Positions 1-64,000 of a stretch of DNA of 64,000 bases are shown here, in pieces. The DNA is from Malus domestica. Its lineage: Eukaryota > Streptophyta > Magnoliopsida > Rosales > Rosaceae. Position 1 is the first letter of the stretch. Each line of letters starts with the position of its first letter. The position numbers were made by a program, and so were the translations under genes. The stretch covers positions 28,707,501-28,771,500 of the forward strand of contig NC_091677.1 of assembly GCF_042453785.1 (NCBI RefSeq). The letters are read 5' to 3'. Under the pieces are notes generated by a model. It had not been told where the DNA came from and ran no database searches. It worked only from the letters and a program-made list of their open reading frames with translations.

Positions 1-47
1 CACCCTCACGTGACGGCCAACATGCCTTGATCTCGGTCGGGTGCGTC

Positions 48-228
48 ACAAACCATAAGGTCGTTAGTATAACTATACTGCATTGTAAAAGATAAATAGC
101 TCAAGCCCTAGAATCAAGTTCTCTCGTCAGTCTTACAGGTTCAAACAAAGCAGTGAGACATCACTACATGATTTGGAAACATTTTGAGTAATAACATCAT
201 AGGAAAGCTTCTACACATAACGCAATGA
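48..228. repeat. Dispersed repeat R1, left copy
   Basis: About 180 bp here are nearly identical, in the same orientation, to 16798-16978. The match includes the stretch from CATAAGGTC to CTACACATAACGCAAT. No coding capacity or terminal repeats are evident. Sequence differs on both sides of the two copies. The pair brackets the rearranged VOZ region, so it may be part of the same duplication history, but the element type is unknown. Confidence 0.8.
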
Positions 229-464
229 ATCCTGCTCTTGTGCTCATTTTTTTTATACCAAAATCAGAGTCGGTGTTAGGTATTGTTCTTTGAATTCGAT
301 TTTCAGTTTTTGAAACTAACGAGCTCTCAGTAATTTAGCTACAGTTACCATTTTTGAAAACAAAAATTGGATTCAAAACGGATACCAAGGACTTTTAGTA
401 GGTTAGCTTCTATAACAAGTAGAATGGACCAACGTTAAGAAGATTCTCAAAAGTGGTTGTGACT

Positions 465-1496
465 GATGATCAGGAAATTCAAAGTGATTATCATTCATTT
501 GAGTAGTCAAATCTGGGATATCGACCACTGTATTCGGGGAATTGGACGCAGTGTGGCATTGGTCAAGGTCCAATCCTTGAAAAATATATTCTTGAGGTTC
601 CTTAGAAGAAACGAAAATGTCCTGAAAAATTGGTTAAGCATGGAGCTCATCAGTAATCAATCACAACTCAAGTAGACAGATCCTTAAAAATTCCGAAACC
701 ACAGCATAGAAGAACAATTGAGTACTGTCAAGAATACAATAAATCACACAAAGCAAATCCTATGCTTAATTTCCCAATTCATGGTTTCTATCTTCCATTC
801 CACTTTTGGGTCAATTGACAAGATTTACATTAGTCACCAGAAAGCAACCAATATGGGAAGAAAACATTGAATTGGACTCTAAAACTATTGAAAACTTGCA
901 CAAAACATTCCTAAATCAAACAAATATGTTGTTCAACAAACGTTGGAAATCTTCCACCATAAAAAAGAAAAAAGTATTTACCTCTGTAAATTCCGTGAAA
1001 TTAATCGAGTGAGGGTTTTGAAGATTAGGTTCTGGGCCTTCAAGCTTAGGTTGTGGCAATTCCTTCAATGGACTTTCTGCATCATCTTTCTCATCACAAT
1101 GTTGTTTCAAGAGCCGGGCTAACTCCTCAGAAAATGATCCAAGGCTTCCATGGCTACCACCCTACAGATTTCGAAGGTAATCGGATTTTATACACATACC
1201 AAACATTACTCATACAAGAACACAAAATACGAAAACATAAATAAAAAACCAGCAAACGAGAAAAAACCCACATGCAAAGAAGATGCAGGGGACGGGTCAT
1301 TGAGCTCGGCACCCCACCCGCCAAGCATCTGATGCATTTGGTCCTCCCAGATGGCAATGTCGGCAGTCCGACCCTCCTTCCTGGCAATTTGAATATTGGT
1401 GACCATCCCTTGAAGCTCTTGGACTCGAGTCTTTGCTTTTTACTTCAGTAGCTTGTGAGAAGCAGCCTCACACTTGCCCTTGGAGTCCTTCAGCAT
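465..1496 (-). pseudogene. Truncated VOZ transcription factor copy
   Basis: This is a partial second copy of the VOZ gene at 11831-14039. It keeps exon 1 (1496-1272, 225 nt), exon 2 (1161-982, 180 nt) and the 5' part of exon 3 (621 to about 465). It lacks the zinc-finger and C-terminal exons. Exon 1 has an in-frame TAA at 1442-1440 where the intact gene reads GAA, so it is a nonsense-mutated pseudogene as well as truncated. Intron 2 lacks about 250 bp present in the intact gene (junction near 936). Exon lengths 1 and 2 match the intact copy exactly. Homology stops abruptly near 465. Confidence 0.88.
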
Positions 1497-2144
1497 TGCT
1501 GCCCTCTGCTCTCTCCCTTCCGCTTCTAATCAAATCCTTGAAAAAAAATTCAAGAATCTTTCTTGTATGTTAAGTAAATAAACAATCTAATTAGAGAAAA
1601 ACGAACAAAAAACATAATTGAAATCATATTGGGGATAATACAAACCCTAATTGTAAAAACCAAGAGAAAGATGAATGTTGAATGAAATGGAAAAACGAAA
1701 AGCATAGAGAGAGAGAGAGAGAGAGAGTATACTTCAAATTAACCGAATCAAACGTTTCTGCAGATTTTTGGGTTCCGAGATTTTGGCTGCTCTTCCTTCT
1801 CGATATTTTTCCTATCCCTTTTTTACGGGGTACAACGGCGGGACCTCTGTACTTTTTACTTTGTACTGGGGTGATGTCTCAGTCTAGAGAAAACAAAAAT
1901 GATAGCCTTACTACATATTTGTACAAGTATCAAATTTTTTAAATTAAATATACAAACTTAACGATATGGTTGTAAATTATTAGATTATTAATTAAGTATC
2001 GATTAATGTGTTTATTTTTATTAATAACAACTCATTTGGTTTAAAAATTTAGTTTTTCTAGCATTATCGTATTTGTATTATTTATTTAGTAGAGAAGAGA
2101 TACAACTCATATGTGTTGGTAAGCCCTACTTTTATTAAAAATAT

Positions 2145-2488
2145 GATAAATTAGATTTTCATCCTTCATTTTGCTACTCCATTGATAAAAATTATATTCA
2201 TTTTCAATTTTTTTGGGTTAATTTTGAAGAATGTACCCATGTTTATACACACACACACACAATAGTATATTTATATTTTAATATTTTGAATCCCACAAAT
2301 TATGGTTTTTGATTTAAAATCTCATTTATATAAACAACTAAAATTTCTAATTTTTAATTTAAAAAATATAGTAACGTACATAGAAATAAATTATCACATT
2401 AATTTCAAGGACCTCGATAAAAAATTAAAAACCAACAAAATTTCAATCAAATAATATTCATAGCTAAGGACCGTATCCAAGTCTCCCT
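2145..2488. mobile_element. TGTACCCA-rich non-autonomous element, internally deleted
   Basis: This is AT-rich DNA with repeated GTACCCAT motifs and a short AC tract, flanked by a direct repeat TAAAAATAT (2136-2144 and 2489-2497) that is single in copy C. It is the shortened form of the element at 7960-8919 and is related in reverse orientation to 29633-30352. No coding region. The 8-10 bp target duplication would fit a hAT-like or MULE-like DNA element; the superfamily is not resolved. Confidence 0.65.
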
Positions 2489-2698
2489 TAAAAATATGGT
2501 ACAAATGATAGTACAAATATAAGATAAAAGTAATATTACTTGAGAGAAAAACTGAATGGGGCTCAGGTTGATATTCGACTTGCTACGTGACACTACTAAA
2601 ACCACTCAAAATCTATCATGTTGTAAGTTTTAATATAATCTTTTATGTTTTTTTATAGTTAAATTACTCATAATTATTTTTCCTACTAACTAATATAC

Positions 2699-3872
2699 AG
2701 ACCTGGATTGTCTGCCCTCCCCCATCCATTCCTTTCTCATGCCCTCTTACTTTTCCAGCCATTGACTTAATATTTAGTTATTTTAATGCTCCAGATTTTG
2801 CCACTTCACCAACAACTCCAAAGCATCTTTAAAGCCCAATTTTGCATACTTTTCTGCTGTCTTTCCCGCCCTTCTATCCATTTCCTGACTTTGTTTGCTG
2901 CCTTTTCCCCATCTAAAGTCCTTTTTCTCCCGCCTCTTCCACTTTTCCCACCTCCTGCCGATTAGACACCGCTGCATCTTCATTGGGTCTTCCCAGGTCT
3001 GTTTATGTAATTTTCTTTGCTTGTTTTTGGTCCTTTTTGCTATTGGATTTGTATGGCTTCCTTGTCTTGTAATCCCGCTTATCTTGGAGCCGAAAACCCT
3101 CCTTACTACAAGCATAAATTCTTGAAGTGACTTCATTAGTTTTCTTATTCTTGTAGTGACGATCTTTTCTAATACTAAATCCCACTTTTCGTCTATAGGC
3201 ATTGTATAAATTATAGGCTGCTTCTTGCGAATCAAACTCCACACCACACCTCGCTGTACAATCGAATTCGATCGAGTCATCATTGTTGATATTATTTGCT
3301 TCTTCAGAATCAATCATTTTCAATTGGATCTGTAGTATAGAAAAAGGTATGGTAGAGAAAAAAAAATAAACATTTCAAAGTTTGTTTCTTTACGGAGGTT
3401 GTGGGCTTTAATCAACTAGTATGCTTCAAAATTGTTCTTTAATCAACTAGTATGCTTCAAAATTGTTCTCAATTACTCTAGAAGAACAAATAATGGGATT
3501 AAGTCGGCAAAAGAGGACCCCCAACATGTTATCAACAAGAAAATACAAATCCAATAGCAAAAAGGAGCAAAAACAAGCAAAGAAAATTAGGATGCAGCGG
3601 TGTCGAATCAGCGGGAGGTGGGAAAAGTGGAAAAGGCGGGAGAAAAGGGACTTTAGAGGCGGGAAAGGCAGCAAAACAAAGTCAGGAAATGGATAGAAGG
3701 GCGCGGGAAAGGCAGCAGAAAAGTATGCAAAATTAGGCTTTAAAGATGCTTTGGAGTTGTTGGTGAGGTGTCAAAATCTGGAGCATTAAAATAATTAAAC
3801 ATTAAATCACTGGCTAGAAAAGTAAGAGGGCATGAGAAGGGGATGGATGGGGAAGGGCAGACAATCCAAGTG
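2699..3872 (-). mobile_element. MULE-type element with long TIRs, copy A
   Basis: The terminal inverted repeats are long, roughly 2699-3050 against 3540-3872. The ends read AGACCTGGATTGTCTGCCC on the left and, reverse-complemented, CACTTGGATTGTCTGCCC on the right. A 10-bp direct repeat ACTAATATAC flanks it (2689-2698 and 3873-3882), and the related site at 14848-14857 holds one uninterrupted copy. Long TIRs plus a 9-11 bp TSD are typical of Mutator-like elements. Inside is a FAR1-type domain ORF on the minus strand but no transposase core, so this is a non-autonomous deletion derivative. It has a 31-bp tandem duplication near 3418-3480 absent from copy B. Confidence 0.85.
3003..3323 (-). CDS. 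FAR1-type DNA-binding domain ORF inside the MULE, copy A
   Basis: This 106-codon reading frame has an acidic start followed by the N-terminal part of a FAR1 domain: FDSQEAAYNLYNAYRRKVGF, then an SIRKDRHYKNKK segment and YACSKEGFR. FAR1 domains are WRKY-GCM1-like zinc DNA-binding modules found in FHY3/FAR1 proteins and MULE transposases. The transposase and SWIM parts are missing. Its 3' end runs into the element's TIR. It may be a remnant of the autonomous parent's first exon or a small DNA-binding protein; expression is unknown. The ORF is 106 codons in both copies. Confidence 0.55.
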   Translation of the reverse strand: MKMIDSEEANNINNDDSIEFDCTARCGVEFDSQEAAYNLYNAYRRKVGFSIRKDRHYKNKKTNEVTSRIYACSKEGFRLQDKRDYKTRKPYKSNSKKDQKQAKKIT

Positions 3873-4101
3873 ACTAATATACACCATGAGATTATCTAAT
3901 GGTTTTTTTTATTTTTTTTTATTTTATTTTTAATAACATGGGGTTGGAATCCAAGAGTTATTCTCATTAGGAGTTACAAGCATCTTGATGTTCCTCAAAG
4001 TCATAAGGAAAGACATCCTGCATTACATAGAATTTAACTTCAACAATGAATTTACACAAATACCTAATTCAAAGCAAAGGGTAAAAGGAAAAACATAATA
4101 C

Positions 4102-4621
4102 CTGATTCAAATGTGTCATACAGTTTTGACTTTGGAGCACATTGGTGAAGGTAAAGTTTGGTGGGGAACATGACCAACTATAGTTGGGACTCTGAAAGAA
4201 AAAAGAAAATTGTAATATATAAATATTGAGAACACCAACACAAATTTCAAACCTATAAACTGGTTTACCTGATTAGATAAAGGCAAACTAGTCTGGACAT
4301 TGGTGGTTGACAATCTCGTGGTTGGATAGAACTACAAACATTGATACGAGACCCAACATAAATAATTAAATAAAATATATAAAATATACTTAATCAAACA
4401 TAGAACTAGTTTACCTGATTAGATGAAGGGAAACGAGCATGTGCATTGGTGGTTAGCAAACTCAGTGTTGGATAGAGCTACAAACATTGATACGATATGG
4501 AACATGAATAATCGAACAAAATCTATAAAATCTTGCTAAAAAATATAAACTAGTTTACATGATTAGGTGAAGGGAAACAAGCATGGGAATTGGCAGTTGG
4601 CATTGTCATAGTTGGATAGAA
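4102..4621 (-). repeat. Tandem array of 63-nt exons in the FAR1-like gene
   Basis: Three consecutive predicted exons, 4621-4559, 4477-4415 and 4331-4269, are each exactly 63 nt. Each is preceded by a TTGTAG-type acceptor and followed by GTAAAC, and sits in a genomic repeat unit of about 145 bp. They encode related 21-residue cassettes of the form (F/L)YPT..., with TTN or TAN in the middle and ...PSSNQ-like ends. The exon before (4789-4713, 77 nt) ends similarly (ANARSPSTNQ) and the exon after (4191-4102, 90 nt) ends HLNQ. All joins keep one reading frame. The last exon is 4017-3967. Confidence 0.72.
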
Positions 4622-4812
4622 CTACAACAAATTGATCGATATCGAATATCGAATATGAATAAGTAAACAACATGTATATAGAAAAACCAAATCAAACATA
4701 CAAATTAGTTACCTGATTAGTTGAAGGGGAACGAGCATTGGCATTGGCGGTATGTGAAGGACCACCACTACTTGGTGGTTTGGTTTTCTCTGAACAAGTA
4801 AATAACAACTAC

Positions 4813-4849
<37 letters not shown>

Positions 4850-5474
4850 AGAATAACACAAATGTAAACATTTAAAATGTACAAGTTTCTTACTAGATAA
4901 GCCAGTAACATTTGATGTCTTCTTTTTACGTTTCTCCATATGACTTTTCAATCTAGCATTACTTATTCCCTTTGGCCTCACACTCGGAGGATTCAACACC
5001 GGTGCCTCATCAGATGAGTTATTGACTCCATCAGTATCACGAACAGTAGCATCATTCAAAACGTCATTACTTTCTTTATTAGCAATTTCTTCCCCATTTG
5101 ACTTCATTTCTTTGTCAAGCAATTGTGCCATTTCTTTCAATTTTTTCATTGCAATTCTATGACAACTTTCTATCTTAGCTCCCATACTCAATATACCATA
5201 AGCAATCCGCATCAAAGTATTCCGACGCAACGTCATTGACGAATTGTCACTTACATGTAAAGATTCTCCATGCTCATTTTCATTCCATTCTTTCTTTGCA
5301 TCTTTCGTCCACCGCTTCAATATGTATTGATTTGGTATTTGAGAAACTTCTTTTACATTCATTACCCGTAGAGCATGACGACATAACAAACCCATGGATT
5401 CAAACCTTTTGCAACTACACGAGATGTTGAAAGTTGAGGAGTTGAATTTGACAACATAAACTGTCTTATGCATT

Positions 5475-5570
5475 GGTGGTTAACAAACCCATGGATTCAA
5501 ACCTTTTGCAACTACATTAGATGAAGGGAAACGGGCATGTGCATTGGTGGTTAACAAACTCATACTCAAG
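5475..5570 (-). other. Scrambled junction between transposase core and SWIM exon
   Basis: On the minus strand the transposase exon runs to FLEYEF and then continues into about 45 nt nearly identical to the 63-nt cassette at 4477-4415. Next comes a piece of the SWIM exon (TAGTTGCAAAAGGTTTGAAT), then a second short cassette piece, and only then the SWIM exon proper. The pieces join at short shared words such as GTTTGTTA. This looks like template switching or gene conversion inside the locus. It removes the normal spacer between core and SWIM finger. Confidence 0.7.
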
Positions 5571-7576
5571 AAATTTATAAATTTTTCTCGTGTAGACACT
5601 TGCAGCACGTTTAAGAAAACCACTATTTTTAGCTGCTGTAAAAGGCAAACCTTGCTTGCAACGAAAGGTTTCTTCTAATTCTTTTGAACGCATGCCATTT
5701 GCTTGTTTTTCATAATGAAGCACAAATTCAGTAAGAGTCATCATTTTAGTAGACATACGATGGAAAACATTATTCATGCTCTCACTTATTTGTGTGGATT
5801 TTATCCTCACAGAGAATGCATCTTGGCTAAACACTGGACACCACTTCTCACAAATGGCATAAAGACCTTTAAGCCATTTGTTTTGTGCAACGTTAAATTC
5901 CTCAATCATTGCATCCCAAGTATGCTGAAATTCTAACTCTGTTTGACATCCGTCAAGACACTTGTTGAATAGCCTCTTGAATTCAGGGATTCCATAAAGT
6001 GTTGGTATATTTCTTGTAGCATTCGTTGATATATGCCATGTGCATAAATGATGGCATGTCCCAGAAAACACCACCATAATGGCATTTGCCATAGCTTGAC
6101 ACTGGTCAATGAAAATGGTTGTAGGCTTTCGATTCCCCATTGATTCTAAGAATGCCTCAAACAACCATTCAAATGTAGCAGTCTTCTCATCCAACAAAAA
6201 GGCATAACCCAGCAACACATTGCTCCAGTGATGGTTAACTCCAACGAAAGGAGCACAAATCATGTTGTACTTATTGGTTCGATATGTAGTATCAAATACT
6301 ACTACGTCCCCGAAGCACTCATAATCAATTATGGACCTTCCATCCCTCAGTTAGTCATTCGGTTTTCTTGATCAACTTGCACCGTGTAGAAGAACATTGG
6401 ACCTTCAGCTTGCTTGCGCTTAAAATGATTGATCAAGCTTTGAGCATCCCCTGCTTTAAGCATAATTCTTTTTTCCCTACTAACAAAATTGTAGCAATCT
6501 GTTTTCGTAAACCCAACATTTTGAGACCCGCCGACTTCTTTTGCTAAATACGAGTACGTATTTGTAGTTCTTATACTTGCATTCGCCATGGTTTTAATCA
6601 CACCCATATGAGCTTCTGAAATTTTACGATTTGATCTTAAAAATTGTCTTTCCTCTGGCATTGCAAGTTCATGATTGTGTTTAGGATCAAAGGTAGAGAC
6701 TTTCCACTCACCATGTTCTAGTAAAAATCAAATTTTGGCTTGGCGGCCTGTTCTCTCGTCCAATCTCTTAGTCTTTTTCTCTTCACAAGGGTCTCTATCT
6801 TGCCGAAAACCTTCTTTTGAACAATAAAAATTAAGTGTTGAAAGATCTCCATTTTTGTCAATCTTCTTTGTTTTTTTCGAATGCTAAAGCCAATGTGTAC
6901 TGCATACTAATTATAGAGATCATAAGCTTCTTGCTCATTTTTCACAATCTTTCCATACAAATCTCCAGCGTAACTCTCTTTAAGACGTACAATAGGTGGA
7001 GTTTTTTCTCGAGCATTGCATTGAATATTTTCTACATTGCTTTCAACATCAATGACTGCATTATTCATTAGGAGATCAACAATAATCAGATTTTATTAAA
7101 AAATAATATCATGGCCAAGAGCAAAAAAGCAGTGTCCTATAATCATGCAAAATGTTTAAGAGCTCACACATACAACTTATTAAAAGGCAAAATCAAATAC
7201 CTTCGTCTGAGTTTGAGTCTACTTGCAGAAAGCTACCTTCATTTGGGTTTGAGTCTACCTGCAGAAAGCTACTTTCGTCTGGGTTTGAGTCTTCATCCGT
7301 AATACCTTGGTCTGGGTTTGAGTCTCCATCCATAATACCTTGGTCTAGGTTTGAGTATGTGAGAAATGGAGGGAATTGTTGTTATTTTTCAAAGAAAGAA
7401 GAGGGAATTGAGTCTGCAACTTCCCTTGAAGTTCGCAAGAAGCTTTTGATTTGAAACAAAGAAACGGAGATGTTAACAGAGTTATGAGGAATCTTTTGGT
7501 TTTTGAGTTTTCAGCTTTTTCAAGTATTTTTTAAGTTAACAAATGACAACATCTAGCTGTCAACATTTAATAGGTT

Positions 7577-7612
7577 GGGAACACCACCTAGCTTTGTTGA
7601 GGTGGTGTTCCC
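7577..7612. repeat. Perfect 13-bp inverted repeat hairpin
   Basis: GGGAACACCACCT and AGGTGGTGTTCCC are separated by 10 bases. The hairpin lies between the 5' end of the FAR1-like gene and the start of duplicated copy B (about 7627). No CTRR ending follows it on either strand, so it does not qualify as a Helitron 3' end. Function unknown; it may mark a lost element terminus at the breakpoint. Confidence 0.75.
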
Positions 7613-7959
7613 GTCACTCCCAAAAATTTCTCCTTTTTTACGGGGTACAACGGCGGGACCTCTGTACTTTTTACTTTGTACTGGGGTGATGTCTCAGTCT
7701 AGAGAAAACAAAAATGATAGCCTTACTACATATTTGTACAAGTATCAAATTTTTTAAATTAAATATACAAACTTAACGATATGGTTGTAAATTATTAGAT
7801 TATTAATTAAGTATCGATTAATGTGTTTATTTTTATTAATAACAACTCATTTGGTTTAAAAATTTAGTTTTTCTAGCATTATCGTATTTGTATTATTTAT
7901 TTAGTAGAGAAGAGATACAACTCATATGTGTTGGTAAGCCCTACTTTTATTAAAAATAT

Positions 7960-8643
7960 GAGAAATTAGATTTTCATCCTTCATTTTGCTACTCCATTGA
8001 TAAAAATTATATTCATTTTCAATTTTTGATCAAGATCCTTGGGTATTAATAATATCATTATTTATTTTAATAATAAAATATTTTTTTATTTCTAAATATA
8101 TTCATTTAATGTTAAAAATGTTACAATTAGTATATTTATATTTATGACTAAATTTTTTATCTTATATTTTTAGTTTTAGTTTGTACCCATTTTTAATTTG
8201 TAATTTTTTTTAATTTGTACTAATTTTCTTTTCAATTTTAATTTGTACCCATATATTAATTTATTTTTATGCCCATATTTTTTAAAGTTTATTTCTATTT
8301 GTACCCATATATATAGATATATATATATATATATATATTACTTTTTACTTTTCTAAATGTACCCATGCTAATTATATGTACTCCTTCTTAAATATACCAA
8401 TTTGTTATATGTAAAATGTATCCTTTTTTTTATATAAAATCTATTCAATTTTTTTCTAATCCATTTAGGGTATATTCTTTTTTCTTTGATTTTAAAATGT
8501 ATCCATGTCAAGTTTAATCAAAGAAATTTACTAATGTTGTTAAGCTTAATATCTTCTTCTTTTTTTTGTGATTTTGAAGAATGTACCCAAGTTTTGATAC
8601 AATAAATTTTTTTTGGGTTAATTTTGAAGAATGTACCCATGTT

Positions 8644-8693
<50 letters not shown>

Positions 8694-8919
8694 AGTATAT
8701 TTATATTTTAATATTTTGAATCCCACAAATTATGGTTTTTTATTTAAAATCTCATTTATATAAACAACTAAAATTTCTAATTTTTAATTTAAAAAATATA
8801 GTAACGTACATAGAAATAAATTATCACATTAATTTCAAGGACCTCGATAAAAAATTAAAAACCAACAAAATTTCAATCAAATAATATTCATAGCTAAGGA
8901 CCGTATCCAAGTCTCCCTT
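7960..8919. mobile_element. TGTACCCA-rich non-autonomous element, fuller copy
   Basis: About 960 bp of AT-rich DNA with many dispersed GTACCCAT or TTTGTACCCA words and an (AC)22 tract at 8647-8690. A direct repeat TAAAAATAT flanks it (7951-7959, 8919-8927). The homologous site in copy C lacks it. The reverse complement of most of it is found at 29633-30352. The end reads GTCTCCCT, matching AGGGAGAC at the start of the reverse copy. There is no ORF of interest, so it must be mobilised in trans, if at all. Confidence 0.7.
8647..8690. repeat. (AC)22 microsatellite
   Basis: This is a pure AC dinucleotide run inside the TGTACCCA-rich element. The equivalent run in copy A is much shorter (2250-2262) and appears as (GT)n in the reverse copy at 29861-29886, so it is length-variable within this window. 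Confidence 0.95.
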
Positions 8920-9128
8920 AAAAATATGGTACAAATGATAGTACAAATATGAGATAAAAGTAATATTACTTGAGAGAAAAACTGAATGGGGCTCAGGTTG
9001 ATATTCGACTTGCTGCGTGACACTACTAAAACCACTCAAAATCTATCATGTTGTAAGTTTTAATATAATCTTTTATGTTTTTTTATAGTTAAATTACTCA
9101 TAATTATTTTTCCTACTAACTAATATAC

Positions 9129-10271
9129 AGACCTGGATTGTCTGCCCTCCCCCATCCATTCCCTTCTCATGCCCTCTTACTTTTCTAGCCATTGACTTAA
9201 TATTTAGTTATTTTAATGCTCCAGATTTTGCTACTTCACCAACAACTCCAAAACATCTTTAAAGCCCAATTTTGCATACTTTTCTGCTGTCTTTCCCGCC
9301 CTTCTATCCATTTCCTGACTTTGTTTGCTGCCTTTTCCCCATCTAAAGTCCTTTTTCTCCCGCCTCTTCCACTTTTCCCACCTCCTGCCGATTAGACACC
9401 GCTGCATCTTCATTGGGTCTTCCCAGGTATGTTTATGTAATTTTCTTTGCTTGTTTTTGGTCCTTTTTGCTATTGGATTTGTATGGCTTCCTTGTCTTGT
9501 AATCCCGCTTATCTTGGAGCCGAAAACCCTCCTTACTACAAGCATAAATTCTTGAAGTGACTTCATTAGTTTTCTTATTCTTGTAGTGACGATCTTTTCT
9601 AATACTAAATCCCACTTTTCGTCTATAGGCATTGTATAAATTATAGGCTGCTTCTTGCGAATCAAACTCCACACCACACCTCGCTGTACAATCGAATTCG
9701 ATCGAGTCATCATTGTTGATATTATTTGCTTCTTCAGAATCAATCATTTTCAATTGGATCTGTAGTATAGAAAAAGGTATGGTAGAGAAAAAAAACTAAA
9801 CATTTCAAAGTTTGTTTCTTTACGGAGGTTGTGGGCTTTAATCAACTAGTATGCTTCAAAATTGTTCTCAATTACTCTAGAAGAACAAATAACGGGATTA
9901 AGTCGGCAAAAGAGGACCCCCAACATGTTATCAACAAGAAAATACAAATCCAATAGCAAAAAGGAGCAAAAACAAGCAAAGAAAATTAGGATGCAGCGGT
10001 GTCGAATCAGCGGGAGGTGGGAAAAGTGGAAAAGGCGGGAGAAAAGGGACTTTAGAGGCGGGAAAGGCAGCAAAACAAAGTCAGGAAATGGATAGAAGGG
10101 CGCGGGAAAGGCAGCAGAAAAGTATGCAAAATTAGGCTTTAAAGATGCTTTGGAGTTGTTGGTGAGGTGGCAAAATCTGGAGCATTAAAATAATTAAACA
10201 TTAAATCAATGGCTAGAAAAGTAAGAGGGCATGAGAAGGGGATGGATGGGGAAGGGCAGACAATCCAAGTG
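9129..10271 (-). mobile_element. MULE-type element with long TIRs, copy B
   Basis: This is the duplicate of the element at 2699-3872, with the same 10-bp TSD ACTAATATAC (9119-9128, 10272-10281) and the same interior. It is shorter by exactly the 31-bp tandem duplication seen in copy A. The shared TSD and flanks show that the two copies arose by segmental duplication, not by two transpositions. Confidence 0.85.
9433..9753 (-). CDS. FAR1-type DNA-binding domain ORF inside the MULE, copy B
   Basis: A 106-codon ORF identical in translation to the one at 3003-3323 in copy A. The FAR1-domain signature (SQEAAYNLYNAYRRKVGFSI, then YACSKEGFR) is present, while no transposase core or SWIM finger follows. 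Whether either copy is translated cannot be judged from sequence. Confidence 0.55.
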   Translation of the reverse strand: MKMIDSEEANNINNDDSIEFDCTARCGVEFDSQEAAYNLYNAYRRKVGFSIRKDRHYKNKKTNEVTSRIYACSKEGFRLQDKRDYKTRKPYKSNSKKDQKQAKKIT

Positions 10272-10427
10272 ACTAATATACACCATGAGATTATCTAATG
10301 GTTTTTTTTATTTTTTTATTTTATTTTTAATAACATGGGGTTGGAATCCAAGAGTTATTCTCATTTCCTGGTTTGTTATTTCAAATTTTCAATTGTGGAA
10401 TGTTAAGGAAGGAGTTAATTGATTTCG

Positions 10428-10903
10428 AGGGGCGGTGCCATTCAGTTTTTCGGCACAAAGCGCCATCATCACAAGTGGCTGAATGACACTGAGAAGTATG
10501 CAATCAAGGGTTGTTATTAAATACTCCTTGCGAGTCGGCTCAGAAGTATTTCATATTACTGTAAGGATCATCTTTTTCTGGTTTTTTTTTTTTTTTTTTT
10601 TTTTTTTGAAAAGATAATGTAAGGTTGTGCGTTTTTATATATCTTGCCCCAGTTATATTTCATATTACTGCAAATTCCCAATAAGGCTCCTCAATCAGTG
10701 CTGTCTGTACACTGATATGTTACTTTTTTTGTTGATGTTTAGCATGCCACACACAATAGTATTCTCACAACTCAGTATATCCGGGAACAACCAAGGCGTC
10801 CGTGCTCTTATAGCCCAGATCAGAGATGAAAATGGTAATAATGTCTGTCCAGGAGTTCGCATCGCTGATTGTGGTCACAAAATCGGCTTAAATGGGGATT
10901 TAG
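10428..10903 (+). pseudogene. Acyl-CoA oxidase fragment (ACX3-like)
   Basis: Two exon remnants are recognisable. The first (10428-10560) encodes GAIQFFGTKRHHHKWL and, after an internal deletion that joins GC to NTPCESAQKY, the next conserved block. The second (from about 10743, after a TTTAG acceptor) encodes IVFSQLSISGNNQGV, IAQIRDENG and RIADCGHKIGLNG. These are hallmark segments of peroxisomal acyl-CoA oxidases, which catalyse the first step of fatty-acid beta-oxidation. A stop (TAA at about 10517), the internal deletion, a probable 2-nt loss at the start of the second exon, and absence of the rest show a dead fragment. A retained intron boundary argues against a processed copy. Confidence 0.8.
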
Positions 10904-11830
10904 AAAGACTCATTGACAAGGCGGGCCTGATATATTTCATGCTCTTAGATCTTGGATATTTTGTGGTAACTAAGACAGCCAACCAAGTTCATAATATATT
11001 TGCTACTTCTGTAACCAAACTGAAGACAAAATTCTGAAATTTCTTTTCTTGTTGGTGTCAATACTACAGTGAACATGTATTTAATAAGAAAAAGTGGATA
11101 ATAGATATTTTTCTATTTTATATTCTGTGCTTAAGGGTCGGTCATCGTTCTTTTTAATTTGGTACAAATGGTCAATGACGTTAAACTGTGAAGCGACAGA
11201 AAGTCCATCAAGACCAACGAAAGTTGTGTGCTACACAAAAATATATGAATGTAGCAGCACAATTACTTTCAGAATGGCTAGATTTGAATCTCTGAAATGA
11301 ATGGTCCTAAATGAACCAAGTTGTTGAAAAACTTTCAAGCTTCACACACAATCGACGCCAATCGACACCAGGTCACACGATTTTGTTGAGATTGGAGAGT
11401 AGAGCAGACGTTCATTGTCTTGTTAGACACAACAATTTCATCGGGCATTCATCGATTCCGAATCGAGAAACTTGAGTTGAGATTCCAGATATTGGAGTCA
11501 AACTTATCCCTGTACTTGACATCTTCCAGAATTTAGGAAACCTGCCAGCATCAAAACACTCTAGGGAAAAGGGAAAGGAACTAAAACATATCGGTCCCCT
11601 CATGACCGAAAAATAGTGTTTAGGTAGAAAAACGCCATCATCGGCGAGTAACCCAAACAAAACGTCACTAAACTCCAGCAAATTGACCACTGTTAGAGTC
11701 GCTTTACATGTAAGCAAGTATTCATAACCAAGTGCCATAATCGTCAGTCATTAGAGGCGATATGATTAAGTGATCACGAAACTAAAGGTTTTGGTGAATG
11801 CTGCCTACCACTTCCAACCGATCTCGGGGT
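10904..11830. other. Intergenic, no gene seen
   Basis: This lies between the acyl-CoA oxidase fragment and the VOZ stop codon. A 108-codon minus-strand ORF at 11412-11738 resembles no family I know. The part nearest 11830 is probably VOZ 3' UTR. Confidence 0.6.
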
Positions 11831-14039
11831 TTAGGTAGTTGAAGTTGTCTGATTATCCGAGCCAAAAATATTTCCCGCATCAGCCTTTTTGCTAGCTTTT
11901 CCCTTGCTATTGTTTCCTACTTCTGTTGAAGCCTCAGCAGTGAGCCTTCCCATCTTCTTCTGCAGGTCAGCCAGCGGATCATTTGATTGTTTTCCCTTGG
12001 AACTTTTCTTTGCCGTGCCAAACTTCAGCTCCAACCTATATAGTGCACAGGCGTCTGAGTTGTTGACCTCATACTCAAACAAATGCCACTCGTGATCGCT
12101 TGAAGGCTGTGGATCCATATAATAGGACCTTTTCTGCCCCCCATATTCCTTCATTACCTGCTTTCTTGATTCATGCCATCCACGCCCGCTGTAGTCTGGC
12201 AGTGACCTCTGCTTCCTATTTCCACTCTCAAAGGCTCTTCTAGGCCTACCAAAAAAGAGCCACTCCCTAAGCGTTTCACCCTCGAGCAAAGAAAGATCAA
12301 ATAGCTCTGCAATATTGAATTATTGGTAGCCAGTCAGTGATAAATAAAGTAATAATTCACTTCACTCTGAACCGATAAATGACTAGCTAATAGGAAAAAC
12401 ATAACAAACGGCAGATACCCGAATCATTCCATGGAGATCTTAGAGTAGCAGCCCCATCACAATTGGGGATTCCCACATCCTTCCCCTGTGTCTTAGCATT
12501 AAGCGCGGCAAAAAGTGAACCATCCTTCAAAGCAATGCCCCCAGGTCGCAGAACGGGAGTGTTCCCAGGAAGACCTTCATTTCTTGCTAAAAGGGCATGG
12601 CCACTACTGCAATAGTCCTGACACAAAACTTGGGCAGGCCTGGAACAATCCCAAAGAGCACATTTTGGCCCCAAGAAAGCAGAAACTGGAGGACATATAT
12701 CCGGCATAACATTTGGCACAACATCCTCTTCAGACTGTTTAATGTCACTGTGAGTGATGAAAGGCCCTTCATTTAAGTAATCAGGAAATTCAAAGTGATT
12801 ATTGTTCATTTGAGTAGTCAAATCTGGGATATCAACCATTGTATTCGGGAAATTGGACGCAGTGTGGCATTGGTCAAGGTCCAATCCTTGAAAAATATCT
12901 TCTTGAGGTTCCTTAGAAGAAACGAAAAAGTCCTGAAAAATTGGTTAAGCATAGAGCTCATCAGTAATCAATCACAACTCAAGTAGACATATCCTTAAAA
13001 ATTCCGAAACCACAGCATAGAAGAACAATGAGTACTGTCAAGAATACAATAAATCATACAAAGCAAATCCTATGCTTAATTTCCCAATTCATGGTTTCTA
13101 TCTTCCATTCCACGTTTGGGTCAATTGACAAGATTTACATTAGTCACCAGAAAGCAACCAATATGGGAAGAAAACATTGAATTGGACTCTAAAACTATTG
13201 AAAACTTACACAAAACATCCCTAAATCAAACAAATATGTTGCTCAATAAACCTCTTGGTTGTCCAGGACTCCAGATAGTTATGTAAAGGAAGATAAACAC
13301 CAAACAATGTCAAACATATCTCAAAATCTTGCTCGTTTACGGAATTCCACAACAGGAAGGGAAAACCATGTTGTACTAAATGCGAAAACATCAAGAAAAT
13401 TTCATATGAAAATTTAGCTAATATACGATCAGACTGAATGATGAAGAAAAGTTAAAATAATATGCAGACGAATCATAAACAACCGTTGAAATCTTCCACC
13501 ATAAAAAAGAAAAAAGTATTTACCTCTGTAAATTCCGTGAAATTAATCGAGTGAGGGTTTTGAAGATTAGGTTCTGGGCCTTCAAGCTTAGGTTGTGGCA
13601 ATTCCTTCAATGGACTTTCTGCATCATCTTTCTCATCACAATGTTGTTTCAAGAGCCGGGCTAACTCCTCAGAAAATGATCCAAGGCTTCCATGGCTACC
13701 ACCCTACAGATTTCGAATGTAATCGGATTTTATACACTTACCAAACATTACTCGATACAAAAACACAAAATCCGAAAACATAAATAAAAAACCAGCAAAT
13801 GAGAAAAAACCCACATGCAAGGAAGATGCAGGGGACGGGTCATTGAGCTCGGCACCCCACCCGCCAAGCATCTGATGCATTTGGTCCTCCCAGATGGCAA
13901 TGTCGGCAGTCCGACCCTCATTCCTGGCAATTTGAATATTGGTGACCATCCCTTGAAGCTCTTGGACTCGAGTCTTTGCTTTTTCCTTCAGTAGCTTGTG
14001 AGAAGCAGCCTCACACTTGCCCTTGGAGTCCTTCAGCAT
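11831..14039 (-). CDS. VOZ: VOZ (vascular plant one zinc-finger) transcription factor
   Basis: Four exons on the minus strand: 14039-13815, 13703-13524, 12932-12419 and 12306-11831, all with GT-AG junctions and consistent phase, giving 464 codons plus a stop. Family landmarks in order: basic N-terminus (SASHK-like, here [15 protein letters not shown]), SPASSL before [17 protein letters not shown], then the zinc region [11 protein letters not shown]...CQDYC...[16 protein letters not shown], and the C-terminal DNA-binding block [41 protein letters not shown] proteins bind DNA as dimers through this zinc finger and basic region and act in flowering, phytochrome and stress responses. Length fits the family (about 450-490). 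Between two zinc ligands the sequence reads AQVLCQDYC, about two residues shorter than the usual form as I remember it. The start is the ATG before LKDSKGKC, aligned with known N-termini from memory. VOZ1 versus VOZ2 is not resolved. Confidence 0.93.
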
Positions 14040-14390
14040 TGCTGCCCTCTGCTCTCTCCCTTCCGCTTCTAATAAAATCCCTTAAAAAAAAATTAAAAAA
14101 AAATCAAGAATCTTTCTTGTATGTTAAGTTAATAAACAATCTAATTAGAGAATTAAACGAACAAAAAACATAATTGAAATCATATTGGGGATAATACAAA
14201 CCCTAATTATAAAAATCCAGAGAAAGATGAATGTTGAATGAAAAGGAAAAACGAAAAGCATAGAAAGAGAGATAGTATATACTTCAAATCAACCGAATTA
14301 AACGTTTGAGCAGATTTTTAGGTTCCGAGATTTTGGCTGCTCTTCCGTCTCCTTCCGCGATTTGTTCATTCACTCAGCCGGTCCGTCCCT

Positions 14391-14935
14391 CTTTGTTCTC
14401 GATTGTTTTTCCTATCCTTTTGTACTGGGGTGACGTCTCTATTTGTACTAGTACTTGTATGAGTACTAAACTTTTTTAAATTAAATTTACAAACCTAACA
14501 ATGTGATTGTAGATCATTATATTATTAATTAAGTTGATTAACGTGCTTATTTATTTTAAACATCTGATCTCTCTAGCATTACCCTATTTTTATTATTTAT
14601 TTAGTAGATATACAACTCATATGTGTTGGTAAGCTCTACTTTTATTAGAAATATGGTACAAACTATAGTACAAATATATAATAAAAGTAATATTACTCAA
14701 GAGAAAAATTGGGTGGGGGCTCAGGTTGATATTTGACTTGTTGCATGACACTATTAAAACCACTCAAAATTTATCATGTTGTAAGTTTTAATATAATCTT
14801 TTATATTTTTTTAATAGTTAAATTACTCATAATTATTTTTCCTACTAACTATTATACACCATGAGATTATCTAATGTTTTTTTTTTCTAATAACATGGGG
14901 TTGGAATCCAAGAGTTATTCTCATTTGTTGGTTTA
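14391..14935. promoter_or_regulatory. VOZ upstream region, copy C (ancestral arrangement)
   Basis: This is directly upstream of the intact minus-strand VOZ gene and homologous to copies A and B. It lacks both transposons. The site ACTATTATAC (14848-14857) is the uninterrupted MULE target, and the region near 14655 is the uninterrupted target of the TGTACCCA element. No individual promoter motifs could be assigned. Confidence 0.7.
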
Positions 14936-14939
14936 TCAC

Positions 14940-15430
14940 CCTAAAAACTAGCTTAAAGAGTTCAAATCCAATCATGAGGATTTTCAAATAATAGTACCTA
15001 AGATTTATGTTATAGCTTCAATTGACAATATCATCTGCCACCATATTTTTTCACCCAATAGACATGCATTAACTAGCATTCACTTTATGTGTCATAAGTT
15101 GTCTGCACTGATCAATGATATTGGCAAGAGGATGAAAGTCGATATCAGTCATTTTATTAATTAAGTTAACCACTAGAGCCGAATCTATCTCCACAATAAT
15201 CGTGCAATACACTTGTTAACTACAAGTTTCAATCCAAAATATAGCCCCCAATTTTAGCATCAAGCACCTACCCTTTGCCCAAGTTGACAGAGAACCTGCC
15301 AAGCCAATCACCAATGTTATCTCTAAGAACTCCTCCTACACCTATATTTCCAATAGAATTGATTTGAGAACCGTCCACATTAAGCTTCACCTTCCCTACA
15401 GTAGGTGGATTCCAAGCCACATACTTCATT
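14940..15430 (-). pseudogene. LINE-type RNase H domain fragment
   Basis: The minus-strand frame beginning near 15420 reads AWNPPTVGKVKLNVDGS, then GVGGVLRDNIGDWLGRF, and, after stops, VEIDSALVVNLI and a final VADDIV block. That is the RNase H (RVT_3) domain found at the C-terminus of plant non-LTR retrotransposon polyproteins, with WxPPxxGxxKLNxDG as its signature. Multiple stops and frame changes show decay. It abuts the edge of VOZ upstream copy C. Confidence 0.75.
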
Positions 15431-16797
15431 GTAATTCCAGTCCATTCTTTGATTCAAAAGAAGACTAACATCCATGACAATTCCAATCCGTTGTTTCATC
15501 AAATTACATTTCCCTCTCAAAATTTCTAATGACTCATTTTTAGAGAGTGACCAATATATTCACATCTCTGTACATATGGAACTAATTATTACTTATCACC
15601 AAACTTGAAACACCCATGAACAAATTATGAGTTAGGTGGCGGAGAAAATTTGGTGCCTTGTTACGACCTCCACTTGTTGAAAAGGTCGGAACGATTATTT
15701 TTATTGGGTCGAATCTGTATTGATGGCTTTTCTTTTTTAATATGCTTCGACAAAGTTTTTGGGAACAAGAAACCTAGTTGGGGAATAACGACTACTACAT
15801 GTGAAGGGAAAGTCTAAGAAGCAAAAAAGAATGGGAAGAAAATGGGAAAATATATGGGTCATTTGATACATCTAATTGTGTGGAAGCCAAACTTGTGGTC
15901 AGGGGAGGCTGAAATGCTTTTGTAAGTCTTTTCGGCCTCTGGAAGAAGTGAATAATAGTGGTTTGCCACCAGTTGTCCCATTTTTAGAGAAAAAATTATG
16001 ATGATTTTAATGATAAATACGTAGTAAAAGGTTATACCCCAGATTACCATGTGACAAATTTTAAGTAAATAGTAATGTCACTTAGCAAAATTCAGTTATA
16101 GTTGAGCCCATCAGACGTTTTTTTCCTCTGTCTCGGTTGGTCTCGTTCTGAATATATGTGCGCGCTCTTAGGGTCTGTATATTTGTGCGCTCCTAGGCCC
16201 AAGTGAGCTCCACCGCTTCTTTCCAGTTATTCCGGGCCAACTTTTAGCCCAAATTCAAATCTTCTAAATCTAGCACCAGCCCATACAACTCACTCGGCCC
16301 ACTTAAAAAATCTACCGGTCTTTTTGTATTTTAACCATGAAATCCATGTTTTGTTCTCAAATCATGTTTTCAACAAAACTCGTACTTTGATAATAATAAT
16401 AATAATAATAATAAAACTCGTGTAAAAGACATTCAACCCAACGATTTAATACAAAATCATGAATAAATAATAGGTACAAGAGGTATGAAATTTGCATATA
16501 ATATCAACCTAACAAAGGTAGACCACCAACATCATCGATATTGTTCCCAACTTAATCACGTATTGCTGGGTGTGATGTTTTATCACAAAATGCCTCTTTG
16601 AATCCCCCACTTATCAGATGTATACTATTTTGTTACATACTGATTGTGTGACTTGATTCTCCAACATATAATACTACAATGATCTATAAGAGAATATCAG
16701 TATATGCATATAACAAATATACATGTAGGCATTACTGCTTAAGTGGTAACTTTGAAATGTATTGGATTAAAAGGGTTCGCTTTGAACAAATTAGTGG
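15431..16797. other. Intergenic, no gene seen
   Basis: The first 170 bp extend the LINE-like fragment. The rest has no convincing coding region. A TAA/TAATAA microsatellite lies near 16389-16414. Confidence 0.6.
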
Positions 16798-16978
16798 TCT
16801 CAAACCATAAGGTCATTAGTATAACCATACTGCAACGTAAAAGATCAATAGCTCAAGCCCTAGAATCAAGTTCTCGTCATAGTCTTACAGATTCAAACAA
16901 AGCAGTGAGACATCAGTACATGATTTGGAAACATTTTGAGTAATAAAATCATAGGAAAGCTTCTACACATAACGCAAT
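16798..16978. repeat. Dispersed repeat R1, right copy
   Basis: Close match to 48-228 in the same orientation. It shares the ends near ACCATAAGG and CATAACGCAAT and then diverges. No coding potential. Confidence 0.8.
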
Positions 16979-17139
16979 ATGCCTACTAGTTTAGTGCTTA
17001 CCGTTGACATCAAAAGGATTAGTAAATAATTGACATTATCGCAAGTCGGATAGTGTTAGATATGCCCTAAAAGCTAATTATAAGATGGAACGTGCCAATG
17101 CTACTGATTAATCTAATCACGGGGCAAGATCTCTATATT

Positions 17140-17287
17140 TGATAAAATGATTTCATTTATCCAACTGAATAAAGTTACACTTTGAGTACATATATACAAG
17201 TATATTGTAACCACTAAGGTAAGTAAACATAACTAACTAACAGATACTTAATCACTAAGTAATATCCCTAGATAGTGTTCTTAATCA
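17140..17287 (-). repeat. Copia 3' LTR
   Basis: 148 bp, matching 19602-19750 apart from a few changes and a different last dozen bases at the inner end (GTTCTTAATCA instead of GTAGTTACA). That difference suggests that the internal deletion or later repair affected this LTR's inner edge. Confidence 0.88.
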
Positions 17288-17316
17288 CCAAGGGAAACAA
17301 GCACAGCCGAAGACCT

Positions 17317-19465
17317 TCAGGAAATTGTAGTTAGGTACCCGATGATATAAAGATTCCAAGGAGATGATCGTGATGCAGTTGGCATTCGGTTGATAAGATA
17401 AATGGCTGTGTGAAAAGCTTCAACCCAATAAGTATGAGGTAGCTTAGAAGCTACTAGCATTGTCTGAGCTGTTTCAACTAAGTGGCGATGTTTGCGTTCT
17501 GCACATCCATTTTGTTCAGGAGTGTGAAGGCAAGTGAGTTGATGCTGAATACCATTCTGTTCAGGAGTGTTCACATATTCACCACCAGAATCGGATCATA
17601 AAGCAATGATCTTTGTACACAGAGAGGTTTCAACAAGAGATTTGTATTGCATAAAAGTGGACATTACATCAGACTTGTACTTCAAAGGATATAACCAACA
17701 ATAACAGGTAAAGTCATCAACAAAGATGACATAATATCTGAAACCTTGACAAAAAGCTATAGGTGATGGTCCCCAAACATCCGTGTGTACAAGTTCGAGT
17801 GGCTTGCTAGTTGTACAAACTGTAGAAGTAAAAGGAAGCCAAGAACATTTTTCTAGTGCACAATCTGAGCAAAAGGACTTAGTTGAATGAGATAAAACTG
17901 AAATACAAGACCGTGCTGCAATTTTATCTATGATCTTGACTGAAGGATGACCCAATCTCTGGTGCCACACATCATTGGAAGCCTTGACAGATGCAGTGAA
18001 AACATGCTGCTGATCAGGTGCAGAAGAAGAGAATGAAAAGGATAGAAACCATGCTGGACAGGTCATTTAAAACGTATCCTCCCCGAATAAAGATCATTCA
18101 CAGTGAAGTGAGTAAGATAAAGATGCATAAAACATTTGTTATCAATAAGAAATTGATTTGCAGAGAGAAGATTATGTTTTAATGCAGGAACATATAGTAC
18201 TTTATTAAGCTGAAAAGTACTATCAGATATGGTCAAAGTAATAGAGCCAGAGTGAGTGATGGGCAAACCTTTGCCATCACCAATGTACACTTGTTCTAGA
18301 CCAGTATAGGCTTCAGGATTTTGTAAGGCTGCATAGGAGTTGGTCATATGAGATGTAGCGCCAGAGTCGACAATCCAAGATGGAGTGGATGATAAGGGAT
18401 TTTCCACCATAGTTGAGTGAGAAGGCTTGCCACCATAAGCCGGATTCATGCGATGAGGACAATCAGAGGCCTCATGATCGAATTGATGACAAATTTGACA
18501 CGAATTCTTCTTGGTGTAAGATGAGAAATGTTGGCGGCCTCCACGATTGTAACGAAAATTGGTAAACGATTGGTATTGTCACGATAAGATCTGAAATTGT
18601 CGCGATTGGAGAAGCCACGATTATAATTGCGATCCATGCCACGACCTTAAGTATTGAATGTAGAAGAAGACTGAGTAACAAAGGCCTGAGAATTAGGGTT
18701 GAAAGTTGGAATGGGAAGAATACCGGCAAAACTGTTGAGAGCTTGAAATGTAGAGGAGTCTGAGTTGGTTTTTCTTTGATTAACTAATTGTATCTCTTTG
18801 CTAAGCAATAGACCATGCAACTCATCAATAGTCGTAGATCCAAGACGGAATTGAATGGCATCAACGAACGAATCATACTCAGGGGGCAGACCATGTAGAG
18901 TGACAGAAAGCAAGTCAGAATCGTTCACCGGAGAGCCGGCACTAGCAAGGGCATCAGCAATTGCCTCAATTTGCTAAAGATACTGAGTAGCAGTAGAATC
19001 ACCCTTGGTAAGATTACGAAGATGAGATCGAAGCTCATGAATGTGAGACTGAGAAGCCGTGGCAAGGCGAGATTCCAACTTTGCCCAAAGTTCGCAAGCA
19101 GAATTCACACCAACCGTATAGGGAATTAGGGATTCAGAGAAGGTAGAATTGAGACAGATGAGAATATTTTGATCATTCTCATACCACGCAACAAACTCAA
19201 GATTAAGAGTGCGATTTCCCGAAGAATCAAGAAATTAAGGCGGCGCCACCACAGATCCGTCAATGTGACCGGTAAGGTTGTAACGATGAAAAATCAGAGC
19301 AAATAAAGCACTCCAGGTCAAGTAATTTGTGGTGGTGAGCTTGATTGGCACCATAGATCCGATGTTTTGGATCGTGATGGAGACGAAATTCAGAGAATTA
19401 GGGTTTGGAAAGGCAGTCGGAACAGGATGAACAGGAGAAGCCGATTCCGACAAAGGAGACGCCAT
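17317..19465 (-). pseudogene. Copia gag-protease-integrase remnant
   Basis: Minus-strand pieces in order: gag from the ATG at 19465 (LTTTNYLTWSALF; later LHGLPPEYDSFVDAI), a CCHC-type zinc knuckle near 18450-18510 (CQICHQFDHEASDC), aspartic protease WIVDSGATSHM near 18380, a GAG-pre-integrase motif WHQRLGHPS near 17985, an integrase segment (HTDVWGPSP, FVDDFT) and, after a gap, TPEQNGCAERKHRHLVE near 17535. Several stops and frame changes interrupt gag and integrase. Nothing after the integrase NRMPTA region is present. Confidence 0.9.
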
Positions 19466-19601
19466 GGCTAGAGATCAAGAAGCTCAAACAAGATCAAGAG
19501 ATCAAGAAAATCGATCGAAAAAGAGATCGAACAAGGTAGGGAGAGAAGCGGGAACGATGAGATCGAAGTCGTTAGACAGAGAATGCGAGTGATACCATAT
19601 T

Positions 19602-19750
19602 TGATAAAATGATTTCATTTATCCAACTGAATAAAGTTACACTTTGAGTATATATATATACAAGTATATTGTAACCACTAAGGTAAGTAAACTATAACTA
19701 ACTAACAGATACTTAATCACTAAGTAATATCCCTAGATAGTGTAGTTACA
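19602..19750 (-). repeat. Copia 5' LTR
   Basis: 149 bp, TG...CA on the plus strand, followed directly by TSD ATATT on the right and by the PBS on the left. LTR-LTR differences are few over the shared part, so the insertion is not ancient. Confidence 0.88.
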
Positions 19751-19755
19751 ATATT

Positions 19756-22200
19756 ACCCTTTATACTTTATTAAAGACATAATTTCATATGCCTAAACAA
19801 TGTTTTGAAAATAGGCCTAGCTGCTAGGCAACTGGTCATTGCCTCGATTAATGCATATTCGCATAAAAATTGAAACGTATATTAAGCGGCACTTGCGCGA
19901 GTTAGGCGGGCTGAGCACATGCCTCTCCTTCAAACAAATACGAATTGTAAAGGGTGGAATTCTAAACTTACTTCTAAGTATCTAACGTGTGTTCTTAATT
20001 TATTTTGCATGAACACAAGCACATCGATTAACCATGATCACTTGAATTAATTTAATATAATTAAACAGAATCCAACGTTCCGCTAACTATGCATGTTAAT
20101 ATGATTAGTTACGCTTACTTCACCCGTCACGCTTGCGCACATGTGGACTAAAGTATTCCACAACCTAATAGTTGCTATGTTTCTCTCTCCAAATACTTAT
20201 ATATATACACCATTTTTTAAATACTATAACTAGTTGCGAGATCTGCCATGTGCTGGATTATAGCATATATTAACGAATTCCGATTTTAGGCATAAAATGT
20301 CGGTCTTAACAAACACACAAACATAAACAAAGATCAACAAGCTGCTAGCCTTCAAACCATACACAAAGATATTGAGAAATCATTTTATGGAAGCACTAGT
20401 GTAACAATCAATGTATATTTTGTAACAAGGTAGAAATCGAGTAAACAATGTTGTTCATGATGTGAAAATTCACTTTTTCTACCTACAATATGATTTAAAA
20501 CTCGGTGCACTCGCCAATAAGAATTTGGTTTAATTGGTAAGGGCGTGTTTGTGGTTAATCCCTAATCCAAGTTCAATTCATGCTGTCAACAATTTTCTTT
20601 GGTGCACGATCTGTAAATTCCTATGTAAATCCATACGGGTGGCAGCTAGCAGTTAGGTGCCATGCGTAAGTCCTTCTAGCTTGAGGTTGTAGGTATGTCT
20701 TGATGCTGGTGACGAGAATAACCTATAAACTTTCATTTATAAAACAATAAAATAATAAATAAATAAAACCTTAATGCACTTGTATACAAGTTATCTTGTT
20801 TATTACATTACATATTTCACATGGTAAGATTTGATAGAGATGAATTGAAATTTCGTCATTTTAATTTCAATCATTTTTTAATTTATTAATAATCTTAAAT
20901 TTACTCATCAAAACACAATGCAAAACTAATGCTACGCTACATTTTAGTATATATAACTATTAGTTGATGTTCTTCCTGACTGATCATCCTTTCTCATCGA
21001 ACAAAGCTTCTAATTTTAGCCTAACACTCATATCCCTAGTCGTATTTGGCGAATTTTTAGCTTGAGATGGCTTGATCTTACTTTCTCCTCAATTTCCATT
21101 TAATCTGAAATGTACGTTAGTTGTTTAGGCTAGTGTGATATTTATATATAAGAATCAAGCATCGTGAGTTTGATTCGTAATACAATATTGTCACAGTGGT
21201 ATAAGTTTGATACGAATGAGTTTTATATTTTAAATGTGAGACCCATATATTTTTTAGTTATCTCTATCTTATGATCAGCTACCTATTTTCTCTCTTGTTA
21301 TTTATTGTATGAGTATCACACTCATGAGTTTAATATATTGAACGAAAAAATAAGATTCGCTTCTTAGCATTTAGATTTTCGGCCTACTATAGGAGTTTGA
21401 TTCCTATACTTTGGTATCACGCTCAGTTTCCGGTCTAATATGAAAGGCTTAGAAGCATTTCTATCAGCTTTTAGTCATTTACTTTATATTTGAAGATTTG
21501 TATGCTTTCGTCTAGTATTTTTGTGACGGAAAAACAAGCAAAAAATCTCTTTATTTTTCTTCTTTTTCTTTGTTTGTCAAAGCTAGCTTCTAGTTTAGGA
21601 ACTACATAGTATTGAATGTTACAAAAAAATAAAAACTGAAATAAAAATAGAAAATCAAAATAATTGTGAAAATCAAATTTAACAGTTAAAACACCTTTAG
21701 CATTGAACAATACGTATCATTAAAGTCATACCCCATGATTTCTCAGAAGAAACTAATCTGACAATACATATTGCATACATTTTTTGAATATAAGCAATAT
21801 TTATATCTAACAACCAAGGCAAAACATGTATTGAATATTTAGTTTGGCCGAAATTATTGAAGAGTGGGGTCAATGTTGGGTCTATGTTTGTGTTGTTTTA
21901 GGCTGTGACAATCGGTGACCTCTTCGAAAATAGGATTGATAGAGAAGGTCAGATTCATATTTACAATATATATGTATGTAATCACAAGCACGAGCAATTA
22001 TTGCTATTTTGAGGACCCATTTGAACACGTACATGTGTATGCATACTAGAACCATCAATGAAGACGTGTATGTCCTTTTTAGTACTACTAACAAACTTGT
22101 CAATTGTCAAGAGCCCCTCTAATTAATAAATCTTGATCTTATGTATGAAACGAATTCTTCACCATGCGTGTTTCGATCTAGTAAAATAGTAAGGTTAATT
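19756..22200. other. Intergenic; possible SINE at about 20515-20770
   Basis: No gene seen. At 20528-20582 a TGGTTTAATTGG word followed about 35 bp later by AAGTTCAATTC resembles the A and B boxes of a tRNA-derived RNA polymerase III promoter. An A-rich tail (AATAAATAAATAAAA) lies about 190 bp on. That fits a tRNA-derived SINE, but no target duplication was found. The rest is AT-rich with short unconvincing ORFs. Confidence 0.4.
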
Positions 22201-22214
22201 TCAATTTACTATTA

Positions 22215-22635
22215 TGAAGTTTATTGATTTTCAACATTTGGAACATGAAATTTTTTTGTTCCAGTCTAGTACCTAAAATTATAATTATGGGATACTTTCA
22301 TACATCCGTTAAGTTTTCCGTTAAAACTTCTGTTAACTGATGAAGTGGCGCTCACGTGGATAATAACTGAGTGACACGTGTCAATACGGGCCCACTTGAA
22401 TATTAAAATTTTTAAAATACGAAATTAAAAATTTGGGTAAAAGACTTTTTACTACCCTCATGTTTCGTGGTTTTCAACATTTAGTACATCAAGTTTTTTT
22501 CCGTCTCAGAGTCATACTTAAAGTGTAAATTTTGGGACAATCGCATACATCTGTTAGTCAAATTGTTAAATCTGCCATTAATTGTGATGTGGCGCTCATG
22601 TGGATAATGACCGGACGTTACGTGTCATCCACATT
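22215..22635. repeat. Tandem duplication flanking the pyrimidine tract
   Basis: Two diverged direct copies of roughly 180 bp, about 22215-22400 and 22463-22635, share words such as TTTTCAACATTT, GTGGCGCTCA, GTGGATAAT and ACGTGTCA. No coding sequence. They lead directly into the pyrimidine block, so they may be parts of one repeat element. Confidence 0.65.
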
Positions 22636-23360
22636 TTTATTTTTTTCTTCTTTCTTCTTCTTCCTCCTTCTTCCTCCTTCTTTTTCTTCTTCTTCCTCCA
22701 ACTGCAACTTTTTTTTTTCTTTCTCCTTCTTCTCCTTCTTCCTTCCCCTTCTTCTTCTTCTTCTTCCTCCGAATCTGGGGAAGATGAAGTTTTTTTTTTC
22801 TTCTTCTTTCTCCTTCCTCCTTCTTCTTCTTCCCCATATTCGGTTTTTTTTTCTTTTTTTTTCTTCTTTCTTCTTCTTCCTCTTCCGACTGCAACTTTGT
22901 TTTTTCTTTTTTCTTATTTCTTCTTCTTCTTCTTCCGACTGCAACTTTTTTTTTCTTCCTCATTCCCCTTCTTCTCCTTCTTCTTCTTCCTCCGAATATG
23001 GGGAAGATGAAGGTTTTTTTTTTTTCTTATTCCTCCTTCTTCCTTCCTCTTCGTCTTCTTCTTCTGCCTCCGAATTTGGGTTGCACATTCGATTTTTTTT
23101 TCTTTATTCTTCTTTCTTCTTTTTTCTCCTTCTTCCTCCTTCTTCTTCTTCTTCCTCTGACTGCAACTTTTTTTTTTCCTTCTTCCTCCTTCTCCTTCTT
23201 CTTCTTCTTCCTTCTTCTTCTTCTTCTTCTTCCTCTGACTGCAACTGTTTTTTTCCTTCTTCCTCCTTCTCCTTCTTCCTTCCCCTTCTTCTCCTTCTTC
23301 CTTCTTCTTCCTTCTCCTTCTTCTTCTTCCTCCGAATCTGGGGAAGATGAAGGTTTTTTT
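22630..23360. repeat. Polypyrimidine block of CTT/CTC repeats with modules
   Basis: About 730 bp of almost pure C/T on the plus strand, mainly CTT and CCTT units. It is interrupted at intervals by two purine-containing modules. The first is GACTGCAAC followed by a T-run (about five times). The second is CTCCGAATCTGGGGAAGATGA or a variant followed by a T-run (about four times). The modular layout indicates growth by unequal exchange of compound units. Long ORFs on both strands here are low-complexity artefacts. Confidence 0.9.
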
Positions 23361-23602
23361 ATTATTTTATTTATTAATATATATATAATTTTATTTATTT
23401 ATTTATTTTATAAATAGTTTATTTTTAATTTCCACGTGGATGGCACATATTTCGAAATTCAAATTCAAATTTCGAAATTTAAACTCATCCAACGATGATA
23501 AATAGGGTGGTAACATCACCATTACTTAAAAGTTGCTAGCAAAAATAATCTTAAATGAAAAAGGATATGTGAATAGGTCAGTGATATATGTGCAAGAAGA
23601 AT

Positions 23603-23816
23603 GAGGATCCTCTTCAAATCCTCTTTGTAAGGATTATGAATATCCTCCAATCACATCCGTTCATCGTATATTGTACGGTCAGTTTTCGTCAAATATTGTT
23701 TATATTTAATTTTAAATAAAAAAATTACAATGATTTCTGACCGCACGATATATGATGAATAAATGTGATTTGAGAATCCCCAAAATTTTCACAAAGAGGA
23801 TCCAGAGAGGATACTC
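23603..23816. mobile_element. Hairpin MITE, family M1 copy 1
   Basis: Inverted ends GAGGATCCTCTTCAAATCC and, reverse-complemented, GAGTATCCTCTCTGGATCC enclose a core containing GTTCATCGTATATTGTACGG and its near-inverse CGCACGATATATGATGAA. About 214 bp with no ORF. Related copies are at about 23930-24118 and 36430-36600. Confidence 0.7.
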
Positions 23817-23929
23817 AATCGAACAAGAAATGATTAAGATTTAGACTAAACAAAAACAATGAATCGAAGTACCATTTTTTATTTCATTTCAATTGTCTTT
23901 TTTTTTTGGCCCAATTTCAAGGAAGGATC

Positions 23930-24118
23930 CTTTTCCTAGGGATCCTGGAGATTCTGTGATCGTAACCGTTCATCGTATACTGTGCGGTCAGAAATTATTT
24001 AAAATTTAAAATTTAAAATTTAAAATTAAATATACATAGTACTTAACGAAAACTGACCGCACGATATATGATGAACAATCACAATCACGAGATCCCTGGA
24101 ATCCCAGGGTCCTTTTCC
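23930..24118. mobile_element. Hairpin MITE, family M1 copy 2
   Basis: Shares the core GTTCATCGTATACTGTGCGG and the inverse CCGCACGATATATGATGAAC with copies 1 and 3, and folds end to end (CCTAGGGATCCTGGAGAT against the complement of the right end). The centre is AAATTTAAAA repeats. Confidence 0.7.
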
Positions 24119-25192
24119 CAATTTCAATTGTCTTTCTTAACCTCCGATAAAGTGAAAACTAAATGCAGGCTAGCTAGTCGATCATTACAAAGGTAAAACT
24201 ACTTGAGCTCAAGTAATTACTTAAAATTTTGACAAAAAATAAAAAATAAAAACTGATTACTTGTATTTTAGCTTATACTTACTTACATTTTAGCTTATAC
24301 GTGTAAGTCATAGATTGGCTTTCAACATTTGTCTGGTATAAAAAAAAATCTTAGTGTTTTCTTCTTGCATGTGACAGTTTGACAGTGAAAATGAATGTGT
24401 ATTATCAGATGCAAACAGACCATCTTGAAGAATATCTAAGATACGACTTTCGACCCAAAAAAAGAAGAAGAATATCAAAACCTTATATTTTTGTATTTAT
24501 CATTTACCAAAACAATTTTAAACTTCCACTCACAATCATCTCAATCTTGTTGATGACTTAGGGTGTTCTAGGTCATCCATTTCAAAACTCCAAAATAATC
24601 GTTACTATTCGAGTTAAAATAAGTCTATATTAATTTTTTTTGGAAATATGAGTCGTTAGATACAAGTCTTTTTCATCCAATCGTCCGTCAATTTAAATCA
24701 CGTGGCTTGCACGTGATATATCGTAGAATGTAATATCGTCATTTTCTAGCCCATAAACCCTTCATATTTCATATAAGATTCAAATCCAATTGTGCATTTA
24801 CCTTGCAATGTTAACTTCTTGGGCTACTTTTCTTTCTGAAAAATGATCCTTAAACTCATTAAAATTGTCAATATATTCTCCAAAACGTGCCACAGCAAAT
24901 CACATGACCTAAATTGACAGATTAATTTATTTTTTTCTTCCAAAAATTGACAGATTATTGGATTGAATAGGTTTAATTCTTACAATAGAGGAACTTGACA
25001 AATTTTAATGAATTTAAGAACTATTAAAGTGCTTCTATTCCGTAAAAGCGTTTCTAATAGGAGCACATTGAAGTTTTTAATAAAAATGCAAGTACATTTT
25101 GAAAAAAAAAAACACTTGAAGTGCTTTTGAAAGAAACACACAACACGTGCTTCTTTCAAAAATCACTTCAAGTGTTTTTTTTTTATGTCTTA
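24119..25192. other. Intergenic with a hairpin repeat
   Basis: No gene seen. At about 25110-25180 an inverted repeat (CACTTGAAGTGCTTTTGAAAG and its complement) forms a hairpin about 70 bp long, probably a MITE remnant. It directly borders the Harbinger-like element at 25193. Confidence 0.55.
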
Positions 25193-26360
25193 GAGCAACT
25201 CCAGCGTGGGAGCCCTCCTCCCAGGCTATTCATTATTCAATCCACCCAGTGAATAGTAACTGCCTTTAATGAACAGTAACTGCTTTTTGCATCTCCATCC
25301 CAACACTAAATAGCCTTGGCAATTGATAATAAAATATTAGTATTTTTTATTTATAAAATAATACAAAATAATTTTTATTTTTTTTCCTTTTTCCTTTTTC
25401 CTACTCCTTTTCCTTTTCATTTTTTTTCCAGAGCACTCTTTCTCTCTCTAACCCAGAGAGCCGCTGAAAAGACGAAATTCGAGAATCCCACATCGGCCGG
25501 CAACGAAAAGGTTCGACCTTTCAACAAAAACAGAACTCCAAAAAGCCATCTACATCACTGCATGCCCCTTTCTCTCTCTCTCTCTCTCTCCCCTCCTCAA
25601 AACCCACTCTTTGCATGCTTTGCTCTCTCTCTCTCTCTTCCGTTTCTGCAAAGCAGGACAACTCCCTCTGTGATTTTACACATGGGTTTTGATTTTCTGC
25701 AAATTTACAGAGGTAAGAGAAGCTTGGAGAATGAATCACAACGCTGCAGCTCGTTTCACCATACGGCAAGGTGAAATTGCAAAACCCCAAATCAACCAAC
25801 CCCAGTTACATTTTTTTCAACCATATTTTTGGAACATTCACCCAAAAAATCTGATTTTTTTTTTGGGTGTTCTTCTGGGAAATTGGACAATTGAGTGTCT
25901 GCAGACGGACACGGCATCAGTGCTTCACGAAGCGATGGGATACATCAGATTTCTGCCGGAGCAGGTTCAGGTGATGTGCTCGCCTTACCTTCAACGCATG
26001 CCTCTGAGTTGAAACCCTTGGGTTTAGTCTCTGCCATTTGTGTATGGGTGTATCATCAACATCGGCGACGAACTCCGGCGAGAGCCGTTGAGTTCGAAGC
26101 CTGGGTTTTCATTTTTTTAAAATATATTTTTTTTTTATTAATATTTTTTGTTTTTATTAATTTTATATTGTGGCTGACGTCGTTCTGATGTCAGCCCACG
26201 TCACATTCCCTTCGAGCTCTCGGGCTGGCAATCCCTGCCGGGCCTGTTGCTTGGGCCTAGCCTGTCCCTCGGGCTGGCATATGCTGGACCTTATCCCTCG
26301 GCCTATTTGGCCCTGTTCCATCCCCAGTTCACCGGGTAATACACCATGGTGGAACTACTC
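25193..26360 (+). mobile_element. Harbinger-like element carrying a bHLH exon
   Basis: The ends are imperfect inverted repeats (GAGCAACTCCAGCGTGGGAG left; GAGTAGTTCCACCATGGTG reading in from the right), each flanked by TTA (25190-25192, 26361-26363). A TTA target duplication is typical of PIF/Harbinger elements. The 1.17-kb interior has no transposase. It contains CT-rich sequence with splice-like borders, a bHLH gene fragment (25904-26013) and GC-rich sequence near the right end. This is the layout of a gene-capturing non-autonomous element. Confidence 0.68.
25904..26013 (+). pseudogene. Captured bHLH transcription-factor fragment
   Basis: After a TGTCTGCAG splice-acceptor-like sequence, the frame reads [20 protein letters not shown] and then [13 protein letters not shown] before a stop. 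This matches helix 2 and the following exon of plant bHLH proteins of the bHLH110/112/123-like group, where TDTASVL.EA..YI.FL..QV is diagnostic. The basic region and helix 1 are missing. It is interpreted as exon capture inside the transposon at 25193-26360. Confidence 0.72.
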
Positions 26361-26363
26361 TTA

Positions 26364-29300
26364 AGAATTTTTTTTTTGCGAAACATGATCGAAAGCATTT
26401 TTGGTGATATAACATGCTTAATTATTTTAAGGCACTTCCAAACATGCCCATAAAAAAATATAAATATACTATTTTTAAACTAATAAGAATTTTTACCTTT
26501 TTCAATCAACCATGATGAGAAGCGTTTTTGATAATTTAAAACGTGTTCTCAAGACTTGACTCAATTTGAAATAATTTACATTTTCCAATAAAGATGCTCT
26601 TGCTTTCCACTTATTAGGTTAGATTGGAAAAAAATTTCATTGTGACGGGAATACAAGTGGTACATCACGTATTTTAATATAATTGGTGGAAAATTTTATT
26701 TTTTAAGTTATTAACTTTTTAGCACACATATCTCACAATTTGTATAATGACACGTGATATACCATCCCATGTACCGGTCACACTGAAAAATCTCTGGTTA
26801 GATTGAGTCAAGTCCTGATAACGGGTTTGCTAAGTTCCTATATGTATTGTAAAAGATGAATTGATAATAATACTAATAATTGACCAAGAAAACAAATTAT
26901 CCATTTCAAGTTTGATGATCCTTTCCTTTGTGCGAAAGGTTAAAGGACAAATGGAGACATATGGTGATGAAAAGGACGGCACCAGCACTATTATAAGAAA
27001 GGTATAAAGACAAGAATAACACGAGCCAGTAGATGGTGATGGATGTAATGGCCCTTACCAAGAATGGTCGATGTTATTTTTCAATAAAAATTGATGTGCA
27101 CCATTCATTCAGTTTTAATTTCATTTGAGTGAATCTGAGGGAGGGACTATCTTCATCTTCAAGCCTTGTGATCCTCTACATTTACAGTTTATATCATAAT
27201 TCAAGAAGAAAAATGCAGACGTGAGAGCGTGGTTGCGTTGGACAGAGAGTATATATGATTCATGCATTTGCATTTGAGTTTGAAACATTATAAATAATTC
27301 AGGAAAGGAGTTTGGGATGCATGAGTACAAACCAACATCCTATCTACTAGGATATTGGACCACATGATTATTCGGCTAAGTAAGGAATTGTTTTTTGGAG
27401 AAAGCTTTTCAGGCCCAGCGTGGTTCACCACCAATCTCACTTGTATTGTTTTCAATTTAGCCACCTATTACTAGATGCAAGGTTGATCATAAAATGTCTC
27501 GATAATATTTACTTACATGAATCAAGTGTGTACCGTTTTGTAGGATATTTTTTGTACTTGTGTTCTTCTTTTTCATGATGATTCATGAGAAAACTTTCCA
27601 AGTGTGCCTCTAGGAGTATTCACACTAATACACCAACGACAGATGACAGTATGAGGAATTCGATTGTCTTAACAAGATCATTCACTTGGAACAATTAGTT
27701 TAGGCGACACAAGGTGGCTTTCGATTTTGGATTTTTCTCTCTTTTCTCTGAGAGACAAAACTTATTTCACTTAGCATATTAGAGAAAACACAAGTGTTAT
27801 AAATAGACACATTGCTACATCCTCTAGTCGTACCTCCCTATAGGGTTTGACTCTTACGTCTTGTGCTTTGTGTCAAGCCCATTCCTTTGCTCACCTTAGC
27901 TTGTGACTCGGACCCCTTTTTAATTAAATAAAGTCCAAAACCTATTTAATTAAAATCATGTCTAAAATGCCCAAATGATTAATCCAATAAGTTAACAAAT
28001 AATTACATCATTCATGTAACACCATTATTACTATCATAGGTGTGTGACATCTTAGATTCGAACTAAAGACGACAGTGAAATTATTAATTAATTTAATTCC
28101 ACATGTCATGAGTGACATCTAGCATCATGTCATGGCTACCTGAATTAGATAGAAGTATTCGTGATATAATCATGATACTCTTTCGAACCTTGATTATATT
28201 TACAATGCAATTCGATTCTTCTATTATCCATATCCCGATCAAATTTTATGTAAGATGGATGTTACAAATGTGCGCAAAAGCCAATCATTATTTGATACTT
28301 ACAAATATTTCACATGTTATACTATTCTAGATTAATCCATGGACAAAGATTATTGTTTAAAGCCATTCCATTAAACGTTTTACACCTAAACGATAAGTCA
28401 AAGAAATATGTAATTAAGATAATGTAATATAAATAAATTAGATTCATGAGACATTTCTCTTTCGTATAGATATCCTAAACGTTTAGGATCATTAAATTGC
28501 AAATTGGGCATTGATAATCCAGATAATCAGTACATACTATGTCTTCTTTTCAGAGATTGATTGTTCTCGAGTCATTGGTGAAAAAGACACCAAGGCAAGT
28601 ATGTAAGTGCTCAATAGAAATTAAGTCCATTGAACACGATCAACCAGGAGTTCTCATACCCATGTCATTTAAGAACTCACTAGTTTGGATAATGCAAAGT
28701 AGTCCTTTAACCTAAGACACCACAATGTTCTTCTGGTTAGGTCTCTAATCTTTGACTATGTAAATGCACTCTGATGTGTGAGGGTGTCTACTGCATCATT
28801 GGGATTAAGTTACCCAATCATGGAGGCATGTGAGGGTACACCAAGGGATCTCTAATTAATCTTCCCACCATTTGAAGGAGAATGCTCTAGGATATGATTA
28901 AGAGTCTATGACCATAGCACATGGATTCAATTCAGGAAGTACGCTCCAAATCACACTTAAAGTAACCATATAGACAAGAGAATCACATTTGATAACAGAC
29001 ATGAATAAACTATTAACCAAACAATGTCAATATGAGTATTGATATAGAAAAGAACCGTATGACATTTGTGAACACGAAATTTCCCGCAACAAATGAAACA
29101 ATAACACGTGTACATAATAATATATGTATTAAATTAATGTTTATGGTTACAATCTTTGTGATTTATTCTCCTAGAAGAATATTCCTCTGATTCAATCTCC
29201 AAGGTAGAATTCGACTCAAGAGCGATGAACACTTGATCTTCGGATTTGAACAAACCAAGAGGAGTTTCATGTGGTGGGTCGTCTTCGGCTTTAGTGGTGG

Positions 29301-29632
29301 ATGAATCGGCACATGTGTTTGTGCATGTTGATTATCCATGAGCTTGATAAAGAACACTAGTGTTGGGGTATTTGGTATTTGCTTTGGCTAGAGAGTTTTC
29401 TGGTTTTCTTCAAGATTTTGGACTTGCTTCATTTGTCTCCAATCTTCTTAATTATTGAAAATGAGCCTAGTATTTATAAGCAAGCAATTGAGTCTTAGTT
29501 TAGAATCTCCAATATGAATCTCGTAATTTGTGGGATTGATTTTCAGATTTGATTTAATAAGTACTAATTATTTAATTTAACTCTTAGTTAATTTGAATAT
29601 TTAATTTAGGAAGTTAAACCCTAATTGATATA
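26364..29632. other. Long intergenic stretch, no gene seen
   Basis: AT-rich with only short ORFs. The stretch 27600-29400 lacks coding capacity, contains PyPy tracts and reads like degenerate retrotransposon-derived DNA, but I found no LTR pair, PBS or protein motif to support a call. Confidence 0.5.
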
Positions 29633-30352
29633 AGGGAGACTTTAGATGCGGTCCCTAGTTATGAACAATTTTTTACTGAAACCTTGTTGTTTTTCAATTT
29701 TTGATCCAAGTCCCTAAAATTAATTGATAATTTATTTCTATGTACATTACTATATTTTTTAAATTAAAAATTAAAATTTATAGTTGTTTATAGTAATGAG
29801 ATTTTAAATAAAAAACCATAATTTGTGGGATTAAAAATATTAAAATATAAATATACTATTGTGTGTGTGTGTGTGTGTGTGTGTGTAAACATGGGTACAT
29901 TCATAAAAAATAACCAAAAAATTATTGTATCAAAACATGGGTACATTCTTCAAAATGGGTACATTTAGCAAAAATAAAAATGGGTACAAATAAATAAAAA
30001 AATATGGGTACAATACAAATAAAACTTTAAAAAATATGGGCACAAAAAGAAATTAATATATGGGTACAAATTAAAATTGAAAGGAAAATTGGTACAAATT
30101 AAAAAAGGGTTGCAAATTAAAAATGGGTACAAACTAAAAATAAGAATATATGATAAAAAATTTAGCCATAAATATAAATATACTAATTGTAACATTTTTA
30201 ATATTAAATGAATATATTTAGAAATAAAAAATATTTTATTATTGAAATAATTAATGATATTATTAATACAAAGGACTTTGATCAAAAATTGAAAAGTAAT
30301 AAGGTTTTAATCAATAGAGTAGTAAAAATAAGGATGAAAACCTAATTACTCC
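29633..30352. mobile_element. TGTACCCA-rich element, reverse-oriented copy
   Basis: 720 bp resembling the reverse complement of 7960-8919, with many ATGGGTACA words and a (GT)13 tract at 29861-29886. An 8-bp direct repeat TTGATATA flanks it (29625-29632, 30353-30360). This independent copy defines the element ends (AGGGAGAC... and ...CTAATTACTCC) and confirms that the family is mobile. Confidence 0.75.
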
Positions 30353-30360
30353 TTGATATA

Positions 30361-31508
30361 ATTTGATCAAATTAAAGTTAGTTTGTCTCCTTTTTAATTT
30401 CACTCATAATTAAATTAGAATCTTTAATTCACAAATCAATACTAACAAATTTTTAGTTTATGGACTAAACCTCCAATAAAGCTAAAAATTTAAGAACTAT
30501 TGCTTCAATTACCTCTTTTAATTAGTTGGATGGTTGAACAAAAATAATCAACAAAACTAAATACATACTTGTCAACAATGGCAGTCTGAATATCATTTTC
30601 CCTACTAATTATCTGCCATACAAGTACAAAGGTCAATTGGATGTGTCCATATGGAAAGAGACTATCTCTGGATTTCTTCCTCTAAAGCCATCAAATCGAG
30701 TGATATAAATTTTTGAAATTTGATCAAACGGTAAAAATTATTATAATTTTAAAAAGTTTTTATTAACTTCTCTATTTTTAATTGTTGGATCAAATTTCAA
30801 AAACATAGATCACTTGATTTGGTGGTTTTGAAGGAAGAGATCCGACGTGTGCATAATGACCATTGCATCAATTTTTTTCACTATACAAATGGATGAACAT
30901 GAGCTGACAGTATATCAATCCAATTCCAATTTCAGCCCTACACTGACAGCAATTTGGAGTTTCTCTCACCAACTTTTAGATTTAAAAAGTTTTTTAAATA
31001 AAGCTCACGAGACATTCTGATAGATTTTCAAACGCTTCAAAAAAAAGGCCATCCACAAACAGAAACATTACATAATAACAAAGGAAAAATTATACGTAGC
31101 AGTCCCATATAAAACAAATACGTGAAAACAAATTTGAGAGAGAGAGAGAGAGAGAGATCTCAACACAAATTGTGGTTGATATCCATCCGACCTGTATAGA
31201 CTCCCACTATCAACAGCAAAAAGCAACAAAAACCCTTGAAGGATCCAACCTCATTATACAACTTGTCTGCCCCCCCTCTCATCTCCTCTCCTATCCTCCA
31301 TTCTTTATACAGTACCTACCGGACGGGAAAAGAGCATAGCTACTCCGATGGAGCAGTACTTACTGGCTAGCTGCTAACCCTAGAGGGCGAGCCGTACGCT
31401 TGAATTTTTTTTTTTTCAGCAGACTAGCTAATTTATTAGCTACTGGTGCTGTAAATTTTGATATATATATTTTTTTGCATCTGGAAATTAACCAGAAATA
31501 ATTGCTTG
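30361..31508. other. GLK upstream region
   Basis: No separate gene seen. A (GA)n tract lies at about 31135-31158 and a pyrimidine-rich CCCCCCTCTCATCTCCTCTCC stretch at about 31269-31290. These are likely promoter or 5' UTR features of the gene that starts at 31509. A TTTATAC word near 31305 could be a TATA element, which is weak. Confidence 0.45.
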
Positions 31509-32344
31509 ATGCTTCTTTTATCACCTTTGAGGGAGGGTCATCATCATCATCAGCTCAAAGATGAAAAACAGTTAGGTGATGATGGTGACGTGGAGAGTAG
31601 TTTTGCTTTTAATGGCGGAAATAACACAGTGCTTGATTTCCCAGAGTTTTCGGGAGGAATGGGAATGGGGAATCTGCTGGATAGCATCGACTTCGATGAC
31701 CTCTTCATTGGCATCCATGACGGAGACGTCTTGCCGGATTTGGAGATGGACTCGGAAATACTTGACTTTTCAGTTCCAGCACCCGCCGACGATATCAACA
31801 CAAAAACAACACCACCACCACCATCCAAAGAGGAAGAAGAGGTTGCTGATGATTACTATAATACTACAAAGACTAGGACGACGTCGTCCAAAGTGGAAGA
31901 CCAGGAGGAGGAGGATTTGCATGGACATGGTGAGGTTGCTGCAGCCGCAGTTAGTATAACGAGTACTAATAATAATTCAGGGTTGAATCAGAATTACTCC
32001 AGCTCCACTACTACTACTACTCCGGATCATCGAGGAGATCAAGAAATAGTGAGTAAAAGAGATGATATTAATCAAATTAGGGCAGCTCATCGTCCCTCCT
32101 CCGGATCCACCCGAAGAAAATCAGCTGACCACAAATTAGCAACAAAGTCTTCACCCGCAGCCCAATCCAAAAAGTCTCATGGGAAGCGAAAAGTTAAGGT
32201 AAATACTAATATACAGCTTAGCTTTTATAATTATCAATTAAATTTCTAGGTTTTGCAGTACTAGTGTTACTTTAGTTGGATGAAATATATATATATATAT
32301 ATATATATATGAGAAGCTCGTACTGTGTAATACGTATAGATAAC

Positions 32345-32400
<56 letters not shown>

Positions 32401-35013
32401 GTCATGGGATATTCACTAACTTCATCAACTGCAAAGAATTCACGGGAATCACGCAGGAGCGGATTGTAATGTGTTCATTTATTTTCAAGTTTGTGAATGG
32501 CAATGTTCTAAAAAAGTTAAAGAATGACAATAATTGAGGGTAGAGAGAAGAGAGAGAGTTGTTTTTTCTTTTGTATCTATCTTTTCAACTATTTGGTAAC
32601 TTTTAAAAAGGTTTTTGCTATTACATATGCATTGTGGGATCTGAAATTGAAAAGGGTTTTGGTTATTGAATTGTGTGTAGGTGGATTGGACACCAGAACT
32701 GCACAGGAGGTTCGTGCAAGCAGTAGAGCAACTAGGGGTGGATAAGGCAGTCCCTTCTAGGATTCTAGAGCTTATGGGAATAGATTGTCTCACTCGCCAC
32801 AATATTGCTAGCCACCTTCAAGTACAATACTTTCCCTTTAATTATATTTTCCCCACCTATAATTCTATACTACTATATTCCATCTCTAGCTAATCTCGTT
32901 AATTAGCCTTTACACATAACATATATACTGTAGATGGTGCTTAATCGCAATGGTGGAAAGTAATCATGCTTATGCACCATGGTGCATATTTGATTCCCAC
33001 TCATCCCTCTCCCCCTAACAACCAACAATTTATCCACTGATGCTATTGTTTGTAAAAATAAACGAAGAACATGAAACTAGCTGTATATAGCTTATTCATT
33101 TGTCAGCCTGCATTTTAATTTTTTTGGTTGTATTTTTGGTCTCTTATTTAGTTTAGAGAAAAGGATAATTTCCTTCAAGATTGATATTCCAACGAGCGGT
33201 ATAAAATAGGGTTTTTCTCTAAAGAGAAACAAATCTATTTGGGAATTACAAAGATGTTTGTTTCTTTCACGATTTTGGAATTCGTTTTAGTTACATTTCC
33301 AATACATTTAATTTTATAAATTATCATTTAATGTGCAGAAATATCGGTCGCATAGGAAACATTTGCTAGCCCGTGAGGCAGAGGCAGCTAGCTGGACCCA
33401 GAGACGGCAAATGTATGGGGCAGTAGCTGCTGCCGGAGGAGGAGCAGGAGCCAAGAGTAGAAGGGACGTCATGATGATGAATAACCCTAATTGGCTTAAT
33501 GCACCCACCATGGGTTTCCCTTCGATAACTAGTACTACACCTCCTCCCATGCATCACGCTCAGCACTACCACCAGTTGATCAGACCCTTACATGTGTGGG
33601 GTCACCCCACCATGGACCAATCCATGATGCACACGTGGCCGCCAAAGCATCATCTTCCCCACCATTTCCCATCTCCGGTACTACCACCTCCTCCACCAGC
33701 TCCTGCACATGCATGGCCTCCTGGTCCGCCACCTCCTCCAGACGCTTCGTACTGGCACCACCCTCACTCTCACCACCAGCGTGTAAGTTCACTATGTATT
33801 CATCTCTCTCTCTAAACAAATTGGTTTAGTTCTCTATCTCTGTGTCTAATTAAGTAAAGTGCTTCTTAGTATAATTCTCTATCTCTAGGTCATTTCCTTT
33901 TTCAGTTTTTTTGCGTCATTTGTTTATATTTGTTAAAAATAAAGTCTAATTGGTAACTGTATTCAGTTTTCCAAACTGAAAGTTGCAAATTAAATCGCAA
34001 ATTTTTGAAACTTTATTACAAAAGTTGTTTTTAGTTTTCAAGAACTAAAAATAGTTGTTAAACAAGTTTACTTTCTTGGTTAGAGTAGTGTGCTTCATCT
34101 TCTACACATGTTTGAATATTTTTCGTAGTTTAGATAAATTTCTATATATCCTATTGTTTTGTACATATAAAAATGAAAAAAAGACTTTAATTCAATCAAC
34201 ATTGGGTTCTAAAAAATGAGTACTAAAATGTATTTATGACTTGATGGTCTAGGCTCTGGACTCACCAACTCCAGGAGCACCATGTTTTCCAAGGCAGCAG
34301 TTGCTTGCTCCGACGGTAACTAATCATTCCTTACACTTTTGGTGTTAGTAGTTTTTGTTGGTACAAATACAATACAGTGAATAACCTTTTTGGAACATTA
34401 AGTACATACCATAGATTAGGTGATACGTTGGATGGCATCTTTTGTGAATGCATGTGATTGTATTTTGTACATTGGCTGAATTACTTTTGTTGAATTTGTA
34501 TGATGCAGCAGAGATTTCCCACCCCACCTGTCCCAGGCATTCCACCACATGCCATGTACAAAGTTGAACCTGCAGGCATTGCTGCCCCCACTCCACCACA
34601 ATCTGGTCCTCACCTTCTTCTCGATTTTCATCCGGTAAGTCAGTCAGTCACTCAATTCATAGAATTATTTCTTGGAGAAATTGTTCTCGTACGCACACTC
34701 ATTGGTGACCATGAATCCTTGGTCACTGGATGATTAAGAAAACGAGACTCTTATTTATTATTTGCATATGTAAATTCAAAATCATTGATGTTGCAATAGT
34801 AGTAACTTTAGTTTAGAACCAATTAAGGATGACAATTTAATCTCTTTTGATTATATGTGACAGTCAAAAGAAAGCATAGATGCAGCTATTGGAGACGTTT
34901 TATCGAAACCGTGGCTCCCTCTTCCTCTTGGCCTAAGACCTCCCGCTACCGATACTGTCATGGTGGAGCTACAACGACAGGGAGTTCAGAAATTTCCACC
35001 CTCCTGTACTTGA
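31509..35013 (+). CDS. GLK: GOLDEN2-LIKE (GLK) GARP-family transcription factor
   Basis: Six exons: 31509-32198, 32681-32821, 33339-33782, 34253-34315, 34509-34634 and 34864-35013, all GT-AG and in phase, giving 537 codons. Exon 1 encodes an acidic, low-complexity N-terminus opening with MLLLSPLR, the form expected for GLK. Exon 2 plus the start of exon 3 form the GARP DNA-binding domain ([19 protein letters not shown]..., [20 protein letters not shown]), followed by the GLK signature [10 protein letters not shown]. Exon 3 continues into a His/Pro-rich region. The last exon is the GCT box ([28 protein letters not shown]). GLKs activate chlorophyll and light-harvesting genes for chloroplast development in the nucleus. 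At 537 residues it is longer than the 420-450 usual in the family, mostly in the N-terminal and His/Pro regions. An upstream in-frame ATG at 31458 is less likely as the start. Confidence 0.95.
32347..32398. repeat. (CT)26 microsatellite in GLK intron 1
   Basis: This pure CT run follows an (AT)n run at about 32285-32310 within intron 1 of the GLK gene. Both are likely length-polymorphic. Confidence 0.95.
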
Positions 35014-37665
35014 ACCTGAACAGATTGATACCACATTTGATAATGTTGTATCAATCTTGATGGTGTTTGTTCAAGACAACAGAGGTAGAAAACCCCAAAT
35101 TTGACGACAAGTCCTTTCATAGATAATATTGTACGCATCGACCTGCTCTGCGAGTTTTTTTTCTCTTTCTTTTCTTTTTGGCCCGTCATTTTTCTAGATC
35201 TTCTTCCTAAGCTAATTGAGTACAAACTACTTCTTCATTATATGTGTACAAGACACCTTATATTAGCATATATATGTCGGAATAAAGCGAATGATTTTTG
35301 GAGTGGTTGCTCTGAGTAAATAAATTACAAGCTTTTTATGCTCAAACACTGTTAATTTGCTTTACTTTCCACAATTATATGATCACGTTTGGTATGATGA
35401 AAGAACAAAATGGTAGAATATCAATGCTTTAAAACTAATACATAAAGTTCTTTCAGCCTGGGTATACGTTGAAAGTTGATCTCAATTTCTTGAGTTATCC
35501 AATCTAATTCAACCCTAAGTATTAAATTAATCTGGCCTATAAAGGGCAATCTAAAAACATTTAAAATTGAAAGTTAATTAAACGGTTCTGCAATTTGCAG
35601 CAGGCTTGCGCAAATGTGGGTGGCTTCCATTCCTTGCATTTGATTGTGGGTGCTCCATAAGTTTGCAGTTTTTATTCATATCAGTAGCCTTTTCTTTATA
35701 AATAACCTAGGGATATATCCCAAGTGGTTAAATGTGACTCAATAAACTCTTCACTATGATAAAACCACATTTGAATTTTTCTCACGCCTAACCCAAGATG
35801 CCACAACAGCTGGGAATTTATATCTAAAAAAACCAACTCAGATTATGCTCCTTAACAAACCAATCCTTTGTTAACAAGGTCCAAACTATAGGTAGCCGGG
35901 CACTTGGAAATGCTGTCAACGAGATGAATCGCGTTCTCCATAGGGGATAATTATTGCATTCAAGTTTGATCGTGAGGAAGTTGTAACATTAGAGATGGGG
36001 GGTTGAAATGGGACTGGCAGCAGCGGAAGTAGACATGATGAGAAGAAAAGTTGTCATTAGAGTTTAGATGGATGATTTACCATATAAGAATCTGGGTTTG
36101 GTATAATATTGCTCGATCAGGATGGTTAGAGTTGTGTATATATAGTGATGTATTTGTTCTCGACCACTTGACAGTGTCCTTAACAATTGAACAACAATGA
36201 TCCAAATGAAAAGTTGACCTCCCTCATAGTAAAAGACTTTTGCAATTGGCCCTTGAGGCAGTTAGGATTTCGTTTTATGTTGCAAATAACCTGTAAATGT
36301 TGTTGTGCCCTAACCCAAAAAACTCTAGTTAGCTTATTGTCACTTTCAATAATTGGATCTTCCCTAACAGTTAGGTAGGCATGACATACCACTAAATCTT
36401 TAAGAATGTAAGTTTGACATCTTAATTGGATGAGGATACTCACATCTTAACAGTTCATCGTAAATAGTGCAGTTAGGTTTCGTTAGGTATTATTTTTGTT
36501 TAATTTTAAATAAAATTTAAAATTATTTATGCATGCACGAGGTACGATGAACGGTTAGATGAGGATCCCTAAGATTTGGATCCGGTTTTGATCCAAATCC
36601 ATCTTAATCGAACAGGCAAGTGTTTTCAGCCGGTACAATGGGATTCGAAGACACTTTCAGGAGCACTGCAGTAGTTAAGCCTTCAATAAACAGCCTAAAC
36701 CTATACTTAGCTTAAAATCATTCGTTGGTTTTTTTGTTTTTTTTTTTTTTTTGTGAACAAAGAAATTTCATTAACCACAAGGGATGCATAAAGCATGGCA
36801 ATCTTTCAAAGAAAAAAAAGGCATGGCAATACAACAAATATCTCCAAAGAGAAGGGTTCCACAAATAACATGATCACGTCATAATTCTAATTAGCATAAC
36901 GGTTGGTTTATTTACTCCACATACTCATACTTTCTACATACCTCCACACTTTCCACGTACACCCTACATTAACTTTGTGTGATCATACCTTGTTATAATG
37001 TTAAATAACGGTTCTTTTGCTTAACTCTGTTAAAAATTTTGTTCATTTTTTTGACCCTTTAAACACTTTATTTTGCATAGAAGGTCTAACTGAGTTAGCT
37101 AAGAGAACCATTGTTCTATATTATAACAAGTTCAGAGACTAATGTTTATAAATTTTTAGTTCAGGAATCAAAGCTTTAATGAGCTGAAGTTCAGGAATCA
37201 TTGGTCAATTGTGCTAAAATTATCTCTTGTTTGATCGTGGTCCCATGTTTTAAAATTCTTTTAACTGCGATGATCAAAGCCAAATTGAAGAAAGGAAAAC
37301 TAGTGAACGAGGTTTGAAAACTTTGAGTTTTAACGATAAGAACAAAATAAAGGATAAAGTGAATAGTATCAGGATTGACTTTTTAGTGTAAAAAAGTGGT
37401 TTTTCGTTAAAATGAACAGTACCATGAGTTTTTCTTTAAAATTCTCATTAAAGAATTTGTTAAAATACTTGTGTTCAAAAAATAGAAAAATAAAAAAATT
37501 GTTAAAATTCAAGGCCCAATACAGCAGCCCATTAACACGGTACAGTGCGGGCCATTTTTCATTTGTATAAAACAGCTGCAGAGGGAGTGAAAAGAGAAAG
37601 GAAAAGAAGTGTGAGGTTTTCTTGTTCAAGAGGAAAGCAGAAAGAGGAGAAGCCAAACTTCGACC
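35014..37665. other. Intergenic between GLK and RPN1
   Basis: No gene seen. It contains GLK 3' UTR, an M1-family hairpin MITE (36430-36600), a T-rich run near 36728-36752, and at about 37300-37460 an AT-rich repeat-like stretch with GTGAATAGTATCAGG and a partial inverse AAATGAACAGTACCATG. That stretch lies about 200 bp upstream of the RPN1 start and may be a MITE in its promoter. Confidence 0.5.
36430..36600. mobile_element. Hairpin MITE, family M1 copy 3
   Basis: Shares the GTTCATCGTAAATAGTGCAG core, the ACGATGAACGGTTAGATGAGG inverse and the terminal GATGAGGAT words with copies 1 and 2. About 170 bp; central TTTAATTTTAAATAAAATTT. Confidence 0.62.
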
Positions 37666-40600
37666 ATGGCACCTCAAGATCCAAACGCCCCAAGCGGCAG
37701 CGGCTCCGGCAAGCGCAGTGAGGATTCCGTTAAAGTCCCCGCAACAGATCCCAAGAAGAAAGATGATAAGAAGGATGAGGATTTGGTAAGCGATTCCAGG
37801 GGTTAGGGTTTCGTTCACTGCCTGTTTGGTTCTCCAGAAAATTTATTAAGCTGAAGTTCCTGCACCTTGTTCATGTCTATTTGTATCAAAGGCTAGAACT
37901 GTGGAATATAAAAATCGAGTTTTTTTTTACTGAATCAAGGTCGTGTTTTAATTTCTTTATTCTTAATTAGTTCATGAGTTGCGATGCGTTCGACTGTTGA
38001 ATTGATTAACAACGATGTTTACGGTTTAGTATTCTATGAAAATTTGCTTCTTTAACTGAGCTGCATTGGATTCTCGTGCAGTCTGAGGAGGATTTGGAGT
38101 TGAAGAACCAATTGGAGTTGTACGTCGAGAGGGTTCAGGATACTGATCCTGGTGTGCAGAAAAATGCTCTGGAGAGTATGAGGTAGACCCTTTTTGCACC
38201 CTTAAAAGTTAGTAATTATTGATAATCAAGCTACATGGTTTGTAGTGTAATTAGCTTATAAAATACCCTTGCCTGTCTATGGCACTATGGGTAATCGAAT
38301 TCTATGTCGCCTATTCTCTCCCTCTCCTGTAATCACTGTCTCTGTGAATTATATTCTATACTTTCTTTCAAGTTTCAATTTTTATTGAGCTGTTTTTAAG
38401 GGAATAGAAAAATGTGTAGAATAGAATATTTATGAAATTCTAAGTGAAATTTACTTGATATTCTCAAAAGGGAGCCAAGTATAAATGCAATATTTTCTTC
38501 TACAGTGAACTGAATTTCTTGATGCTTTATCTGCTATCTTTTAAGTTATAGCTACAGGGCCATTGAATGAAAGAAATGCGTCTTTGAGCCCTTTATATTT
38601 ATGATTATTTGTTTTTATGGTAAAGAAACAAAGGTAAAGAGGGGTTGGCCTTGGGTTATTTCATTTTTCTTCCTAGTGAATCTGTAAAGAGGCATTGGTA
38701 GTCGGCAGTATATATTACACTATAAAGATCCAAAAGGTTCTTTGGTGGGAAATTGTTTTGTTGCTTGAATGCTGTTGAACCTAGACTCTCTAGAAAACGT
38801 AAATTTATGAAAATCAGAGTGGTTTTCTAACTCTGATCAACACCATTATGGCTGTGATGTGTGTGTATGATTATTATGTTATAAATGCAATTTACACCTG
38901 ATAGTCATCTGCAATCTTTGGTCAGTGTAGAAAGTGATTGATTTGTTATATTCATTGTTTTACTATTACATAGAAGTTACCATGCTTCTTACCCGGATTG
39001 GAACCGGTAATCTTTTCTTATATAGTTGTATCTCATATGGTGTGGCCTGACACAAAATTTCATCTCATAGGCAAGAAATCCGTACCTCAACTAGCTCCAT
39101 GACTTCAGTTCCAAAGCCATTAAAGTATCTTCGCCCGCATTACGGAACTCTAAAAACTTACTATGAAACAATGGCAGAATCAGAGTTGAAGGTATACTCA
39201 TCTATATCTCATAGAATATGTAAAGTTCATGTATTTGTACCCCGCCAACAACTTTAATAGTTCACTGTAGTTTAATTAATCTACCTTCTCTTACTCGCAG
39301 AAATACCTAGCAGATATATTGTCCGTTTTGGCACTCACCATGGCAGCTGAGGGAGAACGGGTATGCTAGATTATTTTAAAATTTCTGTTCAATTATTCTC
39401 CTTGTTGGTTGGTTTAGGTTATTGTATTTATACTAGTATCCTTGCTCATTTTAGTTCTGGTTCACTTTCTTTGTGATATTCAAAACTATTATATTCATCT
39501 TGTGTATATGCCCACCACTTACAGGAAAGCTTGAAGTACAGATTGTTGGGTTCAGAGGGTGATATTGGTTCATGGGGACACGAATATGTCAGGTCAGACC
39601 AATTTACTTTAGAACTTTCCAGTTGGAAATTTTGTGGTATTATAGTATCATAATTCCCAACCTATTTAGGCTTTTTTGGGGTTTTAAAGGTCCTTTGGAG
39701 TAATGTTTGAATGTGTGTTCAGAAGTGGCATATATAAAGATAAATTTGTTCACTAATGATTGACTTTCTTGTTTCTAATCAGGAACTTAGCTGGAGAAAT
39801 TGCTCAGGAGTTTGCTAAGCGACAGGTTTGATATCTATTCTGTGCATATGAAATAGTAACATTTTTATTTGGAAAGTTACGTTAGGTTGTTCGGAGCATA
39901 TTTTTACATTGTTCTCAATCATTTCTTTATTGTTTACTTGTGAAATTGAGATTAGCACACTCCTGATTAATATAGCTAGGGTCCAGGGATATGGTCATAT
40001 GTTTCTGTTGATGTATATGACATGCTGTTGTGTTGGATTGTGTTCAATACCAGTATCCCATGTGTATATTAGTTCCTTAGCCATATCTTCCTTTACTTGT
40101 CTATTCTTGGCATCCTTAAATTTGTTTCTGGAGATGTGTCAGTAAATAAGCGAGACGAGACAATGTTTCATGTCATTGTTTATGGTCTCCTTATAAAAAT
40201 TTATTCTAAATTTTTACTTTTTTATACTTGTAACAGGGTGAAGAGGCCCCAATTGAAGAACTAATGGAACTAGTGCAGCAAATTGTTGCTTTTCACATGA
40301 AGGTAAGATTCGTAACATCTTTTCGCCTTGAATTTTTTTTCCTTCTAACTAGAGTAGACGATCAAGTTACACAAAATACTTGATAATTTAAAAATGCCTC
40401 GCTGAAGTTGGGTCCAAATCAGGCTCTGGTTCATTTGTGTTCTAAGTAGAGTTCTAGCTTGTATTATCTATCCCATTGCAAACAAAAGCTTGGAATTGTA
40501 TACAAAAACGTTCCAAGAAGTACTTAAATGCAGCAATATTTAGTCATTCAGCTTGAAGCCTTCAAGTGGATTATAATACATTGTTCACAAAATTTCAAAA

Positions 40601-43600
40601 GCCAAACTGCTCTTGTTGATGCACTTCAAGCCATTTAATTCAATTGAAGGGGTAAATTTCCATCCGGAAGATAGACAGAAAATCCAAATTTGTAACCAGT
40701 AGACAATGTTCAATTGGGAGACTATTGGCTTTGCTTCTAATTATTTGTTCTGCATTGCAGCACAATGCTGAACCTGAAGCTGTCGACCTTTTAATGGAGG
40801 TAAAATTTATTAATTAATTCTTCAATATTCTTTGCCTGTGAAGCCTTCTTGTTCTATCCCTTTCTTCTTGGGCCTGATAGTTTGACCAATGGGCAGGTTG
40901 AAGACCTAGATCTGTTAATTGAGCATGTTGATAAAACAAATTTTAAGAGGACTTGTCTCTACCTCACCAGTTCAGCAAGGTAAGCAGATGAAGTTTAGAA
41001 ATTTCTCTTTGCATGTGACATTCTTATGGGGTAAAAGGTGGCATAGTTTCTCACGACTACTCAAAAGTCCGATTTAAGTTGATAACTGAATTTTTCTTTA
41101 AACAAGTTCATAACATCAGATGTGGAGGAAATATATGGAGGTATTCCTATGTATGCACCTACTACGGGCTGGTTTGGTATTGCTGTGCTTTGAAAAAAAA
41201 CTGCTTCTGCTATGCTATGAGAATAAGCTCATTTTTGATGCTTCACCTTTTCAGTTTTTATCACCCAAAACTATGAAAATAAGCTGTTTTTAAATGTTTA
41301 CCAAACACTTTTTTGAGCTCAGCTTTTTTTGATACCCATTTTTATAAAAGCACCTCAGTACCAAACCAGCACTACATATGACCATACCTGCCTAAGGACT
41401 TAGTTTTTCCAAATTCTTTGATTTTGCTTCTTTGGGGGATGATGTTAGAGCAACTACAAGACTTTTCAATACCAAGTGAACCTGCTTTCCAATTTGGATT
41501 GCATTCTAGTTAGTTTTAGGGTTTTAGTTATTTTCTTCTTTCTTGTCTGAAATTTATTTTGGAGAAAGCGTATGATAGGGTCCCAAGAGACATTCTTTGG
41601 AGAATTTTAGAGAAGAAAGGAGTACGAGTAGCATATATCCAAGCTATACAGGATATGTATGAAGGAGCAAAGACTGCCGTAAGAACTCATGAAGGACAAA
41701 CCGAAAGCTTTCCCATAACTGTAGGATTACATCAAGGCTCATCCTTAAGTCCTTACCTTTTTGCGTTGGTAATGGATGAGTTAACAGGACATATTCAAGA
41801 TGATATTCCTTGGTGTATGCTTTTCGCAGACGATATAGTGTTGATAGATGAAACTCAAGAAGGGGTAAATGCAAAGCTTAACCTTTGGAGAGAAGTGTTG
41901 GAATCTAAAGGTCTTCGCCTAAGCCGATCAAAGACAGAATATATGGAGTGCAAGTTCAGTGCAAATGGAGGCCAAAACGAGTTAGGGGTGAGGATCGGAG
42001 ATCAAGAAATACCAAAGAGCGACCGTTTTCGTTACCTAGGATCTATCTTGCAAAAGAACAGAGAATTAGATGGAGATCTCAACCATAGAATACAAGCTGG
42101 ATGGATGAAGTGGAAGAGTGCATCCGGCGTGTTGTGTGACCGCCGTATGCCACTGAAGCTCAAGGGAAAATTTTATAGGACGGCAATAAGGCCGGCGATG
42201 CTGTATGGCACAGAATGTTGGGCGGTGAAGCATCAACACGTACACAAAATGGGTGTAGCGGAGATGAGGATGCTTCGTTGGATGTGTGGGCACACGAGAA
42301 AGGATAAGATTAGGAATGAGGATATTCGGGGTAAAGTAGGAGTAGCCGAAATTGAAGGAAAGATGAGAGAAAATCGGTTACGGTGGTTTGGACATGTGCA
42401 AAGAAGGCCTACTGACGCTCCGATTAGAAGATGCGACTATGGGACAGAGGTTCAGGGCCGAAGGGGTAGAGGAAGACCCAGGAAAACTTTGAGAGAGACC
42501 CTAAGAAAAGACTTAGAGTATTTGGATCTAACGGAGGACATGACACAGGACAGAACACAATGGCGTTCTAAGATTCATATAGCCGATCCCACTCAGTGAC
42601 TTGGATTTTCCAAGTCTCCAACCGAGAAGTTGTCCTCGCTCGGGAAATTAAGGGAACACTACCTCAACCTACATGCTCCACTCACAAAGCTCCAACATAC
42701 AAGCTTCAACAAAAGAAAATTCAAAGAACTTAGCGAAGAAGGCTTTGGTGATTTAACACAATACGTTGAAATGAAGGAAAGCTTATTTATTGATATCCCC
42801 GATAAATTACAAATATGTACATATACTTGAGTCAAAATAAACAAACAAGAGGGAGCCTTCACAAAGGTTGCTTAGGAGAAGTCTCGGCAGTCGGTAGAGC
42901 CCCAGAAAGAGAAGGCACCGGAGGGGGATCATTCGGAGCCTCAGTACTGGACAGAACCCTAGAAGGAGGAGGCATCAGAGGTTGATCATTTGGAGCTTCA
43001 TTACGCGGTACAGCCCCAGAAGACGAAGGCAATAAATGCCTTTGGAACAAACCCACAAATCTCTGATGATCAAGTAAAACCTGACCATCAGATTCCTTCA
43101 TCTGGTCAAGCTTCCTCTTCATGTTTGTAGCATAGTCATGTGCGAGCCGGTGCAACTGTTTATTCTCATGCTTGAGCCCTCTAATCTCCTGTTTGAGACT
43201 CATCACTTCAGCCGCCAATGATTCAACTTGGCGGGTTCGAGCAAATAGGCGTTGGGCCATATTAGACACAGAACCTGCACACTGAACACTAAGAGCCAGA
43301 GAATCCTTAACAGCCAACTCATCAGACCGTTTGGAAAGTAGTCTGTTATCTTTGGGAGTGAGAAGGTTCCTGGCCACTACCGCAGCGGTCATATCATTCT
43401 TCATCACGGAATCCCCAACGGTAAGAGGACCAGTAGGGGAGACGAAGGATGGGCGCCATATGTTGTCTGGAGAAGGCGGGGCTGCCTCTTCAACAAGGTT
43501 CAAGTCAAAACGACGGTCGGAGGGGCCAGACATTTTCAAAGGTGTAGAAAAGAGAAGAGGTCGGACAAATCAAGATCTTAGAAGTGCAAGAATGGAGCTT

Positions 43601-46600
43601 CTACTGGTGGATATTCAAGTGTGCTTTGGAACTTAATGTCAGCCTCTATAAAAATCTGCACTCGACGAAGCTTCAGAAATCGAAGAGGCGTTGCTTTCTC
43701 AAAAGCTGGGCTGCTCAGAGACCACGAGGGTCGATCTCAGAAATCGAAGAGGCGTTTGCTTTCTCAAAAGCTGGGCTGCTCAAAGACCACGAAGGCCGAT
43801 CTCAGAAATCGAAGAGGTTTGCTTTCTCAAAAGCTGGGCTGCTCAGAGACCACGAGGGCCGATCTCAAAAATCGAAGAGGTTTGCTTTCTCAAAAGCTGG
43901 ACTGCTCAGAGACCACGAGGGCCGATCTCAGAAATCGAAGAGGTTTGCTTTCTCAAAAGCTGGGTTGCTCAGAGACCACGAGGGTCGATCTCAGAAATCG
44001 AAGAGGCACCTACTTTTCCAGCCTTGTCAGCACCTGTCACACGCACTCAGCTTTGCGGAAATTATGGGCATTCTGTCGATGATTTCTGGCGAAGTAGAAA
44101 GCACATGAATCATACTGTTCAATCACCCACTTCCCACACGCAACAGTAGCTCATGGGTACCACATATAACTTTGCCAAAGTCCTCTGACAAAGTTGAGAC
44201 TACTTTTCCAGCCTTGTCAGCACCTGTCACACGCACACTCAGCTTTGCGGAAATTATGGGCATTCTGTCGAAGATTTCTGGCGAAGTAGAAAGCACATGA
44301 ATCGTACTGTTCAATCACCCACTTCCCACACGCAACAGTAGCTCATGGGTACCACATATAACTTTGCCAAAGTTCTCTGACAAAGTCGAGACACGTGAAG
44401 CTTGCAACTCTCACTACATCGCTCTGACCAAGAAGGGTAAAAGAATAGCAAAGAAACAACACTAACAAAGTTTAGACACATAAATTTTGACGGCCTAGCT
44501 ACCATATTATTACCCACAAGGGTAAAGGAACAGTACCACTGCTGGATAATTGGAAAGTCCCGGTGTGTCAACCTCTGTGCTTCATGGCAAGGTAGACTAG
44601 CAAACATGCCCAACCTTTACTCACATTCGAGAAAACACTCCCAACAAGATTGCTTGCCCCAAAATCGAAGAGGCATCGCCCTCCGAATCTCGAGAGCCAG
44701 ACTCCCAACATGATTACTTTCTCAAAAATCGAAGAGAGGGTAAAGGAACAGTACCACTGCTGGATAATTTGAAAGTCCCTGTGTGTCACCCTCTGTGCTT
44801 CGTGGCAAGGTAGACTAGCAAACATGCCCAACCTTTACTCACATTCGAGAAAACACCCCCAACAAGATTGCTTGCTCCAAAATCGAAGAGGCACCGCCCT
44901 CCGAATCTCGAGAGCCAGACTCCTAACATGATTACTTTCTCAAAAATCGAAGAGAGGGTAAAGGAACAGTACCACTGCTGGATAATTGGAAAGTCCCTGT
45001 GTGTCAACCTCTGTGCTTCGTGGCAAGGTAGACTAGCAAACATGCCCAACCTTTACTCATATTCGAGAAAACACTCCCAACTCCCAACATGATTACTTTC
45101 TCAAAAATCGAAGACACCGCTCTCCGATTCTCGAGAGCCAGACCCCCAGCATGATTGCTTTCTCAAAAATCGAAGAGGCATCGTTCTCCGAATCTCGAGA
45201 GCCAGATCCCCGACAGGATTGCTTGTTCGAAAACCGAAGAGGCACCACTTTCCCAACTTCAAGAGCCGGATCTCCTTGGATAAAGCTTGTCTGTAATCTT
45301 CACACGCAACATCAGCTTTCCAGATACCACAGACCATTTTTTCAAAGTGCTCTGACAGAGTTAAAACTTGTGAAGCTGGCAGCTCCCACTACCGTGCTAT
45401 GACCAAGCAGGGTAAAGGAATAGCATTATTACTTGATGTTAGGGAGACTCCTATATATGTCGACCTCCATCCCCAACGGACAGGCAGACCTGCAAAAATG
45501 CTCAACCCTTCCTCTTATCTGAGAGGGCACTCCCAACGAAGCCTTTCGAAATATTCAGCTTTCTTTCCCCCCGATAATACCTCTGTAAACAAGCTATACT
45601 AGAGCAAGAATATCTCATATCATCAGGGTTAAAAGCAAGAGTATCCCATATCATGCTTTTTCCCTGTCTTTTCCTTTGGCCTTGTTCTTACCTGCAAGAC
45701 AAGGAGAAAGAGAGCAATCAGTCAGCACTTGGAATCAAGCTTCCAGCCAGGAACTGACTGCCTGGAACCCCTTACCCTGACATTGCTCCCGAGTACTCAT
45801 CTTTAACATCTTATGCTTCCAAGGAAGATACCGCATCTGCCTGAGGAACAGATAGGGCAAGTGAGAAGGATACAAGGAAGCATGTGGAGACAAGCGTAAC
45901 AGCACACGTGCCGATACATCCACTACTCTGTCAAAAGCAAAAGTATCCCATATCAGCAGGGTCGAACGTACTCTAGATTTGATGGACTTGTTTTGACCCT
46001 CAAATTCTTCAGTCGGCCTTATACTTTGGAGGAAACCAGAAAACCCTCCAGCCCAGTTCAAGAATAAGCCTGTGGAAAGTTACTTCTTCAAAAGCAAAAG
46101 TATCCCATATCATCTCTTCTCATTTTTCTTCTCTTTATCCTTCATGCTGCCTGCAAGATAGGGAGAATGTGAACAATCAGCCGGAGCTCTGATTGCTTAC
46201 CTTGTCTGTTACCTCTTTCAGCAGATCCCCTAGCTCGGCGACTTGGGGGACTCCTACTACATGGTTTGTATCGCGCTTGACCAAGCCTGAAACTACAAGT
46301 AAGCTTCAAGTGACATTGATACATTACCTTGTGCATCTCCACCAGTTACAGATACCACCCCTGGATGGAGGAAGAGTACTTCCAGAGAAGATTCCACATC
46401 TACCTATGAGACAGATAAGGAAAGTCAAGCCGATACCACACTCCGGGACTTAGAAGTTTCGTGGTTACGAGATCATTCTCCCACAATATTTCCTAATGTC
46501 TTTTGTACTAAATCATTCACTTGTACTCCCTAAAGGAGAGCTTGAACCTATGTACTTGTGTAAACCCTTCACAATTAATGAGAACTCCTCTATTCCGTGG

Positions 46601-49600
46601 ACGTAGCCAATCTGGGTGAATCACGTACATCTTGTGTTTGCTTTCCTATCTCTATCCATTTATATACTTATCCACACTAATGACCGGAGCAATCTAGCGA
46701 AGATCACAAAAAGTGACCGTTTTCGCTACCTAGGATCTATCTTGCAAGAGAACGGAGAATTAGATGGAGATCTCAACCATAGAATACAAGTTGGATGGAT
46801 GAAGTGTAAGAGTGTATCCGGCGTGTTGTGTGATCGTCGTAGGCCACTGAAGCTCAAGGGAAAATTTTATAGGACGGCAATAAGGCCAACGATGTTGTAT
46901 GGCACAGAATGTTGGGCGGTGAAGCATCAACACGTACACAAAATGGGCGTAGCGGAGATGAGGATGCTTCGTGGGATGTATGGGCACACGAGAAAGGATA
47001 AGATTGGGAATGAGGATATCCAAGGTAAAGTAGGAGTAGCCAAAATTGAAGGAAATATGAGAGAAAATCGGTTCCGGTGGTTTGGACATGTGCAAAGAAG
47101 GCCTACTGACGCTCCGGTTCGAAAATGTGACTACGGGACAGAAGTTCAGGGCCGAAGGGGTAGAGGAAGACCTAGGAAAACTTTGGAAGAGACCCTAAGA
47201 AAAGACTTGATTACTTGGATCTAACGGAGGACATGACACAAAACCGAGCGCAATGGCGTTCTAGGATTCATATAGCCGACCCCACTTAGTGGGAAAAGGC
47301 TTTGTTGTTGTTGTTGTTGTTGTCTGAAATTTATTTTGTATTTAGTTTGGCAGATCGTATTTATTAGGCTTTTTAAGTGTTCAGGTAATTTTTGAAGCAT
47401 TTCACAGGGGTAGGGTTGAATTGTTAGTTAAGCAAACAAGGACCAGGATGCTAGGCTTACTAACCCTAGTATAAATCTCTTTTAGGAGGCTCAATATGCA
47501 TTTTACCCAGTTTACCTCAGAAAATTAGATTTAGAGTCTATCTATGCCCTAGAACTGATCTATCGACTTTTGAAATTTGATCCCATTGCTTTTTCTCTAT
47601 TGTTTCAACTTTCCTATTATTAATTGCCAGAAATTCCATTTCTAGTGCATTACCATAAAACGTTTTAAAGGTTTCAGTCGCAGAATTTGGCTGTAAAAAA
47701 ATAATATGCCATGTTTTTTTTTCCTTATAGTCACAGAATATCGTGCACCAGATGCTTTTATAGACTCGTGAGACTCTTCATTTCTTATTTTTTGTATATC
47801 ATATATTAAGTTGCTGCCAGGTGCCATTGTATTATTTGTTCTTTCATTCTCCTTGACTCTTCTCCCCAGTGCTGACTTTTTTCTACTTATTTTACATATT
47901 GCAGATACCTTCCTGGACCAGATGATGTTCTAGTTCTGGATATTGCATACACAATATATATGAAATTTGAAGAATATCCAAATGCACTTCAGATTGCACT
48001 GTTCCTTGATAACATGCAGGTTTGTGCCATGCAACAGTTTTGATATTTCTTGAAACATGTATTTATATATATTGTTTGAAACATGTATTTATAACTATAG
48101 TTGAGTATGCAACTGTTCATTTTCTTTAGTGTCTGAGAGAAGATTATTTCTCTGTGAAATGAGAAGTTTGCAGTATGTATATGTTGTATATGTCATTACC
48201 TGTATCTGGTCTTTACATATTTCTAATGATTTGGTACTAACAATCATGATTGTATGTATGCAGAATATAAAGAACGTCTTTACATCATGTGATGATCTGC
48301 TTCGTAAAAAGCAATTTTGCTACATCCTTGCTCGACATGTAAGTGTTTAATTTTTGTTTTTTTACATTTCCTTCTTTATATGAAGGAATGCATGCTTATG
48401 TTCCTTGTCAAAACATGTTGTAATCTATGTTCTGAAATAGAGTTATATTCTCTTCTCATGATACACTCATGGTGAGATTTTAACTTGATTCCTTGACAGG
48501 GAGAGTGAACTGTGATGGGTTTGTTCTGGGTGGGGTAGTGTATCCTCTTGTTCCTTGTTCTTTCTCTCTCTTTGGCTTTTTATTATAAGATAAGTGGGTG
48601 CATGTAGTTAGGTGTCATTGCTTAAGTGATATCAATTAGCCTTGGAAGTATTTTGTGCATTTTTCCTGAAAGGTAACATTGCACAGTAATGTCGTATGGT
48701 ATATTTTTTATGCTTGTTTACTTAAATATAATAATTTTAATCGCATTTATATTTCATGCAGGGTATTAGTTTTGAGCTTGATGATGAGATGGTTGCGGAG
48801 GATGATGACAGGGAAGTATTGCAGGACATTATCAACAATACTAAGCTAAGTGAAGGTTATCTTACTCTTGCTCGTGATATTGAGGTCATGGAGGCCAAAA
48901 CTCCAGAGGATATCTACAAGGTTTGAACTGATTATTTGTATTGCTTGATCTACACTTATATGCATGTCTACAATGTCTGTGGGATGTGTAATGAGAGAAT
49001 AAATGCAATATAATTGTGTTTTGTTCATTGCAGTTGTGTAATTTATATTATCCTTCTTATCCCTTCTCTGATAATTATATCGTCTTGGAATTTTCATTTA
49101 GGCACACTTACTTGATGGCCGTGCAAGTGCTGGTGCTAGTGTTGATTCAGCAAGACAGAACTTGGCTGCAACATTTGTTAACGCTTTTGTAAATGCTGGA
49201 TTTGGTCAGGTAAATTTTTTTACACTTGATGTATCTGTTAAAAAGTTGACGATTTTTGGAGTTGATTGACATGCTTTCTTTGATGCTTCTTTTTGGTGCA
49301 GGATAAGTTGATGACAGTCCCATCAGATGCCTCAAGTGGAGGCTCTTCAGGAAACTGGCTTTTCAAGAATAAAGAGCATGGGAAGACAAGTGCTGCAGCA
49401 AGTCTGGTATGCATGACTATATTACCTTGCTCATTTTATCATCTTATTTTTAACTTCATTTTACAATCTGCTTTGTTATTCTTCCTGACAGGGTATGATT
49501 TTATTGTGGGATGTTGACTCTGGACTTGCCCAAATTGACAAGTACTTCCACAGCAACGATACCCATGTTATCGCTGGTGCATTATTGGGGGTTGGGATTG

Positions 49601-52363
49601 TTAATTGTGGTATCAAGAATGATTGTGATCCTGTGCGTACCTCTATCTTTTCATCCACAGAATATAACATTTGAAATGTATCTCTGAATCTTAATTCCTT
49701 TTACAGGCGCTGGCACTTCTCGGCGAGTACATTGATAGAGAGGATCCATCTATCCGGATTGGTGCTATAATGGGCCTTGGGATTGCATATGCTGGTTCTC
49801 AGAACGAGCAGGTAAAGTGTCTTGGCTTTTTCTTGTTGATATATCTGGCAGGCAACAGAAAATTTTCCATTTACTATGGACCTACTCTATGTATCATTCT
49901 TGGCTCAAGAATCACATGAGAAGAGTCGGTCAAACCTTCTTTAATCACTACTGCCCTTGCCCTTGGATGTGCTGATGCAGGAGTTTGTTAGTTTGGTTAG
50001 AGTCTGGATTGATCTGTTGTTATACGTTAATTTCCATTTAAAGCTAACTTATCCTTCTTTTTTCAGATACGTAGTAAGCTGACTCCTATACTTAATGATG
50101 CAAAAGCCCCCCTTGACGTGGTCGCATTTACTGCAATCTCATTGGGGTTGGTATACGTTGGTTCCTGCAATGAAGAGGTTGCTCAGGCAATCATATTTGC
50201 ACTAATGGACCGAAGTGACTCCGAGTTGGGGGAGCCCCTTGCTCGGTTGATTCCCCTCAGCCTTGGACTTCTGTACCTTGGGAAGCAGGTAAAATCCTGC
50301 TGAACTTTCTGGAATTCATTGTTTATTCTTTCTACTTTATACAAAATCATGTGCTTTTCTTTCCTGCATGATTTTTGTTTCGTTTGATGTTTGTTGTGCA
50401 GTTTAAGCTTGTTGGTTAATGTCATTGTGCCCAAAGAGGCTCATTACAATGTTGAACTCAATAGTTCACAATTCTAATGGTTTTTGGAATTTACTTTCTC
50501 ACAGGAAAGTGTGGAGGCCACTGCCGAAGTTTCAAAGACATTTAATGAAAAAATAAGAAAGCATTGTGATATGACTTTGCTTTCTTGTGCTTATGCAGGA
50601 ACAGGCAATGTTCTTAAGGTAATATTTTAGAGAACTATTATTTGCACTCCAAAAACCTAATTGTGCACTCCTTATAAGAGTATTTTTCTTATTAAATATA
50701 GAAGGTTTGGAGTGCACGGTTAGAATTTTGGAGTGTCAATAACACCTCCCATATTTTAACGCTACTAAAATATCATTTGAATTCTGTCACGTTTATGAAG
50801 TTGGGAACTCTTTTCTCATGCAGGTCCAAAACCTTCTCGGTCATTGTTCACAACATCTTGATAAGAATGAAACTCACCAGGGACCCGCAGTTCTTGGAAT
50901 TGCTATGATATCAATGGCTGAAGAATTGGGAGTTGAAATGGCGATTCGTTCATTAGAGCATCTTTTACAGTACGGAGAACAAAATATACGTCGGGCAGTT
51001 CCATTGGCACTTGGTCTCCTTTGCATATCAAATCCAAAGGTATTAATCTGGTTACGTCCATTGTGACAGTTAAAAAGCCTTTAAAAGTAAAACTTTTACT
51101 TCCAATGCTAGCTCAGCTGCCCTTGAAATCTAACCATTCATGTATTGAGAGTTGGAATAGACATGGAGCAGTGATTTTTGAAATACTTATCTTGACTAGT
51201 GATTTTATATTGGGAAGTTAGGCTACTTGGGTTATATCTGCCTTTCTTACTGTTTGTTTCCTCCAGGTCAACGTTATGGACACATTAAGCAGGCTTAGCC
51301 ACGATACGGATTCAGAAGTAGCAATGGTAACATATTACATCATTCAATATCTCGATTGTTGGCATATTTTTCATAGTAAGTGTGTCTAATATTCCATTTG
51401 GATTCTTCAGGCTGCAGTGATTTCCTTAGGTTTGCTAGGTGCGGGAACCAACAACGCTAGAATAGCCAGCATGCTTCGCAATCTTTCAAGTTATTACTAC
51501 AAAGATGCCAGCCTTCTTTTCTGCGTAATACATCTCGAGTCCTATCTTTATGTTCCTTCATTTTCCTTTTGAGTTTTCCAGCCTGCGGTTATATATATCT
51601 TCGGCTACTGTCTGCAGGTGCGAATTGCTCAAGGTCTTGTTCATTTAGGAAAGGGTTTGTTAACTCTGAATCCATACCATTCTGATCGCTTCTTGCTATC
51701 ACCGTGAGTAACCTTGTTTGCAAATACACCCTTGTCATTACTACCGACAGAATGGCTCTCGGTGGCTTAGTCTAACATGTATAAATTATCTTTCTACTTA
51801 CAGAACGGCACTTGCTGGAATCGTTACCGTGCTGCATGCATGTCTTGATATGAAAGCCATCATTCTGGGGAAATATCATTACATTCTCTACTTTATTACT
51901 TTGGCAATGCAGGTTGGTGTTTGAACACTTTCTTCTTTATACGTTGCTTTCCCCGGTAATTAGATTTGGTCTTTCTCACTATTGGTAATTGTTTTTCTTG
52001 TGCTAGCCGAGAATGTTGTTGACTGTGGACGAGAATCTCAAACCGCTGTCAGTCCCTGTTCGAGTGGGACAAGCTGTTGATGTGGTTGGCCAGGCTGGTC
52101 GTCCCAAAACGATCACGGGTTTCCAGACCCACTCAACACCGGTTCTTCTTGCTGCGGGTGATAGAGCGGAGCTGGCTACTGAAAAGTAGGAATTTTTCCC
52201 TGTGGAGCTTGTGTTTCACTGACTTGCTGTTTTACCGACTTGCTGTTTTACCGCTATGACACGCTAACAATTGTTTATTTGTTACAGGTATATCCCCCTG
52301 TCTCCCATCTTGGAAGGGTTCGTTATCCTGAAAGAGAATCCAGACTACAGAGAAGATAACTAG
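37666..52363 (+). CDS. RPN1: 26S proteasome regulatory subunit RPN1 (PSMD2)
   Basis: Twenty-five exons, all with GT-AG borders and continuous phase, give 894 codons, close to the plant RPN1 length of about 890. Exons: 37666-37785, 38082-38182, 39071-39191, 39301-39360, 39525-39592, 39783-39825, 40237-40302, 40761-40799, 40897-40979, 47905-48019, 48264-48338, 48762-48920, 49102-49209, 49302-49406, 49492-49632, 49707-49811, 50067-50288, 50505-50618, 50824-51039, 51267-51326, 51411-51524, 51618-51703, 51804-51912, 52007-52185, 52288-52363. The protein has a charged N-terminus, a helical region ([14 protein letters not shown]), then proteasome/cyclosome repeats ([49 protein letters not shown]) and a conserved C-terminus ([20 protein letters not shown]). 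RPN1 is the base scaffold that docks ubiquitin-like shuttle factors and deubiquitinases. Intron 9 is 6925 bp because of transposon insertions. Confidence 0.97.
41169..41368. mobile_element. hAT-like MITE in RPN1 intron 9
   Basis: The ends GCTGGTTTGGTATTGCTGTGC and ...CAGTACCAAACCAGC are inverted repeats around about 200 bp of AT-rich DNA with a partly palindromic interior (AAAAGCACC against GTGCTTT). Flanking CTAC/ACTAC words suggest a short target duplication but are not clean. Confidence 0.65.
41561..42599 (+). pseudogene. LINE reverse transcriptase C-terminal part
   Basis: An open frame of about 346 codons starts in the middle of the RT domain: [10 protein letters not shown], then [20 protein letters not shown], the catalytic FADD (FADDIVLI), [16 protein letters not shown], and a C-terminal WFGHVQRR...RGRGRPRKT region ending IADPTQ. 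The motifs fit an RTE-type non-LTR retrotransposon. Endonuclease and the N-terminal RT are missing because of 5' truncation. The ORF is open but has no start of its own, so it is not functional. Confidence 0.88.
42859..43539 (-). CDS. Unknown coiled-coil protein ORF, antisense in RPN1 intron 9
   Basis: An uninterrupted 226-codon ORF of ordinary amino-acid composition. The N-terminal third is polar with [20 protein letters not shown] and a Ser/Pro segment. The middle (about residues 85-150) looks like a coiled coil: [20 protein letters not shown] followed by [22 protein letters not shown]. The C-terminus is Pro/Ser-rich with duplicated [18 protein letters not shown] units. On the coding strand a CAATAAATAAG polyadenylation-like word follows about 70 bp after the stop (near 42790). 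I do not recognise the family. It may be a gag-like or accessory ORF of a plant retroelement. It is opposite in strand to RPN1 and to the surrounding LINE. Confidence 0.55.
   Translation of the reverse strand: MKMSGPSDRRFDLNLVEEAAPPSPDNIWRPSFVSPTGPLTVGDSVMKNDMTAAVVARNLLTPKDNRLLSKRSDELAVKDSLALSVQCAGSVSNMAQRLFARTRQVESLAAEVMSLKQEIRGLKHENKQLHRLAHDYATNMKRKLDQMKESDGQVLLDHQRFVGLFQRHLLPSSSGAVPRNEAPNDQPLMPPPSRVLSSTEAPNDPPPVPSLSGALPTAETSPKQPL
43675..44005. repeat. 62-66 bp tandem repeat, about 5 units
   Basis: Unit marked by GAAATCGAAGAGG (near 43675, 43740, 43805, 43866, 43929 and 43993) followed by TTTGCTTTCTCAAAAGCTGG and GAGACCACGAGGG. All three forward frames are open across the array, because unit lengths not divisible by three rotate the same sequence through every frame. 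Confidence 0.88.
44009..44391. repeat. 190-bp direct duplication
   Basis: Two copies (about 44009-44198 and 44200-44391), almost identical, each with CCAGCCTTGTCAGCACCTGT, TGGCGAAGTAGAAAGCACAT and GGTACCACATATAACTTTGC. No coding sequence. Confidence 0.88.
44519..45090. repeat. 218-bp tandem repeat, about 2.6 units
   Basis: Units at about 44519-44735, 44736-44953 and 44954-45090 (partial), each starting GGTAAAGGAACAGTACCACT and containing CTCTGTGCTTC and GCCCAACCTTTACTCA. They share the TTTCTCAAAAATCGAAGA word with the 62-66 bp array and with the following 73-bp units (about 45095-45240), so the arrays are related at the monomer level. Confidence 0.88.
46700..47319 (+). mobile_element. Second copy of LINE 3' end with (TTG)n tail
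   Basis: Begins at [12 protein letters not shown] and runs through [16 protein letters not shown] and RGRGRPRKT to the LINE 3' end and (TTG)n tail. It is about 93 percent identical by eye to 42009-42594 over the stretch compared. It has an early stop after KDLITWI from a small deletion. The tail and the right TSD belong to this copy, while the left TSD belongs to the copy at 41561. Confidence 0.8.
50638..50756. repeat. Hairpin repeat in RPN1 intron 18
   Basis: TTTGCACTCCAAAAACC at the left and GGTTAGAATTTTGGAGTGTCA at the right are inverted copies, with nested GTGCACTCC and GGAGTGCAC. About 115 bp, probably a small MITE. Confidence 0.6.
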
Positions 52364-53690
52364 TTAGTCCGGTTCGCCCAACAAATGTCTGGAGAGTTTG
52401 TATCTTTTGATGAATGCCATATTTTTCTTGGAAGCATGTTTTTAGCAACTGCATTCAGTGACTGTTGATTGTGTAACATGACTCTGTATTACTTCAGTTT
52501 TAATTATTCGTATACCCTTTTCGCTGTATCTGTGAACTCTTCAAATTTGTGAAATCTCCCTTTTGAAACGATGGCGACAATCGTGAAGAATTTCACTTTG
52601 TTTACTAAGTTTTCGACAAAATATGTTAGTGTGAAGTTGAGCTCAACCAAAGAAAGTCTCGGAACCGGAACCCAAACCCAAACCCAAGTCAACTCGTTTC
52701 ACATTGGGTTTGGTTGGGTTCATATTATTTTTGCAACCTAATGAAACCCGATCCCAAGTTGTACATAATGAGTTAGAGTTGGGTTGACCTTTCAGAGCGG
52801 TTATAAGTGACATACTGTAAAATAGATTGTAAATTTTGTTGAAGTTTATCAATGTAGGTTCGAATCCTGCCTCTCCCACTTGTTTGTTAAGAAAAATGGC
52901 TCGAGTCAATGTTCGACTACCAGGCTCCACGGGCCACGGCATTGAAGTCCCAACTCTTAATAGGGGGAGGCCATAACCTCATTTCTCAATGGGAAAACCA
53001 GATTAAGATTTGAGCATTAGTTTTGTAAGTTAATCTCTCTCTTAGCGAAAGTCATTGATTGATGTCCTTGAACGTAGAAAGAACATTGTCGAACCCCTTA
53101 TATCTTGGCGTTCTCGTGTTCGCTCTCCGGCACACACTCCACATCCCGGGATGGATACCCGTTCGACGACATCCCTTACATGTTCACTGGCGACCAAAAC
53201 CCGCTGATCTACGATTGACTCCCAACCTTCTCCGGTAAACTTTGCTCAAACCGGAAGGATCTATCAAGAAAGATCTTTCACTGACTTGGAATAATAAATC
53301 ATTCGAGAATCGAGACTAGACATCGAAAACTAGCAATAGCAGCCAAAGTAACAGGTACATGAAATAATAATCATTTGAGGCTAGATATCGAAAAAAAACT
53401 GTAGCTTTTCGGAATGACTAGTGAAATGTTCAAGTAGAATGCTCATTCTCAATCTCCTTATCTCGAGCGTAATCGAATCCACGCAAATACTAACATATAT
53501 GTAATTGATTCCTCTCCTGTGCACGACTAAGTGCAAAAACTAGGCCTTCAAGAAATGCAATCTACAAAAGATGATCATGTCTTCAAGTTGTCTGGGGCAG
53601 AATTAAGTTAACATTCCGATTTGGACACCGTTGAATTCTATCTGCCGTAAAGTGTCAGTCCACTGATCAATCCCTGGCTGTGGATTCTGA
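52364..53690. other. Intergenic between converging RPN1 and CBP20
   Basis: No gene seen. RPN1 3' UTR lies at the left and CBP20 3' UTR at the right. At 52856-52888 GGTTCGAATCCTGCCTCTCCC resembles a tRNA T-loop or RNA polymerase III B box, perhaps a SINE or tRNA fossil, without a convincing A box. Confidence 0.5.
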
Positions 53691-56600
53691 TTAAGCTTGC
53701 CGCTTTTGCTCATCTTCATCGTCATCTGAGTCACCACTCTCACGAAACCGTGGATTTTTCTCCTGTTGCAGCAAATAAAAAATATATAAATTAAAACGCC
53801 CGTCTTTATACTTTTTGGTTTCAATAGTGAATGTACAATTGCCCCCGCGTTGCCATTTCAACGAAAGAGAGGAAACAGGTACATCAATGAACATGTGAAC
53901 TGGAACTCTTTCGGTCATAGAGACGATGTTACATTGCATGGCAAACAGGTTGGCAATTGCAAATACCATATAAAATAAGAGAATTCAAAACAAATTGGGA
54001 CGTGAGTCGTTAGAAATTACTGGTCTAGATTCGTGATCGGAGTTCTTCCGCGATTCATAATCCGAGTTTCTCTTTGAGTCGTCATATGATTGGCGGTCAT
54101 CATCTCGGTAGCGCTTCCTAGGATAATCTGCTTTGGCAAAGTATCAAATTAAATCAGTTGTTTAAAAGAGTGGTAAAACAAAAACCGGCAGAAACGACTG
54201 CACAAATCTAGTACACCAATCATACAAATATTTTTAATAATAGATACCTCTACGAGGTCGATGAGTACCCCCATGATTCGGACCTCCACCATGTCTACCA
54301 TCTGAACCATTTAAAACTCAAAAGCGTTAAAAGAGGAACTCTATCATGTTTATTAATACACTAGATTAAACTCTAACTTACACCACCATAGCAAACATTA
54401 TGTATCTCAACAGGCTCACTACTAAAAGTTTGTTGTCCCTTCAGATAATTGCATTCAATCCTGATGCAATGCATGAAGTTACAGGTTCTATTTGCAGTCG
54501 TGACACACAGATCAGTAATTCTTCCACCCCACCCAAATTCCACCTCACTTCTGTTTTGCAATATGAATCCAATGTCTATAATTTCAAGCACTAAGTTTTC
54601 CTTTGAACCTTACTTTTTGCTGGCTATTCAAATTTTCCGAATACGAGACACCAAAATGATAGAGAAATGAGACATATTTCAATAATGGAGTGACTTTTCG
54701 ATCATGTCTGCACTAGTGAATAGGTAATAATTGAGTGAATTTGGAGTCATTAAAGTGGCAATGCCCAGACTATTCTAATCAGTAGTGGTTGGAGACAACT
54801 GGGGTGCGTTGCCTATTCCTATAGCTCACAACGCAATGATAAGTTGTTTGACCTAAAATGGCTTCTACAAGACATTTCAGCTTATAAAGCTAAGAAATTT
54901 CCCGTTAGGTTAGGTCCGCTCTCCATCTGGAGGATGCTTAGCTGCACCATTTCAGGTTAGGTCCTTTCCTAAGGATGCAGTTGTCAGTACGCATTACGCA
55001 GTGCACCTGCAATCAACCTACTCTAAAATCCTAATGCAATTATAAAAGCAAAGACAACCACTCAAGCAAAATATCCTAATCCCTTGAACTATACATGCAG
55101 TTTAAAGCTAGAAATAGATCAAATAGTTTCAAGTAACTTACATTGAGGTGGCATGACTGGTGGGAAAGAGCCCAATGATCCAGTTCCATAATCAACAAGT
55201 GTTCTTTGAGCTTCCAACTCTTTTTGAACTAACTTACCATATCCACCTCTACGTATAGCATATTAAGGAAACAAAGGACAACGTTTTTTTTCATCTCGTA
55301 TTCGATAATGTAGACTAAATATCCATCACCTGCTTTAAATTTTGAAAGTGCTGTACTTTTTAAATAGAAAATGCTTCACAACCAGAAAGTGAACAGAAAC
55401 GCCACAAGTCAAATAAAAAAAAGGGCACTCAGAGCAACTCAAACACATGAACCAGAATGATTTTGAAGTTAATAGCATAAATTAATTCTAAGCACATCAT
55501 AAGAAAAGAAAAAGAGAAGTGGTTTACTCGGACTGAATGTCACATAAAATTTAAGCCGCAAAGACCTACACAGTTTATATCTTCTTTCTGCAACTCTAAC
55601 AAAGTGGGATCAATAGATTAAACGGTTACTTGGGTGACAAATAAAAATATGTAGATAAGCTTTACAAAAAAATAAAATAAGAAAATAGCTGCTAGAGAAT
55701 ACATAAAGATAAAAAAAAAACATATAGTAGAGGGGGAAAAGGTATATACTTGATGTCCATCCACAAAAGAATTGTGAAACCAAACAGTAATTACAATAGA
55801 TATAGCTACAACGGGAGATAGGTTGACCGAGTTAAAATGTTCTAATTTGGAAAAGTTAAGACGACATGCGTCCATAAATTTACGGCAGCATAGTAGTGCC
55901 ATAAAGTACCCATTGATGAACTAATATCCATCGCATTCATAATCTAAAATTAAGTAGGTACAGGGGCACAGGAAAGCACAATCTACAAGAATTTATCCAC
56001 CCAGTAAATAGTCTCTAAGTAGAATATATAGCCCTTCACAGTTTTAAAGCATATACAACATGCTCTACCTACCACTCCTTACAATTCTTAAGTTTGTGAA
56101 ACAGAAACCATGATAGAAAAATAACTTGAATAGAAATTGAATGCAAAGGGAAACGCGTATATAAGTTTAGCATGGACAATCTAACTAGATTTGCTAGAAA
56201 AATAAAAACTTGGCACCATTTTTAATCTCAGAGGAATGAGCAACACTATGATCTATAAACCATACTAAAGAAAGCTTTTCCAGACATTCCAAACTAATCA
56301 AAAGGATATCAGGATCATAATCAGTACGATACTCATCGCGCACCTGCAAAACAGAGAAGATAAAATCAAAACAATCAGAATGGTACATTTTTCCCAAGAC
56401 AAGAAGGCAGAGTAATAAACCTGTCCACCACTTCGCCCACGACCCCATTGCCTTCCCTCTTGAAATCCCCAATCAAAATCCACACGAATAGGGCGATCAT
56501 CCAGAATAGTCCCGCTAATATACTTTACGGCATCCTCAGTATCCTCTCGAGAATAGTATCTGTTAATAAATGCATACGGATTAAGCATCTAACTCTCAGA

Positions 56601-57379
56601 AAGGGGGAAAATGTGCCTTTTACTAATTCTCAACATACAGGACCAAGTTACATGCTACACATATCTTGACAAACACTGCTAAGAAATGATAAACTTCTGA
56701 AGCATCACACAATCAATTTAAATCATAACATATGACGAGCTTCTAATGATAAAACAAAAGATCAGACAATTTGGGGCAGGTACAATGTGCACTTCGACAA
56801 AATATGATGGTTGACACTTGCTAGCCATAGTCTAAGCAACAACAGGAATGGGGGTGGGAGTACCGCCTCTCTTTACCACAACCTCAGGTAACTGACGCCA
56901 ATCAGTTAATTTGAAATTGTCTCTTAATAACCCCTAAACTTTTTCCTTACAAGACATTAACAATATGAAGAAGAAGGAATGAAGTCTTACAGGACAAAAC
57001 AAAAACCACAAGGCGTTTTCGTGTTCTTATCCAAGCCCATAATTATCTTCTTGATTTCCCCAGCGCGAGAGAAGAGCTCGTAAACTTGCTCTTCTGTCGT
57101 ATAGAAGGACATATTTCCAATGTAAACCGTTGTCGATGCCAAGAGCGCTTGTTCAAATTCCTCCTGTGACCCCGGAAACCTTCTATCCCGGTACTGGGAA
57201 AGCTTTGATTGGTCCTAATGACAAAACAAAAAGACGCTAAACGCTGAACAACAAGTTCAAAAAAAAACGCGTGAAACAGCCTAGGACATAATATGGCAAA
57301 CGCTATCTAATACAAGCGCCAAATTTAAAGTCACCCGAATGAGATGGAGCAATTTATTTACCTTAAACAACGAAGCCAT
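53691..57379 (-). CDS. CBP20: Nuclear cap-binding protein subunit 2 (CBP20)
   Basis: Eight exons on the minus strand: 57379-57362, 57214-56991, 56559-56421, 56343-56310, 55252-55142, 54301-54248, 54127-54021 and 53762-53691, giving 252 codons (Arabidopsis about 257). An N-terminal LSQYRDRRF precedes the RRM with RNP2 (VYIGNMSF) and RNP1 (CGFCFVLYY), then [13 protein letters not shown] and [14 protein letters not shown]. The tyrosines in QYRD and SFYTTEEQ match the pair that stacks on the m7G cap. The tail is rich in Arg, Asp and Ser ([24 protein letters not shown]), including a likely nuclear localisation signal. With CBP80 it binds the cap of new transcripts and aids splicing and miRNA processing. 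Intron 4 is a U12-type AT-AC intron; all others are GT-AG. Confidence 0.96.
55253..56309 (-). other. U12-type AT-AC intron (CBP20 intron 4)
   Basis: After YDP and one extra base the minus strand reads ATATCCTTTT, the exact minor-spliceosome 5' site. It ends CTATAC, and TTCCTTAAT, a consensus U12 branch site, lies about 11 bases upstream of the 3' end. Joining across these borders gives DYDPGRGGYGK, the expected CBP20 sequence. No GT donor exists at the point where homology stops. Confidence 0.93.
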
Positions 57380-59883
57380 GGCGGTCTGTAACCGAGGGCA
57401 AACCAGTGAGGTAAAATTTGAAGAACAAGTTGCGGAGTTTTATCAAATCTGTAAAACAAGTTGATTGAAGCAATTTCAAAGCATAATACTTTAGGTCGGA
57501 GCATTAAATACTAAAATTGGACGTAGAAAGAAAGAAGAATATGAATTACAAAGCTCAGTCCAATACAATGCAGACTCAGAAATTCAGAATTACAAAGCTC
57601 GCTCCAAAATTGCATTAAATACTAGACACAGTGGTAGATTTAAGAACAATCCCAATTCCCAGGTGGAGAGAAAGAGAGAGGAGAGAGGAAGTACCCAGGA
57701 AGAGGAAGGGGGAGCTTTGGCCTCGCTAGCTCGGGAGAGTTGAGGAGTGTAGACGGAGGAGGACTCGAGGTCGAGGAGGAGGAGGACGACGAGGTGGATT
57801 CCCAAGTCCCTTCTTTCAACTTGATTTAGAGCTTCGGGTGGATTCCCAAGTTCCGGACCGGGTCTGGGTCGGCAGCTTCTTTATCATTTCCCTCATTATA
57901 TTTTGATTTTTCTCTTTTTGGACTTCACCTAAATATGAATACAAAAATATAAACAAAAGAGAAGTGTAAACACTGTTGATTTGGTTTTTGATTTTACAAA
58001 CGTAGCGGTAGTATATTACATTATTAGTTGTTAAATTAGGAAGACCGATGTAGATCGAACTTGCACCAAGTACATAAAAATTTAAGTGAATTTTCTCTAA
58101 TTTTATAAAATTTTCACTTTTTGATTTTTATTTTTTTAAATAAAATTAATTACTCGGTATCAAAGTTCTAATAGATGCTAGTAGGATAGCAGGCTGGGGC
58201 CTAGAGTCTAGGTGGCTAGGCGGGGTCTAGGCGGATTTAAGTAGACCCATTATATTTCGTGTAAATAAGTGTCGATTTATACTTAAAATATATATAATTT
58301 CATCATAAACTACAAAATAGAATGACATATGTATTATGAAGTGTGCATAATGAAAACATTGAGGAACAAACATATAATGTGTGTGCATTTAAGTATTTAA
58401 CAAGTCTCTTACAATTTATTAAAAAAATAAAATGCAAATTGAAGTTATCTATTTTCTGTTTAAATGAGTTGCAATTTAGACGGTTTTCTTAATTTTCAAA
58501 TACCTATGTATTAATCGGAACGGTGGCCAGCCACCTAGCATATAGGCGAGAATATTTAGAACAATGCTCGGTATTTATCTCAAAATTACTGAATAAAATT
58601 CAGATTTTTCCAAAGAAGTGAACATTAAAGATCAAAAGCCAAAAACTCAAAATTGAAAAACATCAAACGAATCCCAAAAACGATGTCGTCCGCTACCAAA
58701 AAGAAAGAAAAAAAGAAAAGAAAAATTGATGGCCTCGTCTTCGCCGTCCGCGTCGACTAACCATGGCGGTGCTCCTCAGTCTGTCTGTGTAACTAGAGCT
58801 TCGACGACAGGGTCGTGGTCGTCATTCTGGGCTTGCTTCCACTCCACTTGGAGAAAGCTGACCCAAATAATTTGAAGGGGAACTCGTCACGTTGAAGCAA
58901 ATTGCAGAGCTAGAGCAGGGAACAAACAACGCCGTTTGGGTGTGTTTGGCGTATCAGTGTTTTTGTCGCTTTTTTCTTATTAGTTTTGGAATTGATCTAT
59001 AATTCTTGCTTAGGTAATTTATCTTACTTAATTTCAAGTTTCATTTGTACCTTAATTTCATTTTAGATTGGGGATTTTCAATTTGGGGGGTTAAGTTTTA
59101 GGGTTAGGAACTTAGGAATTGGGGTTTAATTTGTTTTAGGGGTGAAATCAAGTTTTGCATTAGGACCTTTGCATAATCCCTTCTCAAAAGTTAATTGCAT
59201 TATCCTTTCCTTCAATACAAACACATGTTTTAGAGCTTTTACAGTACCAGTCGAGGCGGCACCAGCTAATTGGGTGGTAATGAATTTTTGGTAGGTTTGA
59301 TTGGCAGATGTGGGACATGAGAATGTTAGACCACCATCCCAGTGGCGATGGTATTAGCCGAAGAATTCGAACTTTGATATGGTGAAAAGCAAACAGGTTG
59401 CAATGCAAAGAGAGTAGTGAGAGAACCTTGTGAAAAAAATAGCAACATAAAAGATGGAAAAATGAACTTATGACGTAATGTTTTTCGAGGGTATTCTTAT
59501 TTAGGACGATCTGTGTCACGTTTGGTTGTCTGGTTTATAGCTGTGGCATCTTAAAATTTTGGTGAGTAAAGATCAGCTTGGCAGCTGAGTATTTAAGTTA
59601 TGCATTTTATCTTTTACAATCGAAAACGTAAGCTAGGTCCAACAGTTTAGCATTTTTCATAGGAACTATGCCATGGAGATGGAGCTTCATAAATTATACG
59701 TGTTCCTATATGACTATCGGTATTCTCTTACTGGAAGTGGGATAAATTAATTTGTTGATTTGTTTCTTTTACATTGGCAGGTGTTGCATCCGTAGAAAGT
59801 GTACTCAATTTGCTCAGCTGGCTGATAATTTTATTCATTACCCAACTGGTAGGAAGGTAGATTTATCTTTGTAAGGACTAAGG
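57380..59883. other. Intergenic / 5' regions of CBP20 and the PPR gene
   Basis: No confirmed gene. Purine/pyrimidine-rich DNA at 57650-57790 is probably the CBP20 5' UTR or promoter. At 58690-58880 a GC-richer stretch with ATGGCCTCGTCTTCGCC could be an upstream exon or 5' UTR exon of the PPR gene (with 59780-59880 after a GGCAG acceptor), but there is no supporting homology. The segment 58190-58270 contains TAGGCGG repeats resembling 19840-19920, likely transposon debris. Confidence 0.45.
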
Positions 59884-61461
59884 ATGATTTTTTCAGCACA
59901 AAGTCGCTCTTGCTCGTCCTTGCGTTGTTTCCAGTTATTCTCCTCTCTTGGTAGTTTCCATTCAGTTCAAATCCGTCGTTCCTGCTCTTCATTCCCCAAC
60001 CTTAATGACCCAAATGGAGACACAAAGGACGCTAATGATGCTGAGTTGATATCGAAAATCCTTGTCCACCACCATAATCCCTTCCACGCTATGGAGTCCT
60101 CTCTCCAACTCCACGGTATTACTCTCTCCTCCCAACTCGTCCACCACACCCTCCTCCGTCTCACCAATAATTCCAAGATTGCCCTTGCCTTCTTCCACTA
60201 TGCCAAGTCCCTCCCCAACCCTCCTGTCACCACTGCCTCCTTCAACCTGCTCATTGACATCCTTGCCAAGGTCCGTCAGTATGACGTCGCTTGGCAGCTC
60301 ATTGTTGAAATGGACAACTTCAACCTCACTCCCACTGCCACCACATTTCTTACCCTAATTCGCCGATTGATCTCCTCTGGCCTCACCCGCCAAGCCGTTC
60401 GGGCCTTTGACGACATTGAAACCTTCGTCCAAACCAAGCCCAGTAGCCAAGATTTTTGCTTTTTGCTTGATACCCTTTGCAAATACGGTCATGTTAAGGT
60501 TGCAACAGAAGTTTTTAACAAAAAGAAGCATGAGTTTGTCCCTGATGTCAAAATGTACACTGTTTTGATCTATGGGTGGTGTAAGATTGGTCGTTTCGAT
60601 ATGGCAGAGAGATTCTTGAGGGATATGATTGAGCATAGTATTGAGCCCAATGTCGTTACATATAATGTCTTCTTGAATGGTATTTGTAGGCGTGCGAGTT
60701 TGCACCCTCAGGAAAGGTTTGAGAAGACGATAAGGAATGCAGAGACGGTGTTTGAGGAAATGTGGAAGAGAGGGATTGAGCCCGATGTCACTAGTTTTTC
60801 GATTGTGCTTCATGTTTATAGCCGGGCACATAAGCCCGAGTTGTCGCTTGATAAGCTGAAGCTGATGAGGGAGAGAGGGATATTCCCCACAGTGGAAACT
60901 TACACTTCAGTTGTAAAGTGTCTTTGCTCGTGCGGGAGACTTGAGGATGCAGAGGAGTTGCTTGGTGAGATGGTGAGAAGTGGGGTTAGTCCATGTGCAG
61001 CTACGTATAATTGTTTCTTCAAAGAGTACAGGGGGAGAAAGAACGGGGAAGGTGCTTTGAAGTTGTACAGGAAGATGAAGGAGGATGGTTTGTGCGTGCC
61101 CAGTATGCACACTTATAACATATTGGTGGGAATGCTTTTGGAATTGAATCGAATGGAGATTGTGAAAGAAATATGGAATGATATGAAAGAGAGTGGGGTG
61201 GGACCAGATTTGGATTCGTATACTATGTTGATTCATGGGTTATGTGCAAAACAGAAGTGGAGGGAGGCTTGTCAGTTCTTTGTGGAGATGATAGAGAAGG
61301 GTCTTCTTCCTCAGAAGATTACTTTTGAGACACTCTACAAAGGGTTGATACAATCTGATATGTTGAGAACTTGGCGAAGATTGAAGAAGAAACTCGATGA
61401 AGAGTCTATTTCGTTTGGATCAGAGTTCCAAAAGTATCACCTTAAGCCATTTAGGAGATGA
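59884..61461 (+). CDS. P-class pentatricopeptide repeat protein, probably organellar
   Basis: One uninterrupted exon of 525 codons, as is normal for plant PPR genes. The first 40 residues are rich in Ser, Arg and Phe with no acidic residues (MIFSAQSRSCSSLRCFQLF), a plausible mitochondrial presequence. From about residue 115 onward come tandem 35-residue PPR motifs, for example VKMYTVLIYGWCKIGRFDMA, NVVTYNVFLNGICRR, TVETYTSVVKCLCSCGRLED and DLDSYTMLIHGLCAKQKW, about ten in all. There is no E, DYW or SMR domain, so it is a P-class protein expected to bind specific organelle RNAs. It resembles Arabidopsis At2g13420-type proteins from memory, which is unconfirmed. Confidence 0.92.
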   Translation: MIFSAQSRSCSSLRCFQLFSSLGSFHSVQIRRSCSSFPNLNDPNGDTKDANDAELISKILVHHHNPFHAMESSLQLHGITLSSQLVHHTLLRLTNNSKIALAFFHYAKSLPNPPVTTASFNLLIDILAKVRQYDVAWQLIVEMDNFNLTPTATTFLTLIRRLISSGLTRQAVRAFDDIETFVQTKPSSQDFCFLLDTLCKYGHVKVATEVFNKKKHEFVPDVKMYTVLIYGWCKIGRFDMAERFLRDMIEHSIEPNVVTYNVFLNGICRRASLHPQERFEKTIRNAETVFEEMWKRGIEPDVTSFSIVLHVYSRAHKPELSLDKLKLMRERGIFPTVETYTSVVKCLCSCGRLEDAEELLGEMVRSGVSPCAATYNCFFKEYRGRKNGEGALKLYRKMKEDGLCVPSMHTYNILVGMLLELNRMEIVKEIWNDMKESGVGPDLDSYTMLIHGLCAKQKWREACQFFVEMIEKGLLPQKITFETLYKGLIQSDMLRTWRRLKKKLDEESISFGSEFQKYHLKPFRR

Positions 61462-61639
61462 TATTCCATCTGCAGGCAACTGTAGGATGCATGCAGTGAG
61501 CATCTGCATTTTGTTTTCAAGAGATATTGCTGTGCCTTTGGCAGAGAGTCACATTCAACCTCAATCATTTCGTGCCTTTCATTCCAAGCGTTGATTAATT
61601 CTCTATAATGATGCAGTAAATGAGATGCTTGCAGTTTCT

Positions 61640-62140
61640 TGTATTTCTACATGGCCTTACAGATTAACTTTCTGGGATCTGCGCAACCCTCTGAACCGAT
61701 CCTGGCAGAGTTTCTTGGCTTGACTACCTCTCAAGATGTGTGGCGGGATCTCAAGAAAAAAATTTCATCCGCAGATTATGACTCGGGCACTCCATCTCAA
61801 ACTTCAACTTCAAACCATCGACATGGGCAACTCTAGCATCTGTGATTACCTTGACAAGATCAAAACACTTGCAGATCCCCTCGCAGCCATTCAGAATCAT
61901 GTCTCGGATTCTGAGCTTGTTCGCTTCACTCTCGCCGGTTTGGGTGATGGTTATGAATCTTTTACGAGGTTCATCCCTACACGATCAGTCCTTCCAACGT
62001 TTGATCAACTTCACGCACTCTTACTGAACCAAGAATATCGACTTCATCAGCTTCACTCTCAGGCTCAAACTGCGCCTCGAGGAAATTGCGGTCTTGGAAT
62101 TTTTCGTGGTTGTGGACCTTGTGGTTGTTCCTGTCTATTT
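61640..62140 (+). pseudogene. Copia gag (UBN2-type) fragment
   Basis: Plus-strand pieces in shifting frames: SAQPSEPILAEFLGLTTSQDVWRDL, then LQLQTIDMGNSSICDYLDKIKTLAD, VRFTLAGLGDGYESFTRFI and LHALLLNQEYRLHQL. This is the gag region of a Ty1/copia element, of a different subfamily from 17140-19750. No LTR, protease or integrase follows. It begins about 180 bp after the PPR stop codon. Confidence 0.8.
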
Positions 62141-62875
62141 TAGTGCATGCTGAAGAAGGATAGATAACAATGTACTCATACAAACAAAGCTTCTTATTTG
62201 AATAAAATGATGAGTTCTTTTGTACTTAACACCGGTTTATTGTTTACTTAATTTCTTTTCATACTTAGTGGGAAAAAATGCATCTTAATCCCAATTCGTC
62301 CTTTATTTTGTCTTTCTAAACACCAAGCCCTAATCCGCCCTCATAACGGTGACCATAATCGGAATTGCCTAATCCGGCCTTACAACGGTGACCATAATCG
62401 AAACTAATGATGTGAGCATTTCTGCTCGTCAATCGAGGCTCAGTCTTATCAACGACGACGGAATGATTGGTGGACGACATCATAATCAGAATCGTTCATT
62501 CTCTTTATTATCATCTAAAGATCATACCTGCAAAAAATTATTCAGTTTAAGATCGTTTAGTTATCCATTTGTGTAAAACGAACCAACCGTTTGAGTAACA
62601 AGTAGGATCCACATAATAAACCGTTCATTTTTGTGTGACTCATGAATTGTTAAAAATTTCACGGTGAACCGTCCATTAAATGTAATATTTTTACATCTAT
62701 CATCGTTGACCGTATAGGTATTTTATTGACCTACTTAAAATTCTGATATAATAAGGTCGAAGTCCCTTCCTCCGCTTTTGAAAGACGCCTCCAGCTGCTT
62801 CTGCTGCTTCTGCTGCTGCTGCTGCTGCTGCTTCTTCTTCTTTCTCCAGCGGCACATAGAAATCACCAAGTAACC
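62141..62875. promoter_or_regulatory. RPB6 upstream region with GCT repeat
   Basis: No other gene seen. A (CTG/CTT)n tract at about 62791-62842, including about seven consecutive GCT units (62811-62831), lies within 90 bp of the RPB6 start and is probably in its 5' UTR. CCTAATCCG/ATAATCGG duplications at about 62330-62400 form a short direct repeat. Confidence 0.5.
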
Positions 62876-64000
62876 ATGGCGGACGAAGATTACAACGATA
62901 TGGACATCGGGTACGAGGATGAGCCAGTAGAGCCAGAGATTGAGGTAACGATCTTACTTTAATTTTGTCTCTTGCTTCTTTCAATTTTATGATGATTGCT
63001 GTTAAAATCTCTGATTAACAAATTGACTGGATTCATAGTTTGTATTTTATTGAAAAAATTAAAGAAATAAATTTGAAGTTGCGATATAGTAATACAGTCT
63101 GGTGGTATTTAGGGTTTAGGGTCCTAGGTTTTAGGTTTGAATCTCATGGATTGTGAATTCGATACCAATTTATTTCCCACTTTTAGTGTAAATATCGTTG
63201 CATAAAAAATAAATTTGAAGAAGAATAATTGGGTAATGGACAGGAAGGCGCAGAGGAGGTAGAGGATGCGGAGAATGCTAACGATGATCTTCCAGGCGAT
63301 GCCATTGAAGTTGATGACAAAGAAGAAGAAGCACCGGTGGAACGACCGCGAAGAACATCCAAATTTATGACCAAATATGAACGTGCTAGAATATTGGGTA
63401 CTCGTGCTGTGCAGATCAGGTATATTTCTATTCAGTTTCAATTTTGAATCTTTGTTGTTGATTGATTTGAATTGGAAATTGATTGAGATTGTATGGTTTG
63501 GATGAGCAGCATGAATGCCCCTGTGATGGTTGAGTTGCAGGGTGAGACTGACCCGCTTGAGGTAACATTTTCCTGCACCTATATTTATGCTCGAATACTG
63601 GAATCGATCGATGCCTAGAAAGTAGAACTGTTACCATGTTAACCTGCTGCTTCACTTTGACGTGCACAAAACAAGTGCTTGTGTATTGGATGGTTAACCT
63701 GCTCTATTACATGCACAGAACAAGTGCTTGCATATTGGATTTTTGTTCCGCTATTGTTTTCTTCCACATTCCTCTAAAACAACTCGTTTTTATAAATTAA
63801 GAGTTAAAATCGAAGAACAGCCAAACCTTATAGTATCTTATTGTACCATGTGCCATTGTGTGACTAACGGAAAATGGCCAGAAATGGTGTGTTGTTGTGA
63901 CTTGTGACAATGTGCATGTTATCTTGATATAGCATCTAATTGCACTTTACTTTGATGTTCAGTTTTTCTCTTTCTACTTTTGGCTTTCTTTGCTTCTACA
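62876..64000 (+). CDS. RPB6: RNA polymerase subunit RPB6, 5' part
   Basis: Three exons are visible: 62876-62944, 63244-63419 and 63510-63561, with GT-AG borders and consistent phase, giving 99 codons. The rest lies beyond the window. The N-terminus is acidic ([16 protein letters not shown], then [16 protein letters not shown]), followed by the RPB6 signature [20 protein letters not shown] and [15 protein letters not shown]6 is the omega-like subunit shared by RNA polymerases I, II and III and, in plants, IV and V. It helps assemble and stabilise the clamp. The final about 45 residues, including the conserved IPFTIRR motif, should be in the next exon or exons. The intron after 63561 runs to the window edge. 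Confidence 0.94.

Follow-up and report, generated by a model that had tools for sequence, protein, structure and literature searches.

The question raised by this stretch of the Malus domestica genome (64,000 nucleotides, hereafter the window) is whether a block of about 4 kb in an intron of RPN1 is a mobile element in its own right. A preliminary description, made from the letters alone, had called the block satellite-like, nested in a LINE, without known retroelement hallmarks and possibly a new class of non-autonomous element. The block is very probably no separate element, but the cargo of a chimeric LINE family. The window copy is a single 5'-truncated insertion in the RPN1 intron (Table 1), and the host gene had been named correctly (best E 1.9e-22 to RPN1/PSMD2 chains, at 48741-48923 of the window). 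The block does lie between LINE sequences, but these are parts of the same mobile unit, and in the window copy the LINE ORF stop TGA arises at the junction with the cargo. The unusual part is that a plant LINE carries this Gypsy-derived cargo in about 2,400 locations; all 150 best-scoring hits had the ORF intact.

Table 1. Coordinates of the chimeric insertion and its parts (window positions).
Feature	Position	Strand	Basis or remark
Whole insertion	about 41558-47323		window copy
Left target-site duplication, TTGTCTGAAATTTATTTTG	41543..41561	.	19-bp perfect repeat with 47320-47338; outermost letters maybe common to element
LINE ORF, 5'-truncated, reverse transcriptase part	41558..42599	+	RVT_1 match
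Left LINE/cargo junction	42583..42605	+	genome-wide site count; microhomology CCACTYA to parental Gypsy family
Cargo: Gypsy-type region before 3' LTR plus 3' part of LTR	42600..46706 (left limit about 42590/42600)	+	colinear match
Poly(A)-signal-like hexamer AATAAA, ~70 bp past antisense stop	42791-42786	-	read directly
Antisense ORF, 224 aa plus stop, predicted long helix/coiled coil	43533-42859	-
57-bp array, 2.5 copies, inside antisense ORF	42892-43031		TRF score 148
TATA-like TTTTTATAG, putative promoter, ~115 bp before antisense ATG	43654-43646	-	motif read directly
63-bp tandem array, 5.3 copies	43673..44006	.	TRF
192-bp tandem pair, 2.0 copies	44010..44392	.	TRF
218-bp tandem array, 3.0 copies	44519..45177	.	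TRF
64-bp tandem array, 2.9 copies, overlaps 218-bp array	45083..45267	.	TRF
3' part of parental LTR	46469..46706	+	alignment to L047
Right cargo/LINE junction	46697..46719	+	genome-wide site count
Second copy of LINE 3' end	46707..47303	+	92.5% identity to 42013-42598 over 586 bp
(GTT)n tail	47304..47323	+	found in 20/20 fetched copies
Right target-site duplication	47320..47338	.	19-bp perfect repeat with left one

Whole blocks were read in 21 copies, namely the window copy and the 20 closest of 32 other full-length matches. The LINE/block/LINE junctions were identical on both sides in all 20 other copies, with CTCAG as the left and CAAAA as the right flank. For more divergent copies, the surroundings of the right end were read at 25 loci, 21 of which were chimeric there. 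Genome-wide, the left junction was found at 2,422 sites and the right junction at 2,499 (≤2 mismatches; control 0 for each). In the part of C1 that ends at 22.54 Mb, a right junction or LINE end followed 56 of the 60 left junctions at a spacing of 3.2-4.48 kb; the other 4 lacked a downstream end, and for 13 of the 55 right junctions no left junction lay in range. Unpaired junctions of this kind are as expected from truncation or mutation. Of the LINE 3' ends in this interval, 57/100 were chimeric.

The junctions bear directly on a rival reading, in which the block stands on its own as a non-autonomous LTR element of TRIM/LARD type, or as a solo LTR, and inserted in a LINE by chance. The limits of the block do read TG...CA and its right end is LTR sequence, a retroelement hallmark missed before; yet the same two junctions recur at 20/20 loci, no 5-bp target-site duplication surrounds the block, and at both of its limits there is microhomology to the LINE. 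In L047 the parental LTR, 514 bp long, begins 223 bp before the equivalent of 46469 and extends about 53 bp beyond the right limit, so that the LTR in the block is truncated at both sides; own LTR ends with a 4-6 bp duplication were not found. Chance insertion is refuted for the copies read and very unlikely overall, and the proposed new class of element is not upheld, since the block is without own ends, keeps the same LINE flanks in 20/20 copies and moves within the LINE. Satellite DNA was likewise rejected: long homogeneous arrays are absent, and the largest array of the block has 5.3 copies.

In all 20 fetched copies, homology ended at (GTT)n or within about 20 bp of it, and the DNA beyond was unlike between copies. 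Truncation of the 5' end fell inside the span of the window copy in 5/20 copies, at differing points. The search for target-site duplications covered the window copy and these five short copies; duplications of 16-22 bp were present in four short copies (L011, L020, L021 and L023), and none was found at L024. High identity between copies (mean pairwise difference 0.0076) would also be seen if one locus had spread by segmental duplication or ectopic recombination, but the common end of homology, the differing flanks, the variable 5' ends and the target-site duplications refute this for the copies read and make it improbable in the extreme. 5' truncation and target-site duplications are marks of target-primed insertion. 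The full set of LINE features found comprises endonuclease and reverse transcriptase in one frame, variable target-site duplications, a fixed 3' tail and variable 5' truncation.

The coding capacity of the LINE was determined by domain search. The window ORF (41655-42599) matched RVT_1 with E 2.7e-15, and a longer copy (L009) matched RVT_1 (PF00078) with E 3.7e-36. Upstream of the latter, L055 matched Exo_endo_phos (PF03372, E 1.7e-8), and at least one copy, that of L055 and L009, has both domains in a single continuous open frame. In 6/20 copies the LINE frame was open across all 665 codons covered. Going by the single ORF and the short-repeat tail, the LINE may belong to the RTE clade.

By alignment, the cargo derives from the region before the 3' LTR, together with the 3' part of the LTR, of a Gypsy-type family. 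It is colinear with a LINE-free locus on C14 (L047 and L054; about 81-92% in the main segments), and the parental region of the antisense ORF was matched at 90-92% in 39 further places. The Gypsy-type family without LINE sequence has 2,115 LTR-end sites genome-wide. Its LINE-free copies carry an LTR, a PBS-like site (TTTGGCRCC..., TTTGGCRCCGTCTGTGGGAAC, after the LTR in L036 and L048) and gag (PF03732, E 8e-14 in L036). The preliminary description had named, as what would overturn it, full-length copies in which the block is an internal part of a Gypsy or TRIM/LARD family, and this is borne out in part: the region does exist LINE-free in a Gypsy-type LTR family. Amplification by a LINE had not been foreseen. 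An LTR pair around the region was seen in one case, on C8, where same-strand (+) LTR-end sites at 21571215 and 21579249, 8,034 bp apart, enclose the region at 21575646-21577747; this pair, known from positions, is one of 40 region matches compared with 100 listed of the 2,115 LTR ends. Compared with L047, the cargo lacks about 290 bp at 46468/46469, made up of about 67 bp of internal sequence and 223 bp from the start of the LTR. The missing LTR portion runs through TATAAATA, and the break follows directly after it. The deletion might be linked to where LTR transcription starts, but a break at this point would be too close to TATAAATA for a usual start site. The apple Gypsy insertion redTE (4,097 bp, LTRs of 1,274 bp, target-site duplication CATAT; PMC6445120) was rejected as a candidate, its structure differing by the description in the available part of that paper.

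The tandem arrays outside the antisense ORF scored 230-1115 in TRF. Of the related repeat levels reported earlier (62-66, about 73, 190 and 218 bp), those of 63/64, 192 and 218 bp were recovered and no 73-bp level was found. The common monomer motif holds in part: 9/9 sites of TTTCTCAAAA and 12/13 of ATCGAAGA in the window fall in 42501-46800, and neither has a site in the 192-bp unit between 44010 and 44392.

The antisense ORF, previously given as 226 codons, is real and intact with 224 codons plus stop, and the polyA-like signal behind it was confirmed. The block had rightly been seen as transposon-derived with an intact antisense gene. The coiled coil proposed for it agrees with a single-sequence AlphaFold2 model (mean pLDDT 70.1; 77 residues at pLDDT ≥ 90), in which a short helix at 44-56 and one long helix at 60-167 are predicted and no other structure. 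No Pfam family scored above cut-off, and Transposase_28 (PF04195) was not detected in the ORF at E≤1. None of the 24 genomic PF04195 places lay within 15 kb of the 40 region matches or the 100 listed LTR ends. A PDB search with the ORF gave weak matches alone (E 0.42-0.65), and no relatives were confirmed in viral and genome contig collections.

It is possible, though we hold it tentatively, that selection has preserved the antisense protein and that this protein today aids the chimeric LINE, which would then be a LINE with a second, opposite-strand gene. The 224-aa frame is free of stops at 99-100% identity in 150/150 scored matches, but these are the best 150 of 10,268 candidates. On C1, 10/11 of the best-scoring ORF matches adjoin the LINE left junction. 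Between L033 and the window copy, the cargo tail differs by 3.4% and the LINE end by 4.8%, yet the ORF at the L033 locus scores 481.9 versus 483 bits. Diversity in the ORF is less than half of that in the rest of the cargo (0.0038 versus 0.0083). A 33-bp ORF pattern was found at 3,814 places with 7 synonymous sites open versus 865 with 7 second positions open, a contrast that is biased because the second pattern fixes third positions too, and whose counts track a few inherited haplotypes. Against selection, the 20 young copies hold 18 non-synonymous and 10 synonymous changes, not clearly under the neutral 2.74:1, with 6/11/11 changes by codon position; the window ORF differs from a decayed parental copy by 43 non-synonymous to 17 synonymous changes. 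Constraint may, moreover, stem from the parental LTR family. Protein conservation between subfamilies favours a protein that serves the LINE, and the substitution pattern of young copies does not. The fuller reading, a two-strand retrotransposon in which the LINE keeps under selection a Gypsy-derived antisense gene, equipped with promoter-like repeats and a poly(A) signal, whose minus-strand coiled-coil protein helps it, is rather unlikely.

For the chimeric LINE, the following origin is proposed. A LINE with one endonuclease-reverse transcriptase ORF was joined, right where its stop codon lies, to about 4 kb of a Gypsy-type 3' region comprising the antisense gene, the tandem repeats and the 3' part of the LTR, and the unit is closed by another LINE 3' end, which bears (GTT)n. 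Since its RNA still starts with the LINE ORF and ends with the LINE 3' end, the unit can be copied as a whole in target-primed reverse transcription by the LINE protein, which presumably acts on its own RNA; the antisense gene may be transcribed as well. The founding fusion may have occurred by read-through from one LINE copy into another across an intervening Gypsy remnant, or by template switching; simple read-through alone does not explain the loss of the 3' end of the first copy. A source locus with LINE, Gypsy remnant and second LINE end side by side was not among the loci read. Another LINE/LTR join was observed at L030.

No plant LINE carrying LTR-element cargo was found in the literature searched, which is no proof of absence. 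Most known LINE chimeras of this type occur as isolated copies. The present one, in which a LINE is fused to part of an LTR retrotransposon, has remained mobile and spread to about 2,400 places, and therefore offers a natural test of how much foreign load a LINE RNA bears and whether cargo is of benefit. At roughly 6 kb each, the unit could, from the junction counts, make up about 2% of the genome. The unit can also mislead annotation: one and the same sequence is part of an LTR family at some loci and of a LINE at others, and gene prediction could turn the antisense ORF into thousands of host genes. The function of the Tat-group antisense ORF becomes testable in a second host element.

Among known systems, SVA of apes is also a composite, tandem-repeat-bearing unit spread by LINE machinery. 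SVA is non-autonomous, whereas at least one copy of the unit described here encodes its own endonuclease and reverse transcriptase. HODOR (KX869746.1, 9,716 nt; PMC8558331, PMC6445120, PMC11197308) is, in the available parts of these sources, likewise a high-copy retroelement of apple, a likeness by description and not by sequence comparison. Antisense ORFs with tandem arrays before the 3' LTR are described for Retand/Tat-group Ty3/Gypsy elements in the accessible portions of PMC11963269 and PMC6317226, so this anatomy of the cargo is already known. As far as these portions go, the likeness extends to the LTR (514 bp in the parental copy; 315-1,194 bp in published Retand elements), gag and the PBS-like TTTGGCRCCGTCTGTGGGAAC. 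The antisense ORF here is, however, without Transposase_28, reported there in 97% of clusters (PMC11963269) and in 23% of Retand elements (PMC6317226), and the cargo has no LTR pair, is missing the sequence directly in front of the LTR and is carried by a LINE. In 3' transduction by LINEs and other retrotransposons, as outlined in the part of PMC13317346 available, sequence downstream of the ORF is carried in the RNA; here, 4 kb from another transposon, with a complete antisense ORF in it, make up the cargo, which is terminated by a second LINE 3' end. MGL of Magnaporthe is, by the available text of PMC2104539, a single-copy tripartite LINE chimera formed by double template jump and flanked by a 14-bp target-site duplication. 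Both consist of three fused segments with a LINE 3' end between target-site duplications, but the chimera of apple has the LINE ORF on its 5' side and was re-amplified to about 2,400 places.

The tandem arrays and the minus-strand ORF claimed for the block in the preliminary description were confirmed by tandem-repeat detection and ORF calling, respectively, with some details corrected. LINE sequence lies on both sides of the block because the block belongs to a LINE. By self-comparison of the window, the two flanks were identified as copies of the same LINE 3' region. The upstream extension of the left copy is a reverse-transcriptase ORF (Pfam profile search, RVT_1, E 2.7e-15) whose stop is a TGA created at the junction; the right copy was read through to a (GTT)n tail. 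The window copy of the resulting chimeric LINE (LINE ORF, block as cargo, second LINE 3' end) starts at about 41558 and sits in an RPN1 intron, as indicated by a downstream match to RPN1 chains. Exons identified by eye in translations on either side of the insertion are presumably RPN1-like.

Features of the window and of the cargo (window coordinates)
Feature	Position	Remark
LINE 3' region, left and right copy	42013-42598 and 46707-47291	92.5% identity
Target-site duplication TTGTCTGAAATTTATTTTG	41543-41561 and 47320-47338	flanks window copy
RPN1 match	48741-48923	
Cargo vs L047/L054 (LINE-free copy)	42589-43540	90%
Cargo vs L047/L054	45080-46468	85%
Cargo vs L047/L054	46469-46710	92%
Large duplicated segments	2208-3968 and 8608-10365	95.8%
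Large duplicated segments	935-2148 and 13478-14658	85.7%
Reverse-strand ORFs	within 4709-6263	
CT-rich arrays	22640-23333	units about 50-78 bp; long, probably spurious ORFs
Pentatricopeptide-repeat protein ORF	59884-61461	uninterrupted, 525 aa, PPR_2 E 5.4e-71

The large duplicated segments elsewhere in the window belong to a repeat-rich region with reverse-strand ORFs, which we take to resemble MULE-type transposase.

The chimeric unit is mobile. A search of the assembly (651 Mb, 19 contigs; window on C17) with the block as query gave 6,645 first-look candidates. Scoring of 36 gave 33 full-length matches at 99-100% (window counted in), plus three loci at which the match fell into two parts. 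Of the 32 full-length loci besides the window, the 20 closest were read with 2-kb flanks. Left (LINE/cargo) and right (cargo/LINE) junctions were identical in all 20, and homology stopped at (GTT)n or within about 20 bp of it, with different DNA further out. Fifteen copies reached upstream beyond the 5' end of the window copy; five were 5'-truncated within its span (at 41656, 41791, 42010, 42377 and 42468). Target-site duplications of 16-22 bp, measured as longest shared strings and possibly including a few element letters, were present in four truncated copies; in the fifth (L024) one was looked for and none found.

Allowing up to two mismatches, the left junction occurred at 2,422 and the right at 2,499 sites genome-wide (reversed-pattern controls for both, 0). 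A pattern for the LINE 3' end had 4,651 occurrences. In the first 22.54 Mb of C1, a right junction or LINE end followed downstream of 56 of 60 left junctions, a left junction was in range for 42 of 55 right junctions, and 57 of 100 LINE ends were part of chimeras. Junction spacing was 3.2-4.48 kb (window 4.11 kb) and grouped around 3.7, 3.9 and 4.47 kb; these presumably represent repeat-number variants. Mean pairwise difference in the cargo (0.0076, 21 copies) at 4e-9 per site per year (from an excerpt of PMC11197308) corresponds to about 1 million years, which is too low for the whole family because the closest copies were picked.

In one locus (L009), 665 codons are open up to the junction stop, and the same frame is open in L055, the adjoining stretch of 1,050 bp upstream. 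An endonuclease domain was found in L055 (E 1.7e-8) and RT in L009 (E 3.7e-36); all 665 codons covered are open in 6 of the 20 copies. Judged by this frame over the stretch read, at least one chimeric copy may be autonomous.

The antisense protein (224 aa) is predicted to form one long helix and matched no Pfam family above its cut-off. Its frame was intact in all 20 copies read and in all 150 scored genome hits (best 150 of 10,268 candidates; 33 at 483 bits, 113 at 481.9). The LINE left junction adjoined 10 of the 11 C1 hits among these 150. Functional constraint on the protein is possible from these sequences. Two observations point to it. Locus L033 differs from the window by 3.4% in the cargo tail, while its ORF (C2:12990656) is in the 481.9-bit class; without constraint more amino-acid changes would be expected, at this one locus. 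A 33-bp ORF pattern open at synonymous sites had 3,814 places against 865 when open at second positions, a contrast biased in that third positions, too, are fixed in the second pattern; in addition, a few haplotypes dominate the counts. In the part of C1 with letters shown, the former gave 62 places (15 exact, 47 with synonymous changes only) and the latter 16 (the same 15 and one other). Against constraint stand the young copies, with 18 non-synonymous and 10 synonymous changes, not clearly under the neutral ratio, and no third-position excess (codon positions 6/11/11), as well as the comparison of the window ORF with a decayed parental copy (43 to 17). ORF diversity was less than half that of the remaining cargo, also outside CpG and CHG sites (21 copies). 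Selection, methylation or the local rate of mutation could each account for this. At CpG sites the values were 2 of 1008 in the ORF (window 42859-43533) and 38 of 2577 in the repeats (21 copies), as if the ORF were less methylated. Part of any constraint may be inherited from the parental LTR family.

That family was traced with a pattern for the right end of the block with a letter other than C next (25 places genome-wide). Twenty-one were chimeras with a variant right junction; in the 17 of these that were measured, the cargo tail was 2.9-4.4% divergent from that of the window. L030 was joined to LINE at a different point (see below), and L036, L047 and L048 had no LINE at the junction. In L036 and L048, sequence continues through the LTR end CATCAACA into TTTGGCRCCGTCTGTGGGAAC, followed by a gag-like region (PF03732, E 8e-14 in L036). 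Together, L047 and its neighbour L054 make up a copy that has no LINE sequence and is colinear with the cargo; repeat arrays between the tabulated segments match piecewise at lower identity, and the antisense ORF of this copy is interrupted by stops. Two pieces present in L047 are missing from the cargo. One, of about 290 bp at 46468/46469, is made up of about 67 bp of internal region plus the opening 223 bp of the 514-bp LTR, through TATAAATA; the other, of about 53 bp, is the 3' end of that LTR. The antisense-ORF region of L054 had 39 further places at 90-92%, and the parental LTR end 2,115 sites, including a few, like L030, LINE-joined further on. Among 100 LTR ends listed, six same-strand pairs were spaced by less than 16 kb (range 7.6 to 15.7 kb). 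Between the members of one such pair on C8, at a distance of 8,034 bp, lies one of the 40 antisense-ORF-region hits. In L030 (C1, around 29323918), the same Gypsy LTR end is joined to the LINE ORF elsewhere, at the equivalent of 41791; either LINE/LTR joins formed repeatedly or this site received a LINE insertion.

The left junction falls within CCACTYA, common to LINE CCCACTTAG and parent CCACTCAAT, and the right within AAA (GATCATAAA against AAAGCGACC). Microhomology of this kind is compatible with template switching while the LINE is reverse-transcribed, a possible route reported from Magnaporthe and mammals (excerpt of PMC2104539), or with DNA end joining, after which transcription would read through from one LINE, across a Gypsy remnant, into a second LINE end. 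Of the two, the DNA or read-through origin is slightly favoured because the cargo includes LTR sequence presumed downstream of the poly(A) site and absent from the 3' end of normal Gypsy RNA.

The mechanism is thus that of an ordinary LINE and the content is unusual: a plant LINE made part of a Gypsy element its permanent, highly amplified cargo. The parent is filed as Tat-like Gypsy only provisionally, because the cargo antisense ORF has no Transposase_28 domain. Most antisense ORFs of Retand elements, in contrast, contain Transposase_28; as described in an excerpt of PMC11963269, Retand elements carry an antisense ORF and tandem repeats before the 3' LTR.
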